Shown here: one piece after another, positions 1 to 33,962 of the stretch | Layout of the letters: every line of letters begins with the position of its first letter | Numbering within the stretch: position 1 is the stretch's first letter | Origin: a virus | IMG/VR virus record: IMGVR_UViG_3300047510_002861 | Span: 1 to 33,962 of that record | DNA: 33,962 bases | Reading direction: 5' to 3' (one strand) | Position numbers and translations under genes: made by a program | Notes under the pieces: generated by a model | The model's database searches: none | The model's input: only the letters and a program-made list of their open reading frames with translations | What the model was told of the DNA's origin: nothing

Positions 1-1449
1 ACCGGGGATGCTACTTCCAAAGTTGCTATCTATGATGAAAAGATTGCTACCGAACGAGAAAACATAGCACAAGCCAAACGAGCACTAGAACAAATGAATG
101 CACAAGTAGACCAAATGTTAGGTCGTACTGATACGGATAGAGGTGCTGAACGAGCAGTAGTCATTAGAAAAAATCAAACCCGAGAGCGAGCTGCGTTAAA
201 CACAGAAATTAATAAAGCACAAAAAGAAATTCAACGACTACAAGCCGAGCGAGCACCATTTGCTTCTGAGGCCAGAAAGGTAGAAGCCGAAGTCGGACCT
301 ATCAAATATATCGCTGCCCTTATATACGGCGACAATCCCGATCAAAACGTTCTTGAGCGGGCTGTACGCTGGGTTATTATTCTTATTGTGGTTGTTTTTG
401 ATCCGCTGGCCTTGACGCTTATCCTTGCTGCCAACAAACAGTTTGAATGGGCAAGACAAGGCACCGGTGGTTGGGTACATGATGAGGAAGAAAAAATTGC
501 TTCGGTAGTTGCTGCGACTGATGAAGCCCTAGCAGAGTCGCCACCTCCGCATGATTCCACCCAGGACGATCAAGCTGCAATGAACATCAATCCAGAACCA
601 ATTGGTATGGAGATCAGACCATTTACTGAAGAAGAAATCGCAGCCCTTGACCAGTATGCAAATACGATACCAGCACACGATTCTATCCAATCGGAAGAGG
701 AGTTTTTTGCCCGTGCTGAATATGCCGCACTTACAGCTGATGTGTTAGATGAACAACAACGTGCCGAACAAGCAAATGCCGTAATTGCAGAAATACCTCG
801 ACCAGAACCAGACCTTGACATTCCTATCTTAGAAAATGAGGAAATGTGGGCACAGCGTGTGATTGATGAGCACGATGAAAAATTCAAATACGAAGCCGAC
901 GATGGCGCATTAACAGATGAACAAATTGCTCAAGTTAAAGCATCAGTGGAGGAAGAATACCCTAATGTTGCGGCTGCTGACAATGCAGCAAAGTCAGTAG
1001 AGGAAGAGGTACCGCAACCACCTCCTGTGGATGAATTCAATACACCAATTCGACGCGGCGCAGATTATGCTGTGCGCTACAAAGGTAAAGTTTATAATCT
1101 AGATGCTTTTAATAAACTATACCCTAGCATGGCTATACAAGCCGATAACGAAACATTAGACAATGCCAGCCAATGTGGCTTCGGAGAACGTTTTCCAGAT
1201 AGTCCCATGAAAGGCGATATGTTTATCAGGACTGATTATCTTCCTGACCGATTATTCAAATGGAACGGCATCAAATGGATTGAAGTAGACAAAACAACCA
1301 CTGACAGTTACACTTACAATCAGGCTTACATACAACACTTGATTCAAAAGCTAGAAGCTGGCGAATACGAAATTGAAGATCTTAGCGATGCTGAACAGGC
1401 ACAAGTTGAACAACAGATTGAACAAATTTTAAAAAATAACAATGGTTAG
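1..1449 (+). CDS. Coiled-coil membrane protein, 5' end outside window
   Basis: The reading frame is open from base 1, so at least 482 C-terminal residues are present and the true start lies upstream; the first internal ATG is at 94. The first 90 residues or so are rich in Lys, Glu, Arg and Gln in a heptad-like pattern, suggesting a coiled coil. A strongly hydrophobic stretch follows (RWVIILIVVVFDPLALTLIL), probably one hairpin or one to two membrane segments. A long acidic, Pro/Glu-rich linker comes next. The C-terminal part has a compact aromatic segment (GDMFIRTDYLPDRLFKWNG) and an acidic helical tail. I recall similar coil-plus-membrane proteins from marine T4-like phages, without known function. 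It overlaps the next gene by 8 bases. A membrane or tape-measure-like role is possible but not shown. Confidence 0.8.
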   Translation, partial: TGDATSKVAIYDEKIATERENIAQAKRALEQMNAQVDQMLGRTDTDRGAERAVVIRKNQTRERAALNTEINKAQKEIQRLQAERAPFASEARKVEAEVGPIKYIAALIYGDNPDQNVLERAVRWVIILIVVVFDPLALTLILAANKQFEWARQGTGGWVHDEEEKIASVVAATDEALAESPPPHDSTQDDQAAMNINPEPIGMEIRPFTEEEIAALDQYANTIPAHDSIQSEEEFFARAEYAALTADVLDEQQRAEQANAVIAEIPRPEPDLDIPILENEEMWAQRVIDEHDEKFKYEADDGALTDEQIAQVKASVEEEYPNVAAADNAAKSVEEEVPQPPPVDEFNTPIRRGADYAVRYKGKVYNLDAFNKLYPSMAIQADNETLDNASQCGFGERFPDSPMKGDMFIRTDYLPDRLFKWNGIKWIEVDKTTTDSYTYNQAYIQHLIQKLEAGEYEIEDLSDAEQAQVEQQIEQILKNNNG

Positions 1450-1783
1450 TAATTTAGTTACGCCCCCAGACATTGTGAACAATGATTTACAATCGATTGT
1501 GCTAGTAGAGCCGGAACAGGTGGATCTAGATGCAATTATTAATTTCTGTAGGCACTCTCCCCGGGCGTTTAATGTATATGTTTATACTCCTAACATGAAT
1601 AACACAAACTGGTTAGAGCGAGCAGTAGAAGCAAGTGATGCAGTAATTGTTAATTCAAGATCTAACAGTTACAAGGATCTATGTTTGTTAGATAAAACAT
1701 ATTATTATGGAGAACATTTATACTTGGAAAATCCTAGAAAAATTTCAGATCCATTACATTACTTTGTAACACAATTAAGTTAG
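1442..1783 (+). CDS. Hypothetical protein, 113 aa
   Basis: The ATG overlaps the end of the upstream gene by 8 bases, which suggests translational coupling. The product has no signal peptide or membrane segment. Alternating hydrophobic segments (SIVLVEP, FNVYVYTP, AVIVNS) look like the strands of a small Rossmann-like or nucleotide-modifying fold, but no catalytic motif can be named. It ends just before a NATAAATA motif. Function unknown. Confidence 0.7.
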   Translation: MVSNLVTPPDIVNNDLQSIVLVEPEQVDLDAIINFCRHSPRAFNVYVYTPNMNNTNWLERAVEASDAVIVNSRSNSYKDLCLLDKTYYYGEHLYLENPRKISDPLHYFVTQLS

Positions 1784-1790
1784 ATAAATA
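1783..1790 (+). promoter_or_regulatory. T4-late-promoter-like octamer GATAAATA
   Basis: GATAAATA matches the T4 late promoter core TATAAATA at 7 of 8 positions. In T4, transcription starts about 6 bases after the octamer, which here falls on the A of the S21 start codon at 1796. No Shine-Dalgarno sequence lies between. The octamer also overlaps the stop codon of the upstream gene. Use as a promoter is inferred. Confidence 0.4.
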
Positions 1791-1795
1791 GTCCT

Positions 1796-2032
1796 ATGTA
1801 CGATAAATCAAATAAAGTTAACGGAAATCTTGTCATTGTCACACACGACAACGTAGAAAAAGCTTTGCGTAAATTTAAAAAGAAAGTGGCAGAATCAGGT
1901 CTACTTCAAGAATTGCGCGAACGTGAAACCTATGAAAAACCAACAACTAGACGTAAAAAGGCACACAACGCTGCTGTTCGTCGTTGGAAGAAAAAACTAG
2001 CCGACGAACAACTGCCCAAAAAAATGTACTAA
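1796..2032 (+). CDS. rpsU: Small ribosomal subunit protein bS21 homologue
   Basis: The 78-residue product aligns by eye with bacterial bS21: a hydrophobic N-terminal strand (NLVIVTHDN), then NVEKALRKFKKKVAESG and the signature YEKPTTRRKKAHNAAVRRWKKK, comparable to the YEKPSxxR and Arg/Lys-rich tail of cellular S21. bS21 binds the 30S subunit near the anti-Shine-Dalgarno end of 16S rRNA and affects initiation. S21 is one of the few ribosomal proteins known from several phage genomes, including pelagiphages, where replacement of host S21 has been proposed. There is no clear ribosome binding site; the preceding octamer predicts an almost leaderless transcript. The stop overlaps the next ATG (TAATG). 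Confidence 0.88.
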   Translation: MYDKSNKVNGNLVIVTHDNVEKALRKFKKKVAESGLLQELRERETYEKPTTRRKKAHNAAVRRWKKKLADEQLPKKMY

Positions 2033-2283
2033 TGTATATTGAATTTCGCTTGCCATCAGGCGCAGGCGGCGCCGCAGCTGGCACAGCACTTGCTCAAATT
2101 AATATAGATATTGATCGTTGGGTAAAAAAATACGATATAAAATCGTATAGAACAAAAATACACAAATACACATATAGATTGAGTCTTTCCAATGACAAAG
2201 TCTATACACATTTTGCTTTAACTTGGGATCCGGTATACAATGCATCTAGAAATTTTGTGTTTAAAAATCCTGACAACAACTAA
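2032..2283 (+). CDS. Small alpha/beta protein with FALxW box, 83 aa
   Basis: The start is the ATG overlapping the S21 stop codon (TAATG); an upstream in-frame ATG at 1984 would lie inside S21. The order appears to be strand (MYIEFRLPSG), helix ending in DRWVKKY, strands, then a final helix with YTHFALTW. This resembles the small proteins of the 18856-22570 array, especially the last one, which ends in HIALMW. Function unknown. Its 3' end overlaps the convergent minus-strand gene by 4 bases. Confidence 0.72.
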   Translation: MYIEFRLPSGAGGAAAGTALAQINIDIDRWVKKYDIKSYRTKIHKYTYRLSLSNDKVYTHFALTWDPVYNASRNFVFKNPDNN

Positions 2284-3326
2284 GAAATTGTTTTAATTAG
2301 TTTGTCTAATATTTTAAATTTAAATTCTTCACTCTGCACCATCTGCAAATTGTGATGTCTTCTTTCGTATGTGTCCTGCCAGATTTTATCTAAATCCTTG
2401 CACATCAAATTATCTACTATATCCAAGATAGCAGAAATTTTGTCTCTAATATCTTTTGGTGATGATCCTAAAATATTATCATAGCGTTGATGATCAATGA
2501 TATCATTGAATGTATCTAGTCCTAAATCATTTAAATGCTTTATAATACCCGGTGGCCCCAAGCATAATAATAATTGTCCTGAAAAAAACGGTTTCCAAAT
2601 TTTTTCACTCACAAATTGTTCAGTTATCCCAGATTCGGTTATATAATCAATGTATGATAATTCGTGTGCTCTACTGGCATTTCCCACGTAAGCCCAACCC
2701 ACCGGATCGGGTTCGTCGGGTAAGGTAACAGTAATAGGCAAAGGCAAAGCAGATAAAATATTTTTTTCTTCTTGGGTTAATTCTGTTAAAACATAGTTTA
2801 CTAGATTGTCAGTTGGAACACCATTAGGAGAATTTAACCAATGAAAGCTGGTTATAGCTTGATCAAACCACGACCTAGTACTCATATGTATTAAATTTAA
2901 AGTCCTATGCAACCACGGATTCATGTTTAAACACTGAATTGGATACGGTCTAGTTTTTTTTATGTCGTAAACTTGACGAGTGGGATTGTCTAGCGATTGA
3001 AAATAGTAAAATGGAAAATATACAATATTTTTATCCGTGGAATTGTGGTATGAAAAATTGCTAGTAACATAAGCAAACTGGTGTTTCATTTGCAATGATT
3101 TAATCCAATCGTAACATTGATCTACACAATTTGGAACAAATGATGTGTCAAATAAAATTAAATCGCAGTTGGGATTTACAAATTTGTAAATGTCTATGTC
3201 TTTATCTAAATACAAATTGTAGTCAAGTGCAGGAAAAATTTCAATTCTTTTTGTGCTGTGCTGATCACAAAATTTACGGAGTTGAAAATCTGGATTCCAA
3301 ATTGGATTACCATTTCTATCTATCAT
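2280..3326 (-). CDS. Glycosyltransferase-like protein, paralogue of 24748-25833
   Basis: This 348-residue product is on the minus strand, against nearly all neighbours. Residues around 235-275 contain FVSEKIWKPFFSGQLLLCLG, then a GIIKHLNDLGLDTFNDIID segment. An SEKxW/K-P element followed by a Gly-rich turn resembles the donor-binding region of family-10-like (fucosyltransferase-type) glycosyltransferases. The minus-strand gene at 24748-25833 has the same arrangement (FFTEKTSKPMIAKRLFVMF, then LKKLGFKTFDSVIDESYD), so the two are paralogues. No signal peptide is visible. A plausible job is glycosylation of phage or host molecules, which is inference. It converges on the upstream plus-strand gene with a 4-base overlap. 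Confidence 0.7.
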   Translation of the reverse strand: MIDRNGNPIWNPDFQLRKFCDQHSTKRIEIFPALDYNLYLDKDIDIYKFVNPNCDLILFDTSFVPNCVDQCYDWIKSLQMKHQFAYVTSNFSYHNSTDKNIVYFPFYYFQSLDNPTRQVYDIKKTRPYPIQCLNMNPWLHRTLNLIHMSTRSWFDQAITSFHWLNSPNGVPTDNLVNYVLTELTQEEKNILSALPLPITVTLPDEPDPVGWAYVGNASRAHELSYIDYITESGITEQFVSEKIWKPFFSGQLLLCLGPPGIIKHLNDLGLDTFNDIIDHQRYDNILGSSPKDIRDKISAILDIVDNLMCKDLDKIWQDTYERRHHNLQMVQSEEFKFKILDKLIKTIS

Positions 3327-3365
3327 TTTTTATTTACCGAACTAAAATTTTGGTTAATAAATTAC

Positions 3366-3394
3366 TTGAAAACTGCTAATATAATTGCTATACT
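3366..3394 (+). promoter_or_regulatory. Sigma70-type promoter for dnaK
   Basis: TTGAAA (3366-3371) and TATACT (3389-3394) are separated by exactly 17 bases. Start would be near 3401, giving a leader of about 60 bases that contains two hairpins before the dnaK ATG. Confidence 0.6.
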
Positions 3395-3398
3395 ATAT

Positions 3399-3406
3399 AA
3401 TAAATA
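3399..3406 (+). promoter_or_regulatory. Late-promoter-like octamer AATAAATA
   Basis: The same AATAAATA octamer occurs before genes at 12541, 15213 and 29415. If it works like the T4 late promoter, the start would be near 3412, the first base of the GGAT/GTCC hairpin in the dnaK leader. It overlaps the sigma70 promoter region, so dnaK might be expressed both early and late. Confidence 0.4.
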
Positions 3407-3411
3407 AACAT

Positions 3412-3456
3412 GGATGCCGTAACGGGTCCTAACACTAACTTGCTTATTTTAAGGAG
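3412..3456 (+). promoter_or_regulatory. ROSE-like leader of dnaK
   Basis: A first hairpin pairs GGAT (3412-3415) with GTCC (3426-3429) and CCG (3417-3419) with CGG (3423-3425). A second pairs TTGCTT (3440-3445) with the Shine-Dalgarno AAGGAG (3451-3456) through a G-G mismatch (3442/3454) and a short loop. UUGCU facing AGGA with a G-G pair is the hallmark of ROSE RNA thermometers, which open on warming. The ibpA leader shares the 11-base TAACTTGCTTA. Confidence 0.5.
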
Positions 3457-3461
3457 AAAAT

Positions 3462-5345
3462 ATGAGTACAATCATTGGTATTGATCTTGGTACCACTAAT
3501 AGCTGCGTAGCAGTAGTCGAAAACGGAATCCCTCGAGTAATTGAAAATTCAGAAGGTGCTAGAACCACACCTAGCATTGTTGCCTACACCACTGACGAAA
3601 TTCTTGTTGGTGCTAGTGCCAAGCGTCAGGCAGTAACCAATCCCAAAAACACTATCTATGCTGCCAAACGACTAATTGGTCGAAAGTTCCAAGAACAAGC
3701 AGTACAAAAAGATATCAATTTAATGCCTTACACGATTACCGAAGCTGCCAATGGTGATGCTTGGGTGTCAGCACTAGATCGAGAACTTGCACCACCACAG
3801 ATTTCAGCCGAAGTTCTGCGTAAAATGAAAAAAACAGCCGAAGATTATCTTGGCCACGAAGTTACTCGAGCAGTAATTACAGTTCCTGCTTACTTTAATG
3901 ACAGCCAGCGCCAAGCTACCAAAGATGCAGGAGCAATTGCTGGACTAGAAGTTCTGCGTATTATCAATGAGCCGACCGCAGCGGCATTGGCTTATGGAGC
4001 AGACAAAAGTGACAAAAAGGATCGCAAAATTGCTGTTTATGATCTTGGTGGTGGCACCTTTGATATATCTATTATCGACATCGCTGATGTGGATGGTGAT
4101 AAACAATTCGAAGTACTTAGCACCAATGGGGATACATTCCTAGGCGGCGAAGACTTCGACCAACGCATTATGGATTACTTGATCACTGAGTTCAAAAGGG
4201 AAAGCGGTGTCGATCTCGCCCGAGACGTTATGGCTCTACAGCGTCTCAAAGAAGCAGCAGAAAAAACAAAAATTGAATTGAGTAACAGCACACAGACAGA
4301 TGTCAACTTGCCTTACATCACTGCCGATGCTTCGGGCCCTAAACATCTTAATGTAAAGATTACTCGTGCTAAACTAGAAAGTCTAGTTGAAGACCTAATT
4401 CAACGCAGCATTGAACCTTGCCGTACAGCTATGCAGGATGCCGGTGTAATGGCGTCCGACATCGACGAAGTTATCCTTGTTGGTGGTATGACACGTATGC
4501 CTCGGGTTCAAGAAGAAGTTGAAAAATTATTTGGACGGGCACCACGACGTGATGTCAATCCAGATGAAGCAGTCGCAGTAGGAGCAGCAGTACAAGGTGC
4601 TGTCCTCGGCGGCGAACGCAAAGACGTTCTACTCCTTGACGTAACCCCACTAAGCCTAGGCATCGAAACCATGGGCGGAGTGATGACCAAACTAATACAG
4701 AAGAATACCACTATTCCCACCAAGCATAGCCAGGTATTCTCCACGGCCGAAGACAACCAGCCGGCTGTAACGATCAAAGTTTATCAAGGTGAACGTGAAC
4801 TTGCACAATATAATAAACTATTAGGCGAATTTAATTTGGAAGGAATTCAACCTGCTCCACGCGGTGTACCACAAGTAGAAGTCACGCTGGATGTTGATGC
4901 CAATGGTATTCTCAAAGTAAGTGCCCGTGATAAACAAACTGGCAAAGAAAATCGGATTACTATCAAGAGTGACAGTGGTCTGAGCCGGGAGCAGATTGAA
5001 GAAATGATTCGCGATGCTGAAGCAAATGCTGATGCTGACAAGAAACAACGCGAGTTAATTGATGTAAGGAACCAAGCGGACACAGTTGTCCACAAGGTTC
5101 GCACTGATCTGAAAGAAGTTGAGGGCCGACTCTCAGAGGATCAGACGAAGACAATACAAGATGCTATCGCTAAACTAGAAGAAGCAGTATCAGGCACAGA
5201 CCAAGAAGCAATTACAACTCGATTGAGTGAATTGCTTGTGGCCTCTGCTGCAATTAATGAAGTAAAGCAATCGACTACAGAGGAGTCTGCAAAGCCCAAT
5301 GCGGATGACACGGTGGTTGATGCTGAGTTTACAGAAAAGAAGTAA
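3462..5345 (+). CDS. dnaK: Molecular chaperone DnaK (Hsp70)
   Basis: The 627-residue protein is a full-length Hsp70. It starts with the phosphate loop [18 protein letters not shown], contains DLGGGTFD at 194-201, the interdomain linker [12 protein letters not shown] at about 389-400, a complete substrate-binding beta domain, a helical lid, and a DnaK-like tail (DDTVVDAEF). ATP hydrolysis drives binding and release of unfolded polypeptides in the cytoplasm. The Shine-Dalgarno is AAGGAG, 5 bases before the ATG. No dnaJ or grpE is in the window, so host co-chaperones may be used. It is followed by an ibpA-type holdase and clpS, a proteostasis module. Neither truncation nor lost nucleotide-binding residues is visible. 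Hsp70 is unusual in phage genomes. Confidence 0.96.
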
Positions 5346-5354
5346 AGAATATGC

Positions 5355-5426
5355 AGAGTAGATGCCCGGGTGGGGTCTACTCTCATATATGTCATAACTT
5401 GCTTAAGAAAGGAGACGACTATGACA
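5355..5426 (+). promoter_or_regulatory. ROSE-like RNA thermometer of the ibpA-type gene
   Basis: The upstream hairpin pairs AGAGTAGA (5355-5362) with TCTACTCT (5376-5383). In the terminal hairpin, TGTCATA (5390-5396) pairs with TATGACA (5420-5426), which includes the start codon. Inside it TTGCTT (5399-5404) pairs with AAGGAG (5409-5414), the Shine-Dalgarno, with a G-G mismatch (5401/5412) and an AAGA tetraloop. Sequestration of both the ribosome binding site and AUG before an ibpA-type gene closely matches the known ROSE class of heat-sensing leaders. Confidence 0.65.
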
Positions 5427-5858
5427 ACATATACAATTAGCACTTTTGATCTACCTACACTACATCGCCACGCCGTGGGCTTTGATAGATTATTCAATGA
5501 GCTAGGACGCACTTTTGCCAATAGCAAAGCTGATAATTATCCGCCACATAACATTGTAAAAATCGACGAGAATCACTACGCTATCCAACTTGCAGTTGCT
5601 GGCTTCAGTGAAAATGAACTGGACATTGAATACAAAGAAAATGTTCTAACGATTTGTGGCGAACAAAAGCAAAAAGACGAGTATGAATACTTGCACCGAG
5701 GAATCAGTGCTCGTAATTTTGTTCGTCATTTTACTTTAGCAGACAATGTAGAAGTGAAAGGTGCCACTGTAATCAATGGTATCCTGGCAATTAGTCTTGA
5801 GCATATTGTTCCCGAAGAACAAAAAGCCAAAAAAATTGCAATTACCTTTGCTAAGTAA
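5421..5858 (+). CDS. ibpA: IbpA-type small heat shock protein (Hsp20)
   Basis: The chosen ATG has AAAGGAG 6 bases upstream; an in-frame start at 5370 lies in the leader hairpin and is rejected. The 145-residue product closely follows enterobacterial IbpA: N-terminal LHRHAVGFDRLFNEL, YPPHNIVKIDENHYAIQLAVAGF at the start of the alpha-crystallin domain, HRGISARNFVRHFTLAD, then GATVINGILAISLEHIVPE and a C-terminal basic IxI-like tail. IbpA is an ATP-independent holdase that keeps unfolding proteins in a refoldable state for DnaK. It lies directly behind dnaK, so the two could act in one pathway. A hairpin terminator follows. Confidence 0.93.
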   Translation: MTTYTISTFDLPTLHRHAVGFDRLFNELGRTFANSKADNYPPHNIVKIDENHYAIQLAVAGFSENELDIEYKENVLTICGEQKQKDEYEYLHRGISARNFVRHFTLADNVEVKGATVINGILAISLEHIVPEEQKAKKIAITFAK

Positions 5859-5867
5859 TATAATAAC

Positions 5868-5894
5868 AGTAGGGGGAATAATCCCCCTACTTTA
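5868..5894 (+). terminator. Hairpin terminator after ibpA
   Basis: AGTAGGGGG (5868-5876) pairs perfectly with CCCCCTACT (5883-5891) around a 6-base loop. Only a short T run follows, so termination may be incomplete and clpS may be partly read through. Confidence 0.6.
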
Positions 5895-5907
5895 AACCTA
5901 CAAGATT

Positions 5908-6219
5908 ATGAGTAAAACAGACATTGTAGTAAAACCTCGAATTCAGGTTAAAACAAATATTAAACCTCCTAGTTTGTTCAATGTCATTTATCTTAATGAC
6001 AATGTAACTACAATGGAATTTGTTGTAGAAACACTCAAAGCAATTTTTCATCATACAGAAGAAACTGCTTACGAAATTACTAAAAAAATTCACGAAGAAG
6101 GTAGCAGTGTAGTTAGTACACTGCCATATGAAATTGCTGAACAAAAAGGTGTAGAAGCTACATTATTAGCTCGTAACAATGGTTTTCCTCTCAACGTTAA
6201 ATTAGAACCAGCCACTTAA
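5908..6219 (+). CDS. clpS: ClpS, adaptor of the ClpAP protease
   Basis: The 103-residue product matches the ClpS family: a flexible N-terminal tail, KPPSLFNVIYLNDNVTTMEFVVETL (core strand and the ND-T-MEFV ligand-binding segment), a helix around HHTEETAYEI, KKIHEEGSSVVSTLPYEIAEQK, and a final strand (PLNVKLEP). ClpS binds proteins with N-degron residues and hands them to ClpA/ClpP, while its tail inhibits other ClpA substrates. Phage copies could redirect host proteolysis; in marine phages they have been proposed to aid host protein turnover. No strong Shine-Dalgarno precedes the ATG. The stop overlaps the next ATG (TAATG). Confidence 0.92.
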   Translation: MSKTDIVVKPRIQVKTNIKPPSLFNVIYLNDNVTTMEFVVETLKAIFHHTEETAYEITKKIHEEGSSVVSTLPYEIAEQKGVEATLLARNNGFPLNVKLEPAT

Positions 6220-6692
6220 TGATATTCAATAAAATTCGTGAACTTAAGGACAAAGGACTTAAGATTGGGATCACCTTCTCCACTTTTGACATGCTCCACG
6301 CAGGGCATGTTGCTATGCTGGCTGAAGCTAAGAATCACTGCGATTATCTTATTGCGGGACTACAAACGGATCCCACAATTGATCGCCCTGATACGAAAAA
6401 CCGACCAGTACAGAGTATTGTGGAAAGACAGATTCAACTGGCGGCGTGCCGTTATGTTGATGAAGTTGTTGTGTATCAAACCGAGCAAGATCTAATTGAC
6501 TTACTTTTAATTCTTCCATTGGATGTTAGAATACTAGGTGTAGAATATGCAGATAGACCATTTACTGGAGATGCCGAATGTTATGCTCGTGGCATACAAA
6601 TAGTTTTTAACGGTAGAGATCATTCGTTTAGTTCCAGCAGTCTGCGTAAGCGTGTAGCAGCAAGCGAAGCAGACAAAGCCCTAAGGAGTTAA
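6219..6692 (+). CDS. Cytidylyltransferase-like nucleotidyltransferase
   Basis: The 157-residue protein has the class hallmark HxGH in DMLHAGHVAML (residues 27-30) and a C-terminal SSSSLRKR (about 138-145), the equivalent of the ISSTxLR signature. A GxxxD-type strand (GLQTDPTIDR) lies between. Such enzymes transfer CMP or AMP to sugar or polyol phosphates, as in glycerol-3-phosphate cytidylyltransferase (TagD) or the RfaE/HldE nucleotidyltransferase domain. The exact substrate cannot be read from sequence. It is translationally coupled to clpS by TAATG and followed by a strong AAGGAG for the exonuclease gene. It may support surface glycan synthesis together with the sugar dehydrogenase at 12541. 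Confidence 0.85.
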   Translation: MIFNKIRELKDKGLKIGITFSTFDMLHAGHVAMLAEAKNHCDYLIAGLQTDPTIDRPDTKNRPVQSIVERQIQLAACRYVDEVVVYQTEQDLIDLLLILPLDVRILGVEYADRPFTGDAECYARGIQIVFNGRDHSFSSSSLRKRVAASEADKALRS

Positions 6693-6694
6693 TT

Positions 6695-7249
6695 GTGGAT
6701 GCCATGTTAGATCTTGAAACATTAAGCACTAGACCTTGGGCAGTTATTCTAACTCTAGGTGCTGTAAAATTTAGTCCCTGGGACGAGGAAGTTGACACTG
6801 ATCAAGGTCTTTATCTTAAACCAGACGTGGATGAACAACTATCAATTGATCGCCATGTACAGGATCTAACTGTTGAATGGTGGGGCAAACAAACTGAAGA
6901 AGTACGAGAAGAAGCAATGGGCACAGAAGGTAGAATTAGTATTAATTCTATGCTAGATGAGCTCAATCGTTTTTTAGTTGGCGTAGATAATATTTGGTGT
7001 CAAGGCCCGGCATTTGATATTGTTATACTAGAAGACTTGTATAGACAAGTTGATAGGCCGACGCCTTGGCAATTTTGGCAGATTCGTGATAGTCGTACAT
7101 TGTTTGGTGTACACGGAGATCCAAGACAAAAAGATAGACACGGTGCTCATAATGCACTAATTGATTGTTATTATCAAGCTAGAGCTGTGCAGCAGATATA
7201 TAAGAATGTTGGTGTTAAAAAACGTACATATGAAAGTGCAAGCAAATAA
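6695..7249 (+). CDS. DexA/Rv2179c-like 3'-5' exonuclease
   Basis: The start is GTG, 6 bases after AAGGAG; the ATG at 6704 would be spaced too far. The 184-residue protein has a DEDDh-type layout: D6 and E8 in MLDLET, D108 in GPAFDIVIL, and H152/D157 in HNALIDCY. The segment TVEWWGKQ is shared with phage T4 DexA and related exonucleases that cut single-stranded DNA or RNA from the 3' end. A role in nucleic-acid processing or host degradation is likely; the choice between DNA and RNA cannot be made. The stop overlaps the next ATG (TAATG). Confidence 0.85.
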   Translation: MDAMLDLETLSTRPWAVILTLGAVKFSPWDEEVDTDQGLYLKPDVDEQLSIDRHVQDLTVEWWGKQTEEVREEAMGTEGRISINSMLDELNRFLVGVDNIWCQGPAFDIVILEDLYRQVDRPTPWQFWQIRDSRTLFGVHGDPRQKDRHGAHNALIDCYYQARAVQQIYKNVGVKKRTYESASK

Positions 7250-7566
7250 TGGATATAATTTTTTCAAGGCAAGTTGCCGAAGAACTAAGTGAACGATACA
7301 CGATTCTAGAATTAGAAACTTTTGATGTTGAAGGAAAAATATTAGAAACTTTTTGTGTAGTACCCGGCGATCAGATTCCTCTTGAAGAAGTAGCTCGTCT
7401 TGATCATTGGAAAAAACTGCATAACGAATTTGTACGAGCAAACAACGAAAAAAATGCCAAACTGTGTCACGATTTACGCCCATACTTAAAAGGTAAATGG
7501 GGTGGCGAGTTAGATGAATTTTATGACATAGTTTGCGGCAGGTTTGAATACAAAGAAGAAACATAA
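7249..7566 (+). CDS. Hypothetical protein, 105 aa
   Basis: Coupled to the exonuclease by a TAATG overlap. The product is soluble, acidic and mixed alpha/beta, with segments YTILELETFDVEGKILE and LDHWKKLHNEFVRA. No known motif is seen. Its context in the exonuclease operon is the only hint of a role. Confidence 0.65.
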   Translation: MDIIFSRQVAEELSERYTILELETFDVEGKILETFCVVPGDQIPLEEVARLDHWKKLHNEFVRANNEKNAKLCHDLRPYLKGKWGGELDEFYDIVCGRFEYKEET

Positions 7567-7608
7567 TACTTGTATATAATCGTTATAAGAGTTGATGATA
7601 TATACAAT

Positions 7609-7950
7609 ATGAACAAACTTTTTGTTAGTATTTTATTAATCACTCTAACATCGATTGCCGCAGCCGAACCGAGGTCAAGAAAGATACAATCTATGTGCGG
7701 CAGTTTTGAAGATGTTCAATTGACCATGGAAAAATATGGTGAAAAGCTTGTTATAGCTACTCAAAGTCCTAACGAGAAAACTGTTAATTTATTGTACGCT
7801 AATTTTGAGACACAAACTACCAGCTGGTTTATACACGATTTACAAACCGACGAGTATTGTATGCTAGGCGTAGGAGATAAAATTTATATACCTGACACAA
7901 GTCCTTTGAATACAGGCACAGGAATAGGAAAAAAAATTATTTACAAATAA
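7609..7950 (+). CDS. Secreted hypothetical protein, 113 aa
   Basis: The ATG at 7609 gives a clean signal peptide (MNKLFVSILLITLTSIAAAE, cleavage after AAA); the upstream in-frame start at 7570 would bury it and is rejected. The mature protein is about 95 residues, with two cysteines (CGSF and EYCML) that may form a disulfide, and beta-rich segments. It probably resides in the periplasm. A TATAAT at 7575-7580 lacks a convincing -35 box. It is followed by a strong terminator. Confidence 0.7.
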   Translation: MNKLFVSILLITLTSIAAAEPRSRKIQSMCGSFEDVQLTMEKYGEKLVIATQSPNEKTVNLLYANFETQTTSWFIHDLQTDEYCMLGVGDKIYIPDTSPLNTGTGIGKKIIYK

Positions 7951-7972
7951 CCTGGTTGATCCAGGTTTTTTT
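7949..7972 (+). terminator. Intrinsic terminator
   Basis: AACCTGG (7949-7955) pairs with CCAGGTT (7961-7967) around TTGAT, followed by an uninterrupted T run. It separates the exonuclease/secreted-protein unit from the autotransporter unit. Confidence 0.8.
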
Positions 7973-7990
7973 ATGATCGAGGAGAATACC

Positions 7991-8065
7991 ATGAGCTGGT
8001 TTGCTCACCGTCCCACCAGAAATCCACCGCAACCTGTACCAGTCACACCACCACATCGTATGTAA
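7991..8065 (+). CDS. Proline-rich microprotein, 24 aa
   Basis: A strong GAGGAGA (7979-7985) precedes the ATG by 5 bases. The 24-residue product begins MSWFAHRP and has repeated Pro and Val-Pro steps (PPQPVPVTPP). It lies alone between a terminator and the autotransporter leader. The ribosome binding site is the main evidence that it is translated. Confidence 0.4.
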   Translation: MSWFAHRPTRNPPQPVPVTPPHRM

Positions 8066-8089
8066 TGCCACATAATTGCTAGGTTTTTT

Positions 8090-8145
8090 GCGTAAATAGC
8101 AAAGTAGACATCAAATAAAAATAATAAGAGTCTACTTTAAAGGAG
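8090..8145 (+). promoter_or_regulatory. 5' stem-loop and RBS of the autotransporter gene
   Basis: CGTAAATA (8090-8097) resembles the late octamer. Immediately after it, AAAGTAGAC (8101-8109) and GTCTACTTT (8130-8138) form a perfect 9-bp inverted repeat with a 20-base A-rich loop. The Shine-Dalgarno AAAGGAG (8139-8145) abuts the stem, 9 bases before the ATG. A hairpin at the 5' end next to an outer-membrane protein gene recalls the stabilising stem-loop of ompA mRNA. This function is inferred. Confidence 0.5.
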
Positions 8146-8154
8146 CTAACAAAA

Positions 8155-9891
8155 ATGAAATACCTCAGCAGAGTCGTTGTGACTTTTGCTGTTTTTCTAT
8201 CATCTATTCTTCCAGCTAAAGCAGATATCACTGACGGACATTTTAGTACAAATCAAATTTTTGACGTACAATACTATTGGAGTGGAACCACTCTAAACGC
8301 AAGTAATTTTATTGCACCATTTGACATGAACTTTCAACACCCAACAGTCGGTTCAGGTCAATATTTCGCATTTTTTAACAGTACAACCAATCCGGGTACA
8401 TATGGTTTAGGTTTGTATAATTCAGATGGCACACTAGCACAAGTATTACACGACACAGGTACATTGCAAGCCATTGGTCCTGATGCGTTGTTCTACGTTG
8501 GATCAGGATTTTTTGGTACAGTAATTACAACCAGTGCCGGTTACAATTATGGAGACAATGCAAGTTTCACTAATATGGATACCAGTGTAACATCTGCAGA
8601 TGCTACAGGTTATACTTGGGCAAGTACTACACCACTGGGTGCTGGTCAAACAGCCGGAGGAGGATCACCGACAGTAGTTTCCACTGCTGCTGGAACACCT
8701 GTTGTGTCAACATCTACTAGTAACGGTGCAACCACATCTACCACAGTAGATACATTAGGGTCACCAACTGCGGTTACAACCGTAACTGACAGCAGAGGAT
8801 CTCTCAATGAGAAGGAGCTAACAATCACTAGAAATACAACCGTAGTTACAACAACACCAGTAACCAGGGTAGTGACTGATACAACTCCAGTAACAACAAC
8901 CACTGTAACAACACCAACCACAGTAACAACTTATAGTGATGGTTCTACCACAACTACCAATGGCACACCTGTTACCACTACTTCAACAACTAATCAAGTT
9001 GTTACTACCACTTCAACTTTTAATCAGGTAGTTACAACAAGTGCTGGTCAAGATTACACCACAAGAGTTGATCAATATTCAGTATTAGCCCAAACTAACA
9101 CGTTTGCTAATCTACTTAACTCTAATGATGTACTAAATCGTCACAGCATTGTTGATGGTGAACTTGTGTTTCGTGGAAATGTAGATGCGGGCGGAAGTAT
9201 TAGTTTCTACACCTTGGGTGAACGAGCTGGCGAATATGCCAACGATGGTTACACAATTTCTACTAGTCGTTATGGGTTCGGTTTAGATAAACTGGTCAGA
9301 AACAATTGGGTTGTTGGACTAAATGTCAGTCGTTCAAGTACAAGTATGACAGGAAACGATGCCAGTGGTAATCTTTATAAAGATATGATTGCCGTAAACA
9401 GCACTGCGGTTGTTAAAAATTGGATTTTAAGTTCGCAGTTAGGCTACTCGCGTAATGCTATGGATTCTACACACAGTTTACCTGCACTGGGCTATTCAAA
9501 CAGTTCTAGTACAAACGGTGATGACTACTGGTTTACAGCTAGGTTATATACACCAGATTTCCGCGGACTAAGACCGTTTGTGGGCGGAAGAGTAGAAAAC
9601 AATCGTAGAGATGCTGTTATAGAATCAGGCAGTGCATTGACTGCAATGAGTTATGACGCAGTGAATACCACAACCAATACCACACACTATGGTGTAAGAT
9701 TTGATCGTCAAGTAAATTCGTTTAACTTTTACGCCGAAGCAAGTCAAAATTCAGACAATGTTTTAGTGTCACGTATGGGTGTCGGTAAACAGCTAACAGA
9801 AAAAGTCTCTGTTATCCTAGGTGCTACACACCTTAAAAAAGACAGTATAGAAAGTACAGCAGGTAGTATAATGTTGCGAATAGGCTTTTAA
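8155..9891 (+). CDS. Outer-membrane autotransporter-like protein
   Basis: The 578-residue protein starts with a Sec signal peptide (MKYLSRVVVTFAVF... ending PAKA). Residues about 20-170 form a Gly/aromatic-rich beta domain. Residues about 180-300 are low-complexity Thr/Ser/Val repeats (TTTPVT, TTST and similar), probably a stalk or passenger. From about residue 315 to the end the pattern alternates polar and aromatic/hydrophobic residues and closes with SIMLRIGF, a terminal Phe typical of beta-barrels inserted by Bam. It would be exported and set in the host outer membrane, displaying the repeat region. It stands as a single unit between terminators at 7949 and 9900. Possible roles are superinfection exclusion, aggregation or surface alteration; none is proven. 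Confidence 0.8.
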   Translation: MKYLSRVVVTFAVFLSSILPAKADITDGHFSTNQIFDVQYYWSGTTLNASNFIAPFDMNFQHPTVGSGQYFAFFNSTTNPGTYGLGLYNSDGTLAQVLHDTGTLQAIGPDALFYVGSGFFGTVITTSAGYNYGDNASFTNMDTSVTSADATGYTWASTTPLGAGQTAGGGSPTVVSTAAGTPVVSTSTSNGATTSTTVDTLGSPTAVTTVTDSRGSLNEKELTITRNTTVVTTTPVTRVVTDTTPVTTTTVTTPTTVTTYSDGSTTTTNGTPVTTTSTTNQVVTTTSTFNQVVTTSAGQDYTTRVDQYSVLAQTNTFANLLNSNDVLNRHSIVDGELVFRGNVDAGGSISFYTLGERAGEYANDGYTISTSRYGFGLDKLVRNNWVVGLNVSRSSTSMTGNDASGNLYKDMIAVNSTAVVKNWILSSQLGYSRNAMDSTHSLPALGYSNSSSTNGDDYWFTARLYTPDFRGLRPFVGGRVENNRRDAVIESGSALTAMSYDAVNTTTNTTHYGVRFDRQVNSFNFYAEASQNSDNVLVSRMGVGKQLTEKVSVILGATHLKKDSIESTAGSIMLRIGF

Positions 9892-9899
9892 CTTAGTAC

Positions 9900-9924
9900 A
9901 AAAAGCCCCGCAAGGGGCTTTTTT
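9900..9924 (+). terminator. Intrinsic terminator with GCAA tetraloop
   Basis: AAAAAGCCCC pairs with GGGGCTTTTT around a GCAA loop (9910-9913), followed by T residues. The same hairpin recurs at 29342-29368. Confidence 0.88.
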
Positions 9925-9997
9925 ATTTCGGAGCAAATAAGTATTAATAAGTTCGATTACCATTGGTCCATCAAAAAATAATTATAAAGGATCACGA

Positions 9998-10063
9998 ATG
10001 TTTAGCCCAATATACAGGGTTATAATAGTTTCAAACGGGCAGCGGGGGTCATGGATCCGTTAA
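9998..10063 (+). CDS. Possible 21-aa leader peptide
   Basis: AAAGGA (9986-9991) precedes the ATG by 6 bases. The 21-residue ORF ends 13 bases inside the next gene, and its 3' part carries the GC/G-rich stretch that serves as that gene's ribosome binding site. It may couple translation to the downstream gene, or it may not be a real gene. Confidence 0.3.
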   Translation: MFSPIYRVIIVSNGQRGSWIR

Positions 10064-10821
10064 CCCTCTTTGCCCTTGCCAATGGCGCTGTTCAGGCTGT
10101 CAAAAAAGGCTGTGAATTATACAAAGAAATGTCCAGCGTGGCCGGAGATGTCAAAGGCGTTCTCAAGGACCTCGACGAGCAATTTGGAGCTAAATTTCGA
10201 GACCGTAGACCCACAGTAGCTGAGAAGAATCAATATATCGAAGAAAAAAATCGTATCATTGAACTCAGCAAAAAACAACCCGACGATATCTATACACAAA
10301 TTGGCGAAGAACTAGGCACTTACTTTGAAAATTATGCTTATTGCAAAGCAATATTTGAAGAAGAAGAAAAACACGCCTATGACGTATATACTGGCACAAC
10401 CAGTATTGGTAAAAGAGCATTACAGCGTGTGCTAATGTTGAGCAGACTCCAGGCAATGCAAACAGAATTGCGCGAAATCATGGTATACCAATGTCCACCT
10501 GAGCTAGGAGATCTGTATACCAGAACCGAAGCCATGATGGAGCGTATTCAAAAAGAGCAGGCCATTGCAATCAAATTAAAAAGAGAGCGAGACATAATTG
10601 CAGCTAAAAAAAGACAACGAAGAATTGATCATATTAAATGTAATGCTTACAAGTATGGTATAACTGTTATTTGTCTTATATATGCTTTTTGGTTGGGATG
10701 GGCAGTTGTGCAAGTAAGAATGGAAGACAGACCTGAATTGGGTCGTTGTTTGATACCCAAAGGAACTTGGCCTTACGAACATTACAATAATTTAAAGTGG
10801 GTAGATTGTGAGCCAAAATAA
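10051..10821 (+). CDS. Helical protein with C-terminal membrane anchor
   Basis: The 256-residue protein starts MDPLTLFALANGAVQAVKKGCEL, then has long charged helices (EKNQYIEEKNRIIELSKKQ; EAMMERIQKEQAIAIKLKRER). A single membrane segment lies at about 205-225 (YGITVICLIYAFWLGWAVV), with a short Cys-containing tail (RCLIPKGTWP... WVDCE). I recall similar proteins from marine T4-like phages without assigned function. The topology suggests a cytoplasmic coiled coil with a short periplasmic tail. The last 14 bases overlap the following GTG-started gene. Confidence 0.75.
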   Translation: MDPLTLFALANGAVQAVKKGCELYKEMSSVAGDVKGVLKDLDEQFGAKFRDRRPTVAEKNQYIEEKNRIIELSKKQPDDIYTQIGEELGTYFENYAYCKAIFEEEEKHAYDVYTGTTSIGKRALQRVLMLSRLQAMQTELREIMVYQCPPELGDLYTRTEAMMERIQKEQAIAIKLKRERDIIAAKKRQRRIDHIKCNAYKYGITVICLIYAFWLGWAVVQVRMEDRPELGRCLIPKGTWPYEHYNNLKWVDCEPK

Positions 10822-10990
10822 TAAAGTTAAATATACATCTAAGGCCAACAGTGGTCTAGTTATTAGAATGCATTTTGAACATAATTACAGTGTACAGGAT
10901 ATTTGTTTAAGACTTAGATACCCCGAAACTGTAGTGGAAGAAATTATAATAAGACACTTAGAAGAAAATGACAAATCCAGGAGTAGTTAA
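10808..10990 (+). CDS. Mini helix-turn-helix protein A, 60 aa
   Basis: The GTG start overlaps the upstream stop region. The core (VIRMHFEHNYSVQDICLRLR then TVVEEIIIRHL) fits a small HTH: helix, SVQDICLRL turn-helix, then a recognition-like helix. It resembles the next small protein (VIELHKQGFSYLAIAKSLNL then AVVEIINEY), so the pair may be a tandem duplication. It is too small to assign a target. Confidence 0.5.
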   Translation: MSQNNKVKYTSKANSGLVIRMHFEHNYSVQDICLRLRYPETVVEEIIIRHLEENDKSRSS

Positions 10991-11096
10991 GGCTGTAATA
11001 GAATTACACAAGCAAGGATTTTCTTATCTAGCTATTGCTAAGTCTCTTAATCTACATTTAAATGCCGTAGTGGAGATTATAAATGAATACAGCTGA
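10968..11096 (+). CDS. Mini helix-turn-helix protein B, 42 aa
   Basis: This ORF starts inside the preceding gene (ATG 10968) and ends 14 bases into the next. It encodes MTNPGVVKAVIELHKQGFSY followed by LAIAKSLNLHLNAVVEIINEYS, a clean resolvase/MarR-like HTH pattern (IxxLHxxGxSxxxIAxxLxL). The same V-I-x-x-H ... S ... I ... VVE-x-II skeleton occurs in the upstream gene. A regulator or DNA-binding accessory is the simplest reading. No other domain is present. Confidence 0.5.
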   Translation: MTNPGVVKAVIELHKQGFSYLAIAKSLNLHLNAVVEIINEYS

Positions 11097-11244
11097 TTTT
11101 TTAACTTTAGGTCTAAGATTATTCTTTTGGATAGTAACAACCCTGGCAATTGGTCAGGGAAGCGTGTTTGCAATCATAATATGCTTGACAGGTTTTTTAA
11201 TTATAGAAAAATTCCTTGAAGACATACAAACTGAACGGAGTTAA
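11083..11244 (+). CDS. Small membrane protein, 53 aa
   Basis: GTGGAG at 11070-11075 precedes the ATG by 7 bases. The product is almost wholly hydrophobic (FLTLGLRLFFWIVTTLAIG, then VFAIIICLTGFLIIEKF) with two membrane helices and a short charged tail. It sits just ahead of a secreted protein and a D,D-peptidase, so a holin-like or envelope role is conceivable but unproven. Confidence 0.5.
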   Translation: MNTADFLTLGLRLFFWIVTTLAIGQGSVFAIIICLTGFLIIEKFLEDIQTERS

Positions 11245-11247
11245 TCT

Positions 11248-11694
11248 ATGAACAAAATAATTTTTACATTATTAACAATCCTGTCTATTGAAGCAACGGC
11301 GCAAGAATTTCCACTGTCAATCACAGAAAACAATCAAATCATTTACAATGAAGCTGATTGGCAGCAGGCAGCACAATCTAATATATTTCAATTGTCTGTA
11401 CACAAAGTTTCAATAAATGTTCGCCAACAACAAGTTCCTGTATATTCACTTACTGAATTCAACAATCCAGACGGACAAAAATATGAAATGTTAGAACAAC
11501 CTGTTTACAAAATTTATACTTTTGGCTTGTTAGATTGCCAAACTGCTCTGTTTAACATTATGAATCATTGGTTTGTTGACAAAGACAACAAAATTGTTTA
11601 CAATGATGTAAAATCTGTTGGCTCATATATAGTTGATATGAGAGCCAACAATACTCCTCGTAACGATTTATTCCGTCTGGTTTGTAATAAATGA
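11248..11694 (+). CDS. Secreted hypothetical protein, 148 aa
   Basis: A signal peptide (MNKIIFTLLTILSIEATAQ, cleavage after TAQ or ATA) leads a mature protein of about 130 residues. Two cysteines (LLDCQTAL and RLVCNK) could form a disulfide in the periplasm. CGGAG (11236-11240) provides the ribosome binding site. The stop overlaps the D,D-peptidase ATG by 4 bases (ATGA), so the two are probably made together. No known domain is recognised. Confidence 0.7.
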   Translation: MNKIIFTLLTILSIEATAQEFPLSITENNQIIYNEADWQQAAQSNIFQLSVHKVSINVRQQQVPVYSLTEFNNPDGQKYEMLEQPVYKIYTFGLLDCQTALFNIMNHWFVDKDNKIVYNDVKSVGSYIVDMRANNTPRNDLFRLVCNK

Positions 11695-12458
11695 CTATTC
11701 GCTTTCTAATAACAGCAATCATAATGATTGTTAGCAGTTCCGTATTCTCTGCTAACATATCAGCTAAATCGTGGCTTATTGCAGATGGCGAAGGCAATAT
11801 TCTTGAACAAGAAAATATCAATATTCAGCAACCTATTGCCAGTATTACAAAATTAATGACTGCAATGGTGGTATTAGACTCAAACGAAAATTTAAAAACA
11901 ACAGTTGTCAAGAGATTTCGCGGACTGACAGTCACTAGAGAGCAACTACTCAATCTTGCAATAATAAAATCAGACAATCAAGCAGCCAAAATGTTGTGCG
12001 AATTATACCACCGTGGATATAAACAGTGCATTGAAGATATGAATCACAAGGCGCAAATTTTAGGAATGCGTGATACAAGATTTGAAGATAGCAGTGGGCT
12101 AGACAATCGTAATGTAAGTACACCGCAAGATTTAATAAAACTTTTATTAGCAGCGGAAAAATATCCTGCCATTGTGTATGCCAGTAACCAAAGCGTTGGG
12201 GAACTGCTAAAACCCAAAAAGAAAAAAATTCTTAAATGGCGCTATACAAATACCAATCCGCTAGTGGCCAAATATAATGTAATTGTGAGCAAAACTGGAT
12301 ATGTACGTGCCAGCGGTGGTTGTTTGATCATGAGTATAATTATCAAGAAACAAAAAAAACTTTTTGTTGTTTTGAATAGTTCTACAACCAGAACAAGAAT
12401 CCATGACATGGAACAATTGATATTGACTACCATTCAAGAAGAACACAATCAAAAGTAA
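11691..12458 (+). CDS. S11 family D-Ala-D-Ala peptidase (PBP7-like)
   Basis: The 255-residue protein has a signal peptide (MTIRFLITAIIMIVSSSVFS) and all three penicillin-binding signatures: SxxK (S51-K54, SITK), SxN (S94-N96, SDN) and KTG (K201-G203). Spacing and size fit the PbpG/DacA-type periplasmic endo- or carboxypeptidases, without the C-terminal DacA stalk. The substrate is the peptidoglycan peptide stem. It lies behind a membrane mini-protein and a secreted partner. It could soften the host wall at lysis, reshape peptidoglycan, or block a competing phage. Cytoplasmic endolysin motifs are absent. Confidence 0.9.
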   Translation: MTIRFLITAIIMIVSSSVFSANISAKSWLIADGEGNILEQENINIQQPIASITKLMTAMVVLDSNENLKTTVVKRFRGLTVTREQLLNLAIIKSDNQAAKMLCELYHRGYKQCIEDMNHKAQILGMRDTRFEDSSGLDNRNVSTPQDLIKLLLAAEKYPAIVYASNQSVGELLKPKKKKILKWRYTNTNPLVAKYNVIVSKTGYVRASGGCLIMSIIIKKQKKLFVVLNSSTTRTRIHDMEQLILTTIQEEHNQK

Positions 12459-12475
12459 TTTGATAAAATAGTTAA

Positions 12476-12483
12476 AATAAATA
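12476..12483 (+). promoter_or_regulatory. Late-promoter-like octamer AATAAATA
   Basis: Identical to the octamers at 3399, 15176 and 29403. It lies 57 bases before the dehydrogenase ATG, in an 82-base gap. A TATAAT at 12509-12514 also occurs here but has no good -35 box. Confidence 0.4.
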
Positions 12484-12540
12484 CGTTACTTATTCAATAA
12501 TTGATTTTTATAATCATTAAAATTCAACAAGGACAAAAAA

Positions 12541-13770
12541 ATGACAGTAGGTTTTATTGGTTTGGGTAAACTAGGCATGGCTTGTGCAGAAACCATGGCT
12601 GGTCATTACGCTGTAACCGGTTATGATATAAATTCAAAGCAAAGCAACAAAATTAAAATATCGGACAATTTGCGTGGTGCAGTTACAGGCAAAGAAATTG
12701 TATTTGTAGCAGTACAGACCCCACACGATCCGGATTATGATGGTTCAAAACCAATAACTCATTTACCCAACAAAGATTTTGATTATACTATTGTAAAGAA
12801 TGTTTTAAAACAAATTGATCAATGGGCAAGTCCAGATCAACTTATTGTTCTTATTTCTACTGTATTACCCGGCACAGTTCGTAGAGAACTCAGAGACTGT
12901 ATTACTGTTCCACGTTTCATTTATAATCCATATCTTATTGCAATGGGCAGTGTAGAATGGGACATGATAAATCCTGAAATGGTGATCATTGGTACCGAAG
13001 ATGGTAGTGAAACTGGTGATGCTCGATTACTGATTGATTTTTATCGACCGTTAATGCAAAACAATCCTCGTTATGTTGTGGGCACGTGGGATGAAGCAGA
13101 ATCAATTAAAATATTTTATAATACATTTATTAGTACAAAAATTGGTCTAGTAAACATGATTCAAGATGTTTCAATGAAAAACGGAAACATCAACGTTGAC
13201 ATAGTTACCGATGCATTAGCCAATAGCACAACACGTATTATGAGTCCCAAATACATGAAGGCGGGAATGGGCGATGCAGGACCTTGTCATCCACGTGATA
13301 ATATTGCATTACGTTGGCTTGCAGAAAAGTTAAATCTTGGTTATGATATTTTTGACACAGTAATGAACGCACGTGAACAACAGGCAAAAAATTTAGCTAG
13401 ATTTTTAAAAAGAATTCAAATTGAAAAAAACTTACCTATTTTTATCATGGGCAAGGCATATAAGCCTGATGTAGATTATTGTGATGGAAGTTATAGTTTG
13501 TTAATCGGACATTACCTAGAAGAAATACAAGCAAAGTATTTTTATATTGATCCTCTCACTGGAGACCAACCTCCGTTCGACGAAGTGCCAGTAATTGCAT
13601 TTTTGGCTCATAATAGAGAAGTCACATACGGTTATACTGGAAATCAAAACGAACAAGAATTTTATTGTAAATTAGAAACAGGTAGTGTGATTGTTGATCC
13701 GTGGCGTAAATATCCCAAGAGCAGCGAAAAATATACTGTGATACATTATGGCAACACACGAATGGTTTAA
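12541..13770 (+). CDS. UDP-sugar (glucose/N-acetylmannosamine) 6-dehydrogenase family
   Basis: The 409-residue protein has the NAD-binding GFIGLGKLG at 4-12, an acidic ribose contact (YDIN) at 28-31, NTFISTK at 194-200 with the conserved Lys, and GMGDAGPCHPRD with the presumed catalytic Cys at 249. These are the elements of UDP-glucose or UDP-ManNAc dehydrogenases, which oxidise a UDP-sugar twice to the uronate. The C-terminal UDP-binding domain is shortened but present (MGKAYKPDVDY). AAGGA precedes the ATG. It heads a tightly overlapping operon ending at 18825, which suggests a role in building a modified sugar, possibly on a virion or host surface. Confidence 0.88.
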   Translation: MTVGFIGLGKLGMACAETMAGHYAVTGYDINSKQSNKIKISDNLRGAVTGKEIVFVAVQTPHDPDYDGSKPITHLPNKDFDYTIVKNVLKQIDQWASPDQLIVLISTVLPGTVRRELRDCITVPRFIYNPYLIAMGSVEWDMINPEMVIIGTEDGSETGDARLLIDFYRPLMQNNPRYVVGTWDEAESIKIFYNTFISTKIGLVNMIQDVSMKNGNINVDIVTDALANSTTRIMSPKYMKAGMGDAGPCHPRDNIALRWLAEKLNLGYDIFDTVMNAREQQAKNLARFLKRIQIEKNLPIFIMGKAYKPDVDYCDGSYSLLIGHYLEEIQAKYFYIDPLTGDQPPFDEVPVIAFLAHNREVTYGYTGNQNEQEFYCKLETGSVIVDPWRKYPKSSEKYTVIHYGNTRMV

Positions 13771-14260
13771 CATAGCTCCTTTTTGGGACGATGAATTTAA
13801 AAATTTGAATTATCGAAAAGAAAAATTCAACGACCCCGGAGCAGTGTTAGAATGGCAAGACGCAGGACACACTGGCCCATTTGGTGGATGGATGTGTGAT
13901 ATGCGAGACACACAACCAGTTTGGAATAATCAGTTTATTGATTTTTTTTCTGTGTTAGGATGGAAAAATATTGGTACAAGTTACTACAGAATGGATCCCG
14001 GCAGTTCGTTGCCCATACACAAAGACACTTATCAAAAATATATAGATTTGTTCAATTTAGAAAATCAAAAACACAAGATAAAGCGAGCAGTTGTATTTTT
14101 AGAAGATTGGCAGTCCGGGCATTATGCCGAATGTAACAACGTGGCTTTTGTTGATTGGATAAAAGGATTCACTCTGACCTGGGACTGGGATGCTCCTCAC
14201 GTGGCAGCTAATTTAGGAATGACTCCTAGATACACATTACAAGTTACCGGACACGTATGA
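13748..14260 (+). CDS. Putative 2OG-Fe(II) oxygenase
   Basis: The 170-residue product has the facial triad order: H91-K-D93 in LPIHKD, H151 in DAPHVAAN and R161 in PRYTLQV, in a cupin-like setting typical of 2-oxoglutarate-dependent oxygenases, including the aspartyl-hydroxylase type. Fe(II) would be held by H91, D93 and H151, and 2-oxoglutarate by R161. The hydroxylated substrate is unknown. The start lies 23 bases inside the dehydrogenase gene; the end overlaps the amidinotransferase by 4 bases (ATGA). Confidence 0.7.
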   Translation: MATHEWFNIAPFWDDEFKNLNYRKEKFNDPGAVLEWQDAGHTGPFGGWMCDMRDTQPVWNNQFIDFFSVLGWKNIGTSYYRMDPGSSLPIHKDTYQKYIDLFNLENQKHKIKRAVVFLEDWQSGHYAECNNVAFVDWIKGFTLTWDWDAPHVAANLGMTPRYTLQVTGHV

Positions 14261-15180
14261 TTCATAGTTACAACGAATGGGATTCTATCAAAGAAATAGT
14301 AGTGGGTCGAGCAGATTTTGCCAACTGGCCCAGCACAGATCCTGTATTTGCATTAGAAAGTGAAAAAACAACTTGGAAGGAAACTCCTGTACCAAGTGGT
14401 CCTGTTCCAGACTGGATTATCAACGAGACCAATGAAGATTTAGATATGCTGGCTCTGGTACTTGAACGTTGTGGTGCTGTTGTACATAGACCCAAATCTT
14501 TAAACTATCAGCAGCTGGGCGGTATGTACGGATACTGTCCCCGGGATAGATTATTAATTTATGGCGACACCATAGTCGATCCTGCCATGATGTATCCGTG
14601 TAGAGATATGGAGGCGGAAACTCTAGAAAATGTCATATATCGAGCCAACACTGTACACATTATGCCGCGCAATGAAAAAATGACCTTAGATGCTGCTAAT
14701 ATTTTACGTCTAAATGATAAAATGTTATTTTTGGAAAGTGTTAGTGGAAATCTTAAAGCAGCAAGCTGGTTAATGAAAAAGTTTCCTGATGTTCAAATTG
14801 AAATATGTAATTTTTATTCCGGAGTACATATTGACAGCACAATTGTGCCATTGCGCGAAGGACTGGTAATGGTTAATGCCAGTCGGGTAGATGCAAGTAA
14901 TTTACCTAGTGTGTTTGATAGTTGGGAAACAGTTTATATCCATGAAGATGATATTGTGGAACAAAGTTTTTATCAGTATCCTTATGCTAGTAAATGGATA
15001 GCTCTAAATATGTTGTCGGTTGATCCTAGTACTGTAATTGTTGATAAACAACAAATCAAGCTAATCAAAGTATTAGAAAGTTACGGATTTACGGTAATTC
15101 CATTGCAGTTACGACACAGTAGAACACTCGGCGGAGGATTTCATTGTGTGACATTGGATTTAATCCGCCAAACTCAATAA
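14257..15180 (+). CDS. Glycine/inosamine-type amidinotransferase family enzyme
   Basis: The 307-residue protein begins NEWDSIKEIVVGRADFANWP, the signature of AGAT-type amidinotransferases. The catalytic triad can be read as D145 (TLDAANILR), H191 (SGVHIDST) and C297 (GGGFHCVTLD). Family members move an amidino group from arginine to an amine via a Cys-amidino intermediate. The acceptor here is unknown; an amine on a sugar, lipid or protein is possible. Translation is coupled to the 2OG oxygenase (ATGA), and an AATAAATA octamer overlaps its stop codon. Phage examples of this family are known from cyanophages. Confidence 0.87.
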   Translation: MIHSYNEWDSIKEIVVGRADFANWPSTDPVFALESEKTTWKETPVPSGPVPDWIINETNEDLDMLALVLERCGAVVHRPKSLNYQQLGGMYGYCPRDRLLIYGDTIVDPAMMYPCRDMEAETLENVIYRANTVHIMPRNEKMTLDAANILRLNDKMLFLESVSGNLKAASWLMKKFPDVQIEICNFYSGVHIDSTIVPLREGLVMVNASRVDASNLPSVFDSWETVYIHEDDIVEQSFYQYPYASKWIALNMLSVDPSTVIVDKQQIKLIKVLESYGFTVIPLQLRHSRTLGGGFHCVTLDLIRQTQ

Positions 15181-15183
15181 ATA
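15176..15183 (+). promoter_or_regulatory. Late-promoter-like octamer AATAAATA
   Basis: The octamer overlaps the TAA stop of the amidinotransferase, 29 bases before the next ATG, and would allow separate late expression of 15213-18825, which includes the tail-fibre-like gene. Confidence 0.4.
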
Positions 15184-15212
15184 ACTTACAAATAAAAAAA
15201 TAAAAGGTCATT

Positions 15213-15950
15213 ATGAGTTTTGAAAGTTATACAGATTGTGTTTTACGTGCTTTTATTTTGCATACAAAACAGTCAGAAATTGTAAAAAGAAAAAAAGAGA
15301 TTTTAGATGAAATTGCTGATTTTCATAATTTTGTCCCAAATACAGTTTTGTATGTTGGATTCAATCCCGCAATACTAGCAGACGTAACACCTAATATTAC
15401 AGTTACTGAAATCAGTCAAGCTGCACAAGATTTTTTAAAGTCCAAAAACGTAGAATTCAATTTTGTTCAAAAAGACAAATTATTAAATACAAAACAAAAG
15501 TTTGATTCTGTTGTGGCTTTGGACGAATATTTTACTTTTGCTAGCACAGATAACTTGCAAAAAAATAAGGTTACAGAAATTTGTAATCTGGCTTCAGAAT
15601 ATATCATAACTACTTGTAGAGATTATAAAAATCAAGATTTCAAGGACAGAGAATTTTCTTCCCCTGCTCTTGTAAGGGATTCCAAGTCCAATACTATTTT
15701 TTTAGAATTTCATAATCATGACATACAAGATAGGAATTTTTGGCAATCAACTGTGTATCAAATTAATGGAACAACACTAGTGACTGCCGGACCGTTTAAT
15801 AGAAGATCTATGTTTTTTAAACAGTTGGCAAAGTTTAGTCATGATACCGGAGCAGTTAGTTTTAGCGTACATAAAAATTTGATGTACAAAAGTTTAATCA
15901 AGAAAAATTACGAACACGTAATTAGTATTCGATTTGATAATGGATCTTAA
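15213..15950 (+). CDS. Methyltransferase-fold-like protein, 245 aa
   Basis: The middle of the protein resembles the first strands of a class I methyltransferase: NTVLYVGFNPAIL, then ITVTEISQAAQDFL, VEFNFVQKD and KFDSVVALDEYFTFA. The glycine motif is degenerate (VGFNP rather than GxGxG), so SAM binding is doubtful. It has AAAAGG before the ATG and overlaps the tail-fibre-like gene by 11 bases. It may be an enzyme of the surrounding modification cluster or a degenerate virion-associated relative. Confidence 0.55.
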   Translation: MSFESYTDCVLRAFILHTKQSEIVKRKKEILDEIADFHNFVPNTVLYVGFNPAILADVTPNITVTEISQAAQDFLKSKNVEFNFVQKDKLLNTKQKFDSVVALDEYFTFASTDNLQKNKVTEICNLASEYIITTCRDYKNQDFKDREFSSPALVRDSKSNTIFLEFHNHDIQDRNFWQSTVYQINGTTLVTAGPFNRRSMFFKQLAKFSHDTGAVSFSVHKNLMYKSLIKKNYEHVISIRFDNGS

Positions 15951-17199
15951 CACACACCTAGCAAAAATAGTAGAAGGTTTAGTAGCAGATATCACATCTA
16001 ACGTGTTAGTTAGAGTAGACTCTGCCATTGGCGCTGCTATCAACAATAGATTGGCTGCATATGACTATACCAGTCATATTCAAGAAGCCGCTGCACTTGC
16101 GTTTGACCGACGTATAAGTGAATATACAATTGATTCAAAAAAACTTGAAAACAGAATAGTTGACAAAATTAAAGAAACATTAGATCTTGCTCAAGGAACA
16201 ACTAAAGAATTAGTTGAAGCAAAAGTACAAGAAAATTTATCGTCGACTGATTTTCAAAAAGCTATTACTGATTCAGTGAGTGGTTTTTTATCTGCTAGAC
16301 TGGCAGATTTTGATTTTCCTCCGAATAGTATAAATCCAATTTCTATTAGATTAGAAGATTTACATATATCTGGTAACAATGTCGCCGGCGGAATAATAGA
16401 AAATTTCAGTAGTTCTGGAATTGATGATCGTGCCACACAAGTTGCGTTGACTATACTTGATGATACTACAGTGGTTGAAAATAATTTACTTACAAAGGAC
16501 CTGACTGTGGAAGGTTCGATGACAATAAACGGAAGTTTTATTGTCAATGGCGAAGTTCCAGAAAGCAGTGAATTTTTTAAAACTTTAATTACTAATACTA
16601 CCACTAACACTTTAAATTCTTTAAATAACAATCTTTTTACAAGATATAGTAATTTAATTTTTGATAAGATAAAAAATGAAGGAATAGATATTACTAAAAT
16701 ATCTTCTGATGGAATTGAAGTAATAAGTTCAAGTTCTTTGGGTTCCGGAATTGTTAATAGTAAACTTCAGTCATTGGGCGAACTTCGGGATCTTACTGTA
16801 AAAGGCGAGAGTTTGTTTGCACAAACAATGTACGTGGGACCAAAGAGAGTGGGCATTAATACCATCGAACCATCGGCTGCTCTCAGTGTATGGGACGACG
16901 AAGTTGAAATAACTGTCAAGAAAAAATCAAAAGATACAGGTGTGCTAGGAACACCAAGAAGCCAAAAACTAATTTTATCGTCAAACGGTAAAGATAATGT
17001 AATACTTTCTGACGATGGATCTACACAAATTGATCATTTAAAAATTGGTGCAATTAAATTTACAACATCAGGTACCCCTCCAAATTTTACAAGTGATCGA
17101 TGCCATATCGTCTGGAATACCAACCCAAATCCTGGGGGTCCAATGGGATGGGTATGTTTAGGCGGAGCCAATTGGGCTAACTTTGGCATTATAGACTAA
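15940..17199 (+). CDS. Tail-fibre-like virion protein
   Basis: The chosen ATG gives 419 residues; a TTG two codons earlier is less likely. The N-terminal half is helical with Ala/Ile/Asp-rich segments. The middle is beta-rich (LTVEGSMTINGSFIVNGE and LTVKGESLFAQTMYVGPKRVG). The element VGINTIEPSAALSVWDD is typical of phage fibre and appendage proteins, as is the C-terminal aromatic/Gly segment (GPMGWVCLGGANWANFG). It probably forms a trimeric fibre or baseplate appendage that contacts the host surface. It is flanked by the methyltransferase-like and radical SAM genes with 11-base and 1-base overlaps. Confidence 0.75.
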   Translation: MDLNTHLAKIVEGLVADITSNVLVRVDSAIGAAINNRLAAYDYTSHIQEAAALAFDRRISEYTIDSKKLENRIVDKIKETLDLAQGTTKELVEAKVQENLSSTDFQKAITDSVSGFLSARLADFDFPPNSINPISIRLEDLHISGNNVAGGIIENFSSSGIDDRATQVALTILDDTTVVENNLLTKDLTVEGSMTINGSFIVNGEVPESSEFFKTLITNTTTNTLNSLNNNLFTRYSNLIFDKIKNEGIDITKISSDGIEVISSSSLGSGIVNSKLQSLGELRDLTVKGESLFAQTMYVGPKRVGINTIEPSAALSVWDDEVEITVKKKSKDTGVLGTPRSQKLILSSNGKDNVILSDDGSTQIDHLKIGAIKFTTSGTPPNFTSDRCHIVWNTNPNPGGPMGWVCLGGANWANFGIID

Positions 17200-18509
17200 T
17201 GCTCAATAAAACATTTTGTTCTAGTCCGTGGTTTCACGTAAGACTGTCCTACGACGGATCGTTTGAGCCTTGCCGCTGGGCAAAAAATCCTACCAAGAAA
17301 CATTCATTTCAAAAAGAATCACTATTAGAATATTACAATAGTGATCAAATGAATAGTTTAAGGCAGCAACTACTGTCCGGAGAAAAACCAGACTATTGCT
17401 CCACGTGTTATTACGAGGATTCATTCAACAAGCTCAGTGGAAGAATAAGGCAATTGAACAAAAGTGCGATTGATGCCAAGAATTTTGATTTGACATTACG
17501 CAGCAGTCCACATTATGAAAATTTCAAATACAGTTTTGATAACAACGGTCAAGCCAATATTGGTCCAGTTGATTTACAAATTGATTTAGGTAATACTTGC
17601 AACAGTGCCTGTATAATGTGTGATCCGGTGGCAAGTAGTAAACTAGAAAAAGAATATCATAAATTAAATTTTATAAATCCGCAACTGTTTCGACAGCCTG
17701 TTTCCTATACACCGTGGACTCATGATCCTGAACAATTGGATCGTTTTATCTTGGAATTAATCAATATTCCCAATATACGTTATATACATTTTTTAGGCGG
17801 AGAAACGCTGTATGAAGAATCTTTTTACACAATATGCGAAAGTTTAATAAAAAATAATCTTGCCAAAAATATCATTGTGGGTACTACCACCAACGGCACC
17901 ATTTTCAATGAGCGGATACAAAAATTTATAGAAAGTTTTAAGCAATTTCATTTGGGTATTAGCATAGAGTCAGTAACCAAATTGAACGATTATGTGCGTT
18001 GGCCTGGTCGCATTGATTCAATATTGCCAAACATTGATAAGTTTCTAGCCCAGAGAGAACATAATCCGGGCTTGTATATTTCTCTGCGTATTACTCCTAA
18101 TGTTTTTACCATATCAGAAATAGACAAGATTTTTGTTTATATGATGGAACGTGGTGTAATTGCAGAAAGTTGTAATATATTACACAATCCGGCATCATTG
18201 CGTATAGAACTTATACCCGATGATATACGTTGTTTGGTTAAAGAAAAATTAGAAACAGTAATTGATTATTATGAATTATCAAAACAAAATGTAATCAATG
18301 TTCGTCGATCGGACCAGGTCAGTAACGTAATAGCCGATGTGATTCTAGATTATTATCAATTTATTTGCAATTATCAAGTTCCTGATAATGCAGAACAATT
18401 GAGATATGAACTAGTGAATTTTATTAAAGCATTTGAATCAATTAGAAAAAATTCAATATTAGATTATGCGCCAGATTACGAAAAATTTCTCAGACATTAC
18501 GGCTATTGA
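17199..18509 (+). CDS. Twitch-domain radical SAM protein
   Basis: The 436-residue protein has the radical SAM cluster motif CNSACIMC (C134, C138, C141) and GGE at 200-202 (HFLGGETL). N-terminal to it are CSSPWFHVRLSYDGSFEPC and YCSTCY (C7, C25, C67, C70), arranged like the auxiliary Fe-S (SPASM/twitch) module, here placed before the core. Such enzymes use a 5'-deoxyadenosyl radical to modify peptides or other molecules. The start overlaps the tail-fibre stop (TAATG), so the fibre or the product of this operon may be its substrate. That substrate link is inferred only from adjacency. Confidence 0.85.
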   Translation: MLNKTFCSSPWFHVRLSYDGSFEPCRWAKNPTKKHSFQKESLLEYYNSDQMNSLRQQLLSGEKPDYCSTCYYEDSFNKLSGRIRQLNKSAIDAKNFDLTLRSSPHYENFKYSFDNNGQANIGPVDLQIDLGNTCNSACIMCDPVASSKLEKEYHKLNFINPQLFRQPVSYTPWTHDPEQLDRFILELINIPNIRYIHFLGGETLYEESFYTICESLIKNNLAKNIIVGTTTNGTIFNERIQKFIESFKQFHLGISIESVTKLNDYVRWPGRIDSILPNIDKFLAQREHNPGLYISLRITPNVFTISEIDKIFVYMMERGVIAESCNILHNPASLRIELIPDDIRCLVKEKLETVIDYYELSKQNVINVRRSDQVSNVIADVILDYYQFICNYQVPDNAEQLRYELVNFIKAFESIRKNSILDYAPDYEKFLRHYGY

Positions 18510-18825
18510 TACCAACAATCTACTCCAAGTAGAAATTACAGTAATTGAACACAACAATCCCGCATATTGTTTCACAGTGAACGATCTGCCAATGAAATCA
18601 CAAATGTATTTTGACTTGTTGGACTCCTTGCATTTTCGTTGCAAAATCAATAACGGAGCCGTTGAAATTGCCAAAATTTCAATAAACGGAAATGAGGTGC
18701 TACCCATATATCAACACTTGGCTGATCCGTCTACGGCCTGGATTACTGGTAATTGGGAATTTGTAATAAATGGTCCGTTTTATCTGTGGTATCACAAAAC
18801 AACCGGACAAGGCTGGACGGCTTGA
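18466..18825 (+). CDS. Hypothetical protein, 119 aa
   Basis: The ATG lies 44 bases inside the radical SAM gene; no in-frame ATG follows until 18592, so the overlap is accepted. The C-terminal part (ISINGNEVLPIYQHLADPST and WEFVINGPFYLWYHKTTGQG) is beta-rich and aromatic, compatible with a small binding or structural protein. It closes the 12541-18825 operon, and its stop codon is part of the next promoter's -35 box. Confidence 0.65.
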   Translation: MRQITKNFSDITAIDTNNLLQVEITVIEHNNPAYCFTVNDLPMKSQMYFDLLDSLHFRCKINNGAVEIAKISINGNEVLPIYQHLADPSTAWITGNWEFVINGPFYLWYHKTTGQGWTA

Positions 18826-18850
18826 CCTAATCTAAATCTGCTGCTATAAT
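18822..18850 (+). promoter_or_regulatory. Sigma70-type promoter of the small-protein array
   Basis: TTGACC (18822-18827) and TATAAT (18845-18850) are 17 bases apart. The -35 box includes the TGA stop of the upstream gene. With only 5 bases between the -10 box and the ATG at 18856, transcription should start at or next to the AUG, predicting a leaderless mRNA. Confidence 0.75.
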
Positions 18851-18855
18851 GCAGT

Positions 18856-19083
18856 ATGACTACCTTAGTTTTTGATCACAGAGAATGGAAAAAGTTAAAG
18901 GCCCGTATAATAGACGAATACGGTGCTGGAATTTTTTTTATATCTTGGCGACTAAAAAGAGAATTAGGTTTTAGCGTCAGAACACATACTTTTTACGACA
19001 AATATGCTCAACGAATTTCGGATATTCGATTGGATTTTGACGATCCTGCACAGGCTACCTTTTTTCAAATTAAATATCTATGA
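18856..19083 (+). CDS. Small array protein 1, 75 aa
   Basis: First gene of a run of 14 overlapping small genes. The product has a helical N-terminal half (DHREWKKLKARIIDEY) and ends DIRLDFDDPAQATFFQIKYL, a diverged form of the strand-helix ending seen in later array members. The ATG directly follows the predicted promoter, so it may be read without a ribosome binding site. It overlaps the next gene by 4 bases (ATGA). Confidence 0.65.
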   Translation: MTTLVFDHREWKKLKARIIDEYGAGIFFISWRLKRELGFSVRTHTFYDKYAQRISDIRLDFDDPAQATFFQIKYL

Positions 19084-19430
19084 CCACTAATGCATATCTT
19101 GTTTACTGGTGTTCGGAAGGACTAGAGAGTGTGATTCCCATTACCCAATACGAACATTGGGACGCGGAAAATACTTTCAGGATCCTTAACAATGAGGAGA
19201 CTGTTCGTAATCCAATGAACGGTGTTCTGCAGGGTATGCTGCTAAGGGCCAGAGTAAATAGTCAGCGTCATTATGAATTGTATGCCGTTGATTGCGACAC
19301 CAGCATAACCAAAGAGGACCTAGAGCAGATGTTTGATAACAATCCGCAAACAGCAGCTGATTTAATTAGGTCCCGCGGTCATAAAATATACTGTAATCGC
19401 GCATATAAAAATCACGTAAAAATTACATGA
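19080..19430 (+). CDS. Hypothetical array protein, 116 aa
   Basis: Coupled to the previous gene by ATGA and to the next by ATGA. It is a soluble protein with YLVYWCSEGLESVIPITQYE near the start and no FxLRW ending, so it may be a different family inserted in the array. Weak resemblance to small marine-phage proteins; no function assigned. Confidence 0.65.
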   Translation: MTTNAYLVYWCSEGLESVIPITQYEHWDAENTFRILNNEETVRNPMNGVLQGMLLRARVNSQRHYELYAVDCDTSITKEDLEQMFDNNPQTAADLIRSRGHKIYCNRAYKNHVKIT

Positions 19431-19744
19431 ACTTAGAAGAGGTCGTGCTTGCACAAGCAGCGAAAGAAATGCAAGCGGCAATAGATCTAGAAGTTTTTAG
19501 ATCATTTTTTGATAACAGATCCATGAAAATAGTTTGGGAAAGAGATACAGAAAAATCACTTGTTCTATACGCAAGAATCTCATATGACCACGGACCTGTT
19601 ACTCTAACGGGACTAAGAGAACACGATCTTGAACCCGTACAGGAATGGTGTATGCACAATAGATGTGGTCGTAGAACCAGTTTTCATCAGTTTCGATTTC
19701 GTAATGAACAAGAAGTCACAATGTTTTTGTTAAAGTGGGGTTGA
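19427..19744 (+). CDS. FxLRW-family array protein, 105 aa
   Basis: The N-terminal half is helical (MNLEEVVLAQAAKEMQAAID), followed by KIVWERDTEKSLVLYARIS. It ends HQFRFRNEQEVTMFLLKWG, i.e. a strand, an acidic turn and a helix with the FLLKW box. One base separates its TGA from the next ATG (TGATATG). The GTGGGG codons of KWG precede the next start. Confidence 0.65.
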   Translation: MNLEEVVLAQAAKEMQAAIDLEVFRSFFDNRSMKIVWERDTEKSLVLYARISYDHGPVTLTGLREHDLEPVQEWCMHNRCGRRTSFHQFRFRNEQEVTMFLLKWG

Positions 19745-19745
19745 T

Positions 19746-19997
19746 ATGCAATTCTCTTTTAGGTATGCGCCCAAATGGTTTCACGATCATATTTTAAACT
19801 ATTATACTGATGAATTACACGCTATTCAAAAAGCAGCTAAAACCATTCCTGACTACGATGATCAACAATTTAAACAAATTGCTGTAGATTTTTTTACCAG
19901 TAAAGGTTTCACAGTGTGGTTAGACGAAAGTAATCACATATGGTTTGAGATAGATCCCGATAGTGCCGAATGGACTTTTGAAATATTAAGGAACTGA
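19746..19997 (+). CDS. Array protein, 83 aa, diverged ending
   Basis: Helices dominate the first half (LNYYTDELHAIQKAAKTIPDY and QQFKQIAVDFFTSKG), then FTVWLDESNHIWFEID and a final WTFEILRN that keeps the position but not the sequence of the FxLRW box. AAGGAA near the end serves the next gene, whose ATG follows after one base. Confidence 0.6.
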   Translation: MQFSFRYAPKWFHDHILNYYTDELHAIQKAAKTIPDYDDQQFKQIAVDFFTSKGFTVWLDESNHIWFEIDPDSAEWTFEILRN

Positions 19998-19998
19998 T

Positions 19999-20190
19999 AT
20001 GGAAATCATTACAGTTTGGGTATTATCTATTCAGTTATGGTCCGACCCGCCACCGGCAATCAAATTGATCTATACAAAAGAATTTGCAACACGAGAAGAG
20101 TGTATGCAAGCTAGAGAGCAATGGATCAAAACTCCTTATCAATCATTATGTTTAACTAAAACCAAAAATGGCAACACTGTGGGAAAATGA
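19999..20190 (+). CDS. Hypothetical array protein, 63 aa
   Basis: Starts after AAGGAA with a TGATATG junction. The product has a hydrophobic first strand or helix (IITVWVLSIQLW) and a Cys pair (REECMQAREQW and SLCLTK). It resembles short phage proteins with a CxxAxxxW helix. No FxLRW box. The last 23 bases overlap the next gene. Confidence 0.55.
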   Translation: MEIITVWVLSIQLWSDPPPAIKLIYTKEFATREECMQAREQWIKTPYQSLCLTKTKNGNTVGK

Positions 20191-20407
20191 TAAAGATAGA
20201 TTTATAGCCACTGGGCCGTTTGATGACGAAATGCCCCATTACTATATTATTATCAGTGACTTTCGTTGGTGGGCTGCTAACGAACCCGAAATATATCGCT
20301 GGATGGATCAATGCTTGCCGCGAGGCAGAGAACATCAGCAGGGCATGGTGGTGGTAATTGAAAATGAATCTGATGCCAGTAACTTTTTATTACGGTGGAA
20401 TGGATAA
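20168..20407 (+). CDS. FxLRW-family array protein, 79 aa
   Basis: Begins inside the previous gene (ATG 20168). It contains MPHYYIIISDFRWWAANEPEI and ends GMVVVIENESDASNFLLRWNG, the strand, acidic turn, helix and LRW box shared by the array. A TAATG junction couples it to the following gene, and the CGGTGG codons of RW lie upstream of that start. Confidence 0.65.
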   Translation: MATLWENDKDRFIATGPFDDEMPHYYIIISDFRWWAANEPEIYRWMDQCLPRGREHQQGMVVVIENESDASNFLLRWNG

Positions 20408-20805
20408 TGGATCACAACTTTGAACAAGACATGAAAGATGCTGCTTGGTTTGTAGCAAAAGTACGAGATAGTGATGCATACTCACAAAACCTTTATGCCG
20501 CACTATGCAACAATGCTTTCCAAAAAATGGAGGTTGTACCTATACTTAAAGATGCTATATGGTCCTGCACCTGGCGTTATGCCGGCGGGGTAGTTGCTGA
20601 TATTCGTTGCCAAGGCGATTACATGGATTGGTATTGTTCAGGTATCCGCGGTGATCCTGACGAAATTGATTATGCTGCGGCCGAAGCTCAAGGATTCGAA
20701 CTTAGAAAATATGTGCCCGAAAGTATTATTACTAATGAAATTAGACAGGATTTTCGAAAGTTAGGTTGGACGGTAGTAGAGGATTACTATGACGATGGTA
20801 TATAA
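20407..20805 (+). CDS. Hypothetical array protein, 132 aa
   Basis: Starts at the ATG overlapping the upstream stop (TAATG); the GTG at 20395 is less likely. It begins MDHNFEQDMKDAAWFVAKVR and has a Cys/Trp-rich centre (WSCTWRYAGGVV... YMDWYCSG). Its C-terminal half (NEIRQDFRKLGWTVVEDYYD) is a helix-strand. No LRW box. A TAATG junction follows. Confidence 0.62.
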   Translation: MDHNFEQDMKDAAWFVAKVRDSDAYSQNLYAALCNNAFQKMEVVPILKDAIWSCTWRYAGGVVADIRCQGDYMDWYCSGIRGDPDEIDYAAAEAQGFELRKYVPESIITNEIRQDFRKLGWTVVEDYYDDGI

Positions 20806-21002
20806 TGCAAGCATACAACAAACGTTATTGGCCGCACCAGTTTAGAATGTTGCCCGAACCAGACGCTTGGGAACAGGTTTGTCGCCTTGAAGCATTTTGC
20901 TACGAGCATTATCGAAGTGGCAATTGGCGCAACAATGGGTTGTACTTTGTATTCAAACGAGAACAGGATGCTACACACTTTTTACTACGGTGGGGTGGAT
21001 AA
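20805..21002 (+). CDS. FxLRW-family array protein, 65 aa
   Basis: Among the clearest members: a helix EQVCRLEAFCYEHYRSG, then LYFVFKREQDATHFLLRWGG at the C terminus (beta strand, acidic turn, helix ending in LRW). The stop overlaps the next ATG (TAATG), and the codons for RWGG form CGGTGGGGTGGA just before it. Confidence 0.68.
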   Translation: MQAYNKRYWPHQFRMLPEPDAWEQVCRLEAFCYEHYRSGNWRNNGLYFVFKREQDATHFLLRWGG

Positions 21003-21205
21003 TGACTTTTTACAAAGTAGTATACGCCAAATACAATGATATAGAAAGCGGGAAACTTCGCAGTTATAAGGATTGGTTAGTTGATCAATGGTTAGAAGAG
21101 CATTGTCAAGCACCTTATTATCACGACCCCGGCTGGACCAAGGAAAAGTTTATTCAATTTGAAAATAGCGAAGATGCTGTAAATTTTGCATTGAGGTGGT
21201 CGTGA
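21002..21205 (+). CDS. FxLRW-family array protein, 67 aa
   Basis: Start chosen at the TAATG overlap; an in-frame start at 20897 lies inside the previous gene. The 67 residues show strand (FYKVVYAKY), helix (YKDWLVDQWLEEHC), strand (KFIQFEN) and helix (SEDAVNFALRWS), a beta-alpha-beta-alpha layout. GAGGTGG in the final codons precedes the next GTG, with a GTGA overlap. Confidence 0.68.
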   Translation: MTFYKVVYAKYNDIESGKLRSYKDWLVDQWLEEHCQAPYYHDPGWTKEKFIQFENSEDAVNFALRWS

Positions 21206-21384
21206 ATAAATTTTTTATTGACTATAGATACAACCACATTGGTTTCACCGAGGTATCAACTTGGCGACAAATCGTTGAGATAGAAGCGTGGTGTGATGCT
21301 ATGGGCAATTATAAAGTTTTAGGCACCGGCATTGTGTACGAGACTGAACAGGATTTATCGGCATTTTTGTTGAGGTGGGCGTGA
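21202..21384 (+). CDS. FxLRW-family array protein, 60 aa
   Basis: The GTG at 21202 overlaps the upstream stop (GTGA) and sits after GAGGTGG; a second GTG at 21196 is possible. The product shows strand (KFFIDYRY), helix (WRQIVEIEAWCDAMG), strand (GTGIVYET), helix (EQDLSAFLLRWA). It is the most compact member and may define the minimal domain. Confidence 0.65.
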   Translation: MNKFFIDYRYNHIGFTEVSTWRQIVEIEAWCDAMGNYKVLGTGIVYETEQDLSAFLLRWA

Positions 21385-21626
21385 ACAGTAGACAACGCAG
21401 ACAAGATCGCAGAGAATGGCGATATAGTATAAACTTAGGTTCTAGACCCTATGATGACTATGCGGCTATGTTTGCCTGGCTCAGCGAACGACATGGTAGA
21501 AAGATAGCTAGATGTGGTTGGCGTAGTAATATAGAACCAAATAACAATACCGACGATGAGTATTTTTTGGTGTGGCAATTCACACGTGATCAGGATGCAG
21601 CGGAATTTGCACTAAGATGGGCATAA
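21381..21626 (+). CDS. FxLRW-family array protein, 81 aa
   Basis: GTG start overlaps the upstream stop (GTGA), after GAGGTGG (21372-21378). The N terminus is very basic (RQRRQDRREWRY), possibly contacting nucleic acid, then a helix (YDDYAAMFAWLSERHG), and the ending FLVWQFTRDQDAAEFALRWA. A TAATG junction leads to the next member. Confidence 0.66.
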   Translation: MNSRQRRQDRREWRYSINLGSRPYDDYAAMFAWLSERHGRKIARCGWRSNIEPNNNTDDEYFLVWQFTRDQDAAEFALRWA

Positions 21627-21886
21627 TGAACAAAGTTACAGTACCTTTCAAAACAATGCGAGATAAAAAGGCGGAGATAGAATCTTGGCTGACAGCAAAT
21701 GCCGGCCGTGGCAGTGCCAGATACGGCGGTCGAGAAGGTTCAATCAGTCATTGGCTCAACGGAGACGATTGGTGTTATTATAATCAATGGACTGTGGGCG
21801 ATGTGGAGGACTTAGAAACTACCAGTACTACTTTTGTATTTCGCGATGAAAAAGCCGCAACAGAATTCGCATTGAGGTTTGCATGA
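21626..21886 (+). CDS. FxLRW-family array protein (LRF variant), 86 aa
   Basis: Starts at the TAATG overlap. The helix DKKAEIESWLTANAG follows a short strand; a Gly/Trp-rich insertion comes next; the end is TTFVFRDEKAATEFALRFA, with Phe replacing the Trp of the box. The codons TTGAGGTTT keep GAGGT ahead of the next ATG (ATGA overlap). Confidence 0.66.
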   Translation: MNKVTVPFKTMRDKKAEIESWLTANAGRGSARYGGREGSISHWLNGDDWCYYNQWTVGDVEDLETTSTTFVFRDEKAATEFALRFA

Positions 21887-22230
21887 AACATCTTAAACGG
21901 CGAATTCTTATTAGACAATATGATTTTCATCGAATTCAAAGTCGTGCTCAACAGGTGTATGATAGTGTGAGCTTTGAACCCGTTACATTAAAAGAAATCA
22001 AGCACGAACATTTGTTTCGAGTTTTAAATGGGGCGAAACTACCTGAACCAATGTACGGTGAGTATCACTATCCAAGAAATTACTTGTATGCCATGCAGAA
22101 TTATCTGTATGATAAGAACTATGTAGATTGGTTTAGCAAATACGACGAGGATGGATACATGTATATACAGAGCAAGCGAAACGCACCCGAATCAATGCTA
22201 GGATGGGCAACTTTTGAATATGATTACTGA
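21883..22230 (+). CDS. Hypothetical array protein, 115 aa
   Basis: Coupled by ATGA and preceded by GAGGT. Basic N terminus (MKHLKRRILIRQYDFHR), Tyr-rich middle (YHYPRNYLYAMQNYLYDKNY) and an acidic end (GWATFEYDY). No LRW box and no recognised family. It overlaps the next gene by 11 bases. Confidence 0.62.
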   Translation: MKHLKRRILIRQYDFHRIQSRAQQVYDSVSFEPVTLKEIKHEHLFRVLNGAKLPEPMYGEYHYPRNYLYAMQNYLYDKNYVDWFSKYDEDGYMYIQSKRNAPESMLGWATFEYDY

Positions 22231-22570
22231 AAAATTACGAAAATGGCGCGATCGAATCTATTGGCGACTTGTAGACTATGTCGAAATAGATGTTAAGTGG
22301 CCATCAGGTGAAATAGTGGTAGATCATAATGATCCACGCTGGGCAGACTTGGGAGGCGCTGTTTGGATAGGATTCGAATCCGCAGATCCAAACGACCACT
22401 ATCGCCCATTTCTTGAACAATGGATTGGACGCCAAGGTTGGGATTGGGATTGGCATTTGGCTTGGCACGGACGCAATATCGAAACCGGCGAACAAAACGG
22501 ACGATTAACAATTCGGATGCATCGTAAACACGCCATTTATGCTAGTCATATCGCTCTGATGTGGAATTGA
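22220..22570 (+). CDS. FxLRW-related array protein, 116 aa
   Basis: The ATG at 22220 is preferred to the TTG at 22214. The product has strand VEIDVKWPSG, a helix with FLEQWIGRQG, and ends LTIRMHRKHAIYASHIALMW. The layout and the HIALMW ending match the 83-residue protein at 2032-2283 (FRLPSG ... HFALTW). It closes the array, and its TGA stop forms part of the next -35 box. Confidence 0.66.
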   Translation: MITEKLRKWRDRIYWRLVDYVEIDVKWPSGEIVVDHNDPRWADLGGAVWIGFESADPNDHYRPFLEQWIGRQGWDWDWHLAWHGRNIETGEQNGRLTIRMHRKHAIYASHIALMWN

Positions 22571-22595
22571 CACAAATAGAATTAACTGCTATTAT
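22567..22595 (+). promoter_or_regulatory. Sigma70-type promoter after the array
   Basis: TTGACA (22567-22572, including the upstream TGA stop) and TATTAT (22590-22595) are 17 bases apart. Six bases later comes the ATG at 22602, where transcription should begin, again predicting a leaderless mRNA. An alternative -10, TATAAT at 22596-22601, directly abuts the ATG. Confidence 0.7.
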
Positions 22596-22601
22596 TATAA
22601 T

Positions 22602-22781
22602 ATGGAATCTAATCAAATTACTTTTAATCATAGCGGCGATGCTGCAGATGAATGGATTAAAATCACTAAAGAAGGTTTTTATGTGCGCGGCGTACGAGTC
22701 CCTGCAGATGAAAAAGAAGCTGTAACCGTTTATAACGCATTTAAGGAGTGGTTAGCATGGGCGAACATGACACGACAATAA
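22602..22781 (+). CDS. Small hypothetical protein, 59 aa
   Basis: The ATG sits at the predicted transcription start. The product has HSGDAADEWIKITKEGFYVR, then VPADEKEAVTVYNAFKEWL, compatible with a small beta-hairpin plus helix. It overlaps the next gene by 25 bases and carries that gene's AAGGAG within it. Confidence 0.55.
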   Translation: MESNQITFNHSGDAADEWIKITKEGFYVRGVRVPADEKEAVTVYNAFKEWLAWANMTRQ

Positions 22782-22963
22782 TTGGTTGGGAACGAACGCA
22801 TTCGGGTAACTGGCGCCCTGTTGAAGAACTCAAAGAAGGTTACATTTATACCGCAGCGGTAATTGGTTGTAGTCAATGTAATCGAATCGTTAGCGGTATG
22901 GGCGGACCAAGGACTTATGTATTATGTTTAGAATGTTTTGCTCGAGCCGAGGAAAATAAGTGA
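22757..22963 (+). CDS. Small zinc-ribbon-like protein, 68 aa
   Basis: AAGGAG (22743-22748) supports the ATG at 22757 rather than the GTG at 22748. Two CxxC pairs (IGCSQCNRIV and VLCLECFARA) about 22 residues apart could bind one zinc, as in zinc-ribbon or rubredoxin-like knuckles. No further domain. The stop overlaps the next ATG by one base (TGATG). Confidence 0.62.
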   Translation: MGEHDTTIIGWERTHSGNWRPVEELKEGYIYTAAVIGCSQCNRIVSGMGGPRTYVLCLECFARAEENK

Positions 22964-23217
22964 TGACAAGTATGCATACCGACGCTTTAGGCAAAGACAT
23001 CGAAGTAGATGACTATGTTGCGTTTCCGCAATCTAATAAATTAATGATAGGTAGAGTAGCCAAACTCAGTAATAAAATGCTTATTATAGAAGCTGTTATA
23101 AAAAAACGAGTTAATCGTTATGGTGAACAAATAGTAACTTATCGCAAATACCCCAAGGACAGTGTAGTTGTTGATCACGACGCCGGACTCACAATGTATG
23201 TTATGAAAAACACATGA
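22963..23217 (+). CDS. Small beta-barrel-like protein, 84 aa
   Basis: The ATG overlaps the upstream stop. The segment GKDIEVDDYVAFPQSNKLMIGRV looks like an SH3/KOW-type barrel start, followed by KMLIIEAV and KYPKDSVVVD. Similar small barrels occur in T4-like phages. Function unknown. The next gene starts with an ATGA overlap. Confidence 0.62.
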   Translation: MTSMHTDALGKDIEVDDYVAFPQSNKLMIGRVAKLSNKMLIIEAVIKKRVNRYGEQIVTYRKYPKDSVVVDHDAGLTMYVMKNT

Positions 23218-23483
23218 ACAAACAGATTCAAGAATTAGCCACACAAGCAAAGACTTTGGTTCCTGCTGGATTACCAGTTGAGCAGTGGATAGAAACTTAC
23301 AACGAACTATTTGCTCAACTCGTTGTCGAAGAATGTGCGGCCTGTTGCGGCTCGCAAGCGGATCGGCGAAATATCCGACTACGATTTGACTTACCTGTCG
23401 AAAGCAGTGTAAAATACCCTAGTCCTGAACCGCAATGTCATCATTCCCAGTATGGCCGTAAATATAATATTCCGGAGATTTAA
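23214..23483 (+). CDS. Hypothetical protein with Cys/His cluster, 89 aa
   Basis: A helical N-terminal half (QIQELATQAKTLVPAGLPVEQWIETYNE read in two parts) is followed by EECAACCGSQADRR and QCHHSQYG. The Cys/His residues could bind a metal. ATGA overlap with the upstream gene; one base separates it from the next. Confidence 0.6.
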   Translation: MNKQIQELATQAKTLVPAGLPVEQWIETYNELFAQLVVEECAACCGSQADRRNIRLRFDLPVESSVKYPSPEPQCHHSQYGRKYNIPEI

Positions 23484-23484
23484 T

Positions 23485-23772
23485 ATGGAATGGACCAAGG
23501 ATTTAGCATTATTTTTATTCTTTCCTGCTATAGTAGTGTTGGCAGCAATCCTCACTTATAAGGGTGCAGCAAACAATTATAAAATCGTTCGAGTTACAAA
23601 TACGCTAGGCGAAGAAAAATACGAAGTATATTTTCAATACGAACGTTTTGATTGTTCTGGTTGCAATTGGCGCTTAGAAGAAACATTTGAGACTGAGCAA
23701 CTGGCTGATGAATTCATTGCAAGACAATACCAAAAAAGAGAAGTAGTACGCGAAGGCAAATTAAAACAATGA
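23485..23772 (+). CDS. Single-pass membrane protein, 95 aa
   Basis: GGAGAT (23474-23479) fixes the ATG at 23485. An N-terminal membrane helix (LALFLFFPAIVVLAAILTY) anchors a soluble domain with RFDCSGCNWRLEE (CxxC). The soluble domain has alternating strands and a closing helix (LADEFIARQYQKREVV). The stop overlaps uvsE by 4 bases (ATGA). Confidence 0.65.
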   Translation: MEWTKDLALFLFFPAIVVLAAILTYKGAANNYKIVRVTNTLGEEKYEVYFQYERFDCSGCNWRLEETFETEQLADEFIARQYQKREVVREGKLKQ

Positions 23773-24794
23773 TCAAACGAATTGGCTTTGCCTGCAAGTG
23801 GCTAAATGATCCGTCAGAATGTGGCGGTATGAAAGTGAACGCCGTGGATCGTGACCTTAACGGCCGTAGTACCACTATGCGATGGTTGCGCGAACATCCC
23901 GAACAGGCCGAACAGCGTCAATGGGATATTATGAATCACAATGCTGCTGCTGCGGTCAAAATGATTGAGCGTGTGGCCACCTTGCCCGCTGAACGCAGAA
24001 TGGTACGTCTAGGTTCAGAAATGCTGCAAGGCTATACCGAGAAAGACTGGCAGTCCTGGTGGCAACAGGCCGATGTACAACGGCATCTAGAACAAATTTT
24101 TGCACCCATTGGTGAAACTGCTAGACGCTTGGATGTTAGGCTCAGCTTCCATCCTGGACAATTTTGTGTACTAGCATCAGAAAACGACAATATTGTAAAC
24201 AGATCAATCGAGGAGTTTGAATATCATGCAGATATGGCAAGATGGATGGGCTATGGCCGTTCGTTCCAGGACTTTAAAATCAATGTCCACATCTCAGGCA
24301 AACGCGGTCCAGACGGCATCCGTGCTGCGCTCTCTAGACTCAGTCCAGAAGCCAGGAACTGCATCACAATCGAAAACGACGAAATGTCTTGGGGTCTCGA
24401 AGCCAGTCTCGAATTGGTCAACGATGTCGCCTTGGTATTAGACCTGCATCATCACTGGATCGCAACAGGAGAATACATTGACTATAGAGACGATCGTGTT
24501 AAGAGGATTCAAGACAGCTGGCGTGGTGTTCGCCCTGTTGTGCATTTTAGTACTAGCAGGGAAGATGTGTTGGTGGGTCATCCAGACTTTGTTAAACCAG
24601 ATCTCGCAGATCTTTTAGCAGCTGGATACAAAAAACAAAAACTACGAGCACATTCGGACTTTGCGTGGAATCTTGCTTGCAATGAGTGGGCACTAGAGCA
24701 TAATTCGTGGGCAGACATCATGGTCGAAGCCAAAGGCAAAAATTTGGCTAGCCAGCAATTGCACGAACAAAGTCTTTCTCAAGCTCTAGTCTAA
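23769..24794 (+). CDS. uvsE: UV damage endonuclease UvsE/UvdE
   Basis: The 341-residue protein starts MIKRIGFACKWLND and carries the TIM-barrel signatures of UVDE: RLGSEM, LSFHPGQFCVLAS, FKINVHISGK, TIENDEMSW and LVLDLHHHW, with His, Glu and Asp residues placed to hold the metal cluster. The enzyme nicks DNA 5' of pyrimidine dimers and some other lesions, starting alternative excision repair. Some stretches (for example 24300-24420) look richer in G and C than the neighbours, a possible sign of separate acquisition. Its last 47 bases overlap the convergent minus-strand gene. Confidence 0.92.
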   Translation: MIKRIGFACKWLNDPSECGGMKVNAVDRDLNGRSTTMRWLREHPEQAEQRQWDIMNHNAAAAVKMIERVATLPAERRMVRLGSEMLQGYTEKDWQSWWQQADVQRHLEQIFAPIGETARRLDVRLSFHPGQFCVLASENDNIVNRSIEEFEYHADMARWMGYGRSFQDFKINVHISGKRGPDGIRAALSRLSPEARNCITIENDEMSWGLEASLELVNDVALVLDLHHHWIATGEYIDYRDDRVKRIQDSWRGVRPVVHFSTSREDVLVGHPDFVKPDLADLLAAGYKKQKLRAHSDFAWNLACNEWALEHNSWADIMVEAKGKNLASQQLHEQSLSQALV

Positions 24795-25833
24795 AATCAC
24801 TGGCCCAATTTGTAGTCATAATATGAGTAAAATTATGTTCTACAATTGGGCGTATTCTTTCTAGTATTTCCTCTTGCGGTTGATTGGCCAACCACTTCAT
24901 TTGTTCCCAGGCCAACTTCCAACGAATTAACGCATCAATTTCTTCATCGTAGCTTTCGTCAATTACACTGTCAAAAGTTTTAAATCCTAATTTTTTAAGA
25001 TTTTTCAAATAAAATCTTCCTGCAAACATAACAAACAGTCTTTTTGCAATCATTGGCTTGCTAGTTTTTTCTGTGAAGAAAGAAAAATTATCCTGGAAGC
25101 AAGTTTCAGCAACAACGCTGTATGCTGTTTGATTGTAAACATTAATAGGAATAACCTGACTCAAACTCATTGGATGTCCATAATAATTCACAGTATCGAC
25201 AGTCCAATTAAGTTTTTTGATTTTTTCGACTCCAGTATGTTCCCAAATCCATTTTTCTGGATCATTGTATAGTATGGTGTCATTTGAATCAAAATATGTA
25301 ATTATTCCAATGCCGGGATAGCTTTGAGTGTGTTGAAATAATTGATCTCGGTGTAATTTTTTCCTGCCTAATAGAATATCAAACGCTCGATACTTGATAT
25401 CAAAAGGGTGTAATCTTGTTAAAATTTCTGGTAACCAGTGCCGATAAAAATATGTACTGGTTTCAAACCAATCCATATAATGTTTGACTTGAGCAAAGTG
25501 CAGCTGAAAATTTAAACATCCACTTAGATAATATGTTATATTTGGTTTATCGTGTAGGCAAATAAAATTTACTATTTCTGGGTGAACTTCTGTTGTTATG
25601 ATAAAAACCCGATCACATATGTCGCATAGGCTGTTGACTTTTTGTGAAAAATCTTGTTCAAACGGATAAGGTACGTGTAATGCTGCAATTTTAACTTTGG
25701 CCCCAGAACGCAAAAATTCGTCAAAGTCATTGTAACTTGCACAATCAACCAATGGGTCTAAGTGCTCTAATTGTGAAAGGTGATATCTAATAGAGTCGGA
25801 GTCGTAATAGACTCCGACGTGTGGATAAAGCAT
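24748..25833 (-). CDS. Glycosyltransferase-like protein, paralogue of 2280-3326
   Basis: The 361-residue minus-strand product has FFTEKTSKPMIAKRLFVMFAG followed by LKKLGFKTFDSVIDESYDEE at about 265-305. This arrangement matches the other minus-strand gene (SEKIWKPFFSGQ, LNDLGLDTFNDIID). The TEKxxKP element followed by a hydrophobic turn resembles donor-site motifs of family-10-like glycosyltransferases, but catalysis is not established. The gene lies 3 bases behind the membrane/EF-hand gene, so both form one minus-strand operon. Confidence 0.7.
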   Translation of the reverse strand: MLYPHVGVYYDSDSIRYHLSQLEHLDPLVDCASYNDFDEFLRSGAKVKIAALHVPYPFEQDFSQKVNSLCDICDRVFIITTEVHPEIVNFICLHDKPNITYYLSGCLNFQLHFAQVKHYMDWFETSTYFYRHWLPEILTRLHPFDIKYRAFDILLGRKKLHRDQLFQHTQSYPGIGIITYFDSNDTILYNDPEKWIWEHTGVEKIKKLNWTVDTVNYYGHPMSLSQVIPINVYNQTAYSVVAETCFQDNFSFFTEKTSKPMIAKRLFVMFAGRFYLKNLKKLGFKTFDSVIDESYDEEIDALIRWKLAWEQMKWLANQPQEEILERIRPIVEHNFTHIMTTNWASDFRLELEKDFVRAIAG

Positions 25834-25836
25834 CGA

Positions 25837-26130
25837 TTACTTTTTGGCTTTTTTTGCTGCGGTTTTTTTAACAGTTTCCTTGGCTTTGGCCACTGTCTTC
25901 TTTGCAGCCGTCTTGGCTTTGGCTGCGGTTTTTTTGGTTTTTTCAACTACCACTTCGGCCGCAGCTACAGCATCGGCAACATCAACTCGACCGTCTTTGT
26001 TTACATCTAAAACACTGCTTTTTGTAGCACCGTCCAATGGATGCGAACCTGAATCTTCAAATTTATGGTCTCGCCACAGGAACCAACCTAAAACACCAAT
26101 TACTGCAATTAATAGAATTACTAATTCCAT
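25837..26130 (-). CDS. Membrane-anchored EF-hand and H1-like protein, 97 aa
   Basis: The N terminus is a membrane helix (LVILLIAVIGVLGWFLW). At about 43-55 comes LDVNKDGRVDVADAV, a calcium-binding loop of the EF-hand/dockerin type (DxNxDGxxD). The last 35 residues are Lys/Ala repeats (KTAAKAKTAAKK), like histone H1 or bacterial Hc1 tails that bind DNA or other polyanions. CAAGGAGA precedes the start on the minus strand. A calcium-responsive link between membrane and nucleic acid is imaginable, but no function is known. The plus-strand ORF in the same place is a shadow. Confidence 0.68.
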   Translation of the reverse strand: MELVILLIAVIGVLGWFLWRDHKFEDSGSHPLDGATKSSVLDVNKDGRVDVADAVAAAEVVVEKTKKTAAKAKTAAKKTVAKAKETVKKTAAKKAKK

Positions 26131-26211
26131 TTTGAAATCTCCTTGAAAATATGTAAAATATTTAGCGATTTTAAACGGCAGAATAAAATCATTATCTGGG
26201 TAGATTAAATG

Positions 26212-26240
26212 TTGCAGTGCCGCATAAATTATAGTATAAT
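26212..26240 (+). promoter_or_regulatory. Sigma70-type promoter
   Basis: TTGCAG (26212-26217) and TATAAT (26235-26240) are 17 bases apart, giving a leader of about 24 bases with CAGGAGA before the ATG at 26270. The 26131-26269 gap also holds the minus-strand start region of the EF-hand gene, so it is a divergent promoter region. Confidence 0.7.
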
Positions 26241-26269
26241 ACAGTTACATTAACTTACAGGAGATTCAA

Positions 26270-26488
26270 ATGTATAATGTTGATACACTGGTTGATAACG
26301 CAGCCAAACAAACCAAAGCCATTTTTGCTCATATCCCCAACGAAGAAATTCGCACAGGATTTGAAACTCTAGTGGACGCACAGGCCACTTGGACCAAGAC
26401 TGTTGCTGCTGTTGGTACAGATATGGCCAAAACCGTTGCAGAATCAGCAACCAGCTTCATTCCCAAGCAAACTTTTGCTAAAAAGTAA
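26270..26488 (+). CDS. Small helical phasin-like protein, 72 aa
   Basis: AGGAGA precedes the ATG. The product is one or two amphipathic helices: TLVDNAAKQTKAIFAHIPN, then FETLVDAQATWTKTVAAVGT and a Ser/Phe/Lys tail. The VDAQATWTK pattern recalls phasin-type proteins and small pelagiphage proteins, at far shorter length than usual phasins. It is a stand-alone gene between a promoter and a terminator, so it is probably well expressed. Confidence 0.6.
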   Translation: MYNVDTLVDNAAKQTKAIFAHIPNEEIRTGFETLVDAQATWTKTVAAVGTDMAKTVAESATSFIPKQTFAKK

Positions 26489-26513
26489 ACTTTGTTGTTA
26501 AAATACAACATTC

Positions 26514-26538
26514 AAAGCCCTGCTTGACAGGGCTTTTT
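26514..26538 (+). terminator. Intrinsic terminator overlapping the next promoter
   Basis: AAAGCCCTG (26514-26522) pairs with CAGGGCTTT (26528-26536) around CTTGA, followed by T residues. The loop and the base of the 3' arm also spell TTGACA, the -35 box of the following promoter. Confidence 0.8.
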
Positions 26539-26552
26539 CTTTATGTTATTAT
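26524..26552 (+). promoter_or_regulatory. Sigma70-type promoter inside terminator loop
   Basis: TTGACA (26524-26529) and TATTAT (26547-26552) are 17 bases apart. The start would be near 26559, leaving a 27-base leader with AGAGGA before the GTG at 26586. Confidence 0.65.
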
Positions 26553-26585
26553 ATAGACTTGTTAACTCTATTAGAGGAATGTACT

Positions 26586-26870
26586 GTGAACAATTTGTTA
26601 TTAAATTGCCGCCCACACACAGTTTTTGACGCAACTATCAAAGAACATCGCAAGGCATACTTCAATTTTCTTAAATATTCTACCTGGGGGCGCAGTCCTT
26701 ATCAGTTCATACTTGAACCTGGTTTTGAGGACATTCCCACTCTTTGCCGCCATCGTCTTTGCGAGTATTATGTTAGCAAAGAATTCACACCAGTGCGGCC
26801 TACCTTAAAATCTAACAATCATAACGGAAATAAATTGACTGTGGTCAAATTGTCTCCGAAAAGTGATTGA
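26586..26870 (+). CDS. Hypothetical protein, 94 aa
   Basis: AGAGGA (26573-26578) supports the GTG start at 26586; the TTG upstream at 26559 is in frame but lies at the transcription start, and an out-of-frame ATG at 26579 gives only 16 residues. The product has KEHRKAYFNFLKYSTWGRSP and CRHRLCEYYVSKE; it is basic at the C terminus. No family recognised. Its TGA stop is part of the next -35 box. Confidence 0.55.
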   Translation: MNNLLLNCRPHTVFDATIKEHRKAYFNFLKYSTWGRSPYQFILEPGFEDIPTLCRHRLCEYYVSKEFTPVRPTLKSNNHNGNKLTVVKLSPKSD

Positions 26871-26896
26871 CCAAAAATCGCAATTTTGCTTATAAT
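26867..26896 (+). promoter_or_regulatory. Sigma70-type promoter
   Basis: TTGACC (26867-26872, including the upstream TGA stop) and TATAAT (26891-26896) are 18 bases apart. The leader of about 20 bases carries GAGAGG before the ATG at 26925. Confidence 0.65.
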
Positions 26897-26924
26897 AGAA
26901 ACTGTTCAATTAAGAGAGGTCGCA

Positions 26925-27293
26925 ATGGGTTTAGATATGTATGCTTACGCCGCCGCCAAAGCCAATGAAGAGTGGGGCACTGGATCACAACGAGAAATTG
27001 CCTATTGGCGCAAACATCCTAACCTACACGGGTGGATGGAACAACTTTGGCGCAGTCGAAACACAGACCCTAGTGCAGACCCAATGTTCAACGGCATTGA
27101 ACTAGAACTGTTTTGGGAAGATCTAGAACATTTGGAGGAGGACATTAAAAATGGCAGGCTCCCATCTACTTCTGGTTTTTTCTTTGGTGATAATAGCGAT
27201 GATTATTATCGGTCTCAAGATCTAGAATTCATTCAAAAAGCCAGAGCAGAGATTTTCACCGGACTCAAAGTTTTTTACAACTCATCTTGGTAA
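26925..27293 (+). CDS. MGLDMYAYA-family hypothetical protein, 122 aa
   Basis: GAGAGG supports the ATG at 26925 rather than the upstream in-frame codon at 26886, which falls inside the promoter. The product opens MGLDMYAYA and has IAYWRKHPNLHGWMEQLW, the signature of a conserved bacterial and phage family of unknown function. An acidic helix (WEDLEHLEEDIKNGRLP) and an aromatic segment follow. It leads a run of small genes that continues into the lipoprotein block. Confidence 0.72.
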   Translation: MGLDMYAYAAAKANEEWGTGSQREIAYWRKHPNLHGWMEQLWRSRNTDPSADPMFNGIELELFWEDLEHLEEDIKNGRLPSTSGFFFGDNSDDYYRSQDLEFIQKARAEIFTGLKVFYNSSW

Positions 27294-27303
27294 GAGGACA
27301 CAT

Positions 27304-27459
27304 ATGACCAAAGCACAACGATTTGCTGACGAAGCTGTTTACATTCTACAACTGAATACTCGTGATGCAGTTAAGTACATTCAACGCAATGCCGGTTGCG
27401 ATGAAATGTCGGCTATGACCGCATTTAAATCCACGATCGTAACTAAAAAGCAAAAATGA
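27304..27459 (+). CDS. Small hypothetical protein, 51 aa
   Basis: AGAGGA precedes the ATG at 27304. The product is a helical basic protein (QRFADEAVYILQLNTRDAV then YIQRNAGCDEMSAMTAF). It ends with an ATGA overlap to the first lipoprotein gene. Confidence 0.5.
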   Translation: MTKAQRFADEAVYILQLNTRDAVKYIQRNAGCDEMSAMTAFKSTIVTKKQK

Positions 27460-27668
27460 AACAGTTAGTTATTGTTTGCTTTTTGTTTTTAACGGCTTGC
27501 TCCACCAGACACGTGAGTAATAACACGTTCTGGTATGCGGACTGTTATATTAAAAAAGAACAAGAAGCAATGATAGCGCAGTCGGAAGCCTTGTTGTCCC
27601 CCAACGACTTTGAAAAGCGCCGTACTCTGCGAAGAGCCTACTGGAATCTTCAGAAAGAATGTAAATGA
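27456..27668 (+). CDS. Lipoprotein, 70 aa
   Basis: The N terminus is a lipoprotein signal (MKQLVIVCFLFLTACS) with the acylated Cys at 15. Ser at the +2 position predicts outer-membrane sorting. The mature part has two further cysteines (YADCYIKK and KECK) and a charged helix. Coupled by ATGA on both sides. A small lipoprotein of this kind could be a spanin subunit or an envelope-modifying factor, but no partner is identified. Confidence 0.72.
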   Translation: MKQLVIVCFLFLTACSTRHVSNNTFWYADCYIKKEQEAMIAQSEALLSPNDFEKRRTLRRAYWNLQKECK

Positions 27669-28048
27669 AGAAAATGGTTTTGTGTGTTGTATGCAGTTTT
27701 TTAATGGCTTGTAGCACTCCTGCTAGAATGAGTGTCGGGGGTCTTGAAAATTTCAAGTACAACTGCGATAAAAGACACGAACAATACCATTTTCTCGAAA
27801 ATCAAAAGTACAGCTATAATGAACGATTCATGGTTGGAATGCAAATGAATAGCACCGTGGGTGTGTTATCTAATTTATTTCACGGCACTTATCAAGACAG
27901 CAAAGATACCATAGAATCCAAACACGAACGATTGATAGAACATCATCAAAGAAAATTGAAAGAACAGTGCAGGTACGAAGATTCAGTCCGAGCTGACAAC
28001 GAAAGAATGGAAAAATGGGCCAGACAAAGAGAAAATGGATCACGATAA
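27665..28048 (+). CDS. Lipoprotein, 127 aa
   Basis: Lipobox FLMACS with the acylated Cys at 16 and Ser at +2. The mature protein is strongly helical and charged (KRHEQYHFLENQKYSYNERF, then KHERLIEHHQRKLKEQCRYED), suggesting a long periplasmic coiled coil. Two later cysteines may pair. The start overlaps the upstream gene by ATGA, and the 3' end overlaps the next gene by 34 bases. Confidence 0.72.
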   Translation: MKKMVLCVVCSFLMACSTPARMSVGGLENFKYNCDKRHEQYHFLENQKYSYNERFMVGMQMNSTVGVLSNLFHGTYQDSKDTIESKHERLIEHHQRKLKEQCRYEDSVRADNERMEKWARQRENGSR

Positions 28049-28587
28049 TCCTTTTGCTTCCAATTACAGCAGCAGCTGAATGCTTTACAGAATCCGTGAT
28101 TGCCAGTCGTGCCGGCGCCGAAATTCGCGAAGTTGCTGAGTACGAAAAATCTGTTAGCACACTCGGTAACAAGCAAACCTGCATAGTGAGATTCAAAGCC
28201 AAAATTGGTAATAAATGGCACGAAGCAAGGGCAGAAAGTCAAGGGCTCATAACTGACAGCACAGACCAAGTTTGCTCTCAGGCCATGCAAACGGGTCGCA
28301 TCAGAATTTTAGAAAAAGTTGAAGGATTTGCATTACATTCTACCCAAACTCAATGGTGTAATGATTTCAAAATCCCACAGATTCGTAAAGGACTTAACAA
28401 AAACGATACCTTTAAAATCAGTGAACTAAAACCGCATCCGGCCGAACCAAACCCGTTTGAACATAAAGGTACACAGTGTAGATATTTTTTAGAATCGGAT
28501 ATTGATTCTCGAACCAATGATCTTAAACAATGGGAGATTATAGGATGTTTTATTAGAAATGAGTGGACAGTGGTTGACAAATTTTAA
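28015..28587 (+). CDS. Secreted Cys-rich protein, 190 aa
   Basis: The signal peptide is MGQTKRKWITIILLLPITAA, probably cleaved before ECF. The mature protein has six or more cysteines (CF, TCIV, QVCSQ, WCND, QCRY, GCFI), fitting a disulfide-bonded periplasmic fold. Beta-rich segments include TCIVRFKAKIGNKWHEA. No enzyme motif is seen. It starts inside the preceding lipoprotein gene. The next gene's promoter-like element overlaps its end. Confidence 0.7.
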   Translation: MGQTKRKWITIILLLPITAAAECFTESVIASRAGAEIREVAEYEKSVSTLGNKQTCIVRFKAKIGNKWHEARAESQGLITDSTDQVCSQAMQTGRIRILEKVEGFALHSTQTQWCNDFKIPQIRKGLNKNDTFKISELKPHPAEPNPFEHKGTQCRYFLESDIDSRTNDLKQWEIIGCFIRNEWTVVDKF

Positions 28588-28602
28588 CAAATAGGATATT
28601 AT
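28574..28602 (+). promoter_or_regulatory. Promoter-like element overlapping the 28603 start
   Basis: TTGACA (28574-28579) and TATTAT (28597-28602) are exactly 17 bases apart, but the ATG of the next gene abuts the -10 box, so transcripts from here would begin inside that gene. It could serve only the gene at 28740, or be chance. The 28603 gene itself has AGGAT as ribosome binding site on read-through mRNA. Confidence 0.35.
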
Positions 28603-28731
28603 ATGAACAAGAAAACAATTTTTGTGTGTTTGACTGTGTTTTACCTAGCTGGGTGTGGCACAGTGGGTGGTGCGATTTCAGGTGCTGGTCGAGACCTAAG
28701 TCGCGCCGGTGATTGGATTCAATCTAAATGA
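28603..28731 (+). CDS. Entericidin-like lipoprotein, 42 aa
   Basis: The 42-residue product MNKKTIFVCLTVFYLAGCGT has a lipobox (LAGC, Cys 18) with Gly at +2. The mature part (TVGGAISGAGRDLSRAGDWI) follows the entericidin EcnA/EcnB pattern: Cys, then T-V, a G-x-G-x-D turn and an amphipathic AGxxI helix. Entericidins are small outer-membrane lipoproteins; EcnB is described as bacteriolytic and EcnA as its antidote. It lies in a block of phage lipoproteins. Either a lysis aid or an immunity-like factor would fit. Confidence 0.72.
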   Translation: MNKKTIFVCLTVFYLAGCGTVGGAISGAGRDLSRAGDWIQSK

Positions 28732-28739
28732 GGTTAACA

Positions 28740-29330
28740 ATGAATAAGTTTGTTATTTTTATGGTTCCTGTTCTTGCTGCACTTACAGCCTGTAGTTCTG
28801 TACCCAACAACAACTACGATAAAAGAGCAGAAAAAGAAAGAGAACTAGATATTGCTTCTAATAAAATTATCAGAGCAAAAATGCCAGACTGGTATCAGTC
28901 CTTGCCCAAAGTAAACAATGCGGTATTGTCTCAAGGTATTGGTATCAGTGTAGATCCGCAAGGATCTGTGGACAAAGCCAAACTAGATGCATACAAAAGC
29001 ATTTGTATGGCCGCCAATGGTAAAGTTGATATGGACAAAAGAAATTTCACGTCCGAGGTGGAAAAACAGTCCATTGAGAGATTTGAAGTAGCTGTACGTG
29101 CCATGTGCGAAAAAACAGCCGTGCGTGGAGTCGAATTGGCCCAGATAGACGGAGTAAAATCTCTACAAAGTTACGATTTGCCCAATGGTAGCTGGGTGTC
29201 TTTTGTGCTTATAGCTTTGCCAACTGGTCCAGCTAACGTGATACAAACTGAACATAATAGACAAGAGTTGTCAAAAGATGCATCTAAACGGGCAGACAAA
29301 ATGTTTGACAACATGGACAAAAAACAATAA
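28740..29330 (+). CDS. LPP20-like lipoprotein, 196 aa
   Basis: The ATG at 28740 gives the lipoprotein signal MNKFVIFMVPVLAALTACSS (Cys 18, Ser +2); an earlier ATG at 28728 is in frame but weakens the signal. The mature protein contains MPDWYQSLPKVNNAVLSQGI, DKAKLDAYKSICMAANGKVD and an aromatic C-terminal strand, resembling the LPP20 family of surface lipoproteins. A Lys/Asp-rich tail closes it. It ends just before a strong terminator, so it is the last gene of the envelope block. Confidence 0.7.
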   Translation: MNKFVIFMVPVLAALTACSSVPNNNYDKRAEKERELDIASNKIIRAKMPDWYQSLPKVNNAVLSQGIGISVDPQGSVDKAKLDAYKSICMAANGKVDMDKRNFTSEVEKQSIERFEVAVRAMCEKTAVRGVELAQIDGVKSLQSYDLPNGSWVSFVLIALPTGPANVIQTEHNRQELSKDASKRADKMFDNMDKKQ

Positions 29331-29341
29331 TTGTTCCATTT

Positions 29342-29368
29342 AAAAAAGCCCCGCAAGGGGCTTTTTTT
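29342..29368 (+). terminator. Intrinsic terminator with GCAA tetraloop
   Basis: AAAAAGCCCC pairs with GGGGCTTTTT around GCAA (29353-29356), followed by T residues. Same hairpin as at 9900-9924. It separates the lipoprotein block from the capsid-signal block. Confidence 0.88.
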
Positions 29369-29402
29369 ATGATTATACAAAACTTACCTAAAAATAAAAT
29401 TC

Positions 29403-29410
29403 AATAAATA
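29403..29410 (+). promoter_or_regulatory. Late-promoter-like octamer AATAAATA
   Basis: The octamer ends 4 bases before the ATG at 29415, so a T4-like start would fall on the start codon. There is no Shine-Dalgarno sequence in the gap. The arrangement mirrors that before the S21 gene. Confidence 0.45.
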
Positions 29411-29414
29411 CAAA

Positions 29415-30065
29415 ATGCGCTTACGTGAACTAGAACAAAGATCCCTTGGCCGTCCAGAAATATTCCTAGACATGGACGGAGTACTAGCAGATTTCTTTTC
29501 GGAATATGCAAAACTAGCCGGTGTACCGCCCAACACACAGGGCAGATACGATTATCATGCCATCCCGCCTGAAAAGCGAGAACCTATAATACAGCAAATG
29601 GTGGGCACAGACTTCTTTTACAGACTGCCCAAATTTGCATCGGCAGATAGATTGGTAGCAATGGCTGTACAAGTATTTGGATATTATAACATTTGCTCTA
29701 GTCCGCTGCGTGGAGATCACAAGAACTCAGAAGCAATGAAACGTGCTTGGATTGCAGAAAATCTAGATCCGCAGCCCACAAAGATTATTATTACTCAGCG
29801 TAAAGGCAAATATGCCAAGCAGCAGGATGGCACGCCAAATATCTTAGTTGATGATCGTAATACTGTAATCTCCGAATGGGAACAATCTGGCGGCATTGGT
29901 ATCAAGTATCAAGCAGATGAAAATGGCCTAGATACAGTGGCCCGTGGATTACGTCAGGCTTTTGAAATCCTTAAAGGACAGCGTGAGCACGAGCCTCGAA
30001 ACATACAGAGCCAGGACTATGGTCGGATGATTGCCGGCCCACAGGACAAACAAGATGCGAGCTAG
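29415..30065 (+). CDS. HAD-superfamily 5'-nucleotidase-like phosphatase
   Basis: The 216-residue protein carries DMDGVLADF at 19-27, the nucleophile motif of HAD phosphatases of the 5'(3')-deoxyribonucleotidase type; later come CSSPLRGD (motif with Ser) and ILVDDRNTVI (acidic motif). It would remove phosphate from nucleotides or a similar ester. The N terminus is MRLRELEQ, the first of five consecutive genes with a related M-[RK]-x-x-[ED] start. That start resembles the T4 capsid-targeting sequence, although here it is shorter and lacks a clear cleavage site. The stop lies 11 bases inside the next gene. Confidence 0.82.
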   Translation: MRLRELEQRSLGRPEIFLDMDGVLADFFSEYAKLAGVPPNTQGRYDYHAIPPEKREPIIQQMVGTDFFYRLPKFASADRLVAMAVQVFGYYNICSSPLRGDHKNSEAMKRAWIAENLDPQPTKIIITQRKGKYAKQQDGTPNILVDDRNTVISEWEQSGGIGIKYQADENGLDTVARGLRQAFEILKGQREHEPRNIQSQDYGRMIAGPQDKQDAS

Positions 30066-30732
30066 AGAATTTATACGCGAAGTAAAATTGGGACCTGGAG
30101 GTACTGTAGATACACAACAGTATGGATCTTCTACAGTGGATCAGCGAGGTCCCGGGTTGTCCTTGACAAGAGATGAACGAGGTCGTCCCGTTGAACCTGA
30201 ACCAGGGCTAGAGGCTCCTTTGATTGATCCTACTGATATTGTTGGTCTAGGACCTAAGCTAGTCTCAAAAGGTATAGCCAAACTAGCACAAGGCGGCGCA
30301 AAACTAATGCAAAAAGCTCAACCTTATGCACTTGGTTTAGATATTACTCGACCCGCAGTAAAAAATCAATTGTATGATGTTCCTTATGGTGGAGCTAGTT
30401 TTAAACCAGGTTCAACACAAATGGGTTACAATATGCGAGGCGTATCCAGCCCGAAAGAAATCGAAGACATGATACGCACTGGCTATGTGAATCCACGAGC
30501 AGGTTTAAAGCCCAGTGATCCAGGATACGAAACCAAATATTGGGTACATACTGACAAGCCACAACACATGCCGCACCACGGACAAGCAGCCACTATACGA
30601 GTACCATCGAGCAAAACTCCAGTGGGAAGAGCCGTTAGTTCCAAGGATGTTGAAACATTTAATCAAGCAACAGGTACTTGGGATCCTTTAATGGGCGCAG
30701 CAGTTAATAAAGGAAGAAAGACGGGCAAATGA
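30055..30732 (+). CDS. Candidate injected ART-toxin-like protein
   Basis: The ATG at 30055 gives the N terminus MRAREFIREVKLG, which resembles the T4 capsid-targeting sequence MKTYQEFIAEA; I-R-E is a possible prohead-protease site. An earlier start at 30031 would place the signal internally. Residues about 60-90 (LIDPTDIVGLGPKLVSKGIA) resemble linkers of polymorphic toxins. The C-terminal region (MRGVSSPKEIEDMIRTGYV, then YWVHTDKP and AATIRVPSSK) resembles ADP-ribosyltransferase toxin folds with a leading Arg-Gly strand. This assignment is tentative. T4 Alt, an ART injected from the head, is the functional model. No membrane segment or export signal is present. Confidence 0.55.
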   Translation: MRAREFIREVKLGPGGTVDTQQYGSSTVDQRGPGLSLTRDERGRPVEPEPGLEAPLIDPTDIVGLGPKLVSKGIAKLAQGGAKLMQKAQPYALGLDITRPAVKNQLYDVPYGGASFKPGSTQMGYNMRGVSSPKEIEDMIRTGYVNPRAGLKPSDPGYETKYWVHTDKPQHMPHHGQAATIRVPSSKTPVGRAVSSKDVETFNQATGTWDPLMGAAVNKGRKTGK

Positions 30733-31484
30733 GAGCAAGTGATTTTTTAACGGAATTTTTAGACACCAATGGTGATGGCGGTAAAGAAGATCCTGACTCT
30801 TTTCCACTAACTGAATTTGCTGATATTATAGAACAATACTTAGGTCGTGGATATACAAGACAGGATAGAGAAAAACCTGAACAAGTTAGTGTGAAGTTTG
30901 AACCAAAAGACAAATCTCGCAACGGTGCAATACTTTACAGTGTAGTTGGCAAGCGAGGTGAATACCCTACTGTTAACGTTCATTTGCTTGACTATGAACA
31001 AGGATTTGGTAGAGGACGCAAAGCCGGTGTTGCAATACCAAAAACTAGAGACAATGCACTTAAACTTGCGGAATTAATTTTTAATGCACAATTAAACGAA
31101 TTTTTAAACAAATTAACAGAAAGTACCTTTAGCGATCATGAAGAGCAATTACGCGACTTTGTTGCTTGGTGTGTAAAAAAATTAAAGATCAAACAAGCAC
31201 TGCCCGAGATACGTTTTCAAGATGCCAAAGAAGGCCCAGACCAACATCACACTGGTTATTATAGCGACACCGATGATGTCATGTGGATCTACACAGGCAA
31301 CAGAAACATGATTGATATTATGCGTACAGTGGCACACGAATTGACACATCGCAAACAACACGAAGACGGTCGGGTCAATGGCAATCAAGCATATCCGGGA
31401 TCACCAATTGAACAAGAGGCCGATGCGGTTGCTGGATACTTAATGAAATTATATGGTAAAAAAAATCCGGAGATAATAGAATGA
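30729..31484 (+). CDS. Zincin-type metallopeptidase with capsid-signal-like start
   Basis: The N terminus MRASDFLTEFLD resembles the capsid-targeting motif. Residues about 9-120 form an extra domain that includes the calcium-loop-like LDTNGDGG. The catalytic zincin motif is HELTH at 203-207 (AHELTHRKQHEDG), with E230 in IEQEADAVAGY as the probable third zinc ligand. It may cleave a host protein after injection, or process head proteins. Coupled by ATGA to both neighbours. Similar zincins occur in T4-like marine phages. Confidence 0.78.
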   Translation: MRASDFLTEFLDTNGDGGKEDPDSFPLTEFADIIEQYLGRGYTRQDREKPEQVSVKFEPKDKSRNGAILYSVVGKRGEYPTVNVHLLDYEQGFGRGRKAGVAIPKTRDNALKLAELIFNAQLNEFLNKLTESTFSDHEEQLRDFVAWCVKKLKIKQALPEIRFQDAKEGPDQHHTGYYSDTDDVMWIYTGNRNMIDIMRTVAHELTHRKQHEDGRVNGNQAYPGSPIEQEADAVAGYLMKLYGKKNPEIIE

Positions 31485-31954
31485 AAGCAAGAGAATTTAT
31501 AAAAGAAGCAGATGCACTACAGATTCAACAAGGACCCGACATCAGTCCCGAACTTCGTCGATACAAAGAACGAGGAACACTAGATACATTTGGTAGCGAC
31601 AGAGAATTTGGTGTACAGGATATTGTGGGCGGCGGCGCATCCAGAATAGCAAAAACAACACCTACTACACCTGGCACTGATCCTGGGTTTCAGCGGTCTA
31701 TGGGAAAAATTACTAAAGAATTCGACCCTGTGCATCATCAGAGATTGTACCGAGAATATGAAAAAAATCCTCAGTACTTTATCCCCCCACCCAAATCAGG
31801 AGAGGATACCTATCACCATGCAAATAGTATGGCACAATTTGTAATGAACAGATTTCCCAACGCCGATATTGGTACTCTTAAAAATATTGTTACAGGGTTG
31901 TCGACAATTTCTGCAAAACAAGCATTGCGAGCAAAGCAAAATCGAGATCAGTAA
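31481..31954 (+). CDS. Capsid-signal-like protein of unknown function, 157 aa
   Basis: The best match to the T4 targeting sequence in the window: MKAREFIKEADALQ, where I-K-E followed by A fits the gp21 protease consensus ([IL]-x-E before A/S/G). The rest is polar (RRYKERGTLDTFGSDREFG) with a helical C terminus. No enzyme motif is recognised, so it may be an internal head protein like T4 IP proteins. Confidence 0.65.
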   Translation: MKAREFIKEADALQIQQGPDISPELRRYKERGTLDTFGSDREFGVQDIVGGGASRIAKTTPTTPGTDPGFQRSMGKITKEFDPVHHQRLYREYEKNPQYFIPPPKSGEDTYHHANSMAQFVMNRFPNADIGTLKNIVTGLSTISAKQALRAKQNRDQ

Positions 31955-31969
31955 AGGTTTAGTAATAGA

Positions 31970-33962
31970 ATGAGATACCGTGAATTTGAACTAACCGAAG
32001 ACGAGTTATTTGAACTCAAAATGAGTCCCAGCAATTTGGCTAGAATGGCCAAAAGCATTGATGCCAGAGCTGGCCTAGAGTTTGAACTTATAGTGCCGGG
32101 TGTACAAGATGAAGAGGAAGAATTTGAGTCAGAACCCGACTACGATGCCGATGAAAGATTTCCTATTGGGCCGGGATGGCGTAGAGATGTTGTTGAATTC
32201 TTCCGCGGCGGCGAAATGGGAAACAGTACCAGTTATATTGAAAGACGCATTGCAGAGCTAGATGAAAATTTTTACGGTTGGTTTGATGACGAAATAGAAA
32301 ACTATATTGGTGGAGATGCTGGACAGGAACGAGCATTGGAAATCGCTACAGACAATGTTAGCGAAGATGATTACGATACCACAGAGGAATACCAATCTGC
32401 TCTACTTGCCTATATTGAACACAATGAAGATAAAATTAGAACAGAAATAGAAGAAGAATTACGGGATGATGCTGACAGTTTTTGGGAGCGTTATCTAGAC
32501 GAAGAAGGCATAAACTCCATGGCCGACTTTGCCAACGAATACGATCTAGAGTGGCCGTACTGGACTCAACAAGAATATTATGGCGGTGGTGGGGCCAGCA
32601 TTGATGCCGTTGCCCAAGATTTCTCAGATGCGATTGGTCGTTCAGTGAATGCTGCATCTGGTTACCACAGTGGTCGCAGAGAGCCCGGCAAGTATGTGGT
32701 AGAGCCTGATTCTAGCTTGCACGGTGACAACGGTGAATCAGGATTGGAGTTTGTTAGCCCGCCCCTGACTATTCCTGAAATGATAGAGGACATAGATAAA
32801 GTGGCCAAGTGGGCCGGTCGTGCGGGTGCTTATACAAATGAAAGCACCGGATTGCATATGAATGTGAGTGTACCCGGTCAAGCGAATCTAGACTATGTAA
32901 AATTGGCCATGTTCTTGGGCGACAATTACATATTGGAACAATTTGGTCGTGAAGGTAATACATACTGCAAATCGGCCTTGAATAAAATCAAACAAACAGC
33001 ACGAGCCAATCCTGACCGTGTGGATGAAATGCTCAGGCAGTTCCAGGGTGGTCTCAATCAATTGGCCAGCAAACTGATACACACTGGATCAACTGAAAAA
33101 TACACCAGTATCAATGTGCAAAGCAATAGAGTGGAGTTTCGTAGTCCCGGTGGTGATTGGCTTGGAGAGTATGCCAGCGACCCTGGTAAAATTACTAATA
33201 CCTTATTACGTACAGTGGTAGCATTGGATGTAGCCACCAAGCCTGAAGAATACAAACAAGAATACTACAAGAAGTTGTATAAAACACTGAGTCAAGGTCA
33301 AGAAGATAGCAGTATTGAATACTTTGCCAAATATGCTGCCGGCGAATTGCCCAAAGCAGCATTGAAGAGTTTTATCAGACAGATACAAACCAAGCGCCAG
33401 GTTGGCAAAGAAAAACCTGATCAGACCCCAAGCAGAGATCAAGAGTTCACCGGTACTTGGGAAGTTGTTAGCCGACCCACTGACGAAGTTGTGCATACTA
33501 TAAGTGGTATTGGTAATGTTGTTGCTGACGCCGAAAGACATGCTCAGATATGGGCAATCACAACAGGATTTGATGATCCTATCTATGTTCGCCCACAGAT
33601 GCGACCAAGAGATTCTGACAGCTCTAATAGACCAGGTCCAGCAATTTATTCTATCATTGATAATCGTGATGGTGAAGTTTTACTCCCTGGGCAGCAAGGT
33701 ACATGGGTTTATATTCAAACTATAGCAGATAATATAAGGAATAGACGCGGAATTCCTCGCGAAGATATTCGTATCATTGATATGGAACAAAATCGTGCAT
33801 ACTTACTCAGTGGGCAACCTGCTCATCCAAGTAGTCGGCCTACAGCAGGCGGCGAGCAAAGTTCTGACGCTAATTACGAAATTGTAGATTATAGTACTGC
33901 AGAAGCAGTTCCGGTGTTTAGATTTATCGCTAACACTGATCAAGATGCACAAAGAAAGTTTC
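31970..33962 (+). CDS. Amidoligase-like (COOH-NH2 ligase) protein, 3' end outside window
   Basis: Open for 664 codons to the window edge. It begins MRYREFELTEDELFELK, again capsid-signal-like. Residues 34-42 (AGLEFELIV) resemble the first glutamate-rich motif of the amidoligase family; a long acidic insertion follows. The core motifs come later: E245 region, SGLEFVSPPL at 257-266, and STGLHMNVSVPG at 292-303, matching the E-x-x-SPPL and GLHxxV pattern of ATP-dependent amide-bond-forming enzymes. RVEFRSPGGDWL follows. The C-terminal third (about 490 onward) seems to be a separate, repeated alpha/beta domain (TWEVVSRPTDEVVHTISG; NYEIVDYSTAEAVPVFRF). If packaged, it could ligate amines to host proteins. 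Confidence 0.72.
   Translation, partial: MRYREFELTEDELFELKMSPSNLARMAKSIDARAGLEFELIVPGVQDEEEEFESEPDYDADERFPIGPGWRRDVVEFFRGGEMGNSTSYIERRIAELDENFYGWFDDEIENYIGGDAGQERALEIATDNVSEDDYDTTEEYQSALLAYIEHNEDKIRTEIEEELRDDADSFWERYLDEEGINSMADFANEYDLEWPYWTQQEYYGGGGASIDAVAQDFSDAIGRSVNAASGYHSGRREPGKYVVEPDSSLHGDNGESGLEFVSPPLTIPEMIEDIDKVAKWAGRAGAYTNESTGLHMNVSVPGQANLDYVKLAMFLGDNYILEQFGREGNTYCKSALNKIKQTARANPDRVDEMLRQFQGGLNQLASKLIHTGSTEKYTSINVQSNRVEFRSPGGDWLGEYASDPGKITNTLLRTVVALDVATKPEEYKQEYYKKLYKTLSQGQEDSSIEYFAKYAAGELPKAALKSFIRQIQTKRQVGKEKPDQTPSRDQEFTGTWEVVSRPTDEVVHTISGIGNVVADAERHAQIWAITTGFDDPIYVRPQMRPRDSDSSNRPGPAIYSIIDNRDGEVLLPGQQGTWVYIQTIADNIRNRRGIPREDIRIIDMEQNRAYLLSGQPAHPSSRPTAGGEQSSDANYEIVDYSTAEAVPVFRFIANTDQDAQRKF

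Follow-up and report, generated by a model that had tools for sequence, protein, structure and literature searches.

Five consecutive genes for exported proteins, four of them lipoproteins, form an island that is a genuine operon, shared by many giant freshwater phages and partly by marine ones, and the most likely role for it, one that we put forward tentatively, is that it reshapes the host envelope during infection as an outer-membrane lipoprotein module. Most of the outer-membrane lipoproteins known from phages are encoded singly (Rz1, Cor and Llp). The stretch of DNA that was analysed, here called the window, is the whole of the 33,962-base freshwater IMG/VR virus fragment IMGVR_UViG_3300047510_002861, in which 58 genes were called. 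A first-pass annotation of the letters alone had picked out five exported proteins in a row, four with lipoboxes and with residues other than Asp at position +2, and that description is borne out: the reading frames are there and the +2 residues are Ser, Ser, Gly and Ser. The operon and its signals are as follows.

26514..26536, plus strand: terminator hairpin (AAAGCCCTG-CTTGA-CAGGGCTTT), which contains the -35 box of P1, with the same layout in six sister contigs
26524..26552, plus strand: P1, a sigma70-type promoter (TTGACA-17-TATTAT, extended -10 TG), 11/12 matches
26867..26896, plus strand: P2, a sigma70-type promoter (TTGACC-18-TATAAT), 11/12 matches
26925..27293, plus strand: left-flank gene of the PHROG 7971 family (E 1.2e-7), the first gene after P2 and part of the conserved left flank
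27304..27459, plus strand: 51-aa cytoplasmic protein, in the conserved left flank of the island
27456..27668, plus strand: lip1, 70-aa lipoprotein, lipobox LTAC with Ser at +2, two further conserved Cys
27665..28048, plus strand: lip2, 127-aa lipoprotein, lipobox LMAC with Ser at +2
28015..28587, plus strand: exp3, 190-aa secreted protein with six invariant Cys, homologue of the Melnitz gp74 family
28603..28731, plus strand: ent4, 42-aa entericidin-like lipoprotein, lipobox LAGC with Gly at +2
28740..29330 (alternative start 28728), plus strand: lpp5, 196-aa LPP20-like lipoprotein, lipobox LTAC with Ser at +2, homologue of Melnitz gp76
29342..29368, plus strand: terminator hairpin closing the operon (AAAAAAGCCCC-GCAA-GGGGCTTTTTT), read from the sequence

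Exactly four of the 58 called genes have lipoboxes, and all four lie within the run 27456-29330; were four of the 58 drawn at random, the chance that all would land in a single run of five is, by a rough hand estimate, p about 5e-4, and conservation is stronger proof of the island than that figure. exp3 has a signal peptide (ITAAA-EC) without a lipobox. Sorting of lip1, lip2, ent4 and lpp5 to the outer membrane is predicted by a single criterion, the E. coli +2 rule. To judge by its motif lip2 looks paralogous to lip1, and its NCBIfam matches (to toxin-subunit and other models) were discarded, reaching 17.1 bits against a cut-off of 201 and confined to residues 1-37. A search of PHROGs yielded no informative family for any of the five island proteins, and a fold search with the well-predicted model of exp3 (pLDDT 84) no match above background.

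By what means would these genes be expressed? The operon in the window is bounded by a hairpin on either side and served by two sigma70-type promoters, of which P1 is conserved in all six sisters examined (L050-L052, L054, L056 and L057) and P2, also at 11/12, in L051, L052 and L057, the three sisters whose read stretch reaches it. The sisters also have hairpins at the place equivalent to the closing one, which a simple terminator scan had missed in the window because its T run pairs into the stem. As the conserved promoters are of the sigma70 type, host polymerase could express the operon without late factors, and as the endolysin-type hydrolase gene of the sisters has a sigma70-like promoter too, promoter class does not separate early from late. 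A separate curiosity of the region is that at 26514-26552 the -35 box of a promoter forms part of the terminator hairpin upstream, taking in both loop and stem. Another site resembling a sigma70 promoter, at 28574-28602 and immediately before the start codon of ent4, was set aside as probably due to chance.

Sister contigs were found by a scan with the neighbouring nucleotidase (29415-30065). Seven of them (L051-L057) have the same island genes in the same order with the same flanks. An eighth, L050, has lip1 and exp3 at their usual positions too, though tblastn missed them and it took reading and a profile to see them, and in L091 the island genes are present, displaced. Single-sequence IMG/VR scans with lpp5 and exp3 gave no matches, and it took profiles to reach freshwater contigs of 100-357 kb in which the order lip1-(lip2)-exp3-(ent4)-lpp5 recurs. 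Most relatives have lip1; ent4 was not seen between exp3 and lpp5 in one group (L100-L129 and L167-L172, L122 excepted). Across eight-member alignments the lipobox Cys of each lipoprotein and the six Cys of exp3 are invariant. When L050-L056 are compared with the window the adjacent nucleotidase is 81-93% identical and lpp5 only 27-37%, a far quicker divergence in the island than in the flanking gene, as would be expected for a host-interaction module. The initial view of this region as a phage-borne outer-membrane lipoprotein island was right, and its conservation in relatives reinforces it.

The marine counterpart is seen in the cultured methylophage Melnitz (MZ577098), to whose gp76 lpp5 is 24% identical, with an hhalign probability of 99.9 in profile comparison and one of 94.8 for exp3 and gp74. 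Melnitz-like marine phages have the order gp74 (secreted), gp75 (45 aa, one TM), gp76 and a cell-wall hydrolase, that is, the homologues of exp3 and lpp5 occur in the same order around one small gene. Homologues of gp76 (LPP20) are also present in the SAR11 (Pelagibacter) phages Mosig and HTVC008M. Annotation of Melnitz gp74-gp77 is hypothetical throughout except for the hydrolase, and the Melnitz paper treats a CsgGF pore and a lysin, the word lipoprotein being absent from its main text (PMC9004378). Among the papers searched for phage entericidin or LPP20 lipoproteins, none was found to describe such a module.

Several other genes of these genomes merit record. An autotransporter beta-barrel protein is encoded at 8155-9891 of the window and a secreted Peptidase_S11 (PBP7-like, with SxxK, SxN and KTG motifs) at 11691-12458, the latter recurring in 6 of 15 large relatives. 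At 3462-6219 a DnaK gene stands in a row with genes for a small heat-shock protein and one like ClpS, and relatives have ClpP-like genes. The small ORFs running from 19427 to 22570 have in common a C-terminal motif like F-L/A-L-R-W-A/G and are apparently paralogues, with similar runs in L216-L218, and several successive proteins of 29415-32020 start with a similar tag, M-R/K-x-R-E-F/L-x-x-E. A 215-kb freshwater contig (G006, at L231:5967-8863) has CsgF/CsgG-like and curlin-like proteins, as in Melnitz, and a sister phage contig (G021, at L222:2667-3227) has an OmpA/Pal-like lipoprotein.

Is the island a means of lysis? The first-pass annotation had suggested a lysis module in place of spanins, an idea that was favoured at first, with Hydrolase_2 and a 3-TM gene beside the module, and was abandoned on account of spanin genes in the same genomes. 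A search for spanin and endolysin genes elsewhere finds them in relatives: an o-spanin (PHROG Rz-like spanin, E 4e-8) is present in 10 of 29 contigs, among them 8 of the 9 longer than 145 kb, always 47-86 kb from the island, and in 7 of the 8 cassettes read, as well as in G006, a TM/coiled-coil i-spanin-like gene adjoins it or is near. An endolysin gene is beside the o-spanin in most of the cassettes read; in L249 the stretch read around the o-spanin has no i-spanin-like gene. In G006, at a distance of 77 kb from ent4-lpp5, an endolysin gene of the GH19 type is accompanied by a coiled-coil i-spanin-like gene with an o-spanin lipoprotein gene overlapping it, and G008 has an island of the same five genes plus a spanin cassette elsewhere. 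The nearest sister contigs, fragments of up to 108 kb, are without an o-spanin, and the window is itself a short fragment, so that it is in the relatives that the suggestion is contradicted. Reading of the five island proteins revealed no TM/coiled-coil i-spanin partner and no C-terminal TM. Given the spanin cassettes in the same genomes, the island is therefore additional to spanins in those phages, and replacement of spanins by it is unlikely. A Pfam Rz (PF03245) search of the relatives drew a blank, which is misleading since that model misses these spanins, and Phage_lysozyme, SLT and GH108 searches in 15 relatives gave no matches, the GH108 control being silent as well, so that the nil for GH108 says little.

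The early comparison of ent4 to entericidins stands in part. The window protein reaches 19.2 bits (E 0.0012) against Pfam PF08085 (entericidin), below the cut-off of 23.3; its homologues support the likeness, with matches to the model in 6 of 8 family members and a best E of 3.8e-5. ent4 also has an entericidin's signal peptide with lipobox and short mature chain. E. coli ecnA-ecnB is a tandem toxin/antidote pair, and the island in the window has one copy only. In the large relatives there is one match per contig in 11 of 15 and none in the other 4. Close relatives of ent4 come from freshwater Oxalobacteraceae and marine alphaproteobacteria, and the bacterial ent4-like proteins that were found have chromosomal genes around them. 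One Oxalobacteraceae operon (L175:1272-3120) encodes LpoB, then a caspase-domain protein and then an ent4-like small lipoprotein.

The main rival to envelope remodelling is that the lipoproteins, with ent4 behaving as an entericidin would, weaken the outer membrane together with Hydrolase_2 and its 3-TM (holin-like) partner, beside the spanins; we hold such accessory lysis to be unlikely. Hydrolase_2 belongs to the PHROG 938 endolysin family (E about 1e-23). In nearly all marine loci its gene comes next downstream after that for LPP20, with the two overlapping or abutting, and it also adjoins the module in two freshwater arrangements, h2-3TM-ent4-lpp5 (L148, L156, L157 and L158) and h2 upstream of lip1-exp3-lpp5 (L107, L110, L113 and L172), so that the module may have an accessory role at the peptidoglycan or outer membrane. 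Hydrolase_2 and the module are at most 3 kb apart in 5 of 24 freshwater contigs, where 1.6 would be expected (the p of 0.016 assumes an independence that fails), and Hydrolase_2 adjoins the 3-TM gene in all 23 contigs that hold both, the 3-TM protein sharing about 40% identity with one that Melnitz encodes two genes away from its GH108 lysin. However, an endolysin/spanin cassette stands apart in most large relatives, some 28-37 kb separate the hydrolase from the island in the window's own sisters, ent4 was not seen at its place between exp3 and lpp5 in several lineages, and the chromosomal setting of the bacterial ent4-like proteins also argues against a lytic function.

The likeness of lpp5 to LPP20 likewise draws support from its relatives, the window protein itself being below the Pfam cut-off (PF02169, 18.5 bits, E 0.0027, cut-off 25.9). 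There are PF02169 matches in 4 of 8 family members (best E 0.00089), and a profile of four lpp5 homologues, searched against solved structures, matched Helicobacter pylori Lpp20 (5ok8, E 0.0033) and the LPP20-family protein 4kzs (E 0.011); a profile from the window's own lpp5 group alone gave no match to either. For the AlphaFold model of lpp5 (pLDDT 73) the best aligned chain is again 5ok8, at Z 7.2 over 91 residues, which with Z below 8 is near background, as are the lower matches, FlgT (3w1e, Z 6.5) and dodecins; Foldseek ranks 4kzs first, at E 0.04. A bacterial LPP20 relative sought by peptide pattern was not found. To go by the model and profiles, lpp5 likely has an SHS2/LPP20-type domain, the fold of FlgP, FlgT and Lpp20. 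The SHS2 fold groups Lpp20, FlgT, dodecin and FlgP, and ring formation is linked to residues inserted after the SHS2 helix and before the second strand (PMC12222027). At that position lpp5 has about 40 residues (92-131), poorly modelled with pLDDT below 50 at 103-109, and as it thus has extra residues where ring-forming FlgP and FlgT carry their insert, lpp5 may oligomerise.

A further rival is a ring or pore built by the phage, with lpp5 forming FlgP/FlgT-like rings and the hydrolase opening the wall, comparable to the CsgG pore proposed for Melnitz. The fold, the extra residues, the linked wall hydrolase and the presence of CsgG in the same phages all point that way; against them, the insert is the poorly modelled part, no barrel is predicted and function is not deducible from a shared fold, and we rate the proposal as improbable. 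A bolder form of it, that jumbo and marine T4-like phages build a FlgP/FlgT-like lipoprotein ring under the outer membrane while a wall hydrolase clears peptidoglycan, so giving infected cells an envelope structure of their own, is a long shot.

Under envelope remodelling, the island would form the downstream end of an operon with which the phage equips the infected cell with a set of outer-membrane lipoproteins. Export and lipid anchoring of lip1, lip2, ent4 and lpp5 would fall to the Sec, Lgt/Lsp and Lol pathways of the host, which would leave them on the periplasmic face of the outer membrane; exp3 would be a disulfide-bonded partner in the periplasm, and lpp5 may oligomerise under the membrane. 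The purpose might be, say, to shut out competing phages or to preserve the outer membrane through a long infection, with exclusion, which the first-pass annotation had also put forward, perhaps the leading specific form. Counting for an envelope role are the retained gene order, the invariant lipobox Cys, the conserved sigma70-type promoters, the fast divergence, the spanins elsewhere in relatives, the fold matches of lpp5 and the further outer-membrane genes, namely the autotransporter barrel of the window and the CsgF/CsgG-like and OmpA/Pal-like proteins of G006 and G021; counting against it are the cell-wall hydrolase beside the LPP20 gene in other lineages, a promoter class that leaves early and late undivided, and the lack of a match to a known exclusion protein beyond the signal region. 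A simpler alternative, in which each small lipoprotein excludes superinfecting phages by itself in the manner of Cor or Llp and the operon is a mere collection, would suit small Cys-containing lipoproteins that diverge fast. However, the genes keep their order and company across long distances, which speaks for a single functional unit, and there is no Cor/Llp match beyond the N-terminal signal region (lip1 against the Cor PHROG, E 0.15, residues 1-35 only; lpp profile A1 against Llp, E 0.32, residues 1-29), so that this, too, has a low probability.

Remodelling or not, giant phages of fresh water repeatedly carry lipoprotein genes as a unit of several, part of which is also found in phages infecting OM43 and SAR11, both abundant bacteria, and as Melnitz is culturable, the homologous genes can be followed there. 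If the module is a device for exclusion or for sealing the envelope, it would show phage management of the host surface; if it aids lysis, it would be an extra outer-membrane step beside spanins.

How does the island compare with known systems? Like the Rz/Rz1 pairs and u-spanins it encodes phage outer-membrane lipoproteins; unlike them it is without a coiled-coil inner-membrane partner or a C-terminal TM, and its relatives have spanins elsewhere. With Cor and Llp it shares small exported phage lipoproteins, though here in a multi-gene operon and with a match limited to the signal region. ent4 has the size, lipobox and G-x-G-x-D...AG..I motif of EcnA/EcnB (PF08085), but is below the Pfam cut-off and is a single gene within a phage operon. 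lpp5 has in common with the LPP20/SHS2 lipoproteins (H. pylori Lpp20, FlgP and FlgT) a likely fold, the lipid anchor of Lpp20 and a weak profile match, though it falls short of the Pfam cut-off and is without flagellar context. As for Melnitz gp74-gp75-gp76-gp77, its middle gene encodes a 45-aa TM protein where the island has entericidin-like ent4, a cell-wall hydrolase gene closes its module and lip1 and lip2 were not seen there, but in both systems a small protein is encoded between the homologues exp3/gp74 and lpp5/gp76.

What the first reader, a model, noticed from the sequence alone, without database searches (positions are those of the whole stretch)
29415..33962. Five consecutive genes share a capsid-targeting-like N terminus: a candidate set of injected effectors
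The products start MRLRELEQ, MRAREFIREV, MRASDFLTEF, MKAREFIKEA and MRYREFELTE. Seen: a shared M-[RK]-x-x-[DE]-[FL] start, with [IL]-x-E after it in three. Known: T4 internal proteins and Alt begin with MKTYQEFIAE-like capsid-targeting sequences, cut by the gp21 protease after [IL]-x-E. Inferred: this block is packaged in the head and injected. The cargo is unusual: a HAD phosphatase, an ART-toxin-like protein, a zincin, an unknown protein and an amidoligase.
Basis: partly seen in the sequence, partly recalled or inferred. Interest (0 to 1): 0.9.

Follow-up and report, generated by a model that had tools for sequence, protein, structure and literature searches.

The report
Phage head-loading tags on enzyme cargo
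A block of virus genes carries a short address tag like the one phage T4 uses to load proteins into its head and inject them with its DNA; relatives show the tag is widespread, fused to very varied enzymes, and that its cutting site also sits between modules of longer chained proteins.

Summary
Of 56 crude window genes only five start M[RK]xx[DE][FL], and they are consecutive; four carry an [IL]xE tripeptide ending at residue 9 or 10. The HAD gene is a weak member. Four lines support a T4-type capsid-targeting propeptide. (1) The tag's DNA pattern overflowed a viral scan (119 stretches or more) against 8 for a two-codon-swapped control, and sits at gene starts in phages but rarely in bacteria. 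(2) Of 39 contigs searched for both, the 12 with a whole gp23 capsid gene are the 12 with gp21 protease. (3) When tagged modules recur inside longer proteins, [ILV]xE directly precedes them in 63 of 100 boundaries against 7 of 327 for untagged modules, so it behaves as a cleavage site. (4) In three published cyanophage virion proteomes, 6 of 7 tagged genes were detected (p about 3e-4). The window is a fragment without gp21; no protein of this phage has been seen in a virion; cleavage and injection are inferred. Best reading: a T4-like internal-protein loading system carrying enzymes, partly built as prohead-processed polyproteins. A new variant of a known kind.

The parts
29402..29410 (+). CAATAAATA, T4-late-promoter-like element 4 nt before the first ATG of the block (late-promoter consensus recalled)
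   Evidence: sequence; TAAATA ends 4-8 nt before the ATG in 39 of 237 tagged and 243 of 3002 other genes (these count elements, summed from its table), so the association is modest
29415..30065 (+). HAD-fold 5'(3')-deoxyribonucleotidase-like protein, start MRLRELEQ (weak or degenerate tag)
   Evidence: PHROG 2643 E=1.7e-20; NT5C below Pfam cut-off; homologue at L252/L253 starts MRAREFIIENKRGTPEVFLDMD
30055..30732 (+).
   Evidence: no Pfam or PHROG family; model unusable
30729..31484 (+). two-module protein: tag MRASDFLTE (30729-30755), FLD module, then zincin
31092..31121 (+). internal candidate cleavage sites LNE (31092-31100) and LTE (31113-31121), the latter directly before the zincin module STF...
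   Evidence: homologous zincins start MRAREFVVE|STF (L226/L227) and MRAQEFITE|STF (L228); in the 5 fused copies that align from the first module residue the boundary has [ILV]xE in 5 of 5; more distant zincins align only from later residues and were not counted
31122..31481 (+). zincin metalloprotease-like module, HELTH at 31335
   Evidence: HExxH conserved in the 8 aligned relatives; weak Pfam DUF3920 and M78 hits below cut-off
31481..31954 (+). 157-aa protein of unknown family, tag MKAREFIKE|A at 31481-31507
   Evidence: no Pfam match over cut-off, no PHROG; no homologue among the loci held
31970..33962 (+). amidoligase-like protein, cut by contig end; tag MRYREFELTE at 31970-31999; domain at 32591-33157
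   Evidence: PF12224 E=3.1e-11, over cut-off; relative in L231 starts MRYQEFLSE|DELFE

Best explanation
The block is a late, enzyme-rich set of internal head proteins of a T4-superfamily phage. The first 9-10 residues (consensus M-R-A-x-E-F-[IL]-x-E, the same elements as T4's MKTYQEFIAE) are a capsid-targeting propeptide. They dock the protein on the prohead core, and the gp21-type prohead protease then cuts after [ILV]-x-E and frees the mature enzyme, which is packaged and enters the host with the DNA. The cut site is portable: when cargo genes fuse, the upstream half of the tag is lost but [ILV]xE stays in front of the module, so fused proteins are probably polyproteins cut into separate effectors in the head. 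Shown here: the tag, its protein-level conservation, cargo swapping, gp21/gp23 co-occurrence, boundary enrichment, and that published virion proteomes list tagged relatives. Inferred: late expression, cleavage, location inside the head, injection, and action on the host.
For: Five consecutive tagged genes, none elsewhere in the window's crude gene set. Synonymous variation. Same tag on unrelated cargo in related contigs; in G005 8 of 9 consecutive genes, two of them with variant tags. HAD homologues with canonical, variant or no tag (65 of 80 loci). gp21 in 12 of 50 contigs; of 39 searched for gp23 too, the same 12 have a whole gp23; both in 7 of 7 contigs over 200 kb. Seven gp23 N-termini that could be read carry [IL]xE at residue 41-42, as T4 gp23 does at 65. 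Internal boundaries: 63 of 100 with [ILV]xE at the exact position, mean 2.25 at other offsets; 7 of 327 for untagged control modules (first version 67 of 108; unchanged at 63 of 100 without 4 doubtful queries). Virion proteomes: S-CREM2 4 of 4, S-SZBM1 1 of 2, S-SCSM1 1 of 1 strictly tagged annotated genes detected, p=3e-4. T4 references read from the record.
Against: No gp21 or gp23 in the window or its five first-found contigs, all fragments. P1' after the tag is unconstrained (A, G or S in 60 of 208), whereas the T4 IPII, IPIII, gp22 and gp23 sites read here are followed by A; the T4 review gives L/I-X-E as the motif. The targeting-relevant Tyr4 of T4's signal has no fixed counterpart. The HAD start is degenerate. 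A small tagged family was not listed in two proteomes (SSZBM1_191; SSCSM1_30, outside the strict pattern). Of the six non-structural S-CREM2 virion proteins its authors name, three carry the tag and three do not (Cas9-like gp12 has a similar stretch only at about residue 20; the two endolysins gave no hit in the whole-genome scan). gp13 rests on one peptide (as a miss: 5 of 7, p=0.004), gp14 has a GTG start (ATG only: 5 of 6, p=0.001), and three of the six detected proteins are homologous cytidylyltransferases. The S-CREM2 authors warn of co-purification. The tables I read give no mature N-termini, and they are from cyanophages, not this phage's clade.
Confidence: 0.82

Rival explanations
1. 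The tag sends proteins into the virion by docking on the core or another head part but is not cut; [IL]xE is just part of the docking helix.
For: P1' is unconstrained; in T4, Asp at the last position blocks cutting but not targeting (PMC9026906), and some tags end in D (MRAYEFLKD in G002).
Against: [ILV]xE is kept at internal module boundaries where no N-terminal docking is possible (63 of 100 against 7 of 327).
Confidence: 0.1
2. The shared start is a by-product of recombination or translation: a conserved leader that eases shuffling of cargo genes or improves initiation, without a role in packaging.
For: Cargo is clearly shuffled behind a constant start.
Against: Conserved as protein, not DNA; the two-codon-swapped control gives 8 stretches; internal [ILV]xE conservation; tagged genes enriched in published virion lists.
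Confidence: 0.03
3. The tag delivers proteins to a different virion part (tail tube, baseplate) or works as an intracellular sorting signal for another phage protease.
For: The published proteome tables do not say where in the virion the proteins are.
Against: Same elements as the T4 internal-protein signal; overlap with gp21/gp23 phages. One apparent tagged tail-tube protein looks like a false internal start: its match begins inside the tail-tube profile.
Confidence: 0.05

Closest known systems
T4 internal proteins IPI, IPII, IPIII and their capsid-targeting sequence, cut by gp21
   Same: N-terminal leader with basic residue 2 and an E-F-[IL]-x-E end in IPII and IPIII, non-homologous proteins sharing only the leader (T4 letters read; function from PMC9026906 and PMC12373910, passages)
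   Different: 9-residue form in the window's clade, no fixed Tyr4, islands with enzymes rather than small inhibitors, the cut-site motif also inside fused proteins
T4 Alt (packaged ADP-ribosyltransferase)
   Same: an enzyme packaged in the head, cut by gp21 and injected (PMC9026906 and PMC5512222, passages)
   Different: Alt's start was not compared here; cargo here includes amidoligase, zincin-like, HAD nucleotidase-like and, in relatives, protein kinase
phage P1 Dar proteins (DarB N-terminal capsid-targeting signal)
   Same: N-terminal signal sufficient to load a foreign protein into the head (PMC9024508, passages)
   Different: the authors found no consensus among Dar N-termini; here the tag is shared
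polyvalent proteins of phages and conjugative elements
   Same: multi-domain proteins with peptidase, ParB-like, GNAT and other effector domains, predicted to be packaged and injected (PMC5512222, passages)
   Different: in the passages read, processing is ascribed to the protein's own peptidase domain; here module boundaries carry the prohead-protease motif
phiKZ and SPN3US head and ejection proteins cut by gp175 / gp245
   Same: packaged proteins cut C-terminal to a Glu after a short motif (PMC9026906, PMC10052503, passages)
   Different: SPN3US N-terminal propeptides are 20-254 residues and the phiKZ motif is S/A-X-E; here a 9-10 residue tag and [ILV]xE

Membership tests
T4-type capsid-targeted internal proteins | short N-terminal signal with F-[IL]-x-E | tested here: met
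   three of five window genes fit exactly, the amidoligase has FELTE, the HAD does not fit
T4-type capsid-targeted internal proteins | shared leader on otherwise unrelated proteins | tested here: met
   51 single-linkage clusters at 1e-4 among 236 tagged proteins; a few are doubtful starts
T4-type capsid-targeted internal proteins | phage encodes gp21-type prohead protease | tested here: inconclusive
   not found in the window fragment; present in the 12 examined contigs with a whole gp23
T4-type capsid-targeted internal proteins | protein found in virions | tested here: inconclusive
   no data for this phage; 6 of 7 tagged cyanophage genes listed in published proteomes
T4-type capsid-targeted internal proteins | leader removed after [IL]xE | not testable with these tools
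   needs N-terminal peptides; indirect support from boundaries
T4-type capsid-targeted internal proteins | injected into host with DNA | not testable with these tools
   inferred from T4
Polyvalent proteins | several disparate effector domains in one chain | tested here: met
   for relatives: HAD+zincin in G002; zincin+amidoligase in L236_7405, with an NTase-like N-terminus read by eye; the window protein at 30729 has two modules
ART toxin (window 30055 protein) | ART fold or catalytic residues | tested here: inconclusive
   no family match, model mean pLDDT 39.7

The most novel reading that the evidence does not exclude
Environmental T4-superfamily phages build injected effectors as polyproteins. 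Modules are strung together, each preceded by the portable [ILV]xE site, and the gp21 prohead protease cuts them apart inside the prohead, so one gene delivers several separate effectors. The tag and the linker site are the same device in two positions, which lets cargo be gained, fused and split freely.
Probability: 0.6. Interest if true: 0.88.

Novelty: new variant of a known kind. Interest (0 to 1): 0.8.

Why it matters
A sequence rule (start [MVL][KR]x(3,4)F[ILV]xE, plus [ILV]xE at internal joints) would let one read the injected arsenal of uncultured phages directly from genomes. It would explain why enzymes such as kinases, cytidylyltransferases and SAM hydrolase turn up in cyanophage virion preparations, which the S-CREM2 authors left open as possible contamination. 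Many cargo families matched no described family, so it also gives a list of candidate host-takeover and counter-defence proteins, and a testable case of polyprotein processing inside a phage head.

Tried and rejected
gp21 and gp23 searches in the window and its five first-found contigs gave nothing; these are fragments, so absence is not counted against the idea. The isolate found by the HAD search, Melnitz, has gp21 but its HAD relative is untagged. S-SRM01's zincin relative is untagged and lies among replication genes. A late-promoter association was tested and is modest and not specific: TAAATA within 30 nt in 50 of 237 tagged against 514 of 3002 other genes. Tblastn of the two common tagged families of about 125 aa and of the NFADG module against isolate phages found nothing. 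Structure of the 'ART-like' protein: unusable model; no fold search was made and the second structure job was not used. One tagged hit (L118:9464) looks like an internal ATG of a tail-tube gene and was rejected; it stays in the counts. Dropping 4 other queries with a long open frame upstream leaves 63 of 100. Pfam and PHROG scans of 57 cargo representatives matched 10 and 39 families (25 of the 39 shown).

Rows dropped before counts. I gave 65 of 80 HAD loci; 15, mostly near-copies by the table, were not examined; only alignments starting at the first module residue were kept; near-identical upstream contexts (13 at the 80-aa setting) and boundaries preceded by an intact tag (4) were dropped. 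S-SZBM1 and S-SCSM1: pattern hits not at annotated starts were dropped (2 and 3); SSCSM1_30 (relaxed pattern, not listed as virion) is outside the strict count (with it 6 of 8, p=9e-4); SSZBM1_192 (MKTFKQYITEA, not listed) is outside the pattern. The pattern's elements come from T4 and the window, but I wrote it after seeing S-CREM2 N-termini, and it admits GTG/TTG starts. The p values treat genes as independent. Some of the contigs with gp21 may be near-copies of one phage (G033 and G037 gave identical amidoligase match figures).
Full report
What the window is. The window is the whole of one IMG/VR contig of 33,962 bases. It encodes a DnaK and an Hsp20 and a few other genes with relatives in the T4-like phage Melnitz, but no gp21 or gp23 match. 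The finding lies at its 3' end.

The observation. The five gene starts are as described. In a crude set of 56 genes only these five match M[RK]xx[DE][FL] and they are consecutive; over the window and five related contigs 32 of 547 match against 4.6 expected from column shuffles, and 20 against 0.37 for the fuller form with F[ILV]xE. Four of the five have [IL]xE ending at residue 9 or 10: IRE, LTE, IKE, LTE. The HAD gene (MRLRELEQ) is a degenerate member; its homologue in L252/L253 starts MRAREFIIEN directly before the same enzyme, others start MLIREIISE or MRIREIIKE, and some have no tag, such as MDKKKTEIYLDMDG (65 of 80 loci examined). So the tag is an add-on to a complete enzyme. Codons vary synonymously.

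Relatives. Related contigs carry the same kind of block with different cargo. In G005 8 of 9 consecutive genes are tagged, counting two variant tags (MRAFQFLTE, MRANDFYES). Cargo supported by a family match: amidoligase, HAD nucleotidase, SLT transglycosylase, Fe/Mn superoxide dismutase and, weakly, nucleotidyltransferase, protein kinase of PHROG 15752 (I recall this as the T7 gene 0.7 type) and cytidylyltransferase. GNAT, ParB-like and ART-like labels for other cargo are mine, read by eye, and were not tested.

Is it chance, and is it phage-specific? The DNA pattern for MRAxEF[IL]xE overflowed the viral scan at 119 stretches; with two codons swapped the same collection gave 8. In 76 of the 80 loci listed, an ORF of at least 50 aa with the tag starts in the locus. 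A stricter look at those 80 loci finds 63 of 86 matches at a plausible gene start, against 4 of 80 matches in the 80 bacterial loci listed from a scan that also hit its limit; 53 of those 80 lie deep inside open frames.

Protease. PF03420 (gp21) was sought in 50 related or tag-bearing IMG/VR contigs besides the window and found in 12. PF07068 (gp23) was sought in 39 of these: whole in the same 12, a stub at the contig end in one more (G011), absent from the other 26. All seven contigs over 200 kb have both. Positive controls T4, Melnitz, S-SRM01 and Atu_ph07 rang. This shows that the tag lives in gp21/gp23 phages; I have no count of how often large contigs without the tag have gp21. Six of the eight control-pattern contigs, 21-70 kb, were searched and had no gp21, but they are too short to weigh. 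In seven of these phages I could read the gp23 start: an [IL]xE lies at residue 41-42 (LAE, LKE, LSE, LTE, LGE), as LTE does at 65 in T4; the gp22-like scaffolds read are studded with such sites.

The strongest sequence test. I took 236 tagged proteins, cut off the nine tag residues, and asked where the rest occurs inside longer proteins of the held loci. In 63 of 100 boundaries more than 80 residues inside a protein, with distinct upstream sequence, [ILV]xE stands immediately before the module; other offsets average 2.25, at most 6. At more than 200 residues it is 42 of 70. With 5,836 untagged proteins as queries it is 7 of 327. The query never contained the tripeptide, so the alignment cannot produce it. 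Not every family behaves: an acidic module (family 9) has it in 2 of 18. The zincin shows it best: MRAREFVVE|STF and MRAQEFITE|STF as single genes, and LTE|STF, LTE|STF, LNE|STY, LNE|STY and INE|STF inside the five fused proteins that align from the first residue, including the window's own at 31113-31121. The untagged S-SRM01 zincin lacks the site. The simplest account is that [ILV]xE is a cleavage site, and that fused cargo proteins are polyproteins.

Virion evidence from isolates. Modules of these polyproteins occur in T4-like cyanophages. S-CREM2 has a published virion proteome: 52 proteins of 219 ORFs (PMC10665884, sections 18 and 19 read). Scanning every possible start in its genome gives four tagged ORFs, gp6 SAM hydrolase, gp13, gp14 kinase and gp154 cytidylyltransferase; all four are in the table, p=0.003; gp13 rests on one peptide. 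The polyprotein gp137, with MNE before a module that is tagged elsewhere, is also in the table, with 4 peptides. In S-SZBM1 (PMC9146016, passages and Table 1; 30 of 218) the one enzyme its authors name, the cytidylyltransferase, starts MRFRQFIIE|A; SSZBM1_191 (MKSFKSFLSE) is tagged and not listed. In S-SCSM1 (PMC9602691, passages; 45 virion proteins, flagged in the record) the NMNAT, MKSFLQFLKE|A, is the one strict hit at an annotated start and is a virion protein. Together 6 of 7, p=3e-4. With ATG starts only it is 5 of 6, p=0.001; with gp13 as a miss 5 of 7, p=0.004. The three nucleotidyl transferases are homologous (gp154 matches both others), so these are about four independent cargo families. 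Five of the six detected are enzymes. The S-CREM2 authors note that co-purification cannot be excluded.

Against. P1' is unconstrained (60 of 208 A, G or S). T4's targeting residue Tyr4 has no fixed partner. Half of the six named non-structural S-CREM2 virion proteins lack the tag (Cas9-like gp12, two endolysins). The virion data are from another clade. Nothing here shows injection or action on a host. Atu_ph07's amidoligase relative gp196 lies inside one of that phage's three virion gene clusters, on the strand opposite to the portal gene (PMC6102473, passages), but its own detection could not be read.

Mechanism. From the T4 review (PMC9026906, passages): the first ten residues of IPIII suffice for loading, positions 4 and 7 matter for targeting, 8 and 10 for cutting, and gp21 cuts after a short L/I-X-E motif. 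I propose the same here: late synthesis, docking on the scaffold through the [DE]F[IL] part, cutting after [ILV]xE, packaging, and injection. Late expression, cutting and injection are inferred.

Novelty. The kind is known: T4 internal proteins share only a leader (PMC12373910, passages), and the review suggests such signals may let T4-like phages load varied proteins. I saw no description of the tag in environmental phages, of enzyme islands behind it, or of internal sites making polyproteins, in the listings and passages; subscription papers and preprints are largely not covered.

Noticed in passing
window 28728-29330: Predicted lipoprotein (weak LPP20 match) just upstream of the HAD gene; relatives of the same Melnitz protein lie near the HAD gene in G001, G002 and G004 as well.
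   Followed up: partly
window 3462-6219: Chaperone cluster in a phage: DnaK (PHROG 22485, E=7e-271), an Hsp20 and a ClpS-like protein (the last by eye).
   Followed up: no
many loci; window 29402-29415: TAAATA ending 4-7 nt before ATG is a sharp peak over the genes of the held loci, as if T4-type late promoters drive nearly leaderless mRNAs.
   Followed up: partly
L275:14956-15147, L112:1518-2255, L215:8110-8394 and many polyproteins: Three recurrent short basic modules (NFADGK..., KWSxKYKxSINC..., DWQKxNxKDKTDG...) often follow [ILV]xE sites; function unknown. Part of the last also occurs in small Pelagibacter phages.
   Followed up: partly
L041:1424-2172, L055:3473-4221 and many others: A pair of adjacent tagged genes of about 125 aa recurs in many contigs; the representatives tested had no match in PHROGs or in isolate phages.
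   Followed up: partly
window 11691-12458 and 12541-13770: D-alanyl-D-alanine carboxypeptidase (PF00768, 1e-38) and UDP-glucose dehydrogenase-like gene (PHROG 9148, 4e-96) side by side.
   Followed up: no
L483:4804-6276; L499:42662-44215: Cyanophage polyproteins S-CREM2 gp137 and S-SCSM1_29, both listed or flagged as virion proteins, lie between the two terminase genes, as do similar proteins in S-SM2, Bellamy, DSL-LC02 and S-SRM01.
   Followed up: partly
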